Assembly (NCBI RefSeq): GCF_000421645.1
Contig: NZ_ATXK01000005.1
Span: 186,001-250,000 of the forward strand
DNA from: Aurantimonas coralicida DSM 14790
Lineage (GTDB): Bacteria; Pseudomonadota; Alphaproteobacteria; Rhizobiales; Rhizobiaceae
Length of the DNA stretch: 64,000 bases
Reading direction: 5' to 3'
The translations under genes and the position numbers were made by a program. Shown piece by piece: positions 1 to 64,000 of the stretch (the stretch's first letter is position 1; every line of letters starts with the position of its first letter). The notes below the pieces were generated by a model. It did not search any database and had not been told where the DNA came from. It saw nothing but the letters and a program-made list of their open reading frames with translations.

Positions 1-537
1 AGCTTCCGCTTCAACATACTCGGCAACGGTGGCGCGCGAGGTCAGTCCCGCGGCGATGATGTGACGAGATCCATTCGAGAGCGCGTTCTTTTTGATCTTC
101 TCCTCCGGAGCGAGGAGATCGAAAGAGCCATTTGGGGCCGGCGCTTGGCTCGCAACCCAAGAGACGGCGTTCTGCAATTCGGGGAAGGCGACGTCAGCAA
201 AGGCCTCTTCCATGGCTTGCCGGACCTGCTTTTCGTGGCTCTCCTTCAGTTGCAGAAGGGTCGCGGTCGGCCAATCGGCCTCGACCTTGTCGATGATCGT
301 GTGGTGATCGGTGCATAGATAGATGAGGTTCCGGACGTTATCGCGCTCGTCATCGGTCATCGACGCGTCATAACGGGCAGCGGTCGGCTTCTCACCACGG
401 ATGTGCGCGGCCTCGCCGACATAGGTATCGTCTCCCACCTGGGCGTCGTAGGTGAGGTGCTTGCCGCAATTCGGAAATGCGCACACTCCGCCGCTCCGAA
501 AGGCCAGAATAATTCTGGTCGGGTAACTAGCGCTCAT
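1..537 (-). CDS. HNH endonuclease domain protein (C-terminus beyond window)
   Basis: The reading frame runs off the left edge, so only 179 N-terminal residues are visible. An in-frame TAG lies two codons before the ATG, which fixes the earliest start. The sequence shows a CAFPNC zinc-knuckle-like pair near residue 20, then GEAAHIRGE, then RNLIYLCTDHHTIID. This order (CxxxxC, AH, N, LCxxHH) is the layout of HNH nucleases with a structural zinc and a metal-bound catalytic His. HNH domains of this type occur in restriction-like and other defence effectors with diverse C-termini. The C-terminus here is not visible, so the partner domain is unknown. It lies on the same strand as the AbiE-like pair and integrase, inside the mobile element. 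A nuclease role is inferred from motifs only. Confidence 0.75.
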   Translation of the reverse strand, partial: MSASYPTRIILAFRSGGVCAFPNCGKHLTYDAQVGDDTYVGEAAHIRGEKPTAARYDASMTDDERDNVRNLIYLCTDHHTIIDKVEADWPTATLLQLKESHEKQVRQAMEEAFADVAFPELQNAVSWVASQAPAPNGSFDLLAPEEKIKKNALSNGSRHIIAAGLTSRATVAEYVEAEA

Positions 538-628
538 AGCCTACGCCTGTCCGCGCGCGAACGTTGCCATGGTCTCGGTCAAAGGATCGAAGGGCGTTGA
601 TGAGCATTCCCCCGGGGCGAGTGCCTAC

Positions 629-1666
629 TTAGCTGTTAATGACGTCTTGGAGTGCAGCAATTTTTTCTAGTATATCGTCAAATGACGGCGGTGTTTGGTC
701 AAACATCATCGGCGCCATCGCCCGATAATCTGCTTTCAGGTCTTTCACGCGCGCGTCGGTCGGCGTCAGCCGGAGTGTGCCTGGCCGAGCCTTATCGTAG
801 CTGGCCCAGTTCGAACGAAAGAAGGTGGTTTTGTGATGCGCGACCTGCGCCAGTAGATTGAAGTCGGCAACGGCGGCTTGGCCCTCATCCGTGTCGAGGA
901 GCATGGCGAGGTCGTAGTAGTGCCGAGAGAAATACTGCGGCGTCGGTGACGCGGCGGGGCGATGCGCTTCCGCATGGAGAGCGGTTGCCTTTTCCCAGAA
1001 AGTCCGCCGCGCTGACAGCACCGTTACGCTGGTGTCGGCATCGGTGAAGAAGTCCGGATAGTCGTCGGCCGCGTAGGGGCGTATGACTTTTTCCTCGGTC
1101 GGCCAGGGATCGCCGCGCGCGCCGAGCTCGAATTTTACGCGCGGCGTGATGTAGGCCATGCCTTCGTATTCGGCGGCAGGGAGCGCGGTCGGATAGTGGA
1201 AGTTGACGGTCTGCGCGTCACCGGCGTCTATCTCTAGCGACCACTCGCTTTCGGTCGGCTCGCCGAGTTGGCCGACGATCGCGGCGCGAAGCGCTGGGAG
1301 AAGTTTCTCGGCGATGTGCTGCTCGACATCGCTGACCAGGTCGTCGATCAGCCGAGCCGCCTGCTTCTTGCTGATCCCCTCCTTATCGGGGTCGCGCTCG
1401 CCGGTGTATCCGAGTTCGGCACGGTCGAACGACAAGTCGATGTCCTCGGAGAACCGGCGAATACCGTTGAATGCCTTTGAGAGCGACGTGCCGCCCTTAA
1501 AAACGAGGGTTGCAGTGGTGCCCTTCGGTAGACCGAACAGGCGCTTCAGGCTCCAACATACCCAGAAGTCCTTTTCGATGATCGTATTGGCGACGCCCCG
1601 CCGGGCGCCGGTCTCCCCGAAGAGAGCTGCGCGATCGTCGGTGGGAAGGCGAGCGACATCATCCAT
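629..1666 (-). CDS. AbiEii/AbiGii-family nucleotidyltransferase toxin
   Basis: The 345-residue protein has GGTSLSKAF about 17 residues before EDIDLSFD. This is the GS...DxD signature of the AbiEii/AbiGii nucleotidyltransferase family, the toxin half of type IV-like AbiE systems. Family members transfer nucleotides to RNA targets and cause growth arrest or abortive infection. An open frame continues upstream to 1822, but the ATG at 1666 is preferred because it overlaps the antitoxin stop by 8 bases, the usual coupling in this family. That start gives an N-terminus (MDDVARLPTDDR) leading directly into the conserved fold. The gene follows its antitoxin on an integrated element. Full toxicity is inferred, since only the first two catalytic motifs can be checked by eye. 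Confidence 0.88.
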   Translation of the reverse strand: MDDVARLPTDDRAALFGETGARRGVANTIIEKDFWVCWSLKRLFGLPKGTTATLVFKGGTSLSKAFNGIRRFSEDIDLSFDRAELGYTGERDPDKEGISKKQAARLIDDLVSDVEQHIAEKLLPALRAAIVGQLGEPTESEWSLEIDAGDAQTVNFHYPTALPAAEYEGMAYITPRVKFELGARGDPWPTEEKVIRPYAADDYPDFFTDADTSVTVLSARRTFWEKATALHAEAHRPAASPTPQYFSRHYYDLAMLLDTDEGQAAVADFNLLAQVAHHKTTFFRSNWASYDKARPGTLRLTPTDARVKDLKADYRAMAPMMFDQTPPSFDDILEKIAALQDVINS

Positions 1667-2288
1667 CGATATCGGCCACCGCTGCGTGGGCAATCGAGAC
1701 GAGCGTGGGCCGCATCCAGGCGGGCGCTTGAAGGGCGGTTGAGGCCAACGTCTTCTTGTCGTTGGCCGAAAGCCGGTGCGCCGCGACCTGCGCGACGTCA
1801 GCCGCCCGAACGGGGCCGACATGACGAAGCGCCTGAACCACCGTCCCGGCGGGGCTGCCCGGTGCGATCAGATGCTTGGGCGAGGCGTGGCGAAGGTCGA
1901 CGATGCGCTTTCCCAGCACGACGCGCCGCGACGGGCCGTCGGTCAGATAAGTGCTTTGTGCCGGAACCTGGGTCGAAAGGCCGAGCGCGTTCGCTGCGCG
2001 CGCTCCGGCGATCTGCACCTGCGAGCCGGTCTCCCGCGCAAGAGCGTGGGCGACATCGTCCGGCGCGGGTGACAACGCCCCAAGTTTCGGGTGCAGCTTG
2101 GGAAAGTCGTAGAGCCCACGTGCAAGCCGCCGGAGCTGTCCGCCCTTCACCAATCGAGAAAGTGCCTGATCGACAGAGGAGCGGGCGGCAACTGTGAGGA
2201 AGTCGCTAGGCGTGAAAACGCTGCCACGTCCGCTAGCGCGGACGCGTTTCATGACCCGGTCGGGGACTGAGGCGTTTACCGTTTTCAT
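1659..2288 (-). CDS. AbiEi-like antitoxin (DUF6088-type)
   Basis: The 209-residue protein has an N-terminal winged-helix-like segment (VFTPSDFLTVAARSSVDQALSRLV) followed by GLYDFPK, which is typical of AbiEi/DUF6088 antitoxins. These proteins bind inverted repeats in their own promoter and counteract the AbiEii toxin. The position directly before the toxin, with an 8-base overlap, supports the pairing. The ATG at 2288 lies one base from a perfect 10+10 inverted repeat, and no Shine-Dalgarno sequence is visible. The mRNA may therefore be leaderless, or translation may begin at the internal Met at codon 13. Autoregulation is inferred from the palindrome and from family knowledge. Confidence 0.85.
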   Translation of the reverse strand: MKTVNASVPDRVMKRVRASGRGSVFTPSDFLTVAARSSVDQALSRLVKGGQLRRLARGLYDFPKLHPKLGALSPAPDDVAHALARETGSQVQIAGARAANALGLSTQVPAQSTYLTDGPSRRVVLGKRIVDLRHASPKHLIAPGSPAGTVVQALRHVGPVRAADVAQVAAHRLSANDKKTLASTALQAPAWMRPTLVSIAHAAVADIDG

Positions 2289-2289
2289 G

Positions 2290-2319
2290 TGTCAGAAAAT
2301 AAGGCAGGTTTTTCTGACA
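2290..2319. promoter_or_regulatory. Palindromic operator of the AbiE-like operon
   Basis: TGTCAGAAAA (2290-2299) and TTTTCTGACA (2310-2319) form a perfect 10-bp inverted repeat with a 10-bp centre. It sits one base upstream of the antitoxin ATG. AbiEi antitoxins are known to repress their operons through inverted repeats, so this is the likely autoregulatory site. The A-rich arm overlaps the proposed -10 element. Confidence 0.75.
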
Positions 2320-2324
2320 TGCAA
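2296..2324 (-). promoter_or_regulatory. Candidate promoter of the AbiE-like operon (possibly leaderless)
   Basis: On the minus strand TTGCAT (2319-2324) is followed after 17 bp by TATTTT (2296-2301), and the antitoxin ATG begins 7 bases after that. With usual spacing, transcription would start at or next to the ATG, giving a leaderless mRNA. This fits the absence of a ribosome-binding site. The match to consensus is moderate. Confidence 0.4.
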
Positions 2325-2370
2325 GGGGCGGCATTCCCCGTTCTAGAGTACGACTGCCACTTGCTACGCA

Positions 2371-3732
2371 TTATGCCGCGGCGCGTTGCTCGTCATTTGC
2401 CGCGCCGGCGGCGTCCGGTGCAGCAGCCTGTTGCAAGAAGCGAGCGAGTGCTGCGCGGCGAGAATCCCGATCCACGGCATAGGCCGTCTGCTTGAATTCA
2501 ATGCCGTCCAGGAGGCCCTGGATGTAGCCGGAGATGGTATCGGCGGCCATGATCAGTGCCGTGTCGAGCGTGTGAATGTAGTTGCTGGTGACGGAGCCCT
2601 TCGAATGACCAACCAAAGCAGCGATGGTGACCTCCGTGAAACCAAGATCATTTGCGATGCTGGCGAAGCTATGTCGCAGGACATGAGGCGTGATGTCGGC
2701 GAGCGGCGTATCGTCGAATATCTGCTCCCAATGGTTCGGCAAGCTTCCGAAAGCGTTATCACCTCCTTGTCCCGGGAAGACGTAGGTGCCTGCTCTCACT
2801 TTCCGGCGCTTCTCAAGATATTCCACGGCGGGCAGGCCGATTGGGCGGATCGACCTTCCCTCTTTGCTGTCCGTCAGTCGCAAGCAGCTTGAATCGGTAT
2901 CAGCTTCTGCCCAAGTCAGAGTGACCATTTCGGTTCGGCGGCAGCCGGTCAGCGCAAGCTGGCGGATCAATTCGACCGAAACCTCATATTTCTCGTTTTC
3001 GGCCGCTTTAGCGAGCAACTGGCCAAGCACGCGATATTCGGCCTCGCTGAGCCTCCGAGCGCGGACGCTGTCCTTCGGTCGCCGCACACCGTGGGCAGGG
3101 TTCACTTCGATAATGCCAGCATCCACGGCGTAGGTGAGAATTCCGCCGAACAGGCCGATCGTACGGGTAGCCGTCCCTGCTCCGCCCTTGACGATCGATT
3201 TTCCTCGCAGCTTCTTCGTCTTGGCAACGAGGCGCGTCTTGCCCGCCATGATGTCCTTCATGGCCTTGTTGACTTCGGCCTTGGTCAGATCCTTCACCCG
3301 TCGGGAACCGAGCAAGGGGACGATGTGCCGGTGGATTCGGCCAATGTCCGAGGCGATCGTGCCTGGCTTCTTGGGGCGCCCGCCTTTTCCGAGAATGAGG
3401 CCGGCGTTCAGGTCGGCGAGGTAGAGGTCGCACAGCTCTTTGACCGTGATCGCCCTATTGTCGAGCTGCTTCTCTTCTGCAGGGTCTTCGCCTTTAGCGA
3501 TACGTCCCAGTTGCACCTTCGCTTCCTGGCGGGCCCGCTCGGGAGTCCAGACGCCGTGCAGGCCAATCGTAAAGCGTCTCGATCGCTTACCGAGCCGATA
3601 CTGAATGACGTAGCTGCGCTTGCCGGAGGCGAACACTCTGAGGCCGAAACCGGGCAGCTCGTCGTCCCAAATGACGTAATCTTTTTCGCGACTGTCTGCG
3701 GCGTCGACGACCCGTTTAGTGAGCTTAGGCAT
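2371..3732 (-). CDS. int: Tyrosine-type integrase, P4 family (DUF4102 arm domain)
   Basis: The 453-residue site-specific recombinase has an N-terminal arm-binding DUF4102 domain (GFGLRVFASGKRSYVIQYR), a central SAM-like core-binding domain and a C-terminal catalytic domain. Visible catalytic residues are the Arg in LTGCRRTEM, HxxR in HVLRHSFAS, the GH of LVGHSKGS and the nucleophilic Tyr in NYIHT. It should integrate and excise the element at tRNA-Arg. GGAGGA sits 5 bases before the ATG. The gene start lies about 180 bp from a tRNA 3' fragment, the expected position of an integrase next to its attachment site. The C-terminal tail is Ala-rich and probably dispensable. The gene appears intact. 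Confidence 0.95.
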   Translation of the reverse strand: MPKLTKRVVDAADSREKDYVIWDDELPGFGLRVFASGKRSYVIQYRLGKRSRRFTIGLHGVWTPERARQEAKVQLGRIAKGEDPAEEKQLDNRAITVKELCDLYLADLNAGLILGKGGRPKKPGTIASDIGRIHRHIVPLLGSRRVKDLTKAEVNKAMKDIMAGKTRLVAKTKKLRGKSIVKGGAGTATRTIGLFGGILTYAVDAGIIEVNPAHGVRRPKDSVRARRLSEAEYRVLGQLLAKAAENEKYEVSVELIRQLALTGCRRTEMVTLTWAEADTDSSCLRLTDSKEGRSIRPIGLPAVEYLEKRRKVRAGTYVFPGQGGDNAFGSLPNHWEQIFDDTPLADITPHVLRHSFASIANDLGFTEVTIAALVGHSKGSVTSNYIHTLDTALIMAADTISGYIQGLLDGIEFKQTAYAVDRDSRRAALARFLQQAAAPDAAGAANDEQRAAA

Positions 3733-3763
3733 GGGCTTCCTCCGACCCTACCGTTTCCTCTCG

Positions 3764-3783
3764 CGTAAGCACCACGTAAGCAC
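3764..3783. repeat. Tandem 9-bp direct repeat between int and att
   Basis: CGTAAGCAC occurs at 3764-3772 and again at 3775-3783, 11 bp apart (one helical turn). Short direct repeats between an integrase gene and its att core are typical of arm-type integrase sites. That role is inferred from position only. Confidence 0.35.
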
Positions 3784-3899
3784 GCGGGCGAAAACTGTGG
3801 CGGGGAGAAGAGTAGCTTCGGCGGAGAAGGAATTCAAATTGTTTAGCGTTTACAGAGAGATAGGCGGGCATTGGCGGCTCCTTGCGCTTTTTGGCGGAG

Positions 3900-4196
3900 C
3901 TAGCCATATTCCCTCCGAAGGCAGAGGTCACAGGTTCGAATCCTGTCGGGTGCACCACTTCCGTACAGATCTGCGAACATCGAAGCGCCAGCGGCTTTGC
4001 TTTCTGCACGGCTCGCCGTCCCGAACATCACCTGCTCGAGTATCGCCGCCTCGCCGACGATGCGGATCGTCGCGTCGTTCGCCTCGACCTGCTCAGAGAG
4101 GGCGCGCGGGTACGCCTCGGAGAGCAAGACGTCACCGGTGGGGTGTTCTCGCGCATGGCCCGGCCGATCGGATCGGGGTTCCGTGACGGGATTCAT
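3900..4196 (-). CDS. Hypothetical protein running into the tRNA fragment
   Basis: This 98-residue frame opens with an ATGA overlap to the DUF488 stop, and its first 80 or so codons have the G/C-ending usage of real genes in this window. The interior (VGEAAILEQVMFGTASRAESKAAGA) looks globular but matches no family I recognise. The last 20 or so residues (GAPDRIRTCDLCLRR) are the classical antisense translation of a tRNA-Arg 3' end, so the natural C-terminus is uncertain. Integration of the element probably replaced the original stop region. Coding status is plausible but unproven. Confidence 0.4.
   Translation of the reverse strand: MNPVTEPRSDRPGHAREHPTGDVLLSEAYPRALSEQVEANDATIRIVGEAAILEQVMFGTASRAESKAAGASMFADLYGSGAPDRIRTCDLCLRREYG
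3911..3957 (+). other. att site: 3' half of tRNA-Arg(CCG), element/chromosome boundary
   Basis: The segment contains an anticodon loop CTCCGAA (anticodon CCG), the 3' anticodon stem GGCAG, a perfect T arm (ACAGG, loop TTCGAAT, CCTGT), the 3' acceptor strand CGGGTGC, a discriminator A and CCA. The matching 5' acceptor strand GCACCCG and the D arm are absent upstream, so this is not a functional tRNA. It is the duplicated 3' end left by integration into a tRNA-Arg gene. Because the fragment is on the plus strand and lacks its 5' half, the element must extend to the left and the chromosome resumes after 3957. Confidence 0.85.
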
Positions 4197-4744
4197 CGCT
4201 GATCCTGAGGTACCTGGGCCGGATAGACGATTCTTCCGTCTCCCGTCTTCTCCGCTCCCGGCGTGGGGGTGGCGGGGTCGATGCGGCCGGGGGCCATCAG
4301 GTGATCGACAGAGTGTCCGTTGAGCAGGAGATAGTCCGTGATGATCCGGCGGTGGCAGCGCCACCAGACCGCCTCCGAGCACATCATGGCGATCCGCTGA
4401 TCACGACCACGGCTCACAAGGTCCTCGAACGCAGACGCGAATGCTTCGCCGAGGGCGTAGTCCGCGTAATTGTGGAAGCTCTGGAGGCGCCACATGGCAT
4501 TGCAGCATTTATCGACGCCGGATTGTTTGCGACGTCGACCGCCAAGGTCGGGCGCGTGCAGATAGCCGATCTGAACCCGTCCGAGCTCATCCGCGAAGTT
4601 GTCGATATTGTAGACCGGATTGCTGCGGGAGCGTGGGAAGGAGCGAACGTCCACGAGGAGGCCGATCCGGGCCTCCCGCAGCATCCGGATGGTCTCCTCG
4701 AGCTTGCGGTTCGAATGACCGATGGTCGTGAACTGCGCGACCAT
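4193..4744 (-). CDS. DUF488 family protein
   Basis: The 183-residue protein carries the conserved blocks of DUF488: TIGHSNRKLEE, DVRSFPRSRSNPVYN, LGGRR and CSEAVWWRCHRRIITDYL. The clustered Cys, His and Trp residues in the last block are the family hallmark. The function is unknown, and a small-molecule or nucleic-acid-related role has not been established. The ATG at 4744 shares one base with the TGA of the upstream DUF2945 gene; a TTG codon just before it also lengthens the open frame by one residue. Genes of this kind often sit in stress or general-maintenance clusters. Confidence 0.88.
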   Translation of the reverse strand: MVAQFTTIGHSNRKLEETIRMLREARIGLLVDVRSFPRSRSNPVYNIDNFADELGRVQIGYLHAPDLGGRRRKQSGVDKCCNAMWRLQSFHNYADYALGEAFASAFEDLVSRGRDQRIAMMCSEAVWWRCHRRIITDYLLLNGHSVDHLMAPGRIDPATPTPGAEKTGDGRIVYPAQVPQDQR

Positions 4745-4953
4745 CAATCCACCTTCGTCAGCGCACTCTCCCTATGCGCCGCGATGTGGTCGGTCTTGTC
4801 GCTCTCGATCTCGTATTGGGCGTCATCTTTCGACGCACGGCGACGGTGGCCCTTGTAGTCGAAATCGGCATGGTGAACCCTGAGGATCCTCCCGGTCACA
4901 TGACCGGCTTCGGAATTCCAGCTGACATGGTCGCCTTCGGAAAACTTCGCCAT
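4744..4953 (-). CDS. DUF2945 (HVA/Tudor-like) small protein
   Basis: The 69-residue protein is typical of the DUF2945 or 'hypervirulence-associated' Tudor-like family. Features are an N-terminal FSEGDHVSWNSEAGHVTGRI SH3/Tudor-like strand pattern and a C-terminal AQYEIESDKTDHIAAHR block. It probably folds as a small beta barrel. The biochemical role is unknown. The stop overlaps the DUF488 start (TGATG), so the two are probably co-transcribed. Confidence 0.85.
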   Translation of the reverse strand: MAKFSEGDHVSWNSEAGHVTGRILRVHHADFDYKGHRRRASKDDAQYEIESDKTDHIAAHRESALTKVD

Positions 4954-5152
4954 CTCGTCCTCCTTCTGCAGCGAAATTCCTCCTGTTCCGCATTGTTCCG
5001 ATCGGCTGGCGAACCGCGCGGGGATCCCGGATCCGGCGCGATGGTCCGCGCAGAGCGGCGGCGGTGGCGATCAACATTGCGGTGCCAGTCGTCTCGACGC
5101 GGCTGGCCTCGTCGCTGTCGCAGACTCATATAACCTCCGACGCAACGCGGAG

Positions 5153-5374
5153 ATGACCATGGCAGAACACGAAGTCGAGCAGACGCGGAACGACACGCTG
5201 ATCGCCGAGAACGGCGAGCGCGCGATCTACAGATTCGAGATCAGGAAGCCCGACGGCATCTGGACGCCCATGTTTTGGGGGCAGGATACCATTCATGACG
5301 TTCAGGCCGGCGAAGTGGCTGCCCCGGCGCATCCGACCTTCCCGACCGAAGAGCAGGCGCGGGAGTGGCTCTGA
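5153..5374 (+). CDS. Small hypothetical protein
   Basis: The 73-residue acidic protein contains TRNDTLIAENGERAIYRFEI and ends with FPTEEQAREWL. No family is recognised and there is no signal peptide or membrane segment. A second ATG two codons downstream (5159) is an alternative start. GC-ending codons and isolation from other frames make it a credible gene, transcribed divergently from the DUF2945/DUF488 pair. The region 5375-5549 after it shows nothing recognisable. Confidence 0.55.
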   Translation: MTMAEHEVEQTRNDTLIAENGERAIYRFEIRKPDGIWTPMFWGQDTIHDVQAGEVAAPAHPTFPTEEQAREWL

Positions 5375-5549
5375 CGGCTCGCACGGACTGACGCGGCAGT
5401 CGTCCGCAGCATTTGCCTCATTTCGAGTGGGGCGGCCCGGCAGTTCCGCGTTCGCAGGCTGGGTCTGATCGGCGTGTCACTCACGGAGGCGGATCAGCCC
5501 GCCTCGCTTTCTCTCCATGCGAGCAGATGCGGTTGGGCGACGGCCTGAA

Positions 5550-6458
5550 TCATCTCAGCACCGCGACCTGACGCAGGCGGTCGGCGGCGAAGTCGACGAA
5601 GGCGCGGACCTTTGCGGCGGCCCGGCGGCCCTCGACGTGGACGAGATGGATCGGCAGCGGTTCGGGCTCGTGATCGGCGAGCACCGTCTGCAGGGTTCCG
5701 CCCTCCAGATCGGGCCCGATCTGGTAGGACAGCACCCGGCACAGGCCCCAGCCGCTGCGCACGATGGCGATCGAGGCGGCCACGCTGCTGACCGTCAGGC
5801 GCGGCTCCACCCTGACGATCCGGGTTCCGTTCGGGCCGAACCGCCACGCCCGGGCCGGACCATCGGGCATGGTCGCGACGAGGCGGTGGCGCGCCAGATC
5901 GGCCGGGTCCTGCGGAATTCCGTGCTCGGCAAAATAGGCCGGCGCCCCGCAGACCACCCGGCGGACCTGGCCGATCCGCACCGCGGCGAGATCGGAGGAC
6001 GCCAGGGGACCGATCCGCAGGGCGACATCGATCCCTTCCTCGACCAGATTCACGACCCGGTCGAGCATCAGCACCTCGGCGCTCATCCCCGGAAAGGCGT
6101 CCAGGAACCCGGTCAGCAACGGCGCGATGTAGATCCGCCCGAACTCCTGCGGACAGGTGATGCGAAGTTGCCCGACCGGCTTGCCGGCTGCGCCGGACGC
6201 AGCCTCGTCGGCGGCCTGCAGATGGGCGAGGATTTCCCGCACCTCCCCCAGATATCGCCGCCCCACATCCGTCAGCCGAACCTTGCGCGTCGTGCGGGTG
6301 AACAGCCGGGCGCCGAGCCTCGTCTCTAGGGCGTTGACGCCCCGCGTGGCCGACGGGCTGCTCAGGCCCAGGGTCCGGGCACCACCGGCAAAGCTCTCCG
6401 CCTCGGCGACGGCAACGAACATCCGGAGAGACTGCAGCCGATCCACCCCGGGCTCCAT
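5550..6458 (-). CDS. LysR family transcriptional regulator
   Basis: The 302-residue protein has an N-terminal winged HTH (LRMFVAVAEAESFAGGARTLGLSSPSATRGVNALETRLGARLFTRTTRKVRLT in outline) and a periplasmic-binding-like effector domain, the classic LysR layout. The frame is open to 6596, but the ATG at 6458 puts the HTH at the usual distance from the N-terminus. A GTG four codons later (before DRLQSLRMF) is an equally good alternative. It is divergent from a GST and an oxidoreductase gene, which are its likely targets. The 112-bp gap at 6459-6570 should hold both promoters. The effector is unknown. Confidence 0.9.
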   Translation of the reverse strand: MEPGVDRLQSLRMFVAVAEAESFAGGARTLGLSSPSATRGVNALETRLGARLFTRTTRKVRLTDVGRRYLGEVREILAHLQAADEAASGAAGKPVGQLRITCPQEFGRIYIAPLLTGFLDAFPGMSAEVLMLDRVVNLVEEGIDVALRIGPLASSDLAAVRIGQVRRVVCGAPAYFAEHGIPQDPADLARHRLVATMPDGPARAWRFGPNGTRIVRVEPRLTVSSVAASIAIVRSGWGLCRVLSYQIGPDLEGGTLQTVLADHEPEPLPIHLVHVEGRRAAAKVRAFVDFAADRLRQVAVLR

Positions 6459-6570
6459 TGCTTCGAGAACTGCAACAGTGCGCTGCAGACTTCGCCTATT
6501 CTTGCGGAAGACGAGCATCGCTAGCTTGTCGGCGAGACGCAAGCCACGCCCTTCCGAAGGAACGCGATCC

Positions 6571-7212
6571 ATGCGCCAGGACAGCTCTTCCGCCACCCGA
6601 CCGGTGACCCTCTATCGCAACCCGAAATCCGGCCATTGCCACAGGGTGGAGCTGATGCTCCGCTTCCTCGGGCGGCCCTATGTGACGGTCGACCTCGACA
6701 TGGCCAATGGCGCCCACAAGCAGCCGGATTTCCTGGCGCTCAGCCCGCTCGGACAGGTGCCGGCGATCGAGGACAATGGCGTCACGCTGGCGGATTCGAA
6801 CGCCATCATCACCTATCTCGCCTTGCGCTACGGCGACGGCCCGGCGTGGGGCGGCCGTACGCCGGTCGAGGCGGCGGAGGTTCAGCGCTGGCTGTCCATT
6901 GCCGCCGGCGAGATCGCCTCCGGCCCCTGCGCGGCGCGATTGGTGACCCTCTTCGGCGCCAGGCTCGACCACGATTTGGCGAAAGCGCGGGCGCATGCGC
7001 TCTTCGCCGTGATGGAAAACCATCTCGACGGCCGCGACTGGCTGGCCGCCGATCGCCCGACCCTCGCCGACGTGGCGGGCTACAGCTACATCGCCCATGC
7101 GCCGGAGGGCGGCGTCAGCCTCGCGCCCTACCCCCAGATTCGCGCCTGGCTCGCCCGGATCGAGGCGCTCCCGGACTTCATCGGCATGGCCCGGTCGCCG
7201 GCGCTCGCCTGA
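6571..7212 (+). CDS. Glutathione S-transferase family protein
   Basis: The 213-residue protein has an N-terminal thioredoxin-like GST domain (VTLYRNPKSGHCHRVELMLRFLG, with the PAI block QVPAIEDNG and the DSNAI glutathione-binding turn) and a helical C-terminal domain (DRPTLADVAGY). Length and motifs fit the cytosolic GST superfamily. Such enzymes conjugate glutathione or use it to reduce electrophiles. AAGGA 9 bases before the ATG supports the start. It lies 55 bp before a PNPOx/FNR gene in what looks like a two-gene unit controlled by the divergent LysR. The substrate cannot be read from the sequence. Confidence 0.9.
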   Translation: MRQDSSSATRPVTLYRNPKSGHCHRVELMLRFLGRPYVTVDLDMANGAHKQPDFLALSPLGQVPAIEDNGVTLADSNAIITYLALRYGDGPAWGGRTPVEAAEVQRWLSIAAGEIASGPCAARLVTLFGARLDHDLAKARAHALFAVMENHLDGRDWLAADRPTLADVAGYSYIAHAPEGGVSLAPYPQIRAWLARIEALPDFIGMARSPALA

Positions 7213-7267
7213 CACCGACAGGCAGGCCGCCCGTACACGATCCGCTGCAAACCCCAGGAGGAGCCCG

Positions 7268-8893
7268 ATGGCGTTCCCCACCTTCCACGCAGGCGAACTG
7301 GAAGCGCAGCGCCGGGCCGGCGTCGGTGACGTCGCGGCCGCGGCCGCTGGCTTCATCCGCGACCGGATGCCCGAGCAGCATCGGGCCTTCTTCGCCTCGC
7401 TGCCGTTCCTTGTCATTGCGGGCGGCGACGAAACCGGCCAGCCCTGGGTGTCGATCATGGAGGGGCCGGAAGGCTTTGCCACCTCGCCGAACCCGCGCCA
7501 GTTGCGGCTGGCGGCCACCCTCGACCGGGCGGACCCGCTGGCCGCCACCCTCGCCTCCGGCAGCGAGATCGGCATGCTCGGCATCGCGCTGGCCAGTCGC
7601 CGGCGCAACCGCCTGAACGGGTTCATCCACCCCGACGGGACGGGCTATGTCGTCGAGGTCCACCAGAGCTTCGGCAATTGCCCGCAATATATCCACGCGC
7701 GGGAATGGCACCGGGTCGACGCCCGCCAGGCCCCTCCCGCCCGACACTTCGACCGGCTGCAGCCATCCCACGCGGCCTGGATCGCGGCGGCGGATACGCT
7801 CTTCATCGGCTCGGGCGTCGGGGCCGACAAACGCCGCACGGCAGGCGGCTTCGATGCCTCGCATCGCGGCGGCGAGCCGGGTTTCGTGCAGGTCGCGACG
7901 GACGGCTCCCTGCAGATCCCGGACTATCCGGGCAACAATTTCTTCAACACGATCGGCAATCTCATCCGCGATCCGCGGGTCGGGCTGCTGTTCGTGGCCT
8001 TCGAGACCGGCAGCCTTTTGCATATCGCCGGGCGGGCGCAGATCGAGTGGGATGCGGCCGGCAGCGACGATCCGCAGGCGCAGCGCATGATCCGCGTCGC
8101 GATCGATCGCGTGGTGGAGCGTCAAGGTGCCCTGTCGCTGCGCTGGCGCCGGGACGGCGTCGAGACGCTGGGAATGACGGTGATCGACAGGGTCGTCGAA
8201 AGCGATGCCATCACCTCGTTTCATCTCGCCCCGAGGGACGGCGGGCCGCGGGCGCCGTTCCAGCCGGGCATGCATCTGCCGGTCGCACTGAGGGTTCCCG
8301 GACAGGCGGGCCCGGTGCGGCGCAGCTATTCGCTGTCCGGCAGCCCAGCGGCCGATCATCACCGCATCAGCGTCAAGCGGGAGGACCGGGGGATCGCCTC
8401 GCGCTTCCTCCACGATCAGGTCGCTGTGGGCGACACGATCATGACGGGGCCGCCGGCGGGTGCCTTCCAGGCTCCGCCCGGCAACAGCCCGCTGGTGCTG
8501 GTCAGCGCCGGGGTCGGTGTGACGCCGATGCTCTCGATGCTGCATGCCGCCGTGGAACGCCGATCGGGCCGGCCGATCCGGTTCGTCCACGGCGCCCGAA
8601 ACCGGCGCAGCCACGCCTTTGCTGCCGAAATCGACGCGCTGGCCGCGACGAGCGCGCCCATCGAGCGGCTTGTCTATTACAGCGCCCCGGAGGCCGCGGA
8701 CGCGCCGGGCGTTCACTTCGACAAAGCGGGGCGGATCACGGCCGCGGACCTCATCGCCCTCCATGCAGGTGCGGATGCCGACTACATGCTCTGCGGTCCC
8801 GAGCGCTTTCTCGCGGACATTCATGCGGGCCTCGAAGCCGGCGGCGTCGATCCCGGCCGAATCCACTTCGAGACCTTCGGTCCCGGCGGATGA
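7268..8893 (+). CDS. Pyridoxamine-phosphate-oxidase-like / ferredoxin-reductase-like fusion flavoprotein
   Basis: The 541-residue protein has two modules. Residues 1 to about 300 form a PNPOx-like FMN-binding split barrel (LPFLVIAGGDETGQPWVS, NNFFNTIGNLIRDPRVGLLF). Residues about 300-541 form a ferredoxin-NADP reductase module with the FAD motif RRSYSLSGSP, GVGVTPMLSML for NAD(P)H and the C-terminal FETFG. No C-terminal Cys-rich [2Fe-2S] ferredoxin domain is present. The enzyme probably moves electrons from NAD(P)H through FAD to FMN, but the acceptor is unknown. A strong AGGAGG precedes the ATG. Context (GST upstream, LysR divergent) suggests an electrophile or oxidative stress response. Confidence 0.88.
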   Translation: MAFPTFHAGELEAQRRAGVGDVAAAAAGFIRDRMPEQHRAFFASLPFLVIAGGDETGQPWVSIMEGPEGFATSPNPRQLRLAATLDRADPLAATLASGSEIGMLGIALASRRRNRLNGFIHPDGTGYVVEVHQSFGNCPQYIHAREWHRVDARQAPPARHFDRLQPSHAAWIAAADTLFIGSGVGADKRRTAGGFDASHRGGEPGFVQVATDGSLQIPDYPGNNFFNTIGNLIRDPRVGLLFVAFETGSLLHIAGRAQIEWDAAGSDDPQAQRMIRVAIDRVVERQGALSLRWRRDGVETLGMTVIDRVVESDAITSFHLAPRDGGPRAPFQPGMHLPVALRVPGQAGPVRRSYSLSGSPAADHHRISVKREDRGIASRFLHDQVAVGDTIMTGPPAGAFQAPPGNSPLVLVSAGVGVTPMLSMLHAAVERRSGRPIRFVHGARNRRSHAFAAEIDALAATSAPIERLVYYSAPEAADAPGVHFDKAGRITAADLIALHAGADADYMLCGPERFLADIHAGLEAGGVDPGRIHFETFGPGG

Positions 8894-8895
8894 GA

Positions 8896-8920
8896 CGCGG
8901 ATCGGACAGCCGTATCCGCG
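8896..8920. terminator. Candidate bidirectional terminator hairpin
   Basis: CGCGGAT (8896-8902) pairs with ATCCGCG (8914-8920), and an inner CGG/CCG extends the stem with one bulged T. It lies between two convergent stop codons (8893 and 8926). There is no long T-run, so efficiency is uncertain. Confidence 0.45.
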
Positions 8921-8925
8921 CCGTT

Positions 8926-10548
8926 CTACCCCAGTGCGTCAATGACGCCTTGGGTCGTCGTCACTGTAGCGACGTTCTGCATGGCGTAGTTGATCGAGGC
9001 CTGGTGCCAGTCGGCATTCATGGTCGAACAGGCATCCTGCGGCACGATCATGTGGAAGCCCTTGTCTGCCCCGGTGCGGGCGGTGTGCTCGACGCTCATG
9101 TTGGTCCAGGCGCCGCAATTGATGATCGTGTCGCGGCCGCCATGGCGCAGATAGGCTTCCAGCCGCGACGTCTCCCAGGCGCTCATGCTCATCTTCTCGA
9201 CCACCAGATCACCGGCCTGCGGGGCGAGACCATCGACCGGCGCTGCGCCCCAGGTGCCGCGCACCAGGGCATTCTCGCGCTTCAGACCCTTCATCAGTTC
9301 GGCATGCTGCGCGAGATAGGGCGCGCCCGGCTCGATCAGCATCCAGACATGCAGCACCATGATGCCGCGCCGGCGCGCCACCTCGGCCAGCCGCGCGGCG
9401 TTGGCGACGGCGTTCTGGGCACGGGCATGGTCGGGCGCGCCGGAAGCCGCGAAGGCGCCGCCGTCGATGATCACGTCGTTCTGCAGGTCCTGCAGGATCA
9501 GGGCGGTACGCGCCGGGTCGATCCGGGCATCGAGCCGCGGACGAAGGTTCAGCGCCGGAGCAGCCACCCGCGCGGACGACGGCGCGGGGGATGGTGTCGG
9601 GGCCGGCGTGGCACGCCGCGGCGTGGTGCGCGGATACATGAAGGGTTCATCGCGGCCACGGGTCAGGGTCTGGACCGAATAAAGCGACGAGGTCGCGCAC
9701 AGGAACAGCGTCGACCAATCGTCGCCGCCCCAGTGCAGGTTCGCGACCATCTCGGGGCAGTTGATCTTGCCGATCAGTTCGCCATGGAACGAGTAGACCC
9801 AGACGCCGCCGGGGGCGGTGACGTAGATGTTGCCGTCCTTGTCCGCCTTCATCCCGTCGGGCAGGCCGGGCTTCAGCCGGTCCTGGATGCCGCCGGCGAA
9901 GAGCCGGCCATTCTCCAGCCCCTTCGCCGTCACGTCGAACAGGCGGATATTGGCCTGCTCGGTGTCGTTCACCCACATCCAGCGCTGGCAGGGCGAAAAG
10001 GTGAGGCCGTTGGGCTGGCTGAACAGATAGCGGTCCACGACCAGTTCGGGCTCGTCCCCCGGAACATGTCCTGGCGCGAGGCGATAGACGCCCTGAAAGC
10101 CGAGCTGCAGCGGGCGCGGCACGCCGAAATGCTCCCGGCGGCCATAGGTCGGGTCGGTGAACCAGATCGCGCCGTCATTGCCGACGACGATGTCGTTGGG
10201 GCTGTTCAGCTCGCGCCCCTGATAATGCGAGCAGAGGACGGTGCGGGTCCCGTCGGGCGCGATGCGCGCGACGGAAGAGGTGGAATGCTCGCAGACCAGA
10301 AGGTTCAGCTCGGCGTCGTAGGTCATCCCGTTGGCCTTGTTGGTCGGCTTCTGGATAACGGCAACGCCCTGCCCCGGCGTCCACTGGCGGCGGGTATCGG
10401 CGGGCATGTCGGAGAAGATGAGGTTGCCGTTCACCGGATGCCACAGCGGCCCCTCGGTGAAGGTGAAGCCGGTCCCCAGCAGGCGGACGGGGGCGTGTTC
10501 CTCGACGATGTCGCGGAAGAAGCCGTCCGAGATCGCTTCATGTGCCAT
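8926..10548 (-). CDS. SMP-30/gluconolactonase - isochorismatase-like fusion
   Basis: The 540-residue bifunctional-looking protein has an SMP-30/gluconolactonase propeller at residues 1-300, with metal-ligand candidates E33 (FTEGPLWHP), N118 (NSPNDI), N180 (QPNGL) and D231 (LPDGMKAD). A Pro/Ala-rich linker (about 305-340) leads to an isochorismatase-like hydrolase domain. There the Asp (D354 in LILQDLQND) and Lys (K452 in VVEKM) of the triad are present, but the usual nucleophilic Cys is Ser485 (WTNMSVEHT). The SMP-30 half would hydrolyse a lactone. The second half may be inactive as a Cys-hydrolase or act by a Cys-independent mechanism. The start at 10548 has GAGGGG upstream; a longer open frame reaches 10590. 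It follows the MBL lactonase gene after 104 bp on the same strand. Confidence 0.88.
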   Translation of the reverse strand: MAHEAISDGFFRDIVEEHAPVRLLGTGFTFTEGPLWHPVNGNLIFSDMPADTRRQWTPGQGVAVIQKPTNKANGMTYDAELNLLVCEHSTSSVARIAPDGTRTVLCSHYQGRELNSPNDIVVGNDGAIWFTDPTYGRREHFGVPRPLQLGFQGVYRLAPGHVPGDEPELVVDRYLFSQPNGLTFSPCQRWMWVNDTEQANIRLFDVTAKGLENGRLFAGGIQDRLKPGLPDGMKADKDGNIYVTAPGGVWVYSFHGELIGKINCPEMVANLHWGGDDWSTLFLCATSSLYSVQTLTRGRDEPFMYPRTTPRRATPAPTPSPAPSSARVAAPALNLRPRLDARIDPARTALILQDLQNDVIIDGGAFAASGAPDHARAQNAVANAARLAEVARRRGIMVLHVWMLIEPGAPYLAQHAELMKGLKRENALVRGTWGAAPVDGLAPQAGDLVVEKMSMSAWETSRLEAYLRHGGRDTIINCGAWTNMSVEHTARTGADKGFHMIVPQDACSTMNADWHQASINYAMQNVATVTTTQGVIDALG

Positions 10549-10652
10549 GGCCTTGCCCCTCTCGTCGCGAATGAATGCCGCTCTCGGCACCGGCCGGTCG
10601 CGCCGGACCGGCGGCGCGGTTCATGCCCCTGCACTCCGGTGAGCCGGCAAAG

Positions 10653-11501
10653 TCAGACCGGGAACCAGGGACGGTTCGGCAGGGTCTCGGTCATCGGGCC
10701 GGGCACCGTCATGCCGAGCCGCCCGACCACCTTCTGGCGCTCGATCTTCGCCGGCCGGTCGTGGATGGGCAGCAGGAAGGTGTAGTTGTTCAGCAGCTTC
10801 TTGATCGCGCCCTTCTCGGCCCGCTTCGATTCGGAATGGTTGCCGGTGACGCGCGGCTCCATCCAGTTGTTGGTGTGGACGTGGTTCACGATCTGGTCGT
10901 TGAAGTCGTAGATGACGTCGCCGCAGATGCAGGCGAGGCCCTCGGCGGTCTCGACGATGACGTTCATCGAGCCTTCCGTATGGGCCCCCGCCGGCTCGCA
11001 CCAGACGCCCGGGATGATCTCCTCGGCTCCGGTGATGTCGAGGTCGAGGAAGCGCATCGCCTCGGGTTCGTAGATGCGGTCGACCAGATGCTTGATGTCG
11101 GGCTTGGGATATTGCGGGAACATGATCCCCGACACCGAGAACTCCATCTCGCGCCGGTTGATGACCACGGTCGTGTTCATCGGGAACAGATCGTCCTTGC
11201 CGGCATGGTCGATATGCAGATGGGTGTGCAGCACGTAGCGGATGTCGCCGAGCTTCAGACCGTGCCGGGCGAGCTGGTTCTCGATCATGTTCTCGTGGAA
11301 CTGGAGGCCGCGCATGCCGAGGCTCTCCATGATGGCGTTGTCGCGGTAGCCGGTGTCCACCACGATCGGATATTCGCCGCCGGTGATGAGAAAGCCGTAG
11401 ACCGGCACCCGGCGGGTGCGGCCGCATTCGTGCCCGAGGACGAGGAAGCTCGTCTCCAGCTCGATGTCGCCATAGTCGAGGATGTGGATCTGCAAGGCCA
11501 T
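10653..11501 (-). CDS. Metallo-beta-lactamase fold lactonase (AHL lactonase-like)
   Basis: The 282-residue MBL-fold hydrolase carries HTHLHIDHAG (H92 to H99), the HxHxDH di-metal motif. A later His at EPAGAHTEGSM and the Asp at CICGDVIYDFND complete the metal site. The overall pattern is that of the N-acyl-homoserine-lactone lactonase family. Given the catabolic surroundings (an amidohydrolase upstream, an SMP-30 protein downstream), a pathway lactone is a more likely substrate than a quorum-sensing signal. GGGGAG precedes the ATG at 11501. The gene ends the long minus-strand run, 23 bp after the amidohydrolase. Confidence 0.88.
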   Translation of the reverse strand: MALQIHILDYGDIELETSFLVLGHECGRTRRVPVYGFLITGGEYPIVVDTGYRDNAIMESLGMRGLQFHENMIENQLARHGLKLGDIRYVLHTHLHIDHAGKDDLFPMNTTVVINRREMEFSVSGIMFPQYPKPDIKHLVDRIYEPEAMRFLDLDITGAEEIIPGVWCEPAGAHTEGSMNVIVETAEGLACICGDVIYDFNDQIVNHVHTNNWMEPRVTGNHSESKRAEKGAIKKLLNNYTFLLPIHDRPAKIERQKVVGRLGMTVPGPMTETLPNRPWFPV

Positions 11502-11524
11502 GATGGTCTCCCCCCTTGTGTCGT

Positions 11525-12400
11525 CTACAGCCGGTAGATGCGGGCTGCGGTGTCGTTGAAGATCGCGGATTGCTTCTTCGCGGACAGGGACTTCGCCCCG
11601 GCGCGAAAGGCGTTGAACAGCTCGGTGTAGGAGGTCCAGAGCTTCTCGATGGGGAAGTTCGACCCGTACATGCAGCGCTCGGCGCCGAAGAGCTTTTCGG
11701 TCGCGAGGATCATCTCCTCGATGAAGGCCGGATCGTTGCGATGAATGAAGGTGCCGAAGGCGCTGAGCTTGGTGACGACGTTCGGGCAGTCGGCCAGCCG
11801 TTTCATGCCGTCGCGCCAGGCCGCGTCGCCCGCCTCCGACCGGTCCTCCTTCATGCCGGCGTGCTGCAGGATGAAGGTCACCTCGGGACAGGCCCGGGCG
11901 AGCTCGGCGGCGCCTTCCATCTGGCCCGCAAACACCTGCAGGTCGAAGCTCCAGCCATAGTCGGCGAGCCGGGCGACGTTCTTCTGCACGGTCTCGTCGC
12001 GGGCCAGATCGGGGGTCCTGGCGAAGCGGTAGAGCGGGTTCTCGTGCCAGTGGAGCTGCTGGCGGATGCCGCGCATCCGGTCGTGGCGCTTGAGCTTGTC
12101 GAGCTGGGCGGTCACGTCGCGTTCGGTGAAGTCCGCATAGCCGACGATGCCGGCGATGGTGCCGTGCTCCTCGGCGATTTCCTGCACCCAGGCGACCTCG
12201 TCGGCGGCCCAGTTCGGGGCCCAGTTGGCCTGCACATAGACCGATTTCGCAATGCCCGTGCCGGCGAGGTCGGCCTGGTATTCGCGGATCGAATAGTCGC
12301 GCATGATCGCGCGGTAGGGTCCGAAGATGCGCGGCTGTTCCGGGCCGATCAGCCAGGGCAGGTCCACCTGGCGCCAGATGTGATGATGCGCGTCGATCAT
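11525..12400 (-). CDS. Amidohydrolase family protein (amidohydrolase_2, PDC-lactonase-like)
   Basis: The 291-residue TIM-barrel metal hydrolase begins MIDAHHHIW (HxH metal motif at residues 5-7) and contains FILQHAGM, which supplies a later His, and YGSNFPIEKL near the C-terminus. These are marks of the amidohydrolase_2 group, which includes 2-pyrone-4,6-dicarboxylate lactonase and acid decarboxylases. In this operon it probably opens a ring or lactone made by the molybdenum hydroxylase. The ATG overlaps the stop of the CoxE-like gene by four bases. Confidence 0.88.
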   Translation of the reverse strand: MIDAHHHIWRQVDLPWLIGPEQPRIFGPYRAIMRDYSIREYQADLAGTGIAKSVYVQANWAPNWAADEVAWVQEIAEEHGTIAGIVGYADFTERDVTAQLDKLKRHDRMRGIRQQLHWHENPLYRFARTPDLARDETVQKNVARLADYGWSFDLQVFAGQMEGAAELARACPEVTFILQHAGMKEDRSEAGDAAWRDGMKRLADCPNVVTKLSAFGTFIHRNDPAFIEEMILATEKLFGAERCMYGSNFPIEKLWTSYTELFNAFRAGAKSLSAKKQSAIFNDTAARIYRL

Positions 12401-13488
12401 TTTCGTCTCGCATATTCGAGGAAGTGATCGGCCACCCGGCCGGGCGAGGCGCCGTCGCCGAGATGATCGAGGACGGGTAGGATCATCTGCAGCCCCGCGG
12501 TGCGCGGGGCGTAGTGCGGATCGGCGGCCAGCGGCGACAGCCAGTCGACCCGCCAGGCGATGCGGGAGAGGCGGTTGACTGCGTCGACCATGGCCGCCGG
12601 CGAGCCGCGCTCGAGCCCGTCCGACACCACGGTCACCGCCGCGCCGCGCGCGAAGCCGGCGTAGCGCGGCACCGCGAGAAAGGCCTGCAGCGCTTCGCCG
12701 ATCCGCGTGCCGCCATCGAAATCGGCAACGGCCGCAGCGGCGCGGGGCAGCGCCTGTTCGGCGTCGGCCGGCTTCAGGGCCGCGGTGATCCGGGTGAGGC
12801 GGGTGCCCAGCGTGAACACTTCCGCCCGGTCGGCGGCCTGCACCAGCGCATGGCCGAGGCGGATCATGCCCTCGCTCTGCGCCTTCATCGAGCCGGAGAC
12901 GTCGATCAGCAGCAGAACCCGGCGCTGGCGCAACTTGCGGCGCGTCTCGTGCAGGCGCAGCACCTCGCCGTCGCGGCGGGCGGCCTCGCGCAGGGTCCGG
13001 CGCAGATCCATCCGGTCACCGTGCCGGGTTGCGCGCCGGCGATAGGACAGGCGGCGCGGCAGCGCGGCCGGCGCCTGCCGCAGGAGCCGCGCTGCGGCCG
13101 CGTCGTCGCGGCTGGCGATGCTGCGCGACGTCAGGCGCTCGGCCTCGGTCGCATCCGCCCCCGCCTCGCTCTCCTCGTCCCCGGCTTCGATGTCCTGCGT
13201 TCCGCCGGTCGGCTCGTGGGCTTCCGATTCCTCGTCCTCGGTCTCCGTCGGGGCCCGGATGACCTGATCGAGAAACACGGCGCGGAAGATCGCGTCGTAT
13301 TCGGCCACGCGTTCGGGCGGCACGGAAAACAGCGCCCGCCCGGCGCGCCAGATGTCGGTCATGTCCCGCGGGCCGAGAACGCCAACCGCCGCGATGAAGT
13401 CCACGGTCTGGTCGGGCGACACCGCAAAACCGGCCTGCCGCAGGGACGGCGCGAAGCGCAGGAACGGATCGAGCGCGCGCGGGGTCAT
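12397..13488 (-). CDS. CoxE-like VWA-domain protein
   Basis: The 363-residue protein has an N-terminal FRFAPSLRQAGFAVSP-type segment, an acidic linker (about 80-120), a basic patch and a C-terminal von Willebrand A domain with the MIDAS motif DVSGS (D196, S198, S200). This is the CoxE family (DUF1688-unrelated VWA_CoxE). CoxE works with the MoxR-type ATPase CoxD in maturing the active site of Mo-containing CO dehydrogenase. Here the partner is the gene just upstream (ATGA overlap), and the enzyme subunits lie just before that. A maturation role for this Mo hydroxylase is inferred by synteny. Confidence 0.9.
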   Translation of the reverse strand: MTPRALDPFLRFAPSLRQAGFAVSPDQTVDFIAAVGVLGPRDMTDIWRAGRALFSVPPERVAEYDAIFRAVFLDQVIRAPTETEDEESEAHEPTGGTQDIEAGDEESEAGADATEAERLTSRSIASRDDAAAARLLRQAPAALPRRLSYRRRATRHGDRMDLRRTLREAARRDGEVLRLHETRRKLRQRRVLLLIDVSGSMKAQSEGMIRLGHALVQAADRAEVFTLGTRLTRITAALKPADAEQALPRAAAAVADFDGGTRIGEALQAFLAVPRYAGFARGAAVTVVSDGLERGSPAAMVDAVNRLSRIAWRVDWLSPLAADPHYAPRTAGLQMILPVLDHLGDGASPGRVADHFLEYARRK

Positions 13489-14366
13489 GCCGCCTCGCCC
13501 GGCAGGATCGCCGCCAGCCGGTCCCGCACGTAGGAGAGGTCGTCATGGTCCTTCAGCGCCACCCCGATCGCGCGCGCGAAGGCGTCGGGCCAGCGAGCGC
13601 CCTGCGAATTCAGAAGCGTCGCGGCCTCGGCCCATTCGACGGTTTCGGCGACACCTGGCGGCTTGGCCAGCGGCTCCTGTCGCAAGAGGCCCACCGAGGC
13701 CACCACGGCCCGGGCCGTCGCTTCGGCGACGCGCGAGGCGCGGGTCATGACGATCCGGGCTTCGAGCTCCGGCGAGGGATAGTCGATCCAGTGATAGACG
13801 CAGCGGCGCCGCAGCGCCTCGTGCAGGTCGCGGGTGCGGTTCGACGTCAACGCCACGACCGGCGGCTGCGCCGCGCGCACCGTGCCGGTCTCGGGGATCG
13901 AGATCGTGAAGTCGGAGAGGAACTCCAGGAGGAACGCCTCGAACTCGTGATCCGCCCGGTCGATCTCGTCGATCAGCAGCAGCGTGCCGGTGGGATTGCG
14001 CAGCGCCGCCAGCAGCGGCCGTTCGAGCAGGTAATCTTCGGAATAGAGATTGACGTAGTCCTGACCCGCCTGCCGGATGGCCAGCATCTGCCTTGGATAG
14101 TTCCATTCGTAGAGCGCCGAGGCCGCGTCGATGCCCTCGTAGCATTGCAGCCGGATGACGCTGCGGCCGAGGACGCCGCCGAGCGCCTTGGCGGCCTCGG
14201 TCTTGCCGACCCCCGGCGCGCCTTCCAGAAGCAGCGGCTTGCCGAGCGCCAGCGCCAGATAGGCGGCCGTCGCCAGCGCGTCGTCGGCGATGTACTGGGC
14301 GCCGTCGAGCGCCGTCTGCAGCTCCGCGGGAGACGAGATGCCGGCTATGGTCGCCCGGGTCACCAT
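13485..14366 (-). CDS. CoxD-like MoxR AAA+ ATPase
   Basis: The 293-residue AAA+ ATPase has Walker A GAPGVGKT (49-56), Walker B LLLIDEID (about 129-136), a sensor-1 region ALTSNRTRDL and an arginine-rich LRRRCVYHW block. It belongs to the MoxR/CoxD group. CoxD-type proteins use ATP to remodel Mo-hydroxylase apoenzymes during sulfur and metal insertion. The start at 14366 shares one base with the stop of the Mo-subunit C-half gene. CoxE follows with a 4-base overlap, so the pair is translationally coupled. Confidence 0.9.
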   Translation of the reverse strand: MVTRATIAGISSPAELQTALDGAQYIADDALATAAYLALALGKPLLLEGAPGVGKTEAAKALGGVLGRSVIRLQCYEGIDAASALYEWNYPRQMLAIRQAGQDYVNLYSEDYLLERPLLAALRNPTGTLLLIDEIDRADHEFEAFLLEFLSDFTISIPETGTVRAAQPPVVALTSNRTRDLHEALRRRCVYHWIDYPSPELEARIVMTRASRVAEATARAVVASVGLLRQEPLAKPPGVAETVEWAEAATLLNSQGARWPDAFARAIGVALKDHDDLSYVRDRLAAILPGEAA

Positions 14367-15403
14367 CAGGCGGCGCGTCCTTTCGAGCGGGCCGGCGGCC
14401 GGGCGCCGCCCATCTCGCGCAGGCCGCGCAGGATCTTCTCCGGCGTGATCGGCAGCGTGTCGCAGCGCAGGCCGATCGCGTCGTAGATGGCATTGGCGAT
14501 GCCCGGCAGCACGGGGTTGGCGCACATTTCGCCCGGCCCCTTGCCGCCGAAGGGCGCATCCTCGGCCGGGCGTTCCAGGACGGCGATGTGGTGCGGCACG
14601 ACCTGGGCCGGCCCCGGCATCAGATAGTGGTTGAAGTCCGTCGCCCCGTGCCGGCGATCGGGATAATAGGGCTCGGTGGTCTCGTAGAGCGTGTGGCTGA
14701 CGCCCATCCACGCCCCGCCGATCAGCTGCTGCTCGACCAGTTTCGGATTGAGCGCCCGCCCCACCTCATAGGCGGAGTTGATCTCCTTCACCTCGACCTC
14801 GCCGGTCTCGTCGTCCACCTCCAGGTCGATGATGAGGGCCGCATGGGCGAAACAGGTCACCGGCGTCATCTCACCGGTCTCGGGGTCGGCGCTCGACGGC
14901 GGAATCAGGAAGATGCCGCGTCCTGACAGGGTGCGGCCCTGCTTGAACTGCGCGGCGATGGCCGTTTCGGCGACGGTGATCGCGCGGCCCGGCGCGCCCT
15001 TGACGTGGATGTTGCCCTTGCCGTCGGTCGTCAGGTCGCCGGCATCGACCTCCATCTCCTCGGCCGCCGCCTCCAGCATCTGCCGGCGCGCCTCGGCGCT
15101 CGCCCGGATCACCGCATTGCCGACCCGGTGCGTACCGCGCGAGGCGAAGGAGCCCATGTCGTGCGGGCCGGTGTCACTGTCGGCGGTGTCGACATAGACG
15201 TCCTCGATCGGCACGCCGAGGGTTTCGGCGGCGATCTGGCGCGACACGGATTTCATTCCCTGGCCGAGATCGATGGCGGACAGCGCCACCATGAACTTGC
15301 CGTCGGGCGTCGAATGAACCAGCGCCTGCGACGGGTCGCCGCCGAGATTCATGCCGATCGGATAATTGATGCAGGCAAAGCCCCTGCCCTTGTGAATGGT
15401 CAT
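14366..15403 (-). CDS. Xanthine dehydrogenase family molybdopterin subunit, C-terminal half
   Basis: The 345-residue polypeptide corresponds to the second half of a Mo-hydroxylase large subunit. It starts at KGRGFACINYP, carries the pterin-contact LGQGM (Q48) and ends with FGGKGPGEMC, whose Glu (E292) matches the catalytic base of the family. It lacks the GGxGGGFGGK and AMRGFG parts, which are on the gene just upstream. The ATG lies one base after that gene's TGA (TGACATG), so the two are translationally coupled. The two chains presumably assemble into one active site. Split Mo subunits are known, for example in nicotinate dehydrogenase. The substrate is unknown. Confidence 0.9.
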   Translation of the reverse strand: MTIHKGRGFACINYPIGMNLGGDPSQALVHSTPDGKFMVALSAIDLGQGMKSVSRQIAAETLGVPIEDVYVDTADSDTGPHDMGSFASRGTHRVGNAVIRASAEARRQMLEAAAEEMEVDAGDLTTDGKGNIHVKGAPGRAITVAETAIAAQFKQGRTLSGRGIFLIPPSSADPETGEMTPVTCFAHAALIIDLEVDDETGEVEVKEINSAYEVGRALNPKLVEQQLIGGAWMGVSHTLYETTEPYYPDRRHGATDFNHYLMPGPAQVVPHHIAVLERPAEDAPFGGKGPGEMCANPVLPGIANAIYDAIGLRCDTLPITPEKILRGLREMGGARPPARSKGRAA

Positions 15404-15404
15404 G

Positions 15405-17342
15405 TCATCGCCTCCGCGTGCCGGACAGGAAGGGCGAACTGCCGGGACGGCGCGTACCGCGGGAGAACGGCTTGTCGGGCCGATAGGGCTCGGGTTCGGT
15501 CGGTGCCGGCCGCTGGTAATGCGCATCGTGCGGCGCCCCGGTTGTCGAGGCGGGCGGCGAGCCCGGCGCCGGCTGCGTGCCGTAGGATGGTGACGCGGGC
15601 GGCGGAGCAGATCGCGCGGCCGGGGACGGCGCGGCTGGGGGCGGTGTCGGCCGGGGCGGCACGATACCGCCGCCGGTCTGGGACGCCGGCCGATAGGGCG
15701 CGGAAGGCTGTGCGGCGCCGGAGGCCGGGCCCATTGCGGCAGGCGGCGTCTCGCTACCCATCCGGTGGCCGATGCGGTCCGCCTCGATCTGCATGTCGGG
15801 GTTCTGCGGCGGCGCCGCGACGATGGTCGCGCCATGCTGGCCGGCCGGCACCCGGCCGCGGCCGTTTTTCGAAGGGGCGGTCGAGGCCGTGCGCCCGGCC
15901 CGGCGCTCGCCGATCCGGCCCTCGTCGTCGGTCACCGTCTCGGGGATCGCCACCCGCTCCGGCGTGCCGCCGCCCGTCAGCGACGATTGCGCCATCGCCT
16001 CCCCGGACAGCGGCCATTGCGCCTTGCCCGCCGCCACCTGGCAGCATTCGATCAGCGCGGTGTTCTTGGCCTTGCGCCGATGCGCCTTCATGTCGCCGTC
16101 GCGATAGGCGTTGAGGATGCGCAGCTCGATCGGGTCCATGCCGACGGCCTCGGCGACACGGTCCATCTGGCATTCGATGGCAAAATCCACCGCCGTGATG
16201 CCGAAGCCCCGCATCGCCGTCGCCGGGGTGCGATTGGTGACGCAGCAATAGACGTTGGACGCCACATTGGGGATGAAATAGGGGCCCGGCAGATGGCCGG
16301 TGCCCTTGACGATGGCGTAGGAGGACAGGCGCGTATAGGCGCCGCTGTCGAAGAAGCCGGTGAATTCGCGCGCGACGATGCGCCCGTCGGCCATCACGCC
16401 GTCCTTGAGCCGCCAGCGCTCGGCGCCGCGCGGCGCGCCGACCTGCATCTCCTCTTCCCGGTCCCAGGCAAAGCGCACCGGCCGCCCGGTCAGGATCGCG
16501 CCGAGAACGGCGGTCGGCTCGACGATGCTGTCGACCTTGCCGCCAAAGCCGCCGCCGGCCGTGCCGCCGATGAAATGCAGCCGCGAGGACGGGATGTCGA
16601 GGAGCTTGGCCGTGGTGCCGAGCGAGAAGAACAGCGCCTGCGTGTTGGTGTAGCAGACATAGCGGTCGTTCTGCTCGGGCGCCGCGATGGCCCCGCAGGT
16701 CTCGATCGGCGCCTGCTCGATCGGCGACATCTGGTACTCGGCCTCGACGATATGGTCGGCGCGGGCGAAGGCCGCGTTCACGTCGCCGAAGCGCAGCTTC
16801 TGGTGATCGTAGCGCTCGTGATAGTCGAAGCTGTTGTTGGGATAGACTTCGTTGACTACCGGCGCGCCGGGCTTCAGCGCCTCCTCGGGGTCGAGGACAT
16901 GGGGCAGCACCTCGTAGTCCACCCGCACCTGCGCCACCGCCTCGCGCGCCAGGCGTTCGGTGTCGGCGATCACCCAGGCCACCGTCTCGCCCTTGTAGCG
17001 AACCTTGTCATGGGCGCAGAGGGGCTCGTCGTCCTTGCCGAAATTGATCAGCGACAGCAGCGCGTTGAGGTTGTTCGGCACATCCCTGGCGGTCGCCACC
17101 CGGCGCACGCCCGGCATCCGCTCGGCCTCGCGCGTGTCGATCGAGCGGATGCGCGCATGGTGGTGGGGCGAACGGACGGCGCGCATGTGCAACAGGCCGT
17201 CGAACAGATGGTCGTCGTAATAGGGCGTGCGCCCGGTGACATGGCCGAGAATGTCCTGCCGGATGGTCGGCTGGCCGATCTCCTTCAGCGTGTCGTCGCG
17301 TTCGTCGGCGAACAGGTCCTTGCGGAACTCGATGCTGGTCAT
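15405..17342 (-). CDS. Xanthine dehydrogenase family molybdopterin subunit, N-terminal half with Pro-rich tail
   Basis: The 645-residue protein has a conserved Mo-hydroxylase region at residues 1 to about 443: the a/b hammerhead (TGRTPYYDDHLFDGLLHMRAVRSPHHHAR in outline), GGTAGGGFGGK (259-269) and AMRGFG (376-381). Residues 444-645 form a low-complexity tail rich in Pro, Ala, Ser and Arg, which replaces the usual direct continuation into the second Mo domain. The next gene encodes that domain. Homologous large subunits are normally one chain of about 750-800 residues. Overlap with the [2Fe-2S] gene stop (ATGA) fixes the start. The tail is in frame and free of stops, so it looks like a real extension, not a simple frameshift. 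Confidence 0.9.
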   Translation of the reverse strand: MTSIEFRKDLFADERDDTLKEIGQPTIRQDILGHVTGRTPYYDDHLFDGLLHMRAVRSPHHHARIRSIDTREAERMPGVRRVATARDVPNNLNALLSLINFGKDDEPLCAHDKVRYKGETVAWVIADTERLAREAVAQVRVDYEVLPHVLDPEEALKPGAPVVNEVYPNNSFDYHERYDHQKLRFGDVNAAFARADHIVEAEYQMSPIEQAPIETCGAIAAPEQNDRYVCYTNTQALFFSLGTTAKLLDIPSSRLHFIGGTAGGGFGGKVDSIVEPTAVLGAILTGRPVRFAWDREEEMQVGAPRGAERWRLKDGVMADGRIVAREFTGFFDSGAYTRLSSYAIVKGTGHLPGPYFIPNVASNVYCCVTNRTPATAMRGFGITAVDFAIECQMDRVAEAVGMDPIELRILNAYRDGDMKAHRRKAKNTALIECCQVAAGKAQWPLSGEAMAQSSLTGGGTPERVAIPETVTDDEGRIGERRAGRTASTAPSKNGRGRVPAGQHGATIVAAPPQNPDMQIEADRIGHRMGSETPPAAMGPASGAAQPSAPYRPASQTGGGIVPPRPTPPPAAPSPAARSAPPPASPSYGTQPAPGSPPASTTGAPHDAHYQRPAPTEPEPYRPDKPFSRGTRRPGSSPFLSGTRRR

Positions 17343-17818
17343 GCCGCGCCCCTCATCCGCTGGCTCGCCCTCATGACCGCGTCGATGATGGGTTCGTAGC
17401 CGGTGCAGCGGCACAGATTGCCGGAGATCGCCTCGGCCACCTCGTCGCGGCTGGGGCTGGGCTGCCGGTCGAGCAGCGCCTTGGCGGCCATCAGCATGCC
17501 GCTGGTGCAGAAGCCGCACTGGGCAGCGAACTCTTCCATGAAGGCCGTCTGGAGCGGGTGGAGCTGCGGCCCGCCGGCCAGCCCGCCGGTCGTGTCGATG
17601 CGTCGCCCCTCGACGGTTTCGGCCAGTGTCAGGCAGGCCAGATGCGGCTGGCCGTCGATCAGCACGGTGCAGGCGCCGCAGGTGCCCTGGGCGCAGCCCT
17701 GCTTGGGCGACAGATCGCCGGCGCCGCGCCGCAGGACGTCGATCAGGTTGGCGCCTTCGTCGACAAACAGCGCGGTCTCGGCGTCGTTCAACGTGAATCG
17801 GACGGGTGTCTTGGCCAT
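17339..17818 (-). CDS. [2Fe-2S] subunit of Mo hydroxylase
   Basis: The 159-residue protein has the two-cluster layout of the small subunit of xanthine dehydrogenase/CODH-type enzymes. The plant-type ferredoxin cluster uses C42, C47, C50 and C62 (GCAQGTCGACT...ACL). The second cluster uses C101, C104, C136 and C138 (QCGFCTSG and NLCRCTGYEPI). It passes electrons from the Mo site to FAD. The start at 17818 shares one base with the FAD-subunit stop; an upstream open frame to 17881 is unlikely to be used. The gene order FAD, FeS, Mo matches the CoxM-CoxS-CoxL order. Confidence 0.95.
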   Translation of the reverse strand: MAKTPVRFTLNDAETALFVDEGANLIDVLRRGAGDLSPKQGCAQGTCGACTVLIDGQPHLACLTLAETVEGRRIDTTGGLAGGPQLHPLQTAFMEEFAAQCGFCTSGMLMAAKALLDRQPSPSRDEVAEAISGNLCRCTGYEPIIDAVMRASQRMRGAA

Positions 17819-18609
17819 CAGCGCGCCTCCCTCAGCAACAGGCGCCGCAGATGCACCGGGGCGACCTCGCGCCGGTACCATTCGCTCGCCAGGGCGTCGT
17901 CGGCGGGGGCCAGCCCGTCGAGGCAGGCGGCGAGCGCGCCCTCGATGCCGGCCGGGTCCAGTGTGCGGTCCCGCAACGCGCGTTCCGCCGCCTTGGCGCG
18001 CAGCGGGGTCGGCCCCATGCCGCCGAAGGCGATCCGCGCGTCGGTGATGCGACTGCCGCCCTGCAGCCAGGCGGCGATGGACAGCATCGACACGCCCTTC
18101 GGCTTGACCCGGCTGATCTTGGCCCAGCGGAATTCCGAGGCCGTGGCGCGCGGCAGGATGACCGCCGTCACCAGTCCGCGCTGGCGGTCGCGGCCGGCAA
18201 GGAAGGTTTCCATCGGCTCGGTGGCACCACCGGCCATCTCGACCCGCGCATCCAGCGCCAGCAGCGCGGTGGCCAGGTCGCCATAGGGATGCGCCGCGAA
18301 GAGATTGCCACCGACCGTCGCCATGTTGCGGACGGCCGGCCCGCCGATCATCCGGGCTACCGGATGCAGGATCTCGGCGTCGCGCGCGGCGAGAAGATCG
18401 GCCATGGTCGCGCCGGCGCCGATCCTCAGGCCGGTGCCGTCGGAGCGGATCTCGCGGGGCATGGTGCGGGCCCGCACGATCCGGTCGAAGGACGGATCGG
18501 CGTAATTCACGCCGCGCATCACCAGCGTGCCGCCGGCCAGGAAGCGGGTGCGATCGCCCATCTGCCGGGCCGCCTCTTCAAGTGTCGCGCAGGTCTGAAC
18601 GCTCAGCAT
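17818..18609 (-). CDS. FAD-binding subunit of Mo hydroxylase (CoxM-like)
   Basis: The 263-residue FAD_binding_5-type subunit shows FLAGGTLVMRG for the FAD pyrophosphate and TVGGNLFAAHPYGD, the conserved TxGGN flavin motif. A C-terminal CO-dehydrogenase flavoprotein domain follows (ISRVKPKGVSM, RIAFGGMGPTPLRA). It accepts electrons from the FeS subunit and passes them to an external acceptor. The start at 18609 lies one base past the stop of an SRPBCC gene. A longer open frame to 18747 would overlap that gene and is rejected. Confidence 0.93.
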   Translation of the reverse strand: MLSVQTCATLEEAARQMGDRTRFLAGGTLVMRGVNYADPSFDRIVRARTMPREIRSDGTGLRIGAGATMADLLAARDAEILHPVARMIGGPAVRNMATVGGNLFAAHPYGDLATALLALDARVEMAGGATEPMETFLAGRDRQRGLVTAVILPRATASEFRWAKISRVKPKGVSMLSIAAWLQGGSRITDARIAFGGMGPTPLRAKAAERALRDRTLDPAGIEGALAACLDGLAPADDALASEWYRREVAPVHLRRLLLREAR

Positions 18610-18610
18610 G

Positions 18611-19048
18611 TCAGGCCCCCAGCTCGGTTCGGATCGCCTCGAAGCCGGCGACATAGATGCCGTCGCCGACCGCGGCCCCCAACTCGGCCTCCCGGCCCTT
18701 CGGCGTGTCGAAGCGGCTTTCCCAGTGCCAGAAGGTGGCGTCGCCATCGGTGACCGGGGACAGCCTTATGTGGGCGACGTAGTTGAGCAGCGGGATCGGC
18801 GTATCGAGCAGGCAGTAGGTCATCGACATCTCGGCATCCGACAGGGTCAGCAATTGCTCGCGCAGCTCCTCGCCGGTCTCGAGCCGGAAGCGGCGCACGG
18901 CCCCCACCTGGTCGGTCACGCGGCCGCGCTCGACCTGGCTGGTGGCGACCGCCGGGTGCCAGCGGTCGTGGCCGTTGAAATCGCGCACGATCTCCCAGAC
19001 CGCCTCGACCGGCGCCTCCAGAACGGTGCTGCGAACGACGTGAACCAT
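18611..19048 (-). CDS. SRPBCC family protein (second of a tandem pair)
   Basis: The 145-residue START/Bet v 1-like protein has VWEIVRDFNGHDRWHP, the typical first helix and ligand-mouth region of polyketide-cyclase-like SRPBCC proteins, followed by REQLLTLSD and MTYCLLD strands. Such proteins bind hydrophobic ligands. CoxG of the CO dehydrogenase system is a distant member that docks the enzyme to the membrane. Position between a flotillin and the Mo-enzyme genes allows either role. It is a diverged paralogue of the adjacent gene (9-bp gap). Confidence 0.85.
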   Translation of the reverse strand: MVHVVRSTVLEAPVEAVWEIVRDFNGHDRWHPAVATSQVERGRVTDQVGAVRRFRLETGEELREQLLTLSDAEMSMTYCLLDTPIPLLNYVAHIRLSPVTDGDATFWHWESRFDTPKGREAELGAAVGDGIYVAGFEAIRTELGA

Positions 19049-19057
19049 GAGCGCCGC

Positions 19058-19495
19058 CTAGCCCCCGAAATGCCGCTTGAGCGCGTCGAAACCGCCCTGG
19101 AACACGTTGCGGCCGGTGCCGGTGACGAGATCGCTCTCGTCCTTGGGATCGCAGCTGAATTCGGCCGACCATTCGGCGAAGCAGTGCCCCGTGTCGGTGA
19201 CCGGCGTCAGGCGCAGCGTCGCCATGTAGTCGGACCAGGGCTGCGGGCCGTCGAGCATGACGTAGGTGACGAACAGGTCGTAATCCGACATGCCGACGAG
19301 CTGCTCCCTGATGTTGTCGCCGCTCTGCAGGTGGAAGCTGCGGATGCAGCCGATCTTGTCGGAGGGCAGGGCGTCCTCGATGCGGCTGTCGCGAATGCGC
19401 GGATGCCATTTCGGCAGCGCGTTGAAGTCGCGGATCCGCTCCCAGACGCGGGACGCCTCGGCCGGAATGACCGAGCTGACATAGACCCTTGCCAT
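19058..19495 (-). CDS. SRPBCC family protein (first of a tandem pair)
   Basis: The 145-residue protein has the same length and layout as its neighbour. VWERIRDFNALPKWHP and REQLVGMSDYDLFVTYVMLD align with the corresponding blocks there, so the pair arose by tandem duplication. The fold is SRPBCC/START-like. It begins one base after the flotillin stop. The ligand or docking partner is unknown. Two copies may form a heterodimer or bind two pathway intermediates (inference). Confidence 0.85.
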   Translation of the reverse strand: MARVYVSSVIPAEASRVWERIRDFNALPKWHPRIRDSRIEDALPSDKIGCIRSFHLQSGDNIREQLVGMSDYDLFVTYVMLDGPQPWSDYMATLRLTPVTDTGHCFAEWSAEFSCDPKDESDLVTGTGRNVFQGGFDALKRHFGG

Positions 19496-19496
19496 G

Positions 19497-22400
19497 TCAG
19501 CGGCCCTCCTTCTTGTCGGCGGCGACCTTCGGCGCCTTGGCCCGCGCCGCTTCCGACGCCGCGCGGGTCATGTCGGAGGCGTTGCGGAAGATGTCGGACT
19601 TGGCGATGTTCGCCCCGTCGATGCCGATGTCGGAGAGGAGGCTGTCGACGAAGGGCGCCTGGACGCGGTAGCGCAGGGCCGAGTTCATCACCTCGTCCGT
19701 CGGGCTTGGACCCTGCCCGCCGCCACCACCGCTGGCGCCATTGCCGCTGCCGCCGCCATTCGCCCAGTCGAGGCCCTGTGTCCCCGACCCGCCGAGCTGC
19801 ATGATGCGGATGTCGTTGATCTTCTCCAGCGGCTTGACGCTGGCCGCCACGATGCCCTCCACATGCTCCAGCATCTTGCGTTTGAACAGGCTGGCGCGGG
19901 CGCCGTCGGTCAGGACGTTCTCGGCCTCGTTGATCAGCTTCTGCGCCTCGGCCTCGACCGCGGCACGGATCTTCTCGGCCTCGGCGCCGATCCGCTTGCG
20001 CTCGGCTTCCAGCTCGGCGCCGGTCACGCCGACCGTCTTGGCGCGTCGTGCCACCTCGCTTTCGGCCGTGGTCTTGACCTTCTCGCTGGCCTCGACGGCA
20101 CGGGCGCGGGCGTTCTCGGCCTCGACCGCGGCGGCGCTTTCATCCAGCGACTTGCGATAGAGCGCGATGGTCTTTTCCATCGTCGCTTCCTCGACAGCCC
20201 GTTCGCGGGCGATCTCCAGCTTGCGACGCTCGGCCTGATGGCCGATGCGGGCGTCGTCGAGACCGCGCTCCGAGGCGATCTTGGCGCGTTCGACCTCTTC
20301 CTGGCTGGCGATCTCGGCCTCGCGCAGCGCCTGCATGCGGGCGATCTCGAGCTGCTCCAGCACCTTGCGGCGCTCGAGCTTGCGGGAATCGAGATCCTGC
20401 TCGGCGAGGATCTTCTCGGCATCGACCGTCTTGGCCTTGGAGACGCGGGCCGCCTCGATCGCCTCGTCGGCGGCGATCTGCGCGGCATCCATCGCCTTGT
20501 TGCGCTCGATCTCCAGCTCGCGGATGCGGCGGTCGCGGGCGATCTTCTCGGCCGTGGTCTCCGCCTCCTTCTCGATCCGCTGGCCCTCGACCAGACGGCG
20601 CGAACTGATCTCGGCGGCCTCGATGGCCTCCTGGTGCTCGATCTCGCGGGAGCGGATTTCCGTGTCGCGGTCGATGGCGGCAGCGCGGGTGCGCTTCTCC
20701 TCGGCGATCCGGGCCGTGGCGATCGCCTCCTGCGCCGTCACGCTGGCAACGTCCACGGCGCGGTTGCGAGCGATTTCGCGCTCGCGCATGTCCTGCTCGT
20801 AGGCGATGCGCTCGGCCGCGAGCTTCTTCTCCTTGGCGATGCGCTTGGCCTCGACGGCCTCCTGCTTGGCAGTGTCGGCGAAGGCCACCGCCTGTTCGCG
20901 GGCCAGATCGCGCTCCTTGGTGCGCTCCTCGCTCTCGATCCGCTCGACCGAGGTGCGGGCCTCGGTGGCGATCCGGGCCTTCTCCACCGCCTCGCGCGAC
21001 GCGATCTCGGCTTCGTCGATGGCGCGGTTGCGGGCGATCTCCAGACCGCGGACCCGTTCCTCCTGTCCGATACGCTCCTTGGCCGTGGCCTCGGCGGCCT
21101 CGATCTCGGCGGCGTCGAGCAGGCGGCGGCGGGCAATCTCCAGCGCGCGGGTCTCCTGTTCGGAGGCGATCCGCTCGGCGGCAAGGGTCTTCTCGCGGGC
21201 AATCTTCGCGGCCTCGGTCGCCTGCTGCGACGCGATCTCCGCCTCTTCCAGCGCCTTCTTGCGCTCGATCTCCAGCGAGCGGGTCTCGCGGTCGGAGGCG
21301 ATGCGGGCGGCGCTGACGGCGCGTTCCTGGATGATGCGCAGCTTCTCGGCCGCTTCGCGGGCGGCGATCTCGGCCTCCTCGATCGCCAGATTGCGGGCGA
21401 TCTCGCGTTCCCGCGTCGCACGCTCCAGCGAGATGCGGGCCTCGCTGACCTCGTTCTCCTGAGCGATACGGGCCTTCTCGACGCTCTCCTTCGCGCTGAT
21501 CTCGGCTTCGTCCACGGCGCGCTTGCGGGCGATCTCGTTGGACTGGGTGTCCTGGTCCTTCTCGATGCGGGCGCGGGTCAGCTCGCGCTCCTGGGCGATG
21601 CGCGCCTTCTCGATCGCTTCGCGCGCGGCGATCTCGGCGGCGTCGGTGTCGCGCGTCGAGGTGATGCGGGTTTCCGACAGGACGCGCTCCTGCTGGATGC
21701 GGGCCTTCTCGATGGCCTCGCGGGTCGTGATCTCCGCTTCATCGATGATGCGGGCCCGCTCGATCTCGTGCTGGCGGATCGTCTGTTCGGACGCGATGCG
21801 CGCCTCGGCGATGCTGCGCTCGTTGGAGATGCGGGCCTTCTCGATGGCCTCGCGGTTCAGGAGGGTGGCCTCCTCGCCCTCCTTCTCGCGTTCGGAGCGT
21901 TCACGGGCCAGGTCGGCGCGCTGCTGGGCGCGGCGGAACTCGATCTCGCGCTCCTGCTCCAGCCGGGCGTTCTCGCTGTCGCGCTCGATCCCCAGCGACT
22001 GCTTCTCGGCCTCCAGATTGCGGGCGCGGATCAGGAGGGAGGTTTCCTGCTCGATGTCGTTGCGCATCTTGCGCCGGCTCTCGATCGCCTCGATGACGCT
22101 CGTCAGGCCCTCGGCATCGAAGCGGTTCGAGGGATTGAAGAACTCGATCTCGGTCTGGTCGATGTCGAGGATCGCGACGCTTTCCAGTTCGAGCCCGTTC
22201 TTGTCGAGCCCCTCCTGCGCGGTGGCGATGACCCGGCGCACATAGTCGCCGCGATGCTCGTGCAGTTCCTCGATCGTCATCTCCGCCGCGACGGTGCGCA
22301 GCGCCGAGACGAACTTGCCCTCCAGAAGCTGGTGGATGCGTTCGGGCTCCAGCGTGCGGCGACCGAGCGTCGAGGCGGCCAGGGTCACGCCCTCCCTGGT

Positions 22401-22715
22401 CTGGGCGACGCGGACATAGAAGGACGCCTCCACGTCGATCCGCATCCGGTCCTTGGTGATCAGGGCCCGCTCACGCTCGCGCGTGACGTTGAGGTCCATC
22501 GAGTTCATGTTGACGGGAGTGATGTCGTGGACGATCGGCCAGACGAAGGCGCCGCCGTCGATGACCACCTTCTCGCCGAGGAAACCGGTCCGCACGAAGG
22601 CGATTTCCTTGGTCGACCGCCGGTAGAGCCAGTTCATCACCCAGTAGAGGATGAACACGACGATGACGGCCAGGATGAGCCACAGGATGAGTTGTCCGAT
22701 GAGTTCGCCGGTCAT
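19497..22715 (-). CDS. Flotillin-like SPFH protein with giant hendecad coiled coil
   Basis: The 1072-residue protein is far longer than usual flotillins (roughly 450-700). Residues 5-26 form an N-terminal membrane anchor and 30-205 an SPFH/band-7 domain (VIDGGAFVWPIVHDITPVNMN, EELHEHRGDYVRRV). Residues 210-285 are charged helix, and 286-846 are 51 uninterrupted 11-residue repeats. Residues 847-970 are a flotillin-type C-terminal helix region (AEAEKIRAAVEAEAQKLI), about 974-1005 a Gly-rich linker, and the rest a short Ala/Lys-rich C-terminal region. Flotillins scaffold membrane microdomains. Here the gene is embedded in an uptake/catabolism operon, suggesting it organises the importer or the Mo enzyme at the membrane. 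GGGAGG precedes the ATG, which shares one base with the upstream TAA. Confidence 0.92.
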   Translation of the reverse strand: MTGELIGQLILWLILAVIVVFILYWVMNWLYRRSTKEIAFVRTGFLGEKVVIDGGAFVWPIVHDITPVNMNSMDLNVTRERERALITKDRMRIDVEASFYVRVAQTREGVTLAASTLGRRTLEPERIHQLLEGKFVSALRTVAAEMTIEELHEHRGDYVRRVIATAQEGLDKNGLELESVAILDIDQTEIEFFNPSNRFDAEGLTSVIEAIESRRKMRNDIEQETSLLIRARNLEAEKQSLGIERDSENARLEQEREIEFRRAQQRADLARERSEREKEGEEATLLNREAIEKARISNERSIAEARIASEQTIRQHEIERARIIDEAEITTREAIEKARIQQERVLSETRITSTRDTDAAEIAAREAIEKARIAQERELTRARIEKDQDTQSNEIARKRAVDEAEISAKESVEKARIAQENEVSEARISLERATREREIARNLAIEEAEIAAREAAEKLRIIQERAVSAARIASDRETRSLEIERKKALEEAEIASQQATEAAKIAREKTLAAERIASEQETRALEIARRRLLDAAEIEAAEATAKERIGQEERVRGLEIARNRAIDEAEIASREAVEKARIATEARTSVERIESEERTKERDLAREQAVAFADTAKQEAVEAKRIAKEKKLAAERIAYEQDMREREIARNRAVDVASVTAQEAIATARIAEEKRTRAAAIDRDTEIRSREIEHQEAIEAAEISSRRLVEGQRIEKEAETTAEKIARDRRIRELEIERNKAMDAAQIAADEAIEAARVSKAKTVDAEKILAEQDLDSRKLERRKVLEQLEIARMQALREAEIASQEEVERAKIASERGLDDARIGHQAERRKLEIARERAVEEATMEKTIALYRKSLDESAAAVEAENARARAVEASEKVKTTAESEVARRAKTVGVTGAELEAERKRIGAEAEKIRAAVEAEAQKLINEAENVLTDGARASLFKRKMLEHVEGIVAASVKPLEKINDIRIMQLGGSGTQGLDWANGGGSGNGASGGGGGQGPSPTDEVMNSALRYRVQAPFVDSLLSDIGIDGANIAKSDIFRNASDMTRAASEAARAKAPKVAADKKEGR
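20178..21860 (-). repeat. 51 x 33-bp (11-residue) repeats, organised mostly as 132-bp units
   Basis: Residues 286-846 of the flotillin divide without remainder into 51 blocks of 11, nearly all ending in I, V, L or M, with a second hydrophobic residue often at position 6 (for example REAIEKARI, AVDEAEI). Most blocks group into 44-residue units starting like xxREAIEKARI. Two units have 33 residues and the last has 55, so length changes occurred only in whole 11-mers. The period of 11 predicts a straight or right-handed coiled coil, not a heptad coil. Confidence 0.93.
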
Positions 22716-23563
22716 TACTGATCCCTCCCCGCTTCGGCCTTGCGGCCGATCATCTTGAACCGTCGCGTCTGTTCGGTGAGCGCGATTTCCGTCGGCAGCC
22801 GCTCCATCGAGGAGGCGCCGTAGAAGCCGTGGCAATTGGTGGTGTTGGCGAGGACGTATTCGGCGTCCTCGGGCTGGGCGACCGGGCCGCCATGGACGAG
22901 GACCAGCACGTCCGGATTGACCTCCAGCGCGGCATGCGCCAGCCGGTCGGTCACCGCCGGCGCATCCTGCAGCGCCACCCCGGTTGCCGCGCCGATCGCG
23001 CCGCCGGTGGTCAGGCCCAGATGCACGACGATGATGTCGGCGCCGGCCGCCGCCATGGCGCGGGCGTCGTCCTCGCAGAACACGTAAGGGGTCGTCAGCA
23101 TGTCCCGCGCATTGGCGAGGCGGATCATCTCGACCTCCAGCGCGTAGGACATGCCGGTCTCTTCGAGATTGGCGCGGAAGCTGCCGTCGATCAGGCCGAC
23201 GGTCGGAAAGTTCTGGACGCCGGAAAAGCCCGCCGCCTTCACCTCGTCGAGGAAGCGATCCATCATCCGGAACGGGTCGGTGGCGCAGACGCCGGCCAGG
23301 ACCGGCGTGCGCTTGACCACCGGCAGGACCTCGTTGCCCATCTCCATGACGATGGCATTGGCGTCGCCATAGGGCATCAGGCCGGCCAGCGAGCCGCGCC
23401 CGGCCATGCGGAACCGGCCGGAATTGTAGATGACGATGAGGTCGATGCCGCCGGCCTCCTCGCATTTGGCCGACAGCCCGGTGCCGGCACCGCCGCCGAC
23501 GATGGGCTCGCCCGCGTCGCGCATGGCGCGAAATCTCGTCATCAGGGTCTGGCGGTCGTGCAT
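22715..23563 (-). CDS. Phosphoenolpyruvate hydrolase family (TIM-barrel) protein
   Basis: The 282-residue protein matches the family annotated as PEP hydrolase or TIM-barrel signal-transduction protein. Landmarks are [23 protein letters not shown] near the N-terminus, [18 protein letters not shown] and the C-terminal [15 protein letters not shown]. Proteins of this group are regularly found next to UPF0261/Tm-1-like proteins, as here, where the Tm-1-like gene ends two bases upstream. The true reaction is not firmly known. It may act on a phosphoenol or lactate-like three-carbon unit, or serve as a regulator. The stop overlaps the flotillin ATG (TAATG). Confidence 0.85.
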
Positions 23564-23565
23564 GG

Positions 23566-25731
23566 TCAGGCTCTCCGGGACAGTTTCGACGGGCTTTGCG
23601 GGCGCGAATGCAGGCTGCGGAAGCTGCGCAGGATCTCCGCCGCGAAGGCCGGGTCGTTGATGTTGTGGGGGACGCGAACGAGCTTGCGGGACGCGGTCTG
23701 GCGCACCGTCTCTTCCAGCGCGGCGAACAGCGCGCGATCGGCGGCCGGGTCCCAGAAGGGCTGGCCCGGCGCATCGAGCGCCGAGACGCCGCCCTCGGGC
23801 AGGTAGAACCGCACCGGACCGTTCATGCGGTTGAGCTTCTCGCCGATGAAGCGGCCCATCTCGGCGTTTTCCGCCGGCGTCGTCCGCATCAGGGTGATCT
23901 GCGGATTGTGCTCGTAGAAGAGACGGTCGCGATAGCGCTCGGGCACCGTTTCGGGGGCGTTGAAATTGACCATGTCGAGGGCGCCGCAGGCGCCGATATA
24001 GGGCTGCCCGCTGGCGATCATCGCATCGAACCGGGTCTCATCGGCCGCAAAGACGCCTCCGGCGACCATGTCGCAGATCTCGGTGGTGGTCAGGTCAAGG
24101 ACCGCGCCGAGCATGCCGCTCGCCACGAGCTTTTCCATCGCTCGCCCGCCGGTGCCGGTGGCGTGGAAGACGAGGCAGTCATAATCTGCCTCCAGCTCCT
24201 TCACGACGGCCTGGACGCAGGTCGTGGTGACCCCGAACATGGTCAGGCCCACCGTCGGGCGGTCGGCTGCCGGGGCCGCGCTCGCCCGCGTCTTCACCAT
24301 GCCGGCGACGGCATTGGCGGCATTGGCCAGGACCTGCCGGGTGATGGTGTTGAGCCCCTGCACGTCGGCGACGGACGGCATCAGCGTGATGTCGGAGGCG
24401 CCGACATATTGCGCGGTGTTGCCGGAGGCGACGGTCGAGACGACGAGCTTGGGCACGCCGACGGGAAGGCTGCGGAAGGCCGGCGCCACCAGGGCCGTGC
24501 CACCCGACCCGCCGGCTGCCAGAAGCCCCGCGACATCGGTCTGGGCCCGCATCCAGCGCTCGAAGGCGAGGGTCATGCCCGCCACCGCACTGCCGCGGTC
24601 GCCGGTGAAGACGCCGGCGGCGCCGCGCGGATGGTGACCCGCCACGACATTGGGCGGCATATCGGCGCCCGACGGCTTGCCGCTGGTGGACAGGTCGACC
24701 ATGGCGACGCGCAGGCCGGCGGCCTTGACGATGTCGCGCATGTAGCGCAGCTCGGCACCCTTGGTGTCGAGCGTTCCGCAGACATAGACGGTGCCGCCCC
24801 GCGTCGCCGCGGGCGCCATCGGCCGGCCTGCCGTGGCCGGGGTCTCGGCCGGCGTCGTGACGGTGCGCGCGGCGCGTTCGATGACATGGACAGGCACGTT
24901 CGCCGACCAGCGGGTCGGGAGCTTCGGATTGGACAGATAGATGCGGACCGGGCCGCTCTCGGCCGGCGTCGCGGCCTCGCGGCGCGGCGCATCGGGCCCC
25001 GGCGTCTCGTCATGGGCGTGGCGTCCGACGCCGAGAAGCGCCTGCTGCAAGTCACGGTCGGCGGCGAGAACGCTCGCCTCCATCACCCGGTCGACCTTGC
25101 CGTTGATCATGATCGCGACGCGGTCGGCGACGGAACAGGCGACGCCGATATTCTGCTCGATCACCAGGACGTCGATGTCGCCTTCCTCGCCCAGACGGAC
25201 CAGCATTTCGGCGACCTGGTTGACGATCACCGGGGCAAGGCCCTCGGTCGGCTCGTCCATCACCAGAAGACGCGGATTGAGCAGCAGCGCCCGGCCGATG
25301 GCGAGCATCTGCTGTTCGCCGCCGGACAATTGCCCGCCGCCATTGCTGCGGCGCTCGGCCAGGCGCGGAAACACCGAATAGATGCGCTCCGGCGTCCAGG
25401 CGCCGCCCTTGGTGGCGACGAGCTGCAGATGTTCGTCGACCGTCAGCGAGCGCCACAGGCGGCGCCCCTGCGGGACGTAGCCGACCCCCATGCGCGCGAT
25501 CTCGGCCGGAGTGCGTCCGGCAATGGCCTGCCCGGCCAGCGCGATCGACCCGGCGCGCACCGGCACCAGGCCCATGATCGCCTTGCACAGGGTGGTCTTG
25601 CCCATGCCGTTGCGGCCGACGACCGACAGGATGCCGCCGCCGATGCGCAGGTTCACGCCCTGCAGGGCGTGGCTGTGGCCGTAATAGACGTTGAGGTCGC
25701 GGACCTCGAGGATGGGCGTACCCTCAGCCAT
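23566..25731 (-). CDS. LivF-type ABC ATPase fused to Tm-1-like (UPF0261) domain
   Basis: The 721-residue fusion has two parts. Residues 1 to about 245 are a LivF-type ABC ATPase with Walker [10 protein letters not shown], signature LSGGEQQ, Walker [12 protein letters not shown] and VIEQN. A linker of about 65 residues leads to a Tm-1-like/UPF0261 domain (about 310-715), recognisable by [52 protein letters not shown] and [14 protein letters not shown]. The first part energises the Liv-type importer. The second belongs to a two-domain nucleotide-binding family also found in the plant viral-resistance protein Tm-1. The start at 25731 overlaps the LivG stop by 8 bases. Direct fusion suggests the Tm-1 module acts at the transporter. 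Confidence 0.9.
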
Positions 25732-26503
25732 GCCCACCTCCCAGATACAGCGCCTGGACCTCGGGATCGTCCTCGATCTCGGCCGGCTTGCCTTCCTTGA
25801 AGACACGGCCGTTGTGCATCATCGTGACCCGCTCGCTGACCCTGAGGGCCACGTCCATGTCGTGCTCGATGATGATGAAGCCGACATGGCCCGGCAGGCC
25901 GGTCAGGATGCCGATCAGTTCGCGCCGCTCGGTCGGCGACAGGCCGGCGGCGGGCTCGTCGAACAGGATGAAGCGCGGTGCCCCCGACAGCGCCATGGCA
26001 ATCTCCAGCTGGCGCTGCTGCCCGTAGCTGAGATCGGCCACGGTCTGGTCCATCACGTCGCCCAGATTGACCGTGCGCACGAGATCTTCGGCGGTGGCGA
26101 CCAGCGCGTCGCGATTGCCCGGCCGGCGGAACGAGAACCGGCCGCGCGAGACGCCGCGGCAGGCCAGATAGACATTGTCGCGGACGCTCAGCCCGCTGAA
26201 TAGCAGCGATATCTGGTAGGTGCGCCGCAGGCCGCGCCGGATCCGCTCCTGGGCAGGAAACTCGGTCACGTCCTCTCCGAAGAAGCGGATCGCGCCGGTG
26301 GTCGGCGGAAAATCGCCGGTGATGCAGTTGAACAGGGTGGTCTTGCCGGCGCCGTTCGAGCCGAGCACCGCGTGGCGCTCGCCGGGGCGCACCTTCAGGT
26401 CGATGCCGCCCAGCGCCTCCAGGGCGCCGAAGCGTTTCGAGACGCCGCGCAGTTCGAGGGCGTAGTCGGCGCTGGCGCCGCGCGAGGGTGCGGCGGCGCT
26501 CAT
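25724..26503 (-). CDS. LivG-type ABC transporter ATP-binding protein
   Basis: The 259-residue ABC ATPase has Walker [25 protein letters not shown] (a signature variant typical of LivG, with Y for S/G), Walker [14 protein letters not shown] and the H-loop IIEHDMD. The C-terminal extension ([24 protein letters not shown]) is the usual LivG tail. It pairs with the LivF part of the downstream fusion as the two-ATPase motor. It overlaps both neighbours by 4-8 bases. The substrate is likely not a simple branched-chain amino acid, given the catabolic operon. Confidence 0.93.
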
Positions 26504-27555
26504 GGCGCCTGCCTCCGGTCGGTGCCGGTCAGCGGATCGCGATTGCGGCTCTCACGGAACTTGTCCCACATGCCGAGAAAGCCGTCGGGCGAGAAGAACA
26601 CGACGACCAGGAAGCCGATACCGACCAGGAGCTGGAAGCGCTCGCCCGACAGTCCGAGCGAGATCAGGACGTCGGTGGAGAAGGTCTTCAGAAGCACGTA
26701 GATCAGCGCGCCGATGAAGGCCCCGATCGGATGGCGCAACCCGCCGACGACGGCGATGACGAGAATGTCGATGGCCGGCTGGATGCCGACGGTGCCGGGC
26801 GAGATCTGCTGGCTCTGCCAGGTCAGGAGGATGCCGCCGACACCGGCGATCAGTCCCGCGAAGGCATAGGCCGCCACCCGGTGCGCGGTGACGTTGTAGC
26901 CCAGTGCCGCCATCCGGCGCGGATTGTCACGCACGCCCTGCAGCGCCAGGCCGAAGGGCGCGCGGCTGATGTAGAGGACGGCGAAATAACCCACCGCCGC
27001 CCAGAACAGCGACAGATAGTAGAACGGCACCGACTCGCGCCAGTTCACCCCGAACAGCTGCGGCGGCAGCACCGAGTTGAAACCCGAGAAGCCGTTGAAG
27101 ACGTCGTAGTTCTGGCGGGTGAAGTAGAAGAACGCCGCCGCGATGGCGAGGGTGATCATGATCGTGTAGATGCCCTCGGTCCGCACGGCGAGCCAGCCGA
27201 CGGCGGTGGAGAACAGCATGGTGATCGCCAGCGACAGCGGGATCACCAGCCACCAAGGCCAGCCCTGCGAGACCGCGCTGACGCCGCTCACGCCGAAGAT
27301 CGCGACGAGGTATCCGGCCAGTCCGGCGAAGGACATCTGCGCCAGGCTGACCATGCCGCCATAGCCGGCGAGGAACATCAGGCTCAGGGCGATGAGGCCG
27401 AGGACGAAGGCCCAGCCCATGATCTGGAACAGGAAGAAGCCCGAGGCGAAGGCCGGCATCACCAGAAGCAGCAGCCCGACCACCCAGTAGGCCGCGGGCA
27501 CCCGCTCGAGGCCCGAGGGCCGCGCCGTGACGGAGGGCCTGTCGATCGCCACCAT
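26500..27555 (-). CDS. LivM-type branched-chain-type ABC transporter permease
   Basis: The 351-residue polytopic protein has about 9-10 hydrophobic segments and the LivM landmarks FAGLAGYLVAIFG, TEGIYTIMITLAIAAAFFYF, AAYAFAGLIAGVGGILL and GGLRHPIGAFIGALIYVLL. It forms the inner-membrane channel with LivH. Its start is immediately adjacent to the LivH stop (no gap), and its stop overlaps LivG by four bases. The length is at the longer end for LivM, owing to an N-terminal extension. Confidence 0.93.
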   Translation of the reverse strand: MVAIDRPSVTARPSGLERVPAAYWVVGLLLLVMPAFASGFFLFQIMGWAFVLGLIALSLMFLAGYGGMVSLAQMSFAGLAGYLVAIFGVSGVSAVSQGWPWWLVIPLSLAITMLFSTAVGWLAVRTEGIYTIMITLAIAAAFFYFTRQNYDVFNGFSGFNSVLPPQLFGVNWRESVPFYYLSLFWAAVGYFAVLYISRAPFGLALQGVRDNPRRMAALGYNVTAHRVAAYAFAGLIAGVGGILLTWQSQQISPGTVGIQPAIDILVIAVVGGLRHPIGAFIGALIYVLLKTFSTDVLISLGLSGERFQLLVGIGFLVVVFFSPDGFLGMWDKFRESRNRDPLTGTDRRQAP

Positions 27556-28566
27556 CTAGGCGCGCCCCAGGAGGCCGTAGGGCCGGAAGGCCAGCACCAC
27601 GACCATGATCAGGAAGGTCAGCACCACCGCGTAGGTCGGAAAGTAGACCGAGCCGAACTGCTCGGCCATGCCAATCAACAGGGCCCCGAGCGCCGCGCCG
27701 GGGATCGAGCCCATACCACCGACGATAACGACGACGAGGGAGGCGAGGAGAAACCGCGTATCCTCGCCCGGCGCGACCGACTGGAAGGTGCCGCCCACCA
27801 CCCCGGCGACCCCGGCAAGGCCGGCCCCGAAGGCGAAGACACAAGCGAAAACGAGCTGGATGCGTACGCCGGTCGCCGACAGCATGTCGCGATCGTCGAC
27901 GCCGGCGCGCACCAGCATGCCGATCCGGGTCCGGTTGAGCATCAGCCACATGGCGAGGCCGACGACCACGGCGGCGAGGAAGATGACGATGCGCACGGAC
28001 GGATAGCGCAGGAAGATCAGCTCGCCGCGCCGGTCGTAGCCGGTGGTGAAGAAGGTATCGAGCGGCCCCGACAGCCATTGCGGCGGGGTGATGTTGTAGA
28101 AATCGCCGCCGAAACTCCACAGCATCAGGTCTGCCAGAACGATCGAGATGCCGATGGTCACGAGGGTCTGGCGCAGATCCTCCCCCTCCATCCGGCGGAA
28201 GACGAAGATCTGCATGAGAACGCCGATCAGGCCGACGATGATGAAGGCCACCGGGAAGGCCAGCAGCCACCAGCCGGTGATGTCGGCGGTGTAGAAGCCG
28301 ACATAGCCGCCGATCAGGTAGAGCGAGCCATGGGCGAGATTGACGTTGCGCATCAGGCCGAAGATCAGGGTGAAGCCCGACGCGACGAGGAAGTAGAGCC
28401 CGCCGAGGGTGACGCCGTTGAACAGCGCGTTGAGGAAGATCTTCTTGCGACCGATGACGTCTTCGAGGCCCTCGGGCCAGACGGCGAAGATCGCCCACAG
28501 GAGGACGACCGCCAGGATCGCCAGGATCGCGGTCCAGATCGGATGCCGGGTCGCAAAGACCCTCAC
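27556..28566 (-). CDS. LivH-type branched-chain-type ABC transporter permease
   Basis: The 336-residue protein has NALFNGVTLGGLYFLVASGFTLIFGLMRNVNLAHG, the very characteristic LivH start region, and GGMGSIPGAALGALLIGMAEQFG near the C-terminus. The frame is open to a TTG at 28599, but a GTG at 28566 is preferred because GGAGGG lies about 8 bases upstream. About eight membrane segments are visible, with an extra N-terminal helix (IWTAILAILAVVLLWAIFAVW). It heads the tightly overlapping gene run that ends with the MBL lactonase. Confidence 0.9.
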   Translation of the reverse strand: MRVFATRHPIWTAILAILAVVLLWAIFAVWPEGLEDVIGRKKIFLNALFNGVTLGGLYFLVASGFTLIFGLMRNVNLAHGSLYLIGGYVGFYTADITGWWLLAFPVAFIIVGLIGVLMQIFVFRRMEGEDLRQTLVTIGISIVLADLMLWSFGGDFYNITPPQWLSGPLDTFFTTGYDRRGELIFLRYPSVRIVIFLAAVVVGLAMWLMLNRTRIGMLVRAGVDDRDMLSATGVRIQLVFACVFAFGAGLAGVAGVVGGTFQSVAPGEDTRFLLASLVVVIVGGMGSIPGAALGALLIGMAEQFGSVYFPTYAVVLTFLIMVVVLAFRPYGLLGRA

Positions 28567-28666
28567 GTCTCGGCCCTCCGGCCGGTCCGTGCCTGGCAAA
28601 CCTCAGGTCGCGTCACAAAGATCACGGCTCATCTCCCCCGAGCCAATGGCTCTTCAGGGACAGATG

Positions 28667-29554
28667 CTAGTTCGGGCGGGGGCTCGGCGGCATACCCGAT
28701 AGTCTGGTGCGGTCCCCCATCATCGGAAAAGCGCCCGACGTCACATGCGCCACCCGGCGGTATTCGCTCGGCGCGATGCCGACATTGGAGGAAAAGAACC
28801 GGGTGAAGCTCGCCTGGCTGGAAAATCCGAGATCGAAGGCGATGTCGGTCACCGATTTGGGCGTGCTCAGAAGGTCCGAAATGGCGTTTTCGGAGCGCAG
28901 CGTGTTGATGTAGACATTCGGCGTCACACCCATGAACTGCTTGAACAGTTTGAAGAAATGGGGGCGCGACAGGCCGACGGAGCGGGCGACCTCGTCGATC
29001 GGCATCTCCTCGCCGACCTTCTCCTGGATCAGCCGCAGCGAGCGGCGCACGCGAAAGTCGGAGAACCGGCGCAGGGCCGAGGGGCGGCGTCCGTGGCGCT
29101 GGTCCCAGGACAGGCTGAAGCACTCCTGCGTCAGGGTGAACAGCAATTCGTCGAACGCCATGGCGTTCTCGTTGCCCATCAACAGGACGGTGATCCGGGT
29201 CAGCAATTCGCGCTGCCTCTGGTTGAGGGTCAGCCGCGACCGACCGAAGGACAGCGAGAACTCCGCCATGTCGCTGTTTTCCAGGAACCACATCGGCTTG
29301 ATGTAGAGAACGAGGCAGATGTTGATCCGGCCTTCCGGCACGTGGAAGGAGTGCGGCTCCCACGGGCTGACCGCGACGGCATGGCCGGGTGTCAGGTCGC
29401 TGCGCGCATTGTGCACCATCAGGCTGGCGGCATCGCCGCCGACATAGAACACCAGATGCCCCTCGCGATGGGCATGGGTGGTGATGGTGCGATCAAGCTC
29501 GTACAGCGCGGCACGGCCGAAGGCGCCGTGACACACCGCGATAGCATGGCTCAT
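28667..29554 (-). CDS. AraC family transcriptional regulator
   Basis: The 295-residue protein has an N-terminal cupin-like sensor (HREGHLVFYVGGDAASLMVHN, LTPGHAVAVSPWEPHSF) and a C-terminal double-HTH AraC domain (EEMPIDEVARSVGLSRPHFFKLFKQFMGVTPNVYIN and SVTDIAFDLGFSSQASFTRFFSSNVGIAPSEYRR in outline). The start at 29554 has GGGAGG upstream. It lies between the aldehyde dehydrogenase and LivH genes on the same strand, so it most likely controls the catabolic/transport operon. The inducer is unknown. The 159 bp upstream (29555-29713) is AT-richer and should hold its promoter. Confidence 0.92.
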   Translation of the reverse strand: MSHAIAVCHGAFGRAALYELDRTITTHAHREGHLVFYVGGDAASLMVHNARSDLTPGHAVAVSPWEPHSFHVPEGRINICLVLYIKPMWFLENSDMAEFSLSFGRSRLTLNQRQRELLTRITVLLMGNENAMAFDELLFTLTQECFSLSWDQRHGRRPSALRRFSDFRVRRSLRLIQEKVGEEMPIDEVARSVGLSRPHFFKLFKQFMGVTPNVYINTLRSENAISDLLSTPKSVTDIAFDLGFSSQASFTRFFSSNVGIAPSEYRRVAHVTSGAFPMMGDRTRLSGMPPSPRPN

Positions 29555-29713
29555 TTCGTGATCCTCCCGATCAACGACGGCCGCGCGGCTTCTCCCTCCG
29601 CTTCGACCGGCCAATTATCGGGCCATGTTCCGCGCGGCCAGACAAGTTCGAAGAACAAAGAAACAGACTTTGCGGTATACAGCGCAGGACGGTCGCGAGT
29701 GCTTCAAACGTGC

Positions 29714-31144
29714 CTAAGAGGCGGTGTAGGCCGTCTTCACGGTGCTGTAGAATTCCGCTGCGAAGGCCCCCTGCTCGCGCGGCCCGAAGCTCGAGGCCCG
29801 CGTCCCGCCGAACGGCACATGATAGTCGACGCCGGCGGTCGGCAAATTGACCATGACCATCCCGGCGCGTGCGTTGCGCTTGAAATCGCTGGCGTATTTC
29901 AGGCTCTCGGTACAGATGCCGGCGCACAGGCCGAAATCGGTATCGTTGGCGGTGGCCAGCGCCTCGTCATAGTCGCGCACCCGGATGACGGAGGCGACGG
30001 GGCCGAACACCTCCTCGCGATTGATGGCCATGTCGCTGGTCGTTTCGGTGATCAGGGCCGGCGACAGGAAGAAGCCCTTGGTCGCCTGCGTCACGCGGTC
30101 TCCTCCGACCCGCAGGCTGCCGCCCTGGGCGCGGGCGCGGGCGATGGCCGCCTCGTCGATGCGAAGCTGCGCTGCGTCGACGACCGGACCGATGTCGGTG
30201 CCTTCCTCCAGCGCGTGGCCGGTCCGCAGCCCGGCAAGGCGCTCGGCGACGGCGCTGACGAAGCGGTCGTGGATGCGCTCGGTCACGATCAGCCGCGACG
30301 AGGCGGTACAGCGCTGCCCGGTGGAGAAATAGGCGCCGTCCACCGCCGCGGCGACGGCGCGGTCGAGATCGGCGTCGTCGAGGACGACGAGCGGGTTCTT
30401 GCCGCCCATTTCCAGCTGCACCTTGCGCTGCAACGGCGCGCTGGCGGCCATGACCCGCGCACCGGTCGCCTGCGAGCCGGTGAAGCTGATCGCATCGACA
30501 CGGGCGTCGTCCAGCATCGCCTGCCCGACGACCGAGCCCGGACCGGTCAACAGGTTGAGGACGCCGGCCGGCAATCCGGCGCGTTGCAGGATATCGGCCA
30601 GCGCCCAGGCGCAGCCGGGCGCCAGTTCGGCGGGCTTGAACACCACCGTGTTGCCCCAGGCGAGCGCCGGCGCGATCTTCCAGGCCGGGATCGCCATCGG
30701 GAAGTTCCACGGCGTGATGATGCCGACGACGCCGACCGGCTCGCGGGTGATCTCGATATTCACGCCGGGACGGACCGACGGCAGGAACTGCCCGCCGGTG
30801 CGCAGCGGCTCGCCGGCGAAATAGCGCAGGATGCGACCGGCCCGCGCCACTTCGGCGATCGCATCGCGCAGCACCTTGCCCTCTTCGCGGGCCAGCAGGC
30901 GGCCGAGTTCGTCGGACCGGCGCAGCACCTCCTCGCCGGCCCGGTGCAGGATGTCGGACCGGGTCTGCGGATCGGTGCGACCCCAGGCGGGAGCGGCGGC
31001 GCTCGCCGCGGCAATGGCGGCCTCCGCCTCGGACCGGCCGGCCTGGGCATGGACATCGACGATGTCGGAGACGTCGGACGGGTTCACATTGGGCACGGCG
31101 TGGGAGGTCGTGACCCATTCCCCGGCGATCAGCAACGGCTTCAA
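29714..31144 (-). CDS. Aldehyde dehydrogenase family protein
   Basis: The 476-residue NAD(P)-dependent aldehyde dehydrogenase shows TPWNFPMAIPAWKIAPAL, FKPAELAP, FTGSQATGARV, the general-base Glu in QLEMGGKNP, the nucleophilic Cys in TGQRCTASSR and EEVFGPVASV. Family members oxidise semialdehydes to acids. The start is a TTG overlapping the previous stop (TTGA), with GGAGG about 10 bases upstream; no ATG fits. It follows a Fe-ADH-like gene and the binding-protein gene, which suggests late steps of the imported compound's degradation. Confidence 0.93.
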   Translation of the reverse strand: MKPLLIAGEWVTTSHAVPNVNPSDVSDIVDVHAQAGRSEAEAAIAAASAAAPAWGRTDPQTRSDILHRAGEEVLRRSDELGRLLAREEGKVLRDAIAEVARAGRILRYFAGEPLRTGGQFLPSVRPGVNIEITREPVGVVGIITPWNFPMAIPAWKIAPALAWGNTVVFKPAELAPGCAWALADILQRAGLPAGVLNLLTGPGSVVGQAMLDDARVDAISFTGSQATGARVMAASAPLQRKVQLEMGGKNPLVVLDDADLDRAVAAAVDGAYFSTGQRCTASSRLIVTERIHDRFVSAVAERLAGLRTGHALEEGTDIGPVVDAAQLRIDEAAIARARAQGGSLRVGGDRVTQATKGFFLSPALITETTSDMAINREEVFGPVASVIRVRDYDEALATANDTDFGLCAGICTESLKYASDFKRNARAGMVMVNLPTAGVDYHVPFGGTRASSFGPREQGAFAAEFYSTVKTAYTAS

Positions 31145-32172
31145 AAGACCCCCTCCAGCACCGTGCGGGCAGCGCCCTTCGGCAGGATGTCGGCGCGCTC
31201 GGCCTCGGACACCGCCTCGTCGAGATCGTCCGGCGTCAGCCCGAGATCCGACAGGCGCGGCGCAAGGCTGGGGATCGCGCCGAGATAGGCCGACAGCCGC
31301 TCCGTCGCGGCGCCCTCGCGCCGATCCGCGCCGGCACCGATCATCCGGCCGAGGAGATCGGTGCGCTCGACTTCGGCCTCCATCGCCGCCAGCGTTCCCG
31401 GCAGGAGCAGCCGCGCGGCGGCCAGCGCATCGAGGCCGGAATGCTGGGCGGCCAGCACCACCGCCAGCATCTGGGCCGGGCCCAGCCCCTTCTGCTGGCT
31501 CAGCGCGGCATTGAGGCCGGCGGCCATCAGCTCGCGGCTGACCGTGACGTCGGGGGCCGCCGCGAGCCGCGGCAAATTGGCGACGCTGCGGCTGAAGGCG
31601 TCGAGCGCCATGCCGTCGGCGGTCGGATTGTAGGTGGAGGCCAGATAGGATTCGAGACTGCGCACGAGGCTGCGCAGGGCTGAGCGCAGATTGTCCTCGG
31701 GACCGGCGGAAAGGATCAGCGTCGGGTCGCAGATCAGGACGTCGGGCAGGCCGCTGCGCCAGCTTTCCACATTGCGCCGGCAGGGGTCGGGCAGGCCGTC
31801 GATGCCCGGTACGGCATAGAGCTTGGGCCGCGGCCCGAATTGCGACAGCATCTTGCGGGCCTTGCGGCCGAGCTCGATCGCCCGCGCGGCCCCGAAGGCG
31901 ATGATGGTGTCGACGCGCTGGCCGGCGAACTGCTCGCACAGCGCCACCGCGGCGGTCGACAGATCGGCCGTTTCGGCGAGATCGAAGGACAGGATGTCGG
32001 TTGCGACCGGCAGGCCGGACAGGATGACCTCGCGGCTCTCGGCGGCGTCGGGCGCGTCGGGGACGATCAGCAGCGGTGCGAGCAGCGCCATGCTCTCGAT
32101 CTCCGAATGCAGCGCCTCGGCGAGAACGGCGTCGGCAAAGTGCACGCGCGTGGGATAGGTGATGAGCGTCAT
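31141..32172 (-). CDS. Iron-type alcohol dehydrogenase / maleylacetate reductase-like protein, metal ligands missing
   Basis: The 343-residue protein has the overall plan of maleylacetate reductase-like Fe-ADHs: an N-terminal Rossmann-like part with TIIAFGAARAIELGRKAR, then PKLYAVPG, PTLIL and a helical C-terminal domain. At the place of the DxxxH metal ligands there is R167 and R171 (RSLVRSLESYLAS), and the later HxLAHxxG...HG region reads MLAVVLAAQHSG. The usual metal ligands are therefore not conserved. It may be a non-catalytic or metal-independent relative, or act on a different substrate. It overlaps the aldehyde dehydrogenase by four bases. Confidence 0.75.
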   Translation of the reverse strand: MTLITYPTRVHFADAVLAEALHSEIESMALLAPLLIVPDAPDAAESREVILSGLPVATDILSFDLAETADLSTAAVALCEQFAGQRVDTIIAFGAARAIELGRKARKMLSQFGPRPKLYAVPGIDGLPDPCRRNVESWRSGLPDVLICDPTLILSAGPEDNLRSALRSLVRSLESYLASTYNPTADGMALDAFSRSVANLPRLAAAPDVTVSRELMAAGLNAALSQQKGLGPAQMLAVVLAAQHSGLDALAAARLLLPGTLAAMEAEVERTDLLGRMIGAGADRREGAATERLSAYLGAIPSLAPRLSDLGLTPDDLDEAVSEAERADILPKGAARTVLEGVF

Positions 32173-32204
32173 TGCCCCGGCCGATGCGATATGTCGGGAA
32201 GACG

Positions 32205-32234
32205 GCGGCCCGGGCGCATGCGCACCCGGGCCGC
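32205..32234 (-). terminator. Strong intercistronic hairpin after the binding-protein gene
   Basis: GCGGCCCGGG (32205-32214) and CCCGGGCCGC (32225-32234) form a perfect 10-bp stem around a 10-base loop. It sits just downstream of the binding-protein stop and before the Fe-ADH-like gene. There is no T-run, so it is more likely an attenuator or mRNA-stabilising hairpin, which would favour excess binding protein. Confidence 0.6.
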
Positions 32235-32245
32235 TGGCTTTCGCG

Positions 32246-33514
32246 TCAGTAGGACTTCTGACAGGCCGGAACGTCGCGGCTCGGCAGGCCGATGGCATCG
32301 AAGGCGGCCTTCTCGATGCCCAGCGTCTGGTTCACGTCGTCGACCTTGCGGACCATCTTGTTGGCCAGCGTGCCGTCGTCGAGTTCCACCACTTCGGTTA
32401 CGAAGTTCGCACCGATCGCCTGGCGGTTCTCGTCGAGGGTGATGTCGCCGTTCGGCGCCTCGAGCTTGAGGTTCGACAGGCAGTCGCGGAACTTCGTCTG
32501 GCCGTCGGAGAGGTCGCCCTCCACCGTGCTCAGGCACTGGAGCGCCGCGCTGGTCGCGTTGTAGTAGCCGGTCGCAAACAGCGACGGGGTCGGAAAGCGA
32601 TCGCTCTCGGGGAAGCTGTCCTGATAGAGCTTCACCCATTCCTGCCAGCGCGGATCGTCCCAGGTGTCGGCCTGCGGGCCCGAGGACGGCACCCCGATCA
32701 GGGCCTGCTTGGCGCTGCCTTCCGACGACAGCACCGATCCGTCGACCATGATCGAGCCGCCGATGAGGTTCGCCTGGCCACCGGCCTGCTGATACTGGTT
32801 GAGGAAATTGACGGCGTCGCCGCCGCCCAGGCCCAGATAGATGGCGTCCACGTCATCGGGCAGCGCCGCGATGATCGAGCCGAAATCCTTAGTGCCCAGC
32901 GGCACCCAGAACCGGTCGGTGATCTCGCCGCCGGCCCGGCAGAACTCGGTCACGAAGCCGAAGACCTGGGTGTAGATGAAGGAATAGTCCTCGCCGATGG
33001 TGGCGACGTATTTGTAGTCCTTCTCGTTGAAGACGTATTCGCCGAGACCCGCCGACCACTGCGCGCCGTCGATGTTGAAGCGGAAGAAATTCTCGGACGG
33101 CGTGACGTAGGTGGTCTCCATGGCGCCGGAGATGCCGTTGATGAAGGTGACGTCCGGCCGGGTCTTGGAATAGTCGCGGATCGCGATGCCCTCGGAGCCG
33201 GACAACGGCCCGATGACGATGTCGACGCCGTCCTGGTCGACCAGCTTGCGGGCGCCGCGGGTGGCGCTGTCCGGCGTGGTGTCGGTGGACTGGGTGATGA
33301 CCTCGATCTTGCGGCCACCGGCTTGGTAGTCGGCCGCCTTCAGCGCCGCCTCCAGGCCGCGCACGCCGTCCTGGCCCGGTACGGTATAGGTCCCTTCCAG
33401 CGTCACCAGCACGCCGATCTTGACCGGGTCGGAACTATCCTGCGCCACAGCCTGCGTTGCGCCGGCGGCAAGCAGGGCGAGTGTCGATAAACCGCACATC
33501 CATGTAGTTTTCAT
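32246..33514 (-). CDS. Liv-type ABC transporter substrate-binding protein
   Basis: The 422-residue periplasmic protein has a cleavable signal peptide (residues 1 to about 24, ending AVAQ). The mature part is of the Leu/Ile/Val-binding (Peripla_BP_6) family: VKIGVLVTLEGTYTVPGQDGVRG, DIVIGPLSGSEG, YVATIGEDYSF and LFATGYYNATSAALQCL. It should deliver substrate to the LivHMGF system encoded downstream on the same strand. GGGAGG precedes the ATG. Related proteins bind aromatic acids, amides or urea as well as amino acids, so the ligand is open. Confidence 0.93.
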   Translation of the reverse strand: MKTTWMCGLSTLALLAAGATQAVAQDSSDPVKIGVLVTLEGTYTVPGQDGVRGLEAALKAADYQAGGRKIEVITQSTDTTPDSATRGARKLVDQDGVDIVIGPLSGSEGIAIRDYSKTRPDVTFINGISGAMETTYVTPSENFFRFNIDGAQWSAGLGEYVFNEKDYKYVATIGEDYSFIYTQVFGFVTEFCRAGGEITDRFWVPLGTKDFGSIIAALPDDVDAIYLGLGGGDAVNFLNQYQQAGGQANLIGGSIMVDGSVLSSEGSAKQALIGVPSSGPQADTWDDPRWQEWVKLYQDSFPESDRFPTPSLFATGYYNATSAALQCLSTVEGDLSDGQTKFRDCLSNLKLEAPNGDITLDENRQAIGANFVTEVVELDDGTLANKMVRKVDDVNQTLGIEKAAFDAIGLPSRDVPACQKSY

Positions 33515-33659
33515 CTGTTATCCTCCCATAGACTTCGGTCCGCACCACGCCGCTCCTGAGACGGGCCGCCCGAATGCCAAGCCTGACCGAGCCGGCCGAA
33601 AGACCGATCACCGGAAGTGCGCTGGCGTATCCTGCGATCTTTTTTTTGCACCCTGGCGC

Positions 33660-34172
33660 TTACTGTCGGTCCGCCGGGTCACGCTGCGACAGGCCGCCGA
33701 GGCGCTGGCCGAGCACCAGCGCGCCGCCGACCGCGACGAGAGCGGCGATCATCAGCGTCTGCTGCCAGACCGGCCCGTCCGACGGCAGGGTCGAGACGAT
33801 GCGGATCAGGGCGCCCGCAACGCCCAGCGCGAGCGCCTCGAACAGCCCGTCGAGACGCCGCGAGAACAACAGGGCGGCGACGCGGAAGGCGGCGACCAGC
33901 ATCAGCGTCTGCCCCAGCAGCGCCAGCGCCGGCGTGCAGCGGATCATGTTGCCGAGGCTCGCGGCATCCACGACGCAGACGCTGTCGGTGAACAGCAGCA
34001 TGTAGAGCTTGAGGATCAGCGCGATGGCAAGGCCCAGCCCCAGGAGCATCTGGCACACCACGAGGACGATCTGGGCCGGGCGCTCAAAGGCGCGATAGAG
34101 CGACAGGGCCGCCGGCGTGGCCTGGCGGGGTTCCACGTCGCGCTCGTCGTCGCGCCACCGCTCGTCCTGCAT
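33660..34172 (-). CDS. Four-helix membrane protein of unknown function
   Basis: The 170-residue protein has a charged N-terminus (MQDERWRDDERDVEPRQ) and four hydrophobic segments: about 31-52 (IVLVVCQMLLGLGLAIALIL), 78-97, 109-125 and 140-157. Two Cys residues (SVCVVDAA and MIRCTPA) flank a loop after helix 1. No family is recognised. The open frame extends upstream to 34415, but the ATG at 34172 gives the sensible topology. The spacer 34173-34447 to the divergent gene shows no clear feature beyond expected promoters. Confidence 0.6.
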   Translation of the reverse strand: MQDERWRDDERDVEPRQATPAALSLYRAFERPAQIVLVVCQMLLGLGLAIALILKLYMLLFTDSVCVVDAASLGNMIRCTPALALLGQTLMLVAAFRVAALLFSRRLDGLFEALALGVAGALIRIVSTLPSDGPVWQQTLMIAALVAVGGALVLGQRLGGLSQRDPADRQ

Positions 34173-34447
34173 GCTTTCGCCCCTCCGTCCTGATACCGGC
34201 CAAGCGTCCTCGCCCGGTCGCATAGGCTCAAGCCCGGCGCGCGGCATGCCGTACCCAGGCGTCTGATAAATCGCCTCCGTTTGGCTAGTGGGCGGGAAGA
34301 CCGGCACGCCTCCGCGTCCCGGCATCGCGCCACACGATCGCGCGATCAGCGGTATCGGCGCTGGTCCGGCGGAGGGTTCGGCGGGCATAATGATCGGGAC
34401 GCGGTCGCCGCACATCGGCGGGCTGCGATCGAGGGAGTGGTGCCGGT

Positions 34448-35566
34448 TTGGGCTTGCGAGCGACGACAGATGCGGGACGCCGCTGCGCGGAGGGTATCGG
34501 CAGGCGCCCGGCGCGGTGCGCGACAGGCTGGCTGGCTCCGGCCGGCGCCTGGGGATGCCGCCTGCTCGCGGCAGGGATCGCGCTGACGATGACGACAGGG
34601 GCCGCTGTTTCAGCGCCGGCCTGTTCCGGGGAGCCGCGCTTGCAGACCAACGGCGTCAATCTGATCCGCACCGAGAATGCGCCCTTCGGATCGCCGGCCA
34701 GCCGCGAGAGCCTCGCCCGGCTGGCAAAGCTCGGCGCCGACAACGTGGCGATCGTGCCGTTCCTCTGGCAGCCGGGGCCGGGCGATCCGCAAATCGGGCT
34801 CGGGTCCGACATGAGCCTCGACGAGCTGCGCGTGGCGATCGCGGCGGCCCAGGCGGCGGGGCTCGACGCCTTCGTCAAGCCGCATGTGTGGGTGCCTGAG
34901 ACATGGGCCGGCGCCATCGCCATGCCCGACGATGCGGCGTGGGCCACCTGGTTCGGCCATTACCGCACGGCGCTGATCGACATTGCGCAGGTGGCGGCGG
35001 ATGCGGGCGCCACCTCCCTCGCCGTCGGCACCGAGCTGGTGCAATCCACAGGCCGGCCGGAATGGCCGGGGCTGATTGCGGAGATCAGGGCGATCTTCCC
35101 CGGCACGCTCGTCTATGTCGCCCACAATGCCGACGAGGCCGAGACGGTGCCCTTCTGGGCGCAGCTCGACCGGATCGGCGTCAGCCTCTATCCGCCGCTC
35201 GGCGCCGACGACGCACGTCAGGACTGGGCGGCAGCGATGGCCGATCAGCTGGACCGCATCGCGGCCGTGTCACGGAAGAGCGGGCGGAAGGTCTGGGTGG
35301 CGGAGTACGGGTTGCGGTCGGCCGTGGGCGCTGCGGCCAAGCCCTGGGAGAGCGCCGAGGAACGCGACGCGGCGCCCGACGACGTCCTGCAGGCGGCAGT
35401 GATCGCCGAATGGCACTGCCAGTTCGACCCGGCCGTCGTCGAAGGCGCCTGGGTCTGGCGGTGGTTCACCGATCCCGACGCCGGCGGGCGGACCGACACC
35501 GATTTCACGGTGCAGGGGAAACTGGCCGAAGGCGTGCTGTTCTGCCAGTGGCGCGGCGGCTGCTGA
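34448..35566 (+). CDS. Secreted glycoside-hydrolase-like TIM-barrel protein (GH113-like)
   Basis: The 372-residue protein has an N-terminal export signal (LLAAGIALTMTTGAAVSA, about residues 39-56). The mature part is a TIM barrel: GVNLIRTENAPFGSP, NVAIVPFLWQPGPGDPQIG, LDAFVKPHVWV, AVGTELVQSTGRPEWPGLI and VWVAEYGLRS. GTEL and AEYG supply acid-pair candidates as in GH113-type and related glycosidases. The predicted start is a TTG; later in-frame starts inside the signal region are possible. It is convergent with the polysaccharide operon and may trim the polymer (inference). Confidence 0.75.
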   Translation: MGLRATTDAGRRCAEGIGRRPARCATGWLAPAGAWGCRLLAAGIALTMTTGAAVSAPACSGEPRLQTNGVNLIRTENAPFGSPASRESLARLAKLGADNVAIVPFLWQPGPGDPQIGLGSDMSLDELRVAIAAAQAAGLDAFVKPHVWVPETWAGAIAMPDDAAWATWFGHYRTALIDIAQVAADAGATSLAVGTELVQSTGRPEWPGLIAEIRAIFPGTLVYVAHNADEAETVPFWAQLDRIGVSLYPPLGADDARQDWAAAMADQLDRIAAVSRKSGRKVWVAEYGLRSAVGAAAKPWESAEERDAAPDDVLQAAVIAEWHCQFDPAVVEGAWVWRWFTDPDAGGRTDTDFTVQGKLAEGVLFCQWRGGC

Positions 35567-35579
35567 GCCGCCGGACGGC

Positions 35580-36383
35580 TCAGAACCGGTGCCAGACCGC
35601 GGCAACGAGGCCGCGTTCGCGCAGGGCGTTCTCGCCGGCGATGGTGGCGACGCCGCCGAGCTGCAGCGACCAGCTTTCATTGACGTCCCAGACGCCGCTG
35701 AGCTGCAGCTTGTGTTCGCTGCCGCTGACGAAGAACGATTTCTCGCTGCCGTCGCCAATCGAATTGAACGACTGGACCAGAAGCAGGAGATCGTCGGCGG
35801 GGCGGGTGCCGAAGGTCACGTCGGCCTTGAACTCGCTCGGCGGGTCGCCGAAGCGGGCGCGATAGCCGAGCTGGACGTCGAGGAAGGACGACCAGCTTCC
35901 GATGCCGAAGGAGCGGCCGTAGAGCATCCGCATGTCGAGTTCGGGATCGGTGTTGCCGATGGAGGCCGGATCGTCGTCATCATAGGTGCCCGGAATGCGG
36001 GCGACGACCTGTCCCGACAGCACCGAGACGTCGTCGGACCACAGCCGGACGCGGCCGCCCAGCTCGGAATAGCCGAGCCCGAAGCGCGCGGCGTCCGTGG
36101 GCTGGCCGATATCGACCGACTGGATCTGCGGCTGCAGGATTGCCGTCACCGCGTCGGTGATGCCGTATTCGATCAGCGTGTTCAGCTCGAACTTGCGATA
36201 GTCGGGAATATCGACGGCGTTGCCATCGTCGTCGAAGCCCTTGGGCGAATCCGTATAGGTGCCCGAGACGATGATTTGACCGTGGCCCTTCGCCTGGGTC
36301 CAGGCGCCGGCATGCGCCGCGGCCGTACCGGCTCCAACAACCGCGGCGGCGAGCAGCGCCCGCAGGGCGACCGCGCCGATCAT
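35580..36383 (-). CDS. Predicted outer-membrane beta-barrel protein
   Basis: The 267-residue protein has a signal peptide (cleavage near AHAGAW, residues 23-27) followed by alternating amphipathic strands (GQIIVSGTYT, KFELNTLIEYG, SELGGRVRLW, KLQLSGVWDV). It ends with the terminal aromatic VAAVWHRF expected for Bam-dependent barrels. No specific family is recognised. It is the last gene of the polysaccharide operon, overlapping the response regulator stop (ATGA), and may be the export pore or an accessory of the locus. Confidence 0.7.
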   Translation of the reverse strand: MIGAVALRALLAAAVVGAGTAAAHAGAWTQAKGHGQIIVSGTYTDSPKGFDDDGNAVDIPDYRKFELNTLIEYGITDAVTAILQPQIQSVDIGQPTDAARFGLGYSELGGRVRLWSDDVSVLSGQVVARIPGTYDDDDPASIGNTDPELDMRMLYGRSFGIGSWSSFLDVQLGYRARFGDPPSEFKADVTFGTRPADDLLLLVQSFNSIGDGSEKSFFVSGSEHKLQLSGVWDVNESWSLQLGGVATIAGENALRERGLVAAVWHRF

Positions 36384-37324
36384 GGGACGAGCAGCGCGGT
36401 GCGGGTGACGACGCGGTCGCCGCCATCCTCGGCGGCGCGCTCGGCCGCGGCGATCGCGTCCGCGACCACGTCGCGCGGGGTCCGCTCGCGCCCGTCGGAG
36501 ATGACCGTGCCGACGCTCAAGGTCGTGCCGGTGCCGGCGACGCCGGAGCGCGCGCGCGCGGCGAGCTCCGCCAGTTCGGCTTCGGTGCAGTTCCTTGCAA
36601 AGGCGACGAAGATGCCGTCGTCGTAATGTGCCAGATGATCGCCGATGCGGGCCGGCAGCGCCTGCAGGACGCGTGCGGTGCTCTTGATCAGATCGCGCGC
36701 CGCCTGGTCGCCATCGCGAACGCGCAGCCGGTCCAGATCGTCGATCTGCCAGGCCAGCGCCCCGAAGCGGGGCGCGTCGGCGGCGGGGGCCCGCTGGGCC
36801 AGCGCCTCGAAGGTTTCCCAGCCGAGAAGACCGGTCAGCGGATCGACGAGGGTCATGTTGCCGGCGCGACTGCCGGCTTCTGGCTTGCGCCCGGTTTCCA
36901 GAAGCTCGGCCTCGCGGGCCTGGCGCAGATCGCGCTCGCCGCGAAGGCGGGCGATGCTGCGCACCCGCGCCAGGAGCTCGAGCCGATGGATCGGCTTGGT
37001 GACGTAATCGTTGGCGCCGGCGATGAAGGCCTGGGAGAGGGATTCGGAATCGCTGAGGGAGCTGACCATCAGGATCGGCAGATCCTGGTGCCGGGCGTCG
37101 GCGCGAATGCGCGCGCAGACCTCGATGCCGTCCATGCCCGGCATCATCACGTCGAGCAGCACGAGGTCGAAGGCGCCATCCGGCCCGCTGCCGCCCTGCA
37201 CTAGCCGATCCAGCCCCTCCTGCCCGGAGGTGGCGAAGGTCAGATCCTCGTAGCCGCCGGAGGACAGGGTGACGGCCATGATGTCCCGGGCATCCTCGGA
37301 ATCGTCGACCACCAGTATGCGCAT
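36380..37324 (-). CDS. Response regulator with degenerate GGDEF domain
   Basis: The 314-residue protein has a receiver domain at residues 1-120 (DD at 7-8, phospho-acceptor D58 in LLDVMMPG, K in VTKPI), then a GGDEF-like domain (DPLTGLLGWETFEAL) whose active-site loop reads HYDDGIF instead of GGDEF. Cyclase activity is therefore unlikely; such domains can bind GTP or partner proteins. Phosphorylation could come through the Hpt protein of the same operon. The ATG at 37324 follows AAGGGGG; a GTG one codon earlier is an alternative. Confidence 0.88.
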   Translation of the reverse strand: MRILVVDDSEDARDIMAVTLSSGGYEDLTFATSGQEGLDRLVQGGSGPDGAFDLVLLDVMMPGMDGIEVCARIRADARHQDLPILMVSSLSDSESLSQAFIAGANDYVTKPIHRLELLARVRSIARLRGERDLRQAREAELLETGRKPEAGSRAGNMTLVDPLTGLLGWETFEALAQRAPAADAPRFGALAWQIDDLDRLRVRDGDQAARDLIKSTARVLQALPARIGDHLAHYDDGIFVAFARNCTEAELAELAARARSGVAGTGTTLSVGTVISDGRERTPRDVVADAIAAAERAAEDGGDRVVTRTALLVP

Positions 37325-37406
37325 CACTTCCCCCTTGAACGCGCCCGGCCCGTCCCGTCCCCGCTACAGCGCGGGCGCGGTGCGGGCCGCCGCGGCCGCC
37401 CCTGTC

Positions 37407-38882
37407 TCATCCGGCAGGCTGCGGCTCCGGTTCCGGCCGGCGTGCATCGCGGACCAGTCTTTCATACACCCGCCATCCCTCGAAATGGTAAACGAGCCCA
37501 TAATCGCGGGCACCGTTGCGGAAGAGTCGCGGAAACGCCTGGTTGATGCGATCGCGCACCACGATGTCGGCCGCCGGGTCGCGGACCGCGACGAAACGCG
37601 TCTGCAGCCGGGCCGCCAGGAGATCGAGTTCGAAGCGCGTCGAGCCCGGCACGACAAGGCCGGCACCGGTGCCGCGCAGCGCCACCAGTTCGGGATAGGC
37701 ATTGGTGTCGACGAGGATCTCCGACCGGGAGGCGAGGAAGCCGGCGAGCTGCCCGAGCGGGGTCGGCGCGGCCTCGGACCGTCCGAGTGCCGCATCGCGC
37801 CACGCGGCGGTGTCGGCGGTCGGATTGTCGGCGAGCCAGAAAACGCTGCCGACGAGGCCGGCGGCGAGAAACAGGCTGGTGCGCATCATGCGCCGGCTGT
37901 TGCCCGAGGCAAAGATGGTGAAGGCGGCGGCAAGGCCGAGCACCGGCGCCAGCGCCACCGTCGGATCGAAGCGGGCACCCAGGAGGCCCGACAGGGCGAA
38001 ACCGAGGATCGGCAGGCTCAAAAGCGCGATCATCGGCACGAACAGCGCCGGATTGCGGCCGGCCCGCACGGTGGCGAAGATCAGGACCGGAGCGCACAGC
38101 ACCAGCCCGCCGATCATGCGCAGGGCCGCCGCGCCCGGTGTCTGCGGCAGCGCATAGGCGTCAAAAGGCGCGGCCAGCGTGCCGAGAAACGCCCAGGGCG
38201 CGTCGGCGAAGACCTGCCCGACATAGGCGAAGGCGAGGAAGGCGAAGCCGAGCGGGAAGAGCAGCGAGAGGTAGAGGCTGCCCGGCGTGCGCTCGATGAG
38301 ATGCGGTGCGGAGGCCAGCGCCAGGAGCGGCAGGGCGGCCAGCGCGAGCGCGATGCCATAGGGATGCGAGAAGGCCATCAGCGCCAGGGCGAAGGCCAGC
38401 GTCATCACGTTCGAGGCGGTCCCGTCCGCCCGCAGGCCGATGAAGCCGGCGGCGAACATGAAGACGGAGGTGATCAGCAGCACCAGGCCTGGCCCGTCCG
38501 CCAGTGCCCGCAGGAACAGCGGGTTGGCGACCAGAAGCAGGGTGATGATGGCGGTGGTAACCCGCCCGATGCCGGCGCTGCCGAGGCTCGACGCGACGAC
38601 GACCGCGAACAGGCCGCCGGCCAGCGCGGCAGCCGTCAGCGCCGGCAGTTGCGACGCATCGCCGACCAGCGCGGTGCCCAGCGACAGGAGATAGGGCAGC
38701 GGCGGATAGGCCGTGGCGACCGCGCCGAAGCTGTCGCGCCCCTCGGCGGCGAGGATCGCCTGCCCCGAGGAGGCCAGAACGCCGGACGAGACATAGCCAT
38801 GGGCGGCGGTCCAGAGCAGCGCGGCGAGGCAGACCAGGAAGAAGACGGCCCAGATGGCAAGGAGGCGCAGGGCGGCGATCAT
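37407..38882 (-). CDS. Multi-pass membrane protein, ArnT/PMT-like glycosyltransferase candidate
   Basis: The 491-residue protein has about 10-11 hydrophobic segments, the loop DSFGAVATAYPPLPYLLSLG after the first helix, and a soluble C-terminal part of about 130 residues (ILVDTNAYPELVALRGTGAG...). The layout (short first loop, many helices, C-terminal soluble domain) resembles GT39/ArnT-like lipid-linked sugar transferases, but the usual DDxxF-type or DE motif is not clear. The start overlaps the GT2 gene stop (ATGA). It may modify or polymerise the polysaccharide. Confidence 0.65.
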   Translation of the reverse strand: MIAALRLLAIWAVFFLVCLAALLWTAAHGYVSSGVLASSGQAILAAEGRDSFGAVATAYPPLPYLLSLGTALVGDASQLPALTAAALAGGLFAVVVASSLGSAGIGRVTTAIITLLLVANPLFLRALADGPGLVLLITSVFMFAAGFIGLRADGTASNVMTLAFALALMAFSHPYGIALALAALPLLALASAPHLIERTPGSLYLSLLFPLGFAFLAFAYVGQVFADAPWAFLGTLAAPFDAYALPQTPGAAALRMIGGLVLCAPVLIFATVRAGRNPALFVPMIALLSLPILGFALSGLLGARFDPTVALAPVLGLAAAFTIFASGNSRRMMRTSLFLAAGLVGSVFWLADNPTADTAAWRDAALGRSEAAPTPLGQLAGFLASRSEILVDTNAYPELVALRGTGAGLVVPGSTRFELDLLAARLQTRFVAVRDPAADIVVRDRINQAFPRLFRNGARDYGLVYHFEGWRVYERLVRDARRPEPEPQPAG

Positions 38883-40789
38883 GCCGCCACCGCCGTCGCC
38901 GCTTTGGGCTTCTCCCCGTCGGCGCTCTTGGCCTGTTCCAGCTCGTTGGCGGTGAACTTGGAAATGCCGTGCTGGGTCTTCTCCCAGTAGAACGGATTGA
39001 CGATGAGCTGCCACAATCCCTTGTAGGCGGCGATCGAGGTCAGCACCCAGTACCAGACGACGGTGATGCCGTAGGGGGCGAGTTCGAGCCAGCCGCGGCG
39101 GAAGGGCGCGATCATCGTCAGGTAGATGAACAGGCCATTGCCGGCGAGGAGGTTCAGCAGGGCGAAATACAGGATCGTCTGCGGAAACAGCGCGTCGAAG
39201 CCGGTGGTCTCGGTCAGGAGCCAGCCGGCGAAGATCAGCCAGAAGATCGGGTTGAGCAGCCCCGACAGCATGGTGCCGCCGATGAAGAAGACGAAGCCGG
39301 CGACGCCGAGCGGGCCGATGGTGCGGATCAGATGCAGCGGCCGCCGGGTGTGGACAAGGAAGGTCTGCATGTAGCCCTTGATCCAGCGCGAGCGCTGCCG
39401 GATCCAGTTGCCGGTGTTGCAGTTGGCTTCCTCGAAGGTGGTGGAATCGATCACCCGGACCCGGTAGCCCTTCTGGGTCATGCGGATGCCGAGATCGGCG
39501 TCCTCGGTGACGTTGAACGGGTCCCAGGCGTGCAGTTCGCGCAGGACGTCGATCTTGAAATGGTTCGAGGTGCCGCCGAGCGGGATCGGCACACCGAGAC
39601 GTTCGAGGCCCGGCAGCATCAGGTCGAACCACAGCGCGTAGTCCAGCGTGAACATGCGCGTCAGCCAGTTTTCCTGCGCATTGTAGTAGTTCAGGCGGCA
39701 CTGGATGCAGGCGGTGTTCGGCTCGCTCCGGCGGAAGGCGGCGACGACCTTGCGCAGCTGGTCGGGCTCCGGCTTGTCCTCGGCGTCGAAGATCACGAGG
39801 AGATCGCCGCGGGCGAATTTCAGCGCGTAATTGCAGGCCTTCGGCTTGGTCTGCGGCATCGAGGCCGGCACCCGGACGATCTCGAAGATGCCTTCCAGCC
39901 CGAGGGCCTTGGCCGCATCGATCGTCTCGTCGTCGGTCTCCTCCAGGACGATCTTGATGTCGAGCTTGGCCAGCGGATAGTCGAGATTGCGCAGGGCGTG
40001 GGCGAGGATCGGCAGCACTTCGGGCTCCCGGAACATCGGCACCAGGATCGTGTAGACTGGCAGGTCCGCCTCGCGCAGCAGCCGCGCGTCGACCTCGATG
40101 GTGCGGCGGCGGCGGGACTGGCCGAAGCCGCCATACCAGACGAGGCCGGCCTTGAAGGCAAAATTGCCGAGATAGAACAGCGTCACCAGGCAGTTGATGG
40201 CGATCAGCGTGCCGAGCGGCGCGAGATAGAAGCCGACGGCCAGCAGCGTGAACAGGCCATAGGCGCCGACGATCTGGTTAGTCGTAATGACCCGCTGGGC
40301 CGACATTTCCGGGTCGATCTCGGCGAGCTCGTAGACCGCCCGGTGAGACAGGTCCTCGCGGAACACCCGTTGCAGCGACCAGACGATGTCGAATTTCGAC
40401 GTGACGACGAGGTCGAAGGCCGGGCCGAACTTGCGGCGCAGGAAGAGAATGACCTCCGGACCCGGCCGGGCCGTCGCGATCTGCAGCCGGCCGTTCACGC
40501 GGCGCCACGGCAGGACGAGGTTGCGGGCGCAGTCGTCATGGTCGGCCGGATCGAGCAGCGCGTCGTCCGGCGGCTCGTCGATCAGGTTCACGAAGGGCAG
40601 ATCGAAATGCTCGGCGACGGTCCGGTAGAGTTCGAGCGGCCGGGCCCAGGTGCGCGTCAACAGAACGTCGATCAGGCTGACATTCCAGGCTTCGGCGCGG
40701 GTGCGCGTCTCGTCCAGCTGGGCCAGCGTGATGAGCCGCTTCTGGACGAGACGGTTGCCGATCGCGACGTCGGTTGCGCTCAACGCCAT
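38879..40789 (-). CDS. GT2 family processive glycosyltransferase with MshEN-like N-terminal domain
   Basis: The 636-residue synthase has an MshEN/T2SS-E-like domain at residues 1-150 (AIGNRLVQKRLITLAQLDE, PLELYRTVAEHFDLPFVNL). Two helices (about 172-217) follow, then a GT2 catalytic domain with DAED (335-338), TED (428-430) and the processive QRSRW (465-469), and three or four C-terminal helices. GT2 enzymes with QxxRW build linear beta-glycans. MshEN domains are a known class of c-di-GMP receptors, so allosteric control by c-di-GMP is possible, although the contact residues look diverged. The BcsB-like gene stops six bases upstream. Confidence 0.9.
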   Translation of the reverse strand: MALSATDVAIGNRLVQKRLITLAQLDETRTRAEAWNVSLIDVLLTRTWARPLELYRTVAEHFDLPFVNLIDEPPDDALLDPADHDDCARNLVLPWRRVNGRLQIATARPGPEVILFLRRKFGPAFDLVVTSKFDIVWSLQRVFREDLSHRAVYELAEIDPEMSAQRVITTNQIVGAYGLFTLLAVGFYLAPLGTLIAINCLVTLFYLGNFAFKAGLVWYGGFGQSRRRRTIEVDARLLREADLPVYTILVPMFREPEVLPILAHALRNLDYPLAKLDIKIVLEETDDETIDAAKALGLEGIFEIVRVPASMPQTKPKACNYALKFARGDLLVIFDAEDKPEPDQLRKVVAAFRRSEPNTACIQCRLNYYNAQENWLTRMFTLDYALWFDLMLPGLERLGVPIPLGGTSNHFKIDVLRELHAWDPFNVTEDADLGIRMTQKGYRVRVIDSTTFEEANCNTGNWIRQRSRWIKGYMQTFLVHTRRPLHLIRTIGPLGVAGFVFFIGGTMLSGLLNPIFWLIFAGWLLTETTGFDALFPQTILYFALLNLLAGNGLFIYLTMIAPFRRGWLELAPYGITVVWYWVLTSIAAYKGLWQLIVNPFYWEKTQHGISKFTANELEQAKSADGEKPKAATAVAA

Positions 40790-40794
40790 CGCTG

Positions 40795-42846
40795 TCAGCC
40801 GGCCCGGCGACGCCGGTAGATGCGCGACAGGAGGGTGACGAAGACAAGCGTGCCGACGATCCAGAGCGCGCCGATGATCCACGGCCAGTATTGCCGCGCC
40901 AGATCCGTCAGCGACAGGCGATCGGGATAGGTGACCTGCACCAGCTGGTCGCGCGTGGTCGAGAAGGCGAAGGCCAGGCCGGCTTCGTCGACGAGGGCGA
41001 CGTCACCCCGGTCGAGGGCGACCGGCACGATCGGCGCGGCCGCGTCGCCGGACGCCGCATCGGCGTCGGGCCGGATCCAGAGCCCCGTGACATCGCCGGC
41101 CCGCACGATCTGCACGATGGTGTAGTCGTCGAGACCGCCGATATCGAGCAGCGGATCGCCCCCGGCATCGGTCAGGCGGACGCGCCCCTCGTCGAAGCGG
41201 ACGGGGCTGTCGATCCCTTCCGGCAGCGTGTCCGCCACGAGGATGAACGGCGCCTGCGGCGCGTCACCGACCGGGCCGTAGCGCAGATCGAAGGGCGTCT
41301 CTGCCGAGATCATGCCGGCGACCAGCGAGGCGGCGGCGGCTCCCTTCAGCGAGCCGGCGGCGGCCTCGGGCATGAAGACCGTGACGCCGGAACCGAAGGC
41401 CGAGGTCGCCTCGAAGAACTCCGCCGCTGGCCGGCCGAGCGCGGTCGTCTCGATGCTGCTCGTCGGCAGAAGCTGCACGGGAAAGCCCTGCGGCGGGTTG
41501 GCGCAATCGCCGGTATCGGGCTGGCGCTGGGCCAGAACCCGCAGCGCGTTCTCGCGGCCGGCGAGCCCGGCGGGGATCGATGCCGACAGGGTCACCGGAT
41601 TGCCGCCCGGCGAGGTGGTGCTGGCCAAGAGGTAGTTGTTGAGGAAGGCGGCGATGGTGACGTTCGAGCCGCGGGTGTCGGTCGCCACCGCCAGATCGAG
41701 ATCGAGCCGGGACGGGCGCGTGCCGGCCGGCAGTTGCGAGCCGAGGAAGGCGGCGTCGAAGACGACCTGATCGACCAGGCTGGCGCTGGTGAGCGGGATG
41801 CCGAGATCGGCAAAGCTGGTCGCCGAAGCCGCGTCCTCGCCATCGTTTGCCGCCGCGACCGACAGGGACGATCCGAGCGCCAGGGCCTGCCAGCGCGACG
41901 ACAGCAGCTCGGCGGCGGCCTGGGGACGGTCGCCGCTGACCAGCAGGCCGGGCGCGCTGCCGAGAGACAGCACGGACAGGCCGCCCGCGCCGGCGAGCGC
42001 GGGGCCGGCGTCGGCCGGCGGTTCGAAGCCCAGCGCGATCGTGCCGGTCGTCCACAGCGCGTCCCCGGAGCCGTCCGCCGCCGCCGGATCGGCCGCGCGG
42101 TCGAAGGTGACACGGGCGTTGCGGGCGACGAGCGCCGCGTTGATGCGGATCAGCGCCGCCATCTCGGCTTCGCGCAGGTCGCGTTCGGGCATGCGGATGA
42201 CGACGTCGTCCGGCATCATCGCCAGGACGCGGTCGATTGTGTCGAGCGCTGCCGGATCGAGCGCCACTTCCAAAGCCGAATCCGGCAAGACCGACAGAAA
42301 GTCGCCGGCGACGCGCTGGTCGACGCAGCGATCCTCGGTGATCGCCCCGCTATAGCGCAGGGTCACCTTGACGAAGCCGTTCTCGACGCTGGCCGGATCG
42401 ATGGCCTTCTCGACGGTGAAGCTCTCGTCCTCGTTGCCGAGCCCGCGCGCGAAGACTATCCGGTCGCCGACCAGCACCTGCATGCTGCGCCGGCTGGCAA
42501 ACGCACTCTGCGAGCGCAGCGACAGGCGCAGGACCATGTCCTTCGCGGCCTCCGCCACGACCGGGAAGAACAGTTCGCGCTCGCCGTTCAGCCCGGAAAA
42601 CTGCAAACCCTCGTCGAAACCGAGTTCGCCGAGGCCGATGACGCGCCGCACGCCCGCTGCGCGCGTCGCCGGGTCGTTCGTGGAGGCCGCGGTCCCGGTC
42701 GGCGTCGTCGCCGGTGCGCCCTGCACGGCCTGCCCGCTCTGGTCCGTCTGCCCCCCCGGTGCGGTCTGGGCCATCGCGGTTCCGGAGGCGGCCGCACAGG
42801 CCATGACCGAGATCGCGACTGCGACCGTCTTGCGGGCAAGCATCAT
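40795..42846 (-). CDS. BcsB-like periplasmic polysaccharide synthase subunit
   Basis: The 683-residue protein has a signal peptide (cleaved near AMAQ, residue 27), a long beta-rich periplasmic part with repeated jelly-roll-like and ferredoxin-like segments (ALDTIDRVLAMMPDDVVIRMP, RLDLDLAVATDTRGSNVTIAAFLN) and one C-terminal membrane anchor (YWPWIIGALWIVGTLVFVTLL) with a basic end. This is the architecture of BcsB, which anchors the synthase and guides the polymer through the periplasm. No BcsC or BcsZ homologue is visible in the window. The start overlaps the Hpt gene stop (ATGA). Confidence 0.85.
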   Translation of the reverse strand: MMLARKTVAVAISVMACAAASGTAMAQTAPGGQTDQSGQAVQGAPATTPTGTAASTNDPATRAAGVRRVIGLGELGFDEGLQFSGLNGERELFFPVVAEAAKDMVLRLSLRSQSAFASRRSMQVLVGDRIVFARGLGNEDESFTVEKAIDPASVENGFVKVTLRYSGAITEDRCVDQRVAGDFLSVLPDSALEVALDPAALDTIDRVLAMMPDDVVIRMPERDLREAEMAALIRINAALVARNARVTFDRAADPAAADGSGDALWTTGTIALGFEPPADAGPALAGAGGLSVLSLGSAPGLLVSGDRPQAAAELLSSRWQALALGSSLSVAAANDGEDAASATSFADLGIPLTSASLVDQVVFDAAFLGSQLPAGTRPSRLDLDLAVATDTRGSNVTIAAFLNNYLLASTTSPGGNPVTLSASIPAGLAGRENALRVLAQRQPDTGDCANPPQGFPVQLLPTSSIETTALGRPAAEFFEATSAFGSGVTVFMPEAAAGSLKGAAAASLVAGMISAETPFDLRYGPVGDAPQAPFILVADTLPEGIDSPVRFDEGRVRLTDAGGDPLLDIGGLDDYTIVQIVRAGDVTGLWIRPDADAASGDAAAPIVPVALDRGDVALVDEAGLAFAFSTTRDQLVQVTYPDRLSLTDLARQYWPWIIGALWIVGTLVFVTLLSRIYRRRRAG

Positions 42847-43181
42847 GAATAGGTCTCGTTCTGTTCGTCCCGAAGCGCGCGAAGGGTTTCGAGGCCGTCC
42901 TCGACCTGTCGCATCTCATCGTCCGTCAGGCTGCGGTTCGTTTCGGCGGCCGGGGCGATCACGGCTTCGAGCCGCCGGGCCTCCGCGCCGATCTGCGGAA
43001 AGCCGAGGGTCGGCGCATTACCGGCCATGGCGTGCAGCGCCATGCGCAGGGAGACCACGGCCGCGGGGTCGGCGGTCGCGGTCGCCAGGGTCGTCTCGAT
43101 CTCGGTCATCTGCCCCGGAAAGCGGGCATGGAACCGCTGGCCAAGCGCGAATATCCTGCTGCGGAAGTCATCCGTGCCCAT
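42843..43181 (-). CDS. Hpt domain protein
   Basis: The 112-residue all-helical protein carries MALHAMAGNAPTLGF, the histidine phosphotransfer motif with phospho-acceptor H50 and the following Gly and Phe, then RRLEAVI. It relays phosphate between a hybrid kinase and a receiver. It is the first gene of the polysaccharide operon, and a receiver protein (36380-37324) is the fifth, suggesting an in-operon relay. The kinase is not in this cluster. The spacer 43182-43573 upstream is about 390 bp, shared with a divergent gene. It includes relatively AT-rich stretches but no site I can name. Confidence 0.85.
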   Translation of the reverse strand: MGTDDFRSRIFALGQRFHARFPGQMTEIETTLATATADPAAVVSLRMALHAMAGNAPTLGFPQIGAEARRLEAVIAPAAETNRSLTDDEMRQVEDGLETLRALRDEQNETYS

Positions 43182-43573
43182 GTCGCAGTATAACCTCGCC
43201 TTTCGATCACAAATATCGTGTGAACTCCTGGCTGATCCAGCCACGATGCGGCCCGTTGCTGGCATCACCGCAGAATTCGCGCGAATCCCTGCAGCCTCCG
43301 TCAGCACGTTTTCGGAGCTATCGGATATGGCGGGATCGGCAAGTCCGTAAATCTGGGGATTGACTTGTGCCGGCTGCGCACCGGTCGCATCCACCGCAAA
43401 CGGGCGTGTGACGTGAACGAAAACGTGATGCGCGATTGCCTCACAATCCGGATCGCGATGGACCGTTTTCGCCTTCGGGTGTACCCTTGCGGCACGAGCG
43501 GCGGCGACGGGCCGGCAGGCGCTCAGGCCCGGCCGTTTCGCTTCATTCGACCACTTCTGAAAGGAGCTGGACG
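43182..43573. other. Divergent intergenic region (Hpt operon / DUF2189 gene)
   Basis: This 392-bp stretch between divergent starts must contain promoters for the polysaccharide operon and the DUF2189 gene. AAGGAG at 43561-43566 is the ribosome-binding site of the latter. Short open frames here lack the codon bias of real genes. No repeat or operator stands out. Confidence 0.5.
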
Positions 43574-44377
43574 ATGACGACCGCACCAAGCATCCCGCAT
43601 TCCGCAGAGACAATCGGCCCGGACATCCGGCGGATCGGCGCGGCCGATCTCGTCGCCTGCCTGAAGGCCGGCATCGCCGATTTCACGGCGCGGCCGACCC
43701 ATTACGCCTTCCTGTGCCTGGTCTATCCGCTGATGGGCCTGGCGATCGGCGTCTGGGCGGCGGATCAGGACGTCCTGCCGCTGATCTTCCCGCTGGTCGC
43801 AGGCTTTGCCCTCATCGGCCCGGTGGCGGCGATCCCGCTTTACGAGATCAGCCGGCGGCGCGAGCGCGGGCTCGACGCAAGCTGGTCGGACGCCTTCGAG
43901 GTGCTGCGTTCGCCGGCGCTGCCGTCGATCCTCGGTCTGGCGAGCCTGCTGCTGCTGATCTTCGCGGCCTGGCTCTATGCGGCCCAGGCGATCTATATCT
44001 GGCTCTATGGCAGCCTGTTCGTGACGACGTCCTACGGCGCGTTTCTCGGCGAGCTGCCCACCACCACGCGCGGCTGGACGCTGATCGGCGTCGGCAATCT
44101 GGTCGGCCTCGGCTTCGCGCTCGTGACGCTGGCCATCACCGTCGTCTCGTTTCCGCTGCTGCTCGACCGCCATGGCGGCGTCGCCGAAGCGATGGCGACC
44201 TCCGTGCGGGTGATGCTGCACAATCCCGGGACGGTGCTTCTGTGGGGCCTGATGGTGGCGGGGCTGGTCTTCGCGGCCTCGCTGCCGCTGCTGATCGGCC
44301 TGCCCGTCGTGCTGCCGGTGCTGGGCCACGCCAGCTGGCACCTCTACCGCCGCGCGGTGGCGCCAGCCGGCGGCTGA
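43574..44377 (+). CDS. DUF2189 integral membrane protein
   Basis: The 267-residue protein has six hydrophobic segments and the DUF2189 pattern: LKAGIADFTARPTHYAFLCLVYPLMGLAIG, AIPLYEISRRRERG and a SFPLLLDRHGGVAEAMATSVRVMLHNPGTVLLWG block. DUF2189 proteins are widespread in Alphaproteobacteria, sometimes called cytochrome oxidase-associated or uncharacterised. The function is unknown. Codon usage and a clear AAGGAG support the start. Confidence 0.88.
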   Translation: MTTAPSIPHSAETIGPDIRRIGAADLVACLKAGIADFTARPTHYAFLCLVYPLMGLAIGVWAADQDVLPLIFPLVAGFALIGPVAAIPLYEISRRRERGLDASWSDAFEVLRSPALPSILGLASLLLLIFAAWLYAAQAIYIWLYGSLFVTTSYGAFLGELPTTTRGWTLIGVGNLVGLGFALVTLAITVVSFPLLLDRHGGVAEAMATSVRVMLHNPGTVLLWGLMVAGLVFAASLPLLIGLPVVLPVLGHASWHLYRRAVAPAGG

Positions 44378-44409
44378 ACGCGCCGGGCGGCGGGCGACGT
44401 GCGGCAGCG

Positions 44410-45687
44410 CTACGACGCCGCTGCGACGGCCGTTTCGGTGATGACAGCCGAATCGCATCCGGCGCCGGAGAAGGCGAAGACCTCCATGTCCTCGCCGACG
44501 CCGCGCAGCGGGAAGCTGCCGAGGCTTTCGAGGGCCGAACTGCAGCTCGCCCGCTCGGCGAAGGCCCGCGACAGGAGCACCGGCCGCTGCACCGTCTTGG
44601 TCAGGTTTTCCAGGCGCGCGGCGGCGTTGACCGCCGGGCCGATGACGGTGAAGTCCAGACGGTTGCGCGAGCCGATATTGCCGTACATCACGTCGCCGAC
44701 ATGGATGCCGACGCCATAGCGCAACGGCTCCCGGCCGGCCGCGACATGGCCGGCATTGAGGACATCCATCGCCTGCTGCGCTTCGGCCAGGGCCTTCAAA
44801 AGGTCGTCGCAGGCGGTCGGCCGGTCGAGGGGGAAGATCGCCAGCAGGCCGTCGCCGATGAATTTCAGGATCTCGCCGCCATGGCGCTCGACCGGCTCGC
44901 AGATCGCGTCGAAATAGCCGTTCAGGAGCTCGATCACGTCGTCGCGCGGCCACAGCTCGGAGATCCGGGTGAAGTCGCGAAGGTCGCAGACCATGATCGC
45001 GCCTGCGACCGTGGTGCCGCTGCCCCGGGTGATGGCGCCGGCGAGGATCTGGTCGCTGGCATGGGGGCCGACATAGGTCTCCAGGAGGGTGCGCGCGAGC
45101 CGGTTCTTCAGCCGGATCTCGCTGACCAAGGCGAAAGCCGGCAGGAGGTCGGCGAGGAAGGCGAGCTCGGCGTCGGAAAAGCCCTCCGGCGCATCGCTGG
45201 CAAAGGACACCACATGGCGCCGGCCGAACGTGTGCTCCAGCGGCCAGGCGACATAGTCGGTCATGCCCTCGGCGCGAAGCTCGCCGAACAGCGAGTATTC
45301 GTCGGCGGCCGCCGGCTCCCGGGCGAGGCGCAGGCGCACTTCGCTGGCGCCGCCATGCACCGCGGCGATCGGGCTTTCGAGATATTCCGCCGTTTCCAGC
45401 GCGCCGTGCTGATAGGTCTGGATATCGGCGTCGGGCGTATTGTGGCGCCACAGGATGCGCGCGCCCAGCCATTGCGGATGGTGGATGCGGAAATGCACCG
45501 TGGCGCGGGCCACCGGCAGCCCGCCCGCCCGCAGGCGGTCGCAGAGCTGCTGGAAGATGTCGTCGATGAACCGCTCGTCCTGGGTCTCGCGCACCAGCCA
45601 GTCGAGGAGCCGCGTGCGATGGAGCGGCCAGGTCCCGGTGTCGCAGGAATCGACCCGGCCTGCAGAGCGAGTGGGCTCCATCGTCAT
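44410..45687 (-). CDS. Class III adenylate/guanylate cyclase
   Basis: The 425-residue soluble protein has an N-terminal sensor-like region (about 1-200, no membrane helix) and a C-terminal class III cyclase domain. Metal-binding Asp residues are in MVCDLRDFTRIS and KFIGDGLLAIF, and transition-state residues in FTVIGPAVNAAARLENL. All core motifs appear present, so it should be active, making cAMP from ATP. The arrangement resembles rhizobial CyaA-like proteins with a variable N-terminus. It is convergent with the DUF2189 gene (33-bp gap). Confidence 0.9.
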   Translation of the reverse strand: MTMEPTRSAGRVDSCDTGTWPLHRTRLLDWLVRETQDERFIDDIFQQLCDRLRAGGLPVARATVHFRIHHPQWLGARILWRHNTPDADIQTYQHGALETAEYLESPIAAVHGGASEVRLRLAREPAAADEYSLFGELRAEGMTDYVAWPLEHTFGRRHVVSFASDAPEGFSDAELAFLADLLPAFALVSEIRLKNRLARTLLETYVGPHASDQILAGAITRGSGTTVAGAIMVCDLRDFTRISELWPRDDVIELLNGYFDAICEPVERHGGEILKFIGDGLLAIFPLDRPTACDDLLKALAEAQQAMDVLNAGHVAAGREPLRYGVGIHVGDVMYGNIGSRNRLDFTVIGPAVNAAARLENLTKTVQRPVLLSRAFAERASCSSALESLGSFPLRGVGEDMEVFAFSGAGCDSAVITETAVAAAS

Positions 45688-46012
45688 ATCCTCGAATGTC
45701 TGGCGCTGATCCCCTTGGAATGGGGATGCCGGCGTCGCAGCGCAAGAGTGACAGGACGCCGCCGCCGGCAGTGTTGCCGGCCAGCACCGGCGGCCTCTGT
45801 CGCGCAGGCCGCTCCACGGTGCGGCGGCTCGAGGCCCTGAAATTCTGGGGCATGGATGCGGGACGCGGAGGCATTGCCGCGACCGCCGCCACTGCCGATG
45901 ATGGCGGCGCAGCGCGAGACGGGAATGCGGTGAACGAACCGTCGCCCGCCGCGCACAGATTCTCCGGTCGCGGCAATCCTGCCGGCGCACCGGAAACCGG
46001 GAGTGACAACGC
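45688..46012. other. Divergent intergenic region upstream of cyclase and DUF4087 gene
   Basis: This 325-bp spacer contains an inverted repeat, ATCCCC (45709-45714) and GGGGAT (45722-45727), 22 bp upstream of the cyclase ATG. It could be an operator or a 5'-leader hairpin. No credible gene is seen in the rest of the stretch. Confidence 0.4.
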
Positions 46013-46477
46013 GTGTCCGAATTTCGTCGCGGGGCCCTCCGCCTTGCCCTCTGCACCGTCATGCTTGCCGGATCCTCCGTCTCCGCGCCGGCCGGCCAGA
46101 CCCCGCTGACGGTGGCCGCGCCTGTTTCGGCGGACACCCCGGTCCGCATGGCCGCCAACGGGGTGCGCGAGATGGCCGAGCGTCGCTGCGGCTGGCTGGC
46201 CAATCCGACACCGGCAAATTTCTGGCTGACGGATGCCGACGGCACCTGGACCCTCTCCGAACAGGGCCGCGATCTCGGCAACCGGTTCCACGACATCTCC
46301 TGGCCGGAATTCGCCGCCGACCAATGGGTCGAGACCAATGGCTCCTACGGCTATGGGTGCGCCTGTTTCGACGGGGTCGTCGATCACCGCAGCGCCAACG
46401 TGGTGCGGATCGACCGGCTGCAGCCGCGCCCGCTGAACGCCTGCCTCGCCGATCCCGCCCTGCCCTCGATCAACTGA
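46013..46477 (+). CDS. DUF4087 family exported protein
   Basis: The 154-residue protein starts at GTG and has a signal peptide (ALRLALCTVMLAGSSVSAPAG). The mature part contains ERRCGWLANPTPANFWLTDADGTWTLSEQG and YGCACFDGVVD, the conserved DUF4087 blocks with four Cys that could form disulfides. The function is unknown. It begins a row of small exported proteins. Confidence 0.8.
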   Translation: MSEFRRGALRLALCTVMLAGSSVSAPAGQTPLTVAAPVSADTPVRMAANGVREMAERRCGWLANPTPANFWLTDADGTWTLSEQGRDLGNRFHDISWPEFAADQWVETNGSYGYGCACFDGVVDHRSANVVRIDRLQPRPLNACLADPALPSIN

Positions 46478-46558
46478 CGATCCGGCACCGGTTCGCCGCC
46501 ATGGCGGGTTCCGGTCCAGTGCAGCGACAGCAGGTCCCCTCTCGAACGGAGCGTTCCC

Positions 46559-47002
46559 ATGCAGAAGAGAGTGTTCGCCGCGCTCATCGGCGCGGCCCTT
46601 TGCGGGGCGCCGGCACTCGCCGACGAAGCCTGGGTCCTGCCCGGTGGCGGCGAGGTCACCTGGGACGACGATGTCAACGGCGTCTCGGTGCTCAGCTATC
46701 CCGTCGGCCGCTCGCGGCAGCGGGTGCGCCTGTATGTTCCGGGGCTGTCTGCGGCGATCGACGATCGCGGCACATTCCACGGCTACTGGATCGGTCCCAG
46801 CGGCGATTCCGACTGCGCCGCAACGCTGACCGGCCCCGACGGGACCCGGTCGGCGGCTTTCGGCCAGGCCATCATCACCTTTGACCAGCCCAGCTTTCCG
46901 TCCGGATGGTTCGTGCTGATCGGCCAGTGTTTCGACCCGCCTTCGGATGAGATGCGGGCGGATGCGATCTACGGCAACCAGATCGTCGTGCCGCGCAACT
47001 GA
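46559..47002 (+). CDS. Small secreted hypothetical protein
   Basis: The 147-residue protein has a clean signal peptide (MQKRVFAALIGAALCGAPALA). The mature domain of about 125 residues is beta-rich (EVTWDDDVNGVSVLSYP, RQRVRLYVPGL, FHGYWIGPSG) with two Cys. No family is recognised. It follows the DUF4087 gene by 81 bp and may be co-transcribed. Confidence 0.65.
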   Translation: MQKRVFAALIGAALCGAPALADEAWVLPGGGEVTWDDDVNGVSVLSYPVGRSRQRVRLYVPGLSAAIDDRGTFHGYWIGPSGDSDCAATLTGPDGTRSAAFGQAIITFDQPSFPSGWFVLIGQCFDPPSDEMRADAIYGNQIVVPRN

Positions 47003-47171
47003 GGCGATGCGCTCCGAGGATGGACGCACAGGCCAAAGAGCGGGATGGACAGGCATTCCGCAGGTGCGGCGCCCCGCCTAGACTTGCCTGATACCGGACA
47101 CCGGCTTCGACTGTTCCGTGCCGCTCGGCGCGGCATTCATGTCCAGCCCCCACCCGAACGAGGCGACGACC

Positions 47172-47543
47172 ATGACCTCAACCATCCGCGGTATTCTCGT
47201 GGTCGCCGGCCTGGCGCTGGCGTCGCCCGCGGCCGCGCAAGGCATCGTCGACGAATTCTGCACGACGATCACCGAGAACGACAAGTCGGCCTCCGATGGC
47301 TTCCAGTTGACGGATGCGGCCTCGATCCTGCGTCAGGATCGGGCCAATTTCCACAAATTCGGCTATCGCGACCGCGGCGATCAGGGTGACAGCACGTTCG
47401 GCTCGAGCAGTGCCCGCGCCCAGATTCCGGCCATGCTCGACAATGGCCAGACCGACCCCAGCGTTCTGCGGGCCATCGTCCGGGGAACGCCGCGCATCTG
47501 CGTCGAGGTCTATCCCGGCTACCTCTACGTCTACGTCAATTGA
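47172..47543 (+). CDS. Small secreted hypothetical protein
   Basis: The 123-residue protein starts at ATG 47172; an open frame from 47118 lacks a fitting start. A signal peptide (STIRGILVVAGLALASPAAA) is followed by a mature part of about 100 residues with DEFCTTIT and ICVEVYPGYLYVYVN, two Cys probably linked. No family is recognised. It belongs to the run of small exported proteins. Confidence 0.6.
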   Translation: MTSTIRGILVVAGLALASPAAAQGIVDEFCTTITENDKSASDGFQLTDAASILRQDRANFHKFGYRDRGDQGDSTFGSSSARAQIPAMLDNGQTDPSVLRAIVRGTPRICVEVYPGYLYVYVN

Positions 47544-47602
47544 CGCGCGCAACGCGCCGACCGGTGGCGCCGGACGTCCACGTTCCGACAGGTATCCAGC
47601 CG

Positions 47603-48115
47603 ATGAAATTCGTCACACTCTGCGCGGCCGTCATGCTGGCATCGACCTTCCATGCGAGCGGTCCCGCTGCCGCACAGGCGCTCGATCCGTGGTGCGAGCA
47701 GCAGGCCCGGCTGACCTGCGGCGACCGGGACGGTGTCCTGAGCATGACCGACTGCAGCAGCGAGCCGGATTTCTGGTCCGGTATTCCGAACGAATGCGTC
47801 GGCGACCTGCAGACCATGGTGGAGATGGAGCGTGAAGCCGGCGTCGGCGGCGGGTCGGCATCCCTGCCCTCCGGCATGATGCTCGGCTTTTCCTATGGCG
47901 GCATCCTGCGCGAAGGGCCCGGGATGGATTTCCGCAGGATCGCCTCGCTGCGAGACGGCGACGAGATCGAAATCCTGGAAGACACCGGGATCTGGTTCGA
48001 CGGCTACAAATGGTTCCGGGTCGCCACGGCGCGCGGCACCGGTTTCCATTGGGGCGGCATCTTCTGTCACGAAGGCGGCGTCAGCGTCGACGGCATCCTG
48101 TCGAGCTGCAACTGA
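47603..48115 (+). CDS. Secreted protein with bacterial SH3-like domain
   Basis: The 170-residue protein has a signal peptide (residues 1 to about 24, ending GPAAAQA), a Cys-containing helical part (DPWCEQQARLTCGD, IPNECVGDL) that resembles a lysozyme-inhibitor/DUF1311-like fold, and a C-terminal SH3-like domain (GGILREGPGMDFRRIASLRDGDEIEILE, YKWFRVATARG). SH3 domains of this type bind cell-wall peptides. The start at 47603 is preferred over an in-frame upstream codon at 47540 because it begins the signal peptide. Confidence 0.7.
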   Translation: MKFVTLCAAVMLASTFHASGPAAAQALDPWCEQQARLTCGDRDGVLSMTDCSSEPDFWSGIPNECVGDLQTMVEMEREAGVGGGSASLPSGMMLGFSYGGILREGPGMDFRRIASLRDGDEIEILEDTGIWFDGYKWFRVATARGTGFHWGGIFCHEGGVSVDGILSSCN

Positions 48116-48179
48116 ACCGCGACATCCGGCGCGGGGCCATTCGAGCCGCCAATCATCCCCCTACCTCGAGGAAATCCGC

Positions 48180-48602
48180 ATGAACCGCCCCGTTCTGATT
48201 GCCGGCTCCGTCGGCTTCGCGCTCCTCGTCGGCGCCACGTCGATCGTCCTGGCCGAGACTCTACTCGCCACCAGCACCACGGCGATGGCGATCACCGGCG
48301 ATGTCGAGATGGACGATTTCAGCATGGTCTTCGCCGACGGGACCCGTCTCGATTTCGATGAACTGGTGGGCGACAGCTTCGTGGTGGACGGCGAAACCGT
48401 CAACGCCTCGGTCTATTCCGTCGCGGCGCCCATGGATCCGGTGCTGCTCAACGGGAACCGGCTCTGCGGCTCGGGACCGGTGACCTATGTCGCAAGCTGG
48501 GGCAGCGACAGCGACGTCGCGGTTGCCGTCTTCGACACCCAGGACATTCCGGGCAGCGACGCCGACATGTGCGCCCTCTATTATTATACCTACCCCAACT
48601 AG
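48180..48602 (+). CDS. Small exported hypothetical protein
   Basis: The 140-residue protein has an N-terminal signal or anchor helix (PVLIAGSVGFALLVGATSIVLA). The mature region is acidic and beta-rich (VEMDDFSMVFADGTRLDFDELVGD), with LCGSGPV and MCALYYYTYP supplying two Cys. No family is recognised. The longer open frame from 47895 is the SH3 gene's shadow and is rejected. Confidence 0.6.
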   Translation: MNRPVLIAGSVGFALLVGATSIVLAETLLATSTTAMAITGDVEMDDFSMVFADGTRLDFDELVGDSFVVDGETVNASVYSVAAPMDPVLLNGNRLCGSGPVTYVASWGSDSDVAVAVFDTQDIPGSDADMCALYYYTYPN

Positions 48603-48651
48603 GCTTGCCGGTGCCGCCCTTCGCCTTGCGCCCCCCGGTCCGGCCCAGTTG

Positions 48652-49077
48652 ATGGGTCCGAACAATTCACCAGCGCGCCGGGCCCTCGCCCGGCCGTTGG
48701 CGCTGACGACGCTGGCGCTCTACAGCCTCTATCTGACCGGCGAGTTCCTTGTCGCCGGCGCCCTGACCATGGCGTCCGACATCGGCTTCAGCGCGCTGAT
48801 GCTGCCTGCCTGCATCGCGCCGGTCGCCGGCCTTGCCGGGCTGGTCTTCGCAACATCCGGCCGGTTTCGCAGCGTTCTTCTCGCCCTTCTCCTGATCTGC
48901 ACGGCCGGTGGCGCCGCACTCGACGCCCATGCCCTGCATTTCGCGGCGCCGGATGGCCAGAACGCCATCGTCGTCGCCATGGTGGCCGTCTGGCAATTCG
49001 TCGTCCTGATCCTCGCCGGCGCCGCGGCGCTGGTCATTCGGCGCGTTACGCGTCGCCGGTCCGCGGCCGCGCGCTGA
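48652..49077 (+). CDS. Small four-helix membrane protein
   Basis: The 141-residue protein has four hydrophobic segments (LTTLALYSLYLTGEFLVAGAL, ALMLPACIAPVAGLAGLVFA, SVLLALLLICTAGGAALDA, VVAMVAVWQFVVLILAGAAALVI) and a basic C-terminus. No family is recognised. It ends the run of small envelope proteins. The 150 bp after it (49078-49227) lead to the AraC gene and contain TCCCC/GGGGA arms at 49181 and 49198 that could be an operator. Confidence 0.55.
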   Translation: MGPNNSPARRALARPLALTTLALYSLYLTGEFLVAGALTMASDIGFSALMLPACIAPVAGLAGLVFATSGRFRSVLLALLLICTAGGAALDAHALHFAAPDGQNAIVVAMVAVWQFVVLILAGAAALVIRRVTRRRSAAAR

Positions 49078-49227
49078 GCGTTCCGGCGGGCGGTCCCCGG
49101 CGCCCCTCCACGTCCCGATCGGTGCAGGCCGGTCACCCCTTCGGCATTTCGCCTCTGAGCCATTGCGATTGAACGGATTTTCCCCTTAGACACGATTGGG
49201 GACGTTGCATGTGGCGGGGAGTGACCG

Positions 49228-50277
49228 GTGTCGACGAGTGAGGATGGGCGCGCACGACCCGACGTTCCCGTCCTGCGTTTTTCCAGCGACACCTTCGCCC
49301 TGAAAGACCGTTTCGAAGCCTATCGCGATCTCTATGCCGGCGGCACCGAAGTGACCCGTCTCGGCGCCGGCTTTGCCGCGCAGTTCGAGGCGCGACCGCT
49401 GGGCGAGCTGGTCATTTTCGAGCGCTGGCTGAACGACGTCGCCCATGAACGGTCGGCGCAGCGGATCCGGCAGGACGGTTTCGAACATTTTGTCATGCAG
49501 CTCAACCTCTCCGGCGTGCTGGTCGTCGAGACCGCCGACGGGGCTGCGACCGTCAGGCCCGGCGAGATCATCATCCTCGATACCGGGCGGCCCTACGGCA
49601 ATCGCTGCGGGAACGCCCATGTCCTGACCTTCTCGGTGGCGCGATACGTCGTCGAGCGCGCCTATCTGGGTGGCCAGGATCTGCACGGCCGCGTCCTGGG
49701 CGCCGAGCGCGGTGCGCTCCTGGCGGACTTCATGGCGTCGCTGACCCGCAATGCCCGCACGCTGTCGGCCGACGCCGTCAACGGCATGGTCGGCATCTTC
49801 TCCGAGCTCCTGATGATCACGCTACGCCAGGACGACGGCACCGCCAGCGCCGAGGCGCGGGGCAAGCTGAAGCTCGCCCAGGAGCTGATCGAGGAGGGGC
49901 TGTCGCGGCACGATCTCGACCCGGCCGTGATCGCCGCGAAGGCCGGCATTTCCCGCTCGCGGCTCTACGAGATGTTCAAGCCCCATGGCGGTGTCGCGAG
50001 CTACATCCGGCGGCGCCGGGTGCATCGCTTTCGCGCGCTGCTCAGCCAACGGCGCGACATGCGCAGCATCGCCGAACTCGCCTTCGCCTGCGGTTTTGCC
50101 AGCGAAAGCCATGCCAGCCGGACCTTTCGCGAGGTCTTCGCCATGCCGCCCGGACAATTCCGGCGACGCCAGGGTGGCCCCGCCTCGCCGGCTGCGGTGA
50201 TGGCGGTGCCGGGACGCGACGGCTTCGCGCCCTGGGTCAGTTCGCTCAACATGCGGGCGCAAGCCTCAACTTCATGA
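49228..50277 (+). CDS. AraC family transcriptional regulator (AraC-binding-like N-terminus)
   Basis: The 349-residue protein has an N-terminal AraC_binding_2-type sensor (FSSDTFALKDRFEAYRDLYAGG, VMQLNLSGVLVVE) and a C-terminal AraC HTH pair (DPAVIAAKAGISRSRLYEMFKPHGG and RSIAELAFACGFASESHASRTFRE). The start is a GTG with GGGGAG upstream. The stop overlaps the MFS transporter ATG (ATGA), so the regulator and transporter are translationally coupled. The inducer is unknown. Confidence 0.9.
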   Translation: MSTSEDGRARPDVPVLRFSSDTFALKDRFEAYRDLYAGGTEVTRLGAGFAAQFEARPLGELVIFERWLNDVAHERSAQRIRQDGFEHFVMQLNLSGVLVVETADGAATVRPGEIIILDTGRPYGNRCGNAHVLTFSVARYVVERAYLGGQDLHGRVLGAERGALLADFMASLTRNARTLSADAVNGMVGIFSELLMITLRQDDGTASAEARGKLKLAQELIEEGLSRHDLDPAVIAAKAGISRSRLYEMFKPHGGVASYIRRRRVHRFRALLSQRRDMRSIAELAFACGFASESHASRTFREVFAMPPGQFRRRQGGPASPAAVMAVPGRDGFAPWVSSLNMRAQASTS

Positions 50278-51617
50278 AGCCTGTCATGCGGGCGGGGCCG
50301 AACGCGGCGTGGAACCTGGCGCTCGCCCTGGCCATGGTGCATCTGGTCTCCTCGCTCGACCGGCATCTCCTCAGCCTCGTCCTCAGTCCGATCAAGACAG
50401 AGCTCGGACTAAGCGACACCCAGCTCGGGTTCCTGCACGGCACGGCCTATGTCCTGCTCTATGCCGCCGCGATCGTCCCGCTCGGCTATCTGGTCGACCG
50501 GTTCGACCGGCGCCGCATCATCCAGGCGGGCATCCTCGCCTGGACCGTGGGAACGGTCGCCTGCGCGCTGGCGCAATCCTATCCGCAACTGGTGCTGGCG
50601 CGCATGCTGGTGGGCCTCGGCCAGGCGGCGCTCGTGCCGGCCGCGACCAGCCTCCTCGCCGACAGCTTCGCCGGCCGCGGGATCGGCAAGCCGATCGCCG
50701 TCTTCACCTCCGCCGCGACGTTCGGCCGGGGACTGGCGCTCCTCGGCGGTGGCGTGGCGCTCGGCTGGATCGGCCTGTGGGGGCCGGGCAGTCCCCTGGC
50801 GAGCCTTGCGCCCTGGCGCACCCTGCTGCTCCTCTCGCTGATCCTCAACCTCGTCGCCTTCGCTTGGCTTTCGGCCATGGACGAAACACCGCGCAGCCAG
50901 GGCAACGCGCCCCGCCCGCCGGGCATGTTCGCCGCCGCCGCCGGCCGCTGGGGAACGTATCTGGCCTATCTCGGGGCCTCGGCGGCGGCGATCCTGCTGG
51001 TCCAGGTCACGGCGGCATGGGGCCCAACATTGCTGGTCAGGGGCTTCGACCTGACCCCGGCCGCCAGCGGTCTCCTGTTCGGCCCGATCGTGGTCGGCTT
51101 CGGCCCGGCGGGAAACGTCTTCGGGGGCTGGGCGATCGATGCGCTGACACGGCGGGGGGTGCGTGCCCCGTCGGCCTGGGCCGCAATCGTCGCCCTGCCC
51201 GCGGCGCTGTTCGCCGGCGCGGTCTTCTGCCTCTCGGCCGACCTCGTTGTCGCGCTCTGCGCCCTTGCGGCGATCACCTTCTGCCTCGGTTTCACGACGC
51301 CGGCGGGGCTCGTGGCGATCCAGCGGATGACGCCACCGGGCTTGCGTGGCCGGGCCACGGGCCTCTTCGTCCTCATCGTCACGATGGTCTCGCTGGGGCT
51401 CGGGCCGCTGACGGTCGGATGGTTCAGCGACCATGTCTTTACCGGCCCCGCCGGCCTGCGCCAGGCGATCCTCGCCGTCCTCGCCCTCGGCGCCTTGCTC
51501 GGAACGCTCTCGGCGCTTCAGGCCGCCAGGCTCGAGCGGTTGGCGGGACCGGACCTGCCGGGCGATGCCGGCGCCCGTGCCGGCGTCCCGAACGGCGCGC
51601 GAAAACTTCGCGCCTGA
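50274..51617 (+). CDS. MFS transporter
   Basis: The 447-residue protein has about 12 membrane segments and the MFS cytoplasmic loop motif GYLVDRFDRRRI after helix 2. It begins HLVSSLDRHLLSLVLSPIKTELGLSDTQLGFLHG, like the aromatic-acid/hexuronate-type and Spns-like MFS group. The direction of transport is unknown. It is coupled to the AraC regulator just upstream, which probably controls it. No terminator is evident right after it. Confidence 0.9.
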   Translation: MKPVMRAGPNAAWNLALALAMVHLVSSLDRHLLSLVLSPIKTELGLSDTQLGFLHGTAYVLLYAAAIVPLGYLVDRFDRRRIIQAGILAWTVGTVACALAQSYPQLVLARMLVGLGQAALVPAATSLLADSFAGRGIGKPIAVFTSAATFGRGLALLGGGVALGWIGLWGPGSPLASLAPWRTLLLLSLILNLVAFAWLSAMDETPRSQGNAPRPPGMFAAAAGRWGTYLAYLGASAAAILLVQVTAAWGPTLLVRGFDLTPAASGLLFGPIVVGFGPAGNVFGGWAIDALTRRGVRAPSAWAAIVALPAALFAGAVFCLSADLVVALCALAAITFCLGFTTPAGLVAIQRMTPPGLRGRATGLFVLIVTMVSLGLGPLTVGWFSDHVFTGPAGLRQAILAVLALGALLGTLSALQAARLERLAGPDLPGDAGARAGVPNGARKLRA

Positions 51618-51737
51618 ACCGTCCCGGCGAAAAGTCTCCTGTGGCGCAAGCTCCTGACTCTTATGGCAAAACACCGGGGACCTCGGGCCTACCGAATATG
51701 GTGGTCGGGGTGATCACGCTCCCGGCTGAAGCCGTCA

Positions 51738-51766
51738 TTGACGTAAGTGTCCCTTACATGTCTATC
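51738..51766 (+). promoter_or_regulatory. Candidate promoter with palindrome in the spacer
   Basis: TTGACG (51738-51743) and TCTATC (51761-51766) are separated by 17 bp, a sigma70-like layout. The spacer contains GTAAG (51743-51747), five bases and CTTAC (51753-51757), a perfect inverted repeat in the position where TetR-type repressors commonly bind. It faces the methyltransferase-like gene 94 bp downstream. Confidence 0.45.
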
Positions 51767-51859
51767 TCAACCGGGCGGTGCAGTGCTCCCGCCCCAGTTG
51801 CGGGCCGCTCCATGTGCGGCGACCGGACCGACATCTCAAAACAATAAGGTGGAACGTCC

Positions 51860-53035
51860 ATGGGTATGGGGCATATCGAGGTCGAGCTGCTGATCCACGA
51901 ACACGCGCACAAGCCGATCACCGGCGAAGTGCTGGCGGTCGGGCGACAACATATCTCACCGAGCCCGGACGAGATTCTCGCGATGATGGCGCGGCACGGC
52001 GTGACGCCCGTCCGCACCGATTTCGAACCCGACACGTTGAACACGCATCATGGCGAGGGCGAGCATCCGATCCTCGACGCCTCGCTGTTCCGGGCCATGG
52101 GCAATGACACGTACTTCGTCGCGGACATCAGCCCGTATGAAGGCGCCGACTACATCTTCGACGTCTGCGGCGAGGTGCCGGAAGAGCTGATCGGCCGGTT
52201 CGACTTCATCATCGATGGCGGCTCGCTCGACAACGTCTTCGATCCCCTGTCGATGGTCCGCAACATGACGAAGATGCTGCGCCCGGGCGGCCGGATGTTC
52301 ATCTTCGCCTGGTCGAACGGTTTCCCGTCGGCCTATGTGAAGATCACGCCCGACTGGATCATGGATTATTGCCTGGTGAACGAGTTCGCCGACGCCAAGG
52401 TCTATGCGTCGCGCTGCGACATGCCCTTCGACGACCCGAAGCTCGGGCAGAGCGTCGATCTCTTCCACTACCATCCCTATATCGACACGCCGAACGGGCC
52501 GGTGGCGGAAGCGGCCTATGTGCGCGTTCCGGGCTACGGATCGACCTATTGCATCGCCGAAAAGGGCGTAGCCACGACGCATCACCGCATGGCCGTGCAG
52601 AAGCATTATCGCGGACAGGACGTGGAGCCGTATCTGACGTCGGCGAAGCGTTTCCATGATTCGACCCAACCGGCATTCTCGCTGCCGGGCGCCGAGGTCC
52701 CCGACATGCCGCCGATCAGCGATCAGATCACGGTCCGGCCGGTGGCGCGGTTCGGCACGCCCAGCACGATCAGCCTGCCGGACGCGATTTTCAGGAGGCT
52801 CGACCAGATCGGGACTGATACCCGGCTTGCCCGGCTCGAGGCGCGGCTTCTGGCGGCCGAGGCAGGAAGCCGCACGTCGCAGCTATCGGACCGCGTCTAC
52901 GAAGAAGCGCAGCGCCTATCGCGACAACTCTACGAGTATTCTGTGTTGGCGCCGGGGAGAAGCGCGGCTTCTCCGATGCCCCGGCGATTTCTGTCGCGGG
53001 CCCGCAGCGCCTTGTTCCGGCTCGCGGGTAAGTAA
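51860..53035 (+). CDS. SAM-dependent methyltransferase-like protein
   Basis: The 391-residue protein has a central class I methyltransferase-like core: YFVADISPYEGADYIFDVCGEVPEEL, FDFIIDGGSLDNVFDPLSMVRNMTKMLRPGGRMFIF in outline. The N-terminal extension (GMGHIEVELLIHEHAHKPITGEVLAVGRQH) and a C-terminal part (about 300-391) with a likely short coiled coil (TRLARLEARLLAAEAGSRTSQLSDR) flank it. It resembles methyltransferases of surface-polysaccharide loci, but the substrate is unknown. AAGGTGG precedes the ATG. It stands alone between the MFS gene and the Bat operon. Confidence 0.75.
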   Translation: MGMGHIEVELLIHEHAHKPITGEVLAVGRQHISPSPDEILAMMARHGVTPVRTDFEPDTLNTHHGEGEHPILDASLFRAMGNDTYFVADISPYEGADYIFDVCGEVPEELIGRFDFIIDGGSLDNVFDPLSMVRNMTKMLRPGGRMFIFAWSNGFPSAYVKITPDWIMDYCLVNEFADAKVYASRCDMPFDDPKLGQSVDLFHYHPYIDTPNGPVAEAAYVRVPGYGSTYCIAEKGVATTHHRMAVQKHYRGQDVEPYLTSAKRFHDSTQPAFSLPGAEVPDMPPISDQITVRPVARFGTPSTISLPDAIFRRLDQIGTDTRLARLEARLLAAEAGSRTSQLSDRVYEEAQRLSRQLYEYSVLAPGRSAASPMPRRFLSRARSALFRLAGK

Positions 53036-53071
53036 GTAGGCCACGGGCGCGCAACTCGGCACTGCCACTCA

Positions 53072-53095
53072 GGCGCTATACAGGCAGGGAGCGCC
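53072..53095. terminator. Candidate hairpin between convergent genes
   Basis: GGCGCT (53072-53077) pairs with AGCGCC (53090-53095) over a 12-base loop, between the convergent stops at 53035 and 53126. There is no T-run on either side, so it is only a weak terminator candidate. Confidence 0.3.
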
Positions 53096-53125
53096 AGGCC
53101 ACTTATGAGTTGACTTCCAGCGGGG

Positions 53126-54346
53126 TCATCCCCGCTGGCGGCGCAGCCTTTGCGCGAGAAAAATCTGGCGTGCGAAACCCTTGAGGTCGACCGCCGGAGA
53201 TGGCTGCGGGCCGTAGAGGTGACGGTCGAGGCGGGCGAAGGCCGTCCGGGCGTCGGCGGGCAGTTCGCCGCGCGCTCCCGACAGGCCGGCGGCGGCGGCG
53301 CGGGTGGCCCGGGGATCGTTGCGGGCGGCGGCCCGGCGAAGCGCCACGGCGTTGCGGTCCGGCAGGAACCGGCGCAGGCGGCGGCCGATCTCGGCGGGCG
53401 CGACCAGGCGCCGGCCCGGCAGTGCCAGGAGCAAGACGAGCAAGCAGCTTCCGAGCCCTGCCAGAAGCGGTGCACTGCGGGCGATGAGGCCTGACCAGCC
53501 GCTGGCCTCGGGCTCCTCGGCGATCGCGGCGAAGGCGATGCGTTGGGATTTCAGCACCGCGTCGCGCATTTCCCGCGTCGTGGTATCGAACCAGGGAATG
53601 TGGAAGGCCTCCAGCCGGCCTGGCTGCGAGGAGACCGGCCGCATGCGCCATTGCCAGACGACGGTGGACACCGGCCCGTTCTCGGTCAGTTCGACGCTGC
53701 GCCGTTCGGGCGCGATGAAGGAGATCAGCCAGGGCGCGATCATCCGGGGCGGCGGTGGCAGCGAGCCGGGCGGCACCCCTTCGGCAACGATCGTCACGGT
53801 GCGCGTCGCGGTCTCGCCATTGGCCAGCATGGCCGGGTCCATGTCCCATTCGTCGCTGTAGCTCAGCGAGCGGGCCGGAAGCCACCAGCCGCCCTCTGTG
53901 GCCGGGCGCGGGATGGCGGTGATGGTGACGTGCTCGGAGACGACATTGTGGACGAAGCGCTCGCCATTGTTGGCGACCAGCGTCAGCCGGTGGGTAAAGG
54001 CCCCGACGGTCAGGTCGCCGCCGCGTTCGGGGAAGATTGCCAGCCGCCGCTCGAAGACGGTCAGCTGGCGGCCGTCGATGCGCTGTGTCGTCCAGCTGTC
54101 GCGGCCAAGCTGCATCCAGGAGAAATTGCGCAGATCCGGCTGGACCAGCGTCTCCAGCGCGATGGTCACGTCGTAGAGGCCGCGAATGGTGACCAGCACC
54201 ATCTCGTCCTCATAGGGGTCCGCCGGCATCGCATCGACCACCACGGCCAGCCGCGCGTCGCGCGCCGACACCTGCGGCGCCGCTCCGGCGGGGCCAGCCG
54301 CGGCAAAGAGGAGCAGTGACAGCGTGAGCAGGAGCCGTCCTACCAT
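53126..54346 (-). CDS. BatD-like protein
   Basis: The 406-residue protein has a signal peptide (cleavage near AGAAPQ), Ig-like beta domains (ARLAVVVDAMPADPYEDEMVLVTIRG, RLTLVANNGERF), then one membrane helix (SAPLLAGLGSCLLVLLLALPG) and a basic cytoplasmic tail. This is the layout of BatD (oxygen-tolerance family). Bat proteins assemble with BatA and BatB at the inner membrane. It is the last gene of the operon, overlapping the TPR gene by 7 bases. Confidence 0.85.
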   Translation of the reverse strand: MVGRLLLTLSLLLFAAAGPAGAAPQVSARDARLAVVVDAMPADPYEDEMVLVTIRGLYDVTIALETLVQPDLRNFSWMQLGRDSWTTQRIDGRQLTVFERRLAIFPERGGDLTVGAFTHRLTLVANNGERFVHNVVSEHVTITAIPRPATEGGWWLPARSLSYSDEWDMDPAMLANGETATRTVTIVAEGVPPGSLPPPPRMIAPWLISFIAPERRSVELTENGPVSTVVWQWRMRPVSSQPGRLEAFHIPWFDTTTREMRDAVLKSQRIAFAAIAEEPEASGWSGLIARSAPLLAGLGSCLLVLLLALPGRRLVAPAEIGRRLRRFLPDRNAVALRRAAARNDPRATRAAAAGLSGARGELPADARTAFARLDRHLYGPQPSPAVDLKGFARQIFLAQRLRRQRG

Positions 54347-54981
54347 GCGGTGTCCTCCGGCGGGTTGGCGATGCCAAGATCCTGCCGGCGCTGATGCTCG
54401 GCGCGCAGCCGCAGCTTCAGGAAGGCGCCGGGATCGTCGGGCAGCGTCGTCAGCCAGTCCTCGCTGGCGACGACCCCCTGGCCGGTGCGCGGCCGCACGA
54501 CGGAGCGCTGCTCGGCCAGTGTGAGCGCCTTGGGCACGTCGCGCTTGGTCGGCTGGGCGGCGGCGTCCTCGGCCTCGATATTGGCGGCGATGCCGTCGAT
54601 GTCGTTGGATTCACCGACCAACGGGTCGATGCGGGCCGCGACGAGGGCGCGGTTGAAGCGGGCGTCGGCATCGGACGGATCGGCGAACAGCACGGCGTCG
54701 AAATAGGCGACGGCTTCCGCGTAGCGGCCGAGCGCGGCAAGCCCGACGCCGCGATTGTAGGTGGCCTCGGAGCCGGCCTCGCGAAACGCCAGGTCGGCTT
54801 CGGCGTATCGGCCCGCACGGTAGAGTGCGACCCCGCGCACCGCCGGCTCGGTGGTCAGGCTGGCGGCCAATCCCGGCAGACCGGTGGAGAGCGCCAGCCG
54901 GCCGAAGGCGGCGGGACCGGCGGCGAGCGTAGCGCATGCGGCCACGACCAGCGCGAGGAATGGCAGAACCCAGCGCCGCAT
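54340..54981 (-). CDS. TPR-containing BatC-like lipoprotein or anchored protein
   Basis: The 213-residue protein has an N-terminal hydrophobic segment (VLPFLALVVAACATLAAG, with an AAC that could be a lipobox) and two or three TPR-like repeats (RGVALYRAGRYAEADLAFREAG, RGVGLAALGRYAEAVAYFDAVL). The C-terminal part is acidic then basic. In Bat operons the TPR gene between BatB and BatD is called BatC. The ATG at 54981 shares one base with the BatB stop. Confidence 0.82.
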   Translation of the reverse strand: MRRWVLPFLALVVAACATLAAGPAAFGRLALSTGLPGLAASLTTEPAVRGVALYRAGRYAEADLAFREAGSEATYNRGVGLAALGRYAEAVAYFDAVLFADPSDADARFNRALVAARIDPLVGESNDIDGIAANIEAEDAAAQPTKRDVPKALTLAEQRSVVRPRTGQGVVASEDWLTTLPDDPGAFLKLRLRAEHQRRQDLGIANPPEDTAW

Positions 54982-55907
54982 CACACGCTCCTGCGGAACA
55001 GGGCGAGCGCCGGAAACAGCGCCAGCACGAGGAGATAACGGCCATAATCGGTGTAGTGCAGCACCGCGTAGTCGCCTTCCGCCAGAGCATCGGAACGGCG
55101 CCGGCCGATCCCGTCCGCGACGGCGAGCGGCGTGGTGGCGTCGGCAAAGAAGCCCTCACCGGCGGCGGCCAGACGCTCCAGCCCCGCCGGATCGGGGGGC
55201 GGCATGTCACCGGGGCGCTGGCTCGGCGCGACATGGATCGCCGAGACGAAAGCGCCGTCGGCGCGCAAGGCCGCCACCTCGTCGAAGGCGGCGGGGCCGA
55301 GCCCCTCCCCGTCGGTGACCAGCACGACGTCGGCGCGCAGGATCTGCGCTTCCGCCAGCGTGCGGCGGGCCAGCGCCAGCGCCCGGTCGCTGCGGCTGCC
55401 GGGGTCGGGCACCGTCTCGCCGTCGAGGACGGCGACGATGGAGCCGAGCGCCGCCGGATCGGTGGTGAAGGCCGTCGCCACATAGGCTTCGCCGGCATAG
55501 ACGATGAGGCTGACGGGGCGGGTGCCGACCCGCTGCAGGACAAGCTGCGCGGCGGCCTCGGCGTCGTCGAGGCTGCCGCCTTCCGCGATGGAGCGCGACA
55601 GGTCCATCGCCACGACGATGCCGTCGAGATTGCGGAAGGTGGGCGCGCCGCTATCGCGCTGGGCAGGGCCGACGAGGGCCAGCGCCACCAGGCCGGCGAC
55701 GGCGATGGCCAAAAAGGCGTGGCGGGCACTGCCTGGCACCAGCCGGCCCAGCCGCGACAGCGCCGCCATCAGGGCGGGGTCGACGGCGCGCTCCCAGCCG
55801 GCGAGACCCCGCGATCGGCGGGCGAAGACGACGCCGGCCACGAGGGTCAGCACCAGGACCGCCAGCCACCAGGGCCGCAGCAACAGAAGATCGCCCGGCA
55901 GGCTCAT
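54981..55907 (-). CDS. BatB-like VWA membrane protein
   Basis: The 308-residue protein has two N-terminal membrane segments, a VWA domain with the MIDAS motif DLSRS (in VVAMDLSRSIAEGG) and LVTDGEG, and a C-terminal helix (YLLVLALFPALALF). It is the second VWA protein of the Bat operon. The ATG at 55907 overlaps the BatA stop by four bases and has GGAGG upstream. An earlier ATG at 55922 is less likely. Confidence 0.88.
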   Translation of the reverse strand: MSLPGDLLLLRPWWLAVLVLTLVAGVVFARRSRGLAGWERAVDPALMAALSRLGRLVPGSARHAFLAIAVAGLVALALVGPAQRDSGAPTFRNLDGIVVAMDLSRSIAEGGSLDDAEAAAQLVLQRVGTRPVSLIVYAGEAYVATAFTTDPAALGSIVAVLDGETVPDPGSRSDRALALARRTLAEAQILRADVVLVTDGEGLGPAAFDEVAALRADGAFVSAIHVAPSQRPGDMPPPDPAGLERLAAAGEGFFADATTPLAVADGIGRRRSDALAEGDYAVLHYTDYGRYLLVLALFPALALFRRSV

Positions 55908-56866
55908 GCGCCGCGCCTCCATCCGATGACGAGGCCGAGGGCGCAGAGGAAGCCGAAACCGGCCGGCCAGATCCAGTAGGAACTGTAGATTTCGGCCGCA
56001 GGCCGCTCGAAGGCGCTGGTCTCCAGCGCGTCGATGGCGCGCGCCACCTGCCGCAGATCGTCGGTGGTGCGGACCCGGAAGGTCTCGCCGCCGCTGGTTT
56101 CGGCAATGGCCCGCAGGGTCGCGGTATCGACGGCGTCGCGGGATTTGGGGTCGGTCTCCAGATCGGCAGGGCCGAGGGCGATGGTGTGTACGCGGATGCC
56201 GAGCCGCTCGGCCAGCGATCCGGCATCGCGCGGCTGGACGGCGCCGGCATTGTTGACGCCGTCGGACAGAAGGACGACGACGCGCGAGCGTGCATCGGAG
56301 CGGGCGAGCCGTTTCAGGGCGAGGCCCAGCCCGTCGCTGATCGCGGTGGACCGGCCGGAAATGCCGATCGTCGCCTGGTCGATGAGGTGGCCCACCGCCT
56401 CGACGTCGAAGGTCAGCGGTGCGGCGAAATAGGCGGTCTCCGCGAAGATCACCAGCCCGACACGGTCGCCGGCTCGGGCGCGCACGAAATCACGAGCCAC
56501 CGCCTTCACCGCGTCGAGCCGGGAGACGGTCTTGCCGTCGAGGACGAAATCCTCCTGCTCCATGCTGCCGGACAGGTCGATGGCGAGGACGAGGTCGCGG
56601 CCGCTGGCCGGCAGGGCCTCGACCGCTTCGAGCTGCTGCGGGCCGGCCAGCGCCACGACCAGCGCGATCCAGGTGAGCGCCGGCAGGAGCTGGCGGACGC
56701 GGGCGCGCATGCCGTCCGCCGCCCCGGTGGCCAAGCGCGCCGCGATGGAGCCGGGCACGACCAGCGCGCCGGTCGCGGCCTGGCGCGGCGGCAGGAGCAG
56801 CAGCGCGGCGAAGGGCAGCGGCAAGAGAAGCAGCGCGTAGGGGGTGGCGAAGCTCCACATGGTCAT
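55904..56866 (-). CDS. BatA-like VWA membrane protein
   Basis: The 320-residue protein has two N-terminal helices (YALLLLPLPFAALLLLP and LPALTWIALVVALAG), a VWA domain with intact MIDAS DLSGS (in LAIDLSGSMEQEDF) and LLSDGVNNAG, and a C-terminal helix (WIWPAGFGFLCALGLVIGW). This matches BatA. It likely forms a membrane complex with BatB, assembled by the MoxR ATPase. The stop and start codons overlap with both neighbours. Confidence 0.9.
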   Translation of the reverse strand: MTMWSFATPYALLLLPLPFAALLLLPPRQAATGALVVPGSIAARLATGAADGMRARVRQLLPALTWIALVVALAGPQQLEAVEALPASGRDLVLAIDLSGSMEQEDFVLDGKTVSRLDAVKAVARDFVRARAGDRVGLVIFAETAYFAAPLTFDVEAVGHLIDQATIGISGRSTAISDGLGLALKRLARSDARSRVVVLLSDGVNNAGAVQPRDAGSLAERLGIRVHTIALGPADLETDPKSRDAVDTATLRAIAETSGGETFRVRTTDDLRQVARAIDALETSAFERPAAEIYSSYWIWPAGFGFLCALGLVIGWRRGA

Positions 56867-57294
56867 GCCCTCGCCCGCAGACGCCGGCGGCCGCGGGCCA
56901 TCGTCAGGATCGCCGCGTCGATGGCGTCGAGATCGGGCGTGGTGCCCGGCCGGTAGAGGGAGGCACCGATGTCTTCGCGCAGGATTGCGCCGGAATCGGG
57001 CCTGGTGCCAGGCCTTGCCGGCGCGGCGTCGCGGCGCAGCCGGTCGATCAGCGCCGCCTGCCGGAACAGGCGATCCTCGGCCGGCAAAAGGCGCGCGGCG
57101 GCGATCTCGCGCCGGGCCATGGTCAGCGCAGTGTCGCGCCGGCGGGTGACGAGATGCAGCAGCGCCAGGAGCAGAAGCCCGGCGAGGATGCCGAGCGCCG
57201 CGGCGGCCAGCACTTCGGACCCGTCGAAGGCGGCAAAATCGGCCGGCAGCCGCACCGGGCGCAGCCGGGCGACGAGATCAGGATCGGTCGACAT
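56863..57294 (-). CDS. DUF4381 family membrane protein
   Basis: The 143-residue protein has a short N-terminal part, one membrane helix (VLAAAALGILAGLLLLALLHLV) and a charged C-terminal domain. Position between DUF58 and BatA and the single-helix layout are those of DUF4381 proteins in Bat operons. It may stabilise the VWA complex. The ATG at 57294 overlaps the end of the DUF58 gene by 17 bases. Confidence 0.82.
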   Translation of the reverse strand: MSTDPDLVARLRPVRLPADFAAFDGSEVLAAAALGILAGLLLLALLHLVTRRRDTALTMARREIAAARLLPAEDRLFRQAALIDRLRRDAAPARPGTRPDSGAILREDIGASLYRPGTTPDLDAIDAAILTMARGRRRLRARA

Positions 57295-58215
57295 CGTCGC
57301 GCTCCAGAGCCTCGGCCATCCTGTCGTATTCGGCATCGGCCGCCACGATGCGCACCTCCGCGCCGAGCCGTTCCAGCCGCTCGCGGCGCGGATCGGACCT
57401 CGCGGCCGTGTCCGCGCCCGACACGAAGGCCCAGCGCAGGCCTGTCAGCCCGGCCGGCGCATCGCCGGACAGGAACGGATAGGCACCGCGCGGCGGGACC
57501 TCCTCGAAAGCGTCGCGCACCAGGATCGTGACGATCCGCGCCCGGCGGCGCAGGGCCAGCGCCAGACCGTCGAAATCCGTGCCCGGCACGTCGAGGCCGG
57601 TGGCGAGGAACAGCGTGCCGCCCCGCGGCACAAGCCGGCCGGCGGGTTCCAGCAGCCGGTCGAGCGGCGCGTCGTCGAGATGGCCGGCGGCCGCCCGTTC
57701 GAGCGCGATGGCATGGGCGCGGGCGAGACCGCCGGCGATCGCCGCCATGCCCTTCTCGCGGGCCTGGGGCGCGACATAAGCCGGCTCACCGAGGCCGAGG
57801 GCCAGCAGTCCCACACGGCCGCCCGCCTGCACGACACGCCATCCGGCCAGCATCAGGGCGTCGGCGGCCGCGACCGAGCGCAGTCGCCGGCGGGTGCCCC
57901 AGAGCATGGCCGGGCGGAAATCAGCGACCAGCAGCGCTGTCTTCTCGCGTTCGTCGCGGAAGGTGCGCACATGCGGCCGGCCGGTGCGGGCCGTTGTCGC
58001 GGCGTCGAGATGGCGGCTGTCGTCGCCCTCCGAGAAGGGCCGCACGTCGACGATCTCCAGCCCGTTGCCGCGGCGCTTGCCGGCAAAGCCGCCGGGCCGG
58101 CCGGTCGGGGCCAGCCGCTGCTCGGGGATGTGGCGGACGTAATGGCGCAGCCGGAACAGCGCGTCGGCATCGACGGCGATGCCAGCCTGGTCCGCCGGCG
58201 GGACGATGCGGCTCA

Positions 58216-58216
<1 letters not shown>
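57278..58216 (-). CDS. DUF58 domain-containing protein
   Basis: The 312-residue protein has the DUF58 signature FAGKRRGNGLEIVDVRPFSEGDDSRHLD and a downstream VWA-like fold (REKTALLVADFRPAMLWGTRRRLRSVAAADALML). DUF58 proteins accompany MoxR ATPases and may be their substrates or adaptors. The start at 58216 shares one base with the MoxR stop. No membrane segment is predicted, so it is probably cytoplasmic. Confidence 0.9.
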
Positions 58217-59244
<1,028 letters not shown>

Positions 59245-59440
59245 ATCCCGATAGATTCACGTCGGCGCCGCGGGCCGGTGCCACTCCACCCGGACGCCGG
59301 CACTATGTCGGATGCATCGGGTCTTGGGTAGGGCATCACGCCCGGCCGCACACAGGCAATTTGCCCGATCGGTCGCGCCCCCCTTGCGGCGGGGCTCCAG
59401 CTTGGGCCTGATCGTCGGATCGACAGGGGGAGCGATCGCC

Positions 59441-60796
59441 ATGAGCCTGATGATGGGGCTGATCCTGCGGCTCTTCGGCGTCGCCTGCGTGTGCCTCGCC
59501 GGCGCGATCGTCTATGTCGTCGCCGATACCCAGGCGGCGATCCGGACCGAGCTGAAGGCCACCGAGACCCGCGTCGCCTTCCAGCTCGAGCGCATCTACA
59601 TGCTGGGCAGCGGCGGCGTGGAATCGACCCATATCGCGCGGCGCTCCATCGAGATCGTCTCGGTGATGACCCCCGGCACCTGCGTCGCCTTCACCGAGCG
59701 CGACGGCGGGACGCGTCGCTTGTGCTCGGGCTGGAACGCCTTCGGCTCGGTCGCGCCGGGCTGGTTTCGCGCCGCGCTGGCCGCAGGCTTCCGGCATCCG
59801 GCGGCGGTCGAACGCGAGGTGCGCATCTTCGGCGAGGACGGGCGGCGGCTGCGCACCAGCTTCGATCCGGTCGCCGCGGCCACGCGGATCTGGCAGCAGG
59901 TGCGGATCGCGGCGGCGCTTGCCCTGGCGCTGGCGGCCGCGATGATCGCCCTGTCGAGCCTTGCCATCGCCCATGCGCTGCTTCCCGTGCAGGCGATCGT
60001 CGACGGGCTGAAACGGCTGGAGATGGGCGACATCGGCAGCCGGCTGCCCTCCTTCCGCACCGCCGAGTTCCGCCGCCTCGCCATCGCCGTCAATCGCCTC
60101 GCCAGCCGGCTGGAACGCTCCACCGCCGAGCGCGCGGTCTTGATGCGCAAGCTGTTCGAAGTGCAGGAGGATGAGCGCCGCACGCTGGCCCGCGAACTGC
60201 ACGACGAGTTCGGCCAGTGCCTGACCGCCGCCGGCGCCATGGCTGCGTCGCTGGAGGCGGCCTCGCCGCAGGGGCGCGACGACATCGCCGAGGACGCCCG
60301 CGCGATCGGCCGCATGGTCAAGCGGATGATGGCGACGCTGCGCGGTGCCTTCGTCCGGCTGCGGCCGCCCGACCTCGACCAGCTCGGCCTCGAGCCGAGC
60401 CTGCGCACCATGCTGCATGGCTGGGAGGCGAGCCTTGGCGGGCGAACCCGCTTCGTTCTGGAAACCGAGGGCGACCTCACCGGCCTCGACGACGCGGCGG
60501 CGCTGAACCTCTACCGGATCGTGCAGGAATGCCTGACCAATGCCGCCCGGCACGGCTCGGCCCGGCGGATTGTCGTCCGCGTCGTCCGCGACAGCGCCGG
60601 CGGCGCGCCGGGCGTCGAGCTGACCGTCATGGACGATGGCGGCGGACGGCCCGAGGCGCTGGAGAGGGGCACCGGCTTCGGCATCGCCGGCATCCGCGAG
60701 CGCATCGCGGCGCTGGGCGGCACGCTCTCCATCGGCGAGGCACAGGGCGGCATCCGCGTGGCGGCGACCATCCCCACCGGGGCGCTGCGGCCATGA
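59441..60796 (+). CDS. NarL-type sensor histidine kinase (HisKA_3, HAMP)
   Basis: The 451-residue membrane kinase has an N-terminal helix (LILRLFGVACVCLAGAIVYVV), a periplasmic sensor loop of about 120 residues with two Cys (GTCVAF, RLCSGW), a second helix (IAAALALALAAAMIALSSLAI), a HAMP domain and a HisKA_3 block (RTLARELHDEFGQCLTAAG, phospho-acceptor His). The catalytic domain has NLYRIVQECLTNAARHGSA and GTGFGIAGIRERI. GGGGGAG precedes the ATG at 59441. It is coupled to a LuxR-type regulator (ATGA). The paired Cys suggest redox or ligand sensing (inference). Confidence 0.92.
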   Translation: MSLMMGLILRLFGVACVCLAGAIVYVVADTQAAIRTELKATETRVAFQLERIYMLGSGGVESTHIARRSIEIVSVMTPGTCVAFTERDGGTRRLCSGWNAFGSVAPGWFRAALAAGFRHPAAVEREVRIFGEDGRRLRTSFDPVAAATRIWQQVRIAAALALALAAAMIALSSLAIAHALLPVQAIVDGLKRLEMGDIGSRLPSFRTAEFRRLAIAVNRLASRLERSTAERAVLMRKLFEVQEDERRTLARELHDEFGQCLTAAGAMAASLEAASPQGRDDIAEDARAIGRMVKRMMATLRGAFVRLRPPDLDQLGLEPSLRTMLHGWEASLGGRTRFVLETEGDLTGLDDAAALNLYRIVQECLTNAARHGSARRIVVRVVRDSAGGAPGVELTVMDDGGGRPEALERGTGFGIAGIRERIAALGGTLSIGEAQGGIRVAATIPTGALRP

Positions 60797-61431
60797 GCGC
60801 CGCCCGGATCATGCTGGTCGACGACCATCCGATCGTGCGCGAGGGCTATCGCCGGCTGATCGAGCGGCGGCCGGGCTATGCGGTGGTCGCCGAAGCGGCG
60901 GATGCCGGCGAGGCCTATCGCCTCTACCGCGAGACGACGCCCGACATCGTGGTGATGGATCTGACCCTGCCGGGCCCCGGCGGGATCGAGGCGACGCGGC
61001 ATATCCGGCAATGGGACGGCGCCGCCCGCATCCTGATCTTCACCATGCACCAGGGCGCGGCCTTCGCGCTGAAGGCCTTCGAGGCCGGCGCGTCCGGCTA
61101 TGTGACGAAGAGCAGCGATCCGGCCGAACTGGTGCAGGCCATCGAGGCGATCCTCGCCGGCCGGCGGGCGATGAGCCCGGACATTGCCCAGGAGATCGCC
61201 GAGGAACGGGTCGAGGGCCGTGCGACGGCGATCGCCGATCTCAGCCCGCGCGAGACCGAGATCCTGCGCATGCTCGCCTCGGGCATGACCTCCGACGAGA
61301 TCGCCGCCGGGCTCTGCCTCAGCGTCAAGACGGTCCAGAACAACCACTACCAGATCAAGGCCAAGCTCGGCGCGCGCACCGACGCCCATCTGGTCTGGGT
61401 GGCGATCGAGGCCGGGCTGGTCCGCCGCTAG
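60793..61431 (+). CDS. NarL/LuxR-type response regulator
   Basis: The 212-residue regulator has a receiver domain with DDH near residue 10, the phospho-acceptor Asp in IVVMDLTLPGPGG and K in GYVTKSSD. The C-terminal LuxR HTH is LSPRETEILRMLASGMTSDEIAAGLCLSVKTVQNN in outline. It should be phosphorylated by the kinase just upstream, with which it shares an ATGA overlap. The targets are unknown; the divergent Bat operon and the convergent dha genes are the nearest candidates. Confidence 0.93.
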   Translation: MSAARIMLVDDHPIVREGYRRLIERRPGYAVVAEAADAGEAYRLYRETTPDIVVMDLTLPGPGGIEATRHIRQWDGAARILIFTMHQGAAFALKAFEAGASGYVTKSSDPAELVQAIEAILAGRRAMSPDIAQEIAEERVEGRATAIADLSPRETEILRMLASGMTSDEIAAGLCLSVKTVQNNHYQIKAKLGARTDAHLVWVAIEAGLVRR

Positions 61432-61461
61432 CGCAATACCCCGATCGCCGTAAAGCCGGGC

Positions 61462-62106
61462 TCAGCCGGTCAGCTGGGTCGCCATGACGCCGACGATGAG
61501 CGCCGTCGAGGCGGCGCCGGGATCGATATGGCCGAGCGAGCGGTCGCCGAGCCGGGCGGCGCGGCCCTTGGACGCCCGCATCGCCTTGGTCGCCTCGGCG
61601 CCCTCCTCGGCGGCCCGGGCGGCCGCCTGGAAGCACGCGGCCAGATCGTCGCCGCGCCCGGCCGCCTCGCCGATCGCCTCGGCGGCCGGCAGCCAGGCAT
61701 CGACCATGGTCTTGTCGCCCCGCTCGGCCTTGCCGCGATCCTGGATCCCCTTGGCCATGGCGCAGAACGCCTCGACCATGGCGTCGCGGTCGAGCTCGGG
61801 CTTGCCCTTGGCCGCCGCGCCGGCCCGCATGAAGGCCGTGGCATAGAGCGGCCCGGACGAGGCGCCGACGGCGTTGAGGAAGGTCTTGGCGGCGGTGTTG
61901 AAGACGACGGCCGGCTCGTTCTCGGCGGTGTCGAGCTGGCCCAGCGCCTCGCGGACGGCGGTGAAGCCGATCCCCATGGTGACGCCGTGGTCGGCGTCGC
62001 CGATGACGCCGTCCAGCTCCGACAGATGATCCTTGTGTTCCTCGATGGCATCGGCGATCGCGACGAACATCGCGACGAGATGCTGGGTGGTGATGGTCAT
62101 GGGCAT
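61462..62106 (-). CDS. dhaL: Dihydroxyacetone kinase subunit DhaL
   Basis: The 214-residue all-helical protein has the ADP/Mg-binding DGVIGDADHGVTMGIGF block with the three Asp of DhaL and NAVGASSGPLYATAFMRAG. It transfers phosphate from ATP/ADP to a ketose bound by DhaK. A second in-frame ATG two codons on (62100) is an equally possible start. It follows the DhaK gene by 33 bp on the same strand. No DhaM (PTS) subunit is visible, so the phosphate donor (ATP or PTS) cannot be read from the window. Confidence 0.9.
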   Translation of the reverse strand: MPMTITTQHLVAMFVAIADAIEEHKDHLSELDGVIGDADHGVTMGIGFTAVREALGQLDTAENEPAVVFNTAAKTFLNAVGASSGPLYATAFMRAGAAAKGKPELDRDAMVEAFCAMAKGIQDRGKAERGDKTMVDAWLPAAEAIGEAAGRGDDLAACFQAAARAAEEGAEATKAMRASKGRAARLGDRSLGHIDPGAASTALIVGVMATQLTG

Positions 62107-62139
62107 GGTCCGTATCGGGTTGGCGGGGTCCGGCGAGGC

Positions 62140-64000
62140 TTAGCCAGCACGGAACATCGCGCAATCGCAAGGATGGTCGAGGAGCTCGGTCAGCTCGTCG
62201 TCGAGCAGGATCAGCGTCACCGACATGCCGGCCATTTCAAGCGACGAGCAATAGGTGCCGACCCAGGTGGCGTGCACGTCGATGCCCTTGCGCTCGAGGC
62301 GCTCGTGCACCCGCCGGTTGATCACGTAGAGCTCCATCAGCGGCGTCGAGCCGAGCGAGTTGATCAGCACCGCGACCTTCGAGCCCTTCCTGGCCGGCAT
62401 CTCGGCGAAGATCCGCTCCAGCATGTCGTCGGTCACGTCGTCGGCGGTGCGCAGCGGCTCGCGCGTCACGCCCGGCTCGCCATGGATGCCCATGCCGATT
62501 TCCATCTCGTCCGGGCCGATCTCGAAATTGTGCCGCAGGGTCTGGGGCAGCGAGCACGGCGCCAGTGCCACGCCGACGGTGAAGGTGTGGTCGTTGGCCT
62601 TGCGGGCGACACGCTCGCACTCGTCCAGCGACCACATGTGATCGGCGGCCGCACCGGCGATCTTGAAGATGAAGAAATTGCCGGCGACGCCGCGGCGCTT
62701 CTCCTTCTGGTCGAGCGGCGCCGAGGCGACGTCGTCGGTGGAGAGCACCGTGCGGACCTCGATGTCCTCCATCGCCGCCATCTCGGCCGCCATGTCGAAA
62801 TTCATCACGTCGCCGGCGTAGTTGCCGTACATGTAGAGGACGCCGGCGCCGCCATCGACGGCCTTGGTGCATTCCAGGATCGGGTCCGGCGGCGGCGAGG
62901 CGAAGACGTTGCCGATGGCGCAGGCATCGGCGATGCCCTTGCCGACGAAGCCGACGAAGGACGGCTCGTGGCCCGAGCCGCCGCCGATGACGATCGCCAC
63001 CTTGTCCTTGCGCGGGCCGTCGACGGCGATCACCGAGCGCGGGCTGTGTTCGAGCTGGCGCACATGGTTGGGATGCGCCTTCACGATCCCGTCCAGCATC
63101 TCCTCGATGATGTTCTTCGGGTCGTTGATGAGCTTCTTGGTCTTCACTGGATTGCCTCCCTGTAGCTGTGTGCGTCTGGTTCCTCGCAGGGCGCCGAGCG
63201 ACTCGGGCACCCCCTCCGCCTGCAGAATGCTGTGCGCCGTGGCCGCGTCGGTGATCAGGATGTTCGCATAGCCCCCGCGCAAAGCCGCCAGGATCGCCGG
63301 CACCTTGCGCGCCCCGCCGGCCACCGCGATGCGCACCTTGATCGCGCTGATCTCCTCCAGCGTCAGCCCGATGGTGCGCGCATCCAGCGGCGCGCGCACC
63401 GGCACGCCGCGATCGTCGATGAAGCGGCCGGCAACGACCGCCGTCGCCCGGTGAAAGGCCGGATGCGCCAGCTCCTCCTGGCGCACCAGCCCGCTGGCGT
63501 GGATCGTGCTGTCGGGCCTAGTCGAGCAGATGCCGAAGACCACCTTGTCGGCCCGGCGCGCCATGTCGAACTGCTCGCGCAGCTGCGGCTCGTCCATCAG
63601 CACGTCGCGGACCGCGGCGCTGGAGACGACGGCCGGCGCGGTGATGTTGATCGAGCGCGCGCCGAGCGCCGTCGCCAGTTGCGAGGCGCAGAGTTCGGGG
63701 GTGAAATCCACCGGCGCCGAGGTGCCGCCGGTGAGCTGGATCACCGACAGGTCCGGAACCCGGCCCGGCCCCATGCGCCGCGCCAGCGCGATCATCGTGC
63801 GGCCCCAGGCGATGCCCAGCGTGTCGCCGGGGCGGATCAGCCGCTGCAGCACCCGCGCGCCGGTCTCGCCCAGCCGCTCGTCGAGGCCCTGGTCGGTCTC
63901 GGCGCTGGGAATGACGATGCAGTCGCTGAGATTGAAGCGGTCCTTCATCGCCTGGGCGATCATCAGCTCGCTGAGCCGCGACGTCTCCATCGACAGGGTG
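62140..64000 (-). CDS. dhaK: Fused SorC-type sugar-binding regulator and dihydroxyacetone kinase subunit DhaK (partial)
   Basis: One open frame of more than 619 codons runs off the right edge, so the regulator's HTH is not seen. The first part is a SorC/DeoR-type sugar-binding domain (LARRMGPGRVPDLSVIQLTGG, VVAGRFIDDRGVPV, YANILITDAATAHSIL). It continues without a stop into DhaK (VKTKKLINDPKNIIEEMLDGIV, VIGGGSGHEPSFVGFVGKG, GMGIHGEPGVTRE with the substrate-binding His). An internal GTG with GGGAGG upstream could start a free DhaK of 335 residues. Fusions of this type are known as bifunctional regulator/DhaK proteins. The ketose substrate may be dihydroxyacetone or a related tetrulose. Confidence 0.88.
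   Translation of the reverse strand, partial: TLSMETSRLSELMIAQAMKDRFNLSDCIVIPSAETDQGLDERLGETGARVLQRLIRPGDTLGIAWGRTMIALARRMGPGRVPDLSVIQLTGGTSAPVDFTPELCASQLATALGARSINITAPAVVSSAAVRDVLMDEPQLREQFDMARRADKVVFGICSTRPDSTIHASGLVRQEELAHPAFHRATAVVAGRFIDDRGVPVRAPLDARTIGLTLEEISAIKVRIAVAGGARKVPAILAALRGGYANILITDAATAHSILQAEGVPESLGALRGTRRTQLQGGNPVKTKKLINDPKNIIEEMLDGIVKAHPNHVRQLEHSPRSVIAVDGPRKDKVAIVIGGGSGHEPSFVGFVGKGIADACAIGNVFASPPPDPILECTKAVDGGAGVLYMYGNYAGDVMNFDMAAEMAAMEDIEVRTVLSTDDVASAPLDQKEKRRGVAGNFFIFKIAGAAADHMWSLDECERVARKANDHTFTVGVALAPCSLPQTLRHNFEIGPDEMEIGMGIHGEPGVTREPLRTADDVTDDMLERIFAEMPARKGSKVAVLINSLGSTPLMELYVINRRVHERLERKGIDVHATWVGTYCSSLEMAGMSVTLILLDDELTELLDHPCDCAMFRAG
63145..63163 (-). promoter_or_regulatory. 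Internal ribosome-binding site and GTG start for DhaK
   Basis: On the minus strand GGGAGG lies 7 bases before a GTG at 63147-63145, exactly where unfused DhaK proteins begin (KTKKLINDP). It suggests that free DhaK is made in addition to, or instead of, the regulator-DhaK fusion. Confidence 0.6.

Follow-up and report, generated by a model that had tools for sequence, protein, structure and literature searches.

Giant bacterial flotillins have been known since 2009, when SPFH2b p-flotillins of 800-1000 aa with a strongly expanded coiled-coil region were described (Hinderhofer et al. 2009, PMC2636767). NfeD2 partners are given there as usual for SPFH2 proteins, with some exceptions, and the passages of that paper on SPFH2b mention neither an 11-residue unit nor conservation of phase, an operon with UPF0261, SRPBCC and Mo enzyme genes, or an enzyme tail. 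For human flotillin, the wall has been described as a right-handed barrel of 44 helices, 186 residues long, without heptads and 22 nm high (PMC11260169). Since heptads were found missing from the human wall, part of the hendecad idea developed below is already implicit in print. In the open-licence literature, the 2009 paper was the only one we found on giant flotillins; we found no paper treating hendecads together with flotillin, and none recording the 11-residue rule, the fact that it extends to short flotillins, or the single phase slip reported here. Hendecad families were reportedly surveyed in 2023, and the flotillin rule may have been mentioned there before.

The gene described here lies in a stretch of 64,000 nucleotides (hereafter the window) from Aurantimonas coralicida DSM 14790. 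It encodes a flotillin of 1072 aa (19497..22715, minus strand; Pfam Band_7 and Flot), whose start codon shares letters with the stop codon of the gene before it (TAATG). A predicted N-terminal membrane helix (residues 3-34, 22614..22709, minus; from the AlphaFold2 helix H3-34 and the hydrophobic sequence) precedes the SPFH/Band_7 domain (residues 41-189, 22149..22595, minus; PF01145, 65.8 bits; fold matches to prohibitin, flotillin and stomatin), and the Arg/Lys residues after this helix suggest that the remainder of the protein is on the cytoplasmic side. An array of 51 hendecads follows (residues 286-846, 20178..21860, minus), the amplified part of the wall, and then the C-terminal flotillin domain PF15975 (residues 900-1032, 19620..20018, minus; 113.2 bits), which takes in the ENVLTD anchor and a Gly-rich linker. 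From the SPFH end to the Flot anchor the wall measures 737 residues, or 67 units, about three times the usual length (231-275 residues in 59 of the 61 distinct short flotillins). An antisense open frame of 1075 aa (19494-22721, plus strand) spans the whole gene and is probably a by-product of the GC-rich repeats.

With both Band_7 and Flot domains present, the protein belongs to the SPFH2 flotillins, and its 1072 aa fall in the SPFH2b size range (~800-1000 aa or more); as far as the passages of PMC2636767 describe that group, it is almost certainly of the same kind. An earlier note on this DNA had described a membrane-attached protein far beyond normal flotillin size. The attachment, by a predicted anchor, and the unusually long wall hold, but giants of this sort were already on record (PMC2636767). 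The FloT equivalog model NF058507 gave 31.6 bits, below its bar of 700. An NfeD2 partner, usual for SPFH2 proteins according to the same source, was not found: PF07290 (YqiJ/YuaF-like) is absent from the organism's own genome, where the sole PF01957 match adjoins a different SPFH gene.

Hendecads and the length of the wall

Residues 286-846 split exactly and without interruption into 51 blocks of 11 residues, on the coordinates that the earlier note gave (21860-20178 of the window). Its statement that each block ends in a hydrophobic residue is right for 50 of the 51 (Ile in 45), the exception being block 30, with Thr. Column 6 holds I, V, L or M in 38 blocks, Ala occupies columns 1, 5 and 9 in 27, 22 and 28 blocks, respectively, and the array is rich in Glu, Arg, Lys and Ala. 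Hydropathy power reached 708.7 at a period of 11/2 and 705.0 at 11/4, with a maximum of 128.8 in 300 shuffles, and the peaks at 11/3 and 11 (91 and 90) lay below the largest shuffle value. We also searched for the 7-residue pattern that the note had named as evidence against its reading and detected none, the hydropathy power at 3.5 being 6.2. A heptad coiled coil was rejected, as there was no peak at 3.5 and length differences between homologues were multiples of 7 at chance level (7 of the 52 independent pairs described below, 7.4 expected). On a helix, the large hydrophobic residues form two ridges, of Ile, ~131 degrees apart, together with a stripe of Ala, and a single register runs from about residue 223 to residue 838. 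The 44-residue unit that the note had also proposed exists as a super-unit (identity 0.39 at lag 44, 0.24 at lag 11, 0.12 on average over lags) but is regular only in about the first half of the array. The two most similar 44-residue units in the window gene are 70% identical in DNA; a recent tandem duplication was rejected on this ground, and the hendecad blocks are therefore old.

Wall length was compared across homologues from several samples. The 69 loci from named genomes were found with the SPFH part of the window protein and are hence close relatives. Searches with PF15975 (E 0.001) matched 84 of 297 genomes in the order, 61 of 385 in the class and 51 of 398 in the phylum, and a subset of these matches was used, consisting of 30 loci (~2 kb, with long genes incomplete) and 100 regions; E. 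coli flotillin was sampled as well, YqiK entering twice. Profile anchors outside the array delimited the walls: at the SPFH end the F of FDAEGL, and in the Flot domain the ENVLTD motif. The 184 open frames scored gave 175 rows after removal of identical walls and of rows without both anchors, 174 of them distinct. These span 231 residues (21 units) to 927 (84 units plus 3 residues; the wall alone of L069), and their length modulo 11, relative to the window, is 0 in 104, 3 in 66, 7 in two, 6 in one and 8 in one. Class 0 accounts for 59 of the 61 distinct walls shorter than 330 residues, with L174 in class 3 and L162 in class 7; the rows outside classes 0 and 3 are L093, L140, L162 and L163. Two of these, L162 and L163, share class 7 with walls of 326 and 348 residues, 22 apart, and a different phase offset. 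An earlier count with pairwise anchors in 77 proteins placed 44 in class 0, 30 in class 3, two in class 2 and one in class 8; the two in class 2 (L020 and L030) move to class 0 with the profile anchors, which are used throughout. As controls, a distance across the Gly-rich linker occupied all 11 classes (139 of 175 rows scored), and a distance measured within the SPFH part hardly varied (112 in 147 of 154) and was uninformative.

The SPFH parts were placed on a FastTree tree with 174 tips, from which 52 independent pairs differing in wall length were taken; 43 of them differ by an exact multiple of 11, with 4.7 expected (binomial p 2.6e-36 against one in eleven, the classes being assumed equally likely). 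The excess is present in pairs of short walls (9/10) and of long walls (30/37), and of the nine pairs off the rule, eight deviate by 3 more or less and one by 6. Parsimony requires at least 77 changes of wall length, at least 10 of them not multiples of 11; as this reconstruction is ambiguous, we prefer the independent pairs. The wall changes nearly always by whole 11-residue units, besides one recurring 3-residue shift. The claim that length varies in elevens, against which indels of other sizes in homologues had been set as the counter-evidence, thus survived the comparison of repeat number across homologues, holding in most of them, with the 3-residue shift as an addition to it.

The 3-residue shift has a fixed place. 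In a phase scan that counted a phase when present in at least two windows, all 65 class-3 walls of at least 330 residues run in phase 0 and then in phase 8, which occupies the six to eight scored windows directly preceding the C-part, and all 45 class-0 walls of at least that length hold phase 0 alone. This slip occurs two times in L140, which belongs to class 6, whereas L093, L162 and L163 do not fit the scan pattern. A single slip of phase, close to the C-end of the array, thus accounts for long class 3. The class as a single clade was not supported, the best FastTree clade containing 40 of its 66 members and three others. A cap-side motif was recognized in 82 of 93 giants; in 80 of these the stretch between it and the anchor measures 84 residues, and this constancy places the length of the giants in the N-half array.

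The same register is found in ordinary flotillins. In short flotillins (60 class-0 rows, YqiK twice), the N-half of the wall follows the register of the giants, with large hydrophobic residues at 0.70 in column 11 and 0.63 in column 6 and charged residues at 0.76 in column 10, while the C-half differs in being rich in Ala and Glu. Speaking against a shared register, the mean hydropathy spectrum of short walls lacks a peak at 11/3 (0.29, under the shuffles) and peaks only near 11/5, 11/4 and 11/2, and 13 of the 60 rows have no phase in two windows of the scan. E. coli YqiK (553 aa, L104) resembles the giants in its SPFH domain, of the same profile, and in its anchors, has a wall of 242 residues (class 0) and shares their register over a few hendecads, but its wall has 22 units as against 67 and its partner YqiJ adjoins it. 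In our reading, the giant wall arose by multiplication of hendecads that are ordinary in short flotillin walls, probably in that direction.

Two explanations for the conservation of phase were weighed. The earlier note attributed it to selection, and selection for helix phase between base and cap is, in our judgment, quite probably the cause: the base and cap-side parts are phase-fixed over hundreds of residues in most giants. Alternatively, a mutational bias could be responsible, with unequal recombination between repeats preserving the register, and with it the phase, without selection. The giants do have internal DNA repeats (the longest exact one in the window gene is 28 bp), and in the DNA of 93 giants the identity excess amounts to 0.155 at a lag of 44 residues and 0.096 at one of 11. 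Exchange at the best DNA lag, 44 residues, would favor multiples of 44, yet only 8 of the 43 multiples of 11 are such (chance 1 in 4). In addition, 59 of the 61 distinct short flotillins follow the rule with a longest exact repeat of 9-16 bp in 60 of 61. Because short walls are poor in repeats yet abide by the rule, recombination is not the whole story; their weak DNA excess at lag 11 (0.05) leaves it a small chance, for the giants in particular, and as the explanation of the phase we consider it unlikely.

Form of the assembly

We give a probability of about 0.6 to the reading that the giant flotillin is a closed, many-subunit barrel with a long wall, anchored in the membrane, lengthened by whole hendecads and holding proteins of the operon. 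The human flotillin-1/2 cage (9bq2, 9l3g) is alike in its SPFH base and in its charged, non-heptad helical wall, and its barrel and cap, which for the giant flotillin are presumed, have been shown directly (PMC11260169). As the human protein forms a single-layer helical barrel, we read the array as a lengthened barrel wall and less as a rod, and the two Ile ridges with the Ala stripe would suit a helix that has a neighbor on each side. With residues 1-285 as the query, the nearest solved structure in phmmer was Flotillin-1 (9bq2_B, 3.4e-8); the full-length window flotillin gave four weak phmmer matches, with no flotillin among them. AlphaFold2 single-chain models were used only for secondary structure and fold matches. 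The window monomer is modelled, with low confidence (mean pLDDT 60), as helical at residues 205-356, 375-570, 607-878 and 886-933, and the model of L098, a short-walled relative, has a mean pLDDT of 66. In Foldseek, the best match of the L098 model was 9bq2_B (E 1.9e-12; low TM-scores of 0.25/0.33), and prohibitin and flotillin tied for the window model (2.2e-8; low TM-scores of 0.10/0.25).

Hendecads are the general basis of straight or right-handed coiled coils, a property that would fit a rod in which two to four parallel chains form a right-handed stalk and space the C-terminal domain from the membrane, as would the single Ala stripe at 11/3 (8.3 as against 2.3 in shuffles). A rod has, however, one core stripe, unlike the two ridges seen here and the hydropathy power of 91 at 11/3 as against 709 at 11/2, and the best fold matches include SPFH proteins that form rings and cages (PMC11260169 for flotillin); we therefore regard the rod as improbable. 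A monomeric rigid spacer in the form of a single charged alpha-helix would agree with the Glu/Arg/Lys/Ala-rich composition, but hardly with Ile at column 11 in 45 of the 51 blocks or a large hydrophobic fraction of 0.89 at this column over the 93 giants. We know of no single charged helices with such hydrophobic ridges and give this form very little weight. For the earlier note, which had proposed a long spacer or scaffold rod, the outcome is mixed: its observation is borne out and the long wall on a membrane anchor stands, but a barrel wall appears likelier than its rod geometry, and giants as such are not new.

In the barrel reading, each subunit would be held at the inner membrane by its N-terminal helix and SPFH domain, as sequence and family suggest; human flotillin-1/2, by comparison, is held by a lipidated hydrophobic surface. 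One very long helix per subunit would then run in the closed wall and end in a C-terminal cap, as in human flotillin 9bq2. The wall, whose register is shared with short flotillins, would have lengthened by multiplication of the hendecads in the first half of ordinary walls. Eleven residues make three turns at 3.67 residues per turn, so that addition of whole hendecads would keep the faces that touch neighbors aligned between SPFH ring and cap, which may be why length changes in elevens. At 0.15 nm per residue, the 561 residues of the array measure at most 84 nm and the 737 of the wall at most 111 nm, and tilt shortens both; the 84 nm of the earlier note is thus correctly computed for a straight helix and sets a ceiling on the height of the array. 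We infer both oligomer number and barrel height by analogy, and the result would be a membrane-based tower of up to ~80-110 nm, compared with 22 nm for human flotillin.

Operon and the split Mo-hydroxylase

The flotillin gene is part of an operon on the minus strand of the window. Upstream of it are genes for an AraC-family regulator (28667..29614), a LivH-type permease (27556..28599), a LivM-type permease (26500..27555), a LivG-type ABC ATPase (25724..26503), a LivF-type ABC ATPase fused to UPF0261 in one open frame (23566..25731) and a PEP_hydrolase-like TIM-barrel protein (22715..23563). UPF0261 is an N-terminal domain of plant Tm-1-like proteins (PMC5028733). Downstream are two SRPBCC-type proteins of the Polyketide_cyc2 family (19058..19495 and 18611..19048) and the Mo-hydroxylase, with its FAD subunit (open frame 17818..18747, true start probably ~18609), its [2Fe-2S] subunit (open frame 17339..17881, true start probably inside) and a large subunit in two halves, the first with a Pro-rich tail ending in SGTRRR (15405..17345) and the second at 14366..15403; a CoxE-like VWA protein (12397..13488) and an amidohydrolase (11525..12400) follow. 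The order AraC, LivH, LivM, LivG, LivF-UPF0261, PEP_hydrolase, flotillin, SRPBCC, SRPBCC, FAD, FeS, Mo recurs in most of the 69 loci, and the importer, SRPBCC and Mo enzyme genes that the earlier note placed beside the flotillin are thus a conserved neighborhood. Many of these loci are incomplete; within them we counted UPF0261 in 67 (fused to LivF in 66), PEP_hydrolase and LivG in 65 each, LivM in 62, LivH in 59, AraC in 53, SRPBCC1 in 62, SRPBCC2 in 59 and FAD, FeS and Mo first half in 57 each. L097 has no match to UPF0261 or PEP_hydrolase, and L100 has none of the operon genes in the 7 kb before its incomplete flotillin.

The neighborhood follows wall length. Among the 100 fetched loci, SRPBCC1 lies beside the flotillin in 3 of 45 with short walls, 17 of 20 with walls of 330-500 residues and 34 of 35 with walls of at least 500, and UPF0261 lies near it in 3/45, 17/20 and 28/35, respectively. 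An FAD gene after the flotillin was seen for 29 of the 35 walls of at least 500 residues and for 0 of the 65 others (flanks of ~1-2 kb). Mo linkage and a wall above ~500 residues usually occur together. A giant wall is not required for the core operon, since four flotillins of the operon family (L098, L195, L157 and L196) are short-walled, with no Mo enzyme seen in the available flanks; L098, from Pollutimonas, which we take to be a betaproteobacterium, has the core operon and no Mo genes within its 14.6 kb. In six mid-length operons with wider flanks, the second SRPBCC lies within a frame of 491-532 residues. This frame was a fusion to a zinc-binding dehydrogenase in both of those scanned (L220:11460-12992 and L217:9563-11050), in the place where most giants have the Mo-hydroxylase downstream.

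The split of the large subunit recurs: none of the frames at the 57 matching loci scores above 100 bits for both halves, the second half being seen in 34 (many loci are incomplete). The large subunit of the nicotinate dehydrogenase of Eubacterium barkeri is also split. At the named loci, a low-complexity tail rich in Pro and Ala closes the first half; measured from the ECCQV site, in copies where this site was located, it has 115-214 residues (214 in the window). All 41 complete flotillin-linked copies end in RRR or RKR (13 of the 54 are incomplete), with Arg at the last and third-last positions in 41, Gly at -5 in 37 and Ser at -6 in 36; the commonest end, in flotillin-linked clusters including L035-L103, is SG(F/L/T)RRR. 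Nine clusters not linked to a flotillin (53-61% identical) have the large subunit split alike but no tail and no RRR or RKR end (0/9). Elsewhere in five of their genomes there is an operon flotillin, its wall 410 residues long in four (G209, G105, G247 and G087) and 534 in G120. As these tail-less enzymes are more distant relatives, tail and linkage may share no more than ancestry. Matches to the first half numbered 50, and for 36 of them a flotillin match was located within 12 kb. The remaining 14 include five copies of 69-76% identity; the genomes of four carry a long flotillin frame on a separate contig, and in that of the fifth (G262) no such frame was found. Tail length may scale with wall length: over 37 of 42 tails, five having no wall value, Spearman was 0.58, uncorrected for descent. 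Independent contrasts gave r 0.36 (p 0.028), and independent pairs were seven for such scaling and five against, with two ties.

The locus resembles the cox clusters in having Mo-hydroxylase subunits with SRPBCC (CoxG) and VWA (CoxE) neighbors, and differs in that the large subunit is split, its first half is tailed and a flotillin is present; CoxG has been proposed to bring CO dehydrogenase to the membrane (PMC4240915, in the parts of that paper that treat these genes). By this analogy, a docking role for the tail and the SRPBCC pair is a reasonable guess. The tower would most likely hold the SRPBCC proteins at the membrane and, in giants, also the split Mo-hydroxylase through its tail and terminal peptide. 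The fuller proposal is tentative and, to us, on the doubtful side: a cytoplasmic, membrane-based compartment in which hendecad number sets the height of an enzyme-loading tower and the docking peptide of the tail holds the Mo-hydroxylase in or on the barrel, with the SRPBCC proteins as carriers. Its logic would be comparable to that of encapsulin cargo loading.

These data touch on two open questions, namely the contents that bacterial flotillins enclose and the way in which the size of SPFH cages is set. A wall of 21 to 84 units that changes mostly in whole-hendecad steps offers a direct genetic handle on assembly, and the predicted cage would be several times taller than SPFH cages of published heights (22, 16.5 and 11 nm). 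The tailed Mo enzyme is a concrete candidate client of a flotillin cage. Collectively, this suggests that these bacteria build membrane-anchored cages of adjustable height beside a metabolic enzyme with a tether of its own.
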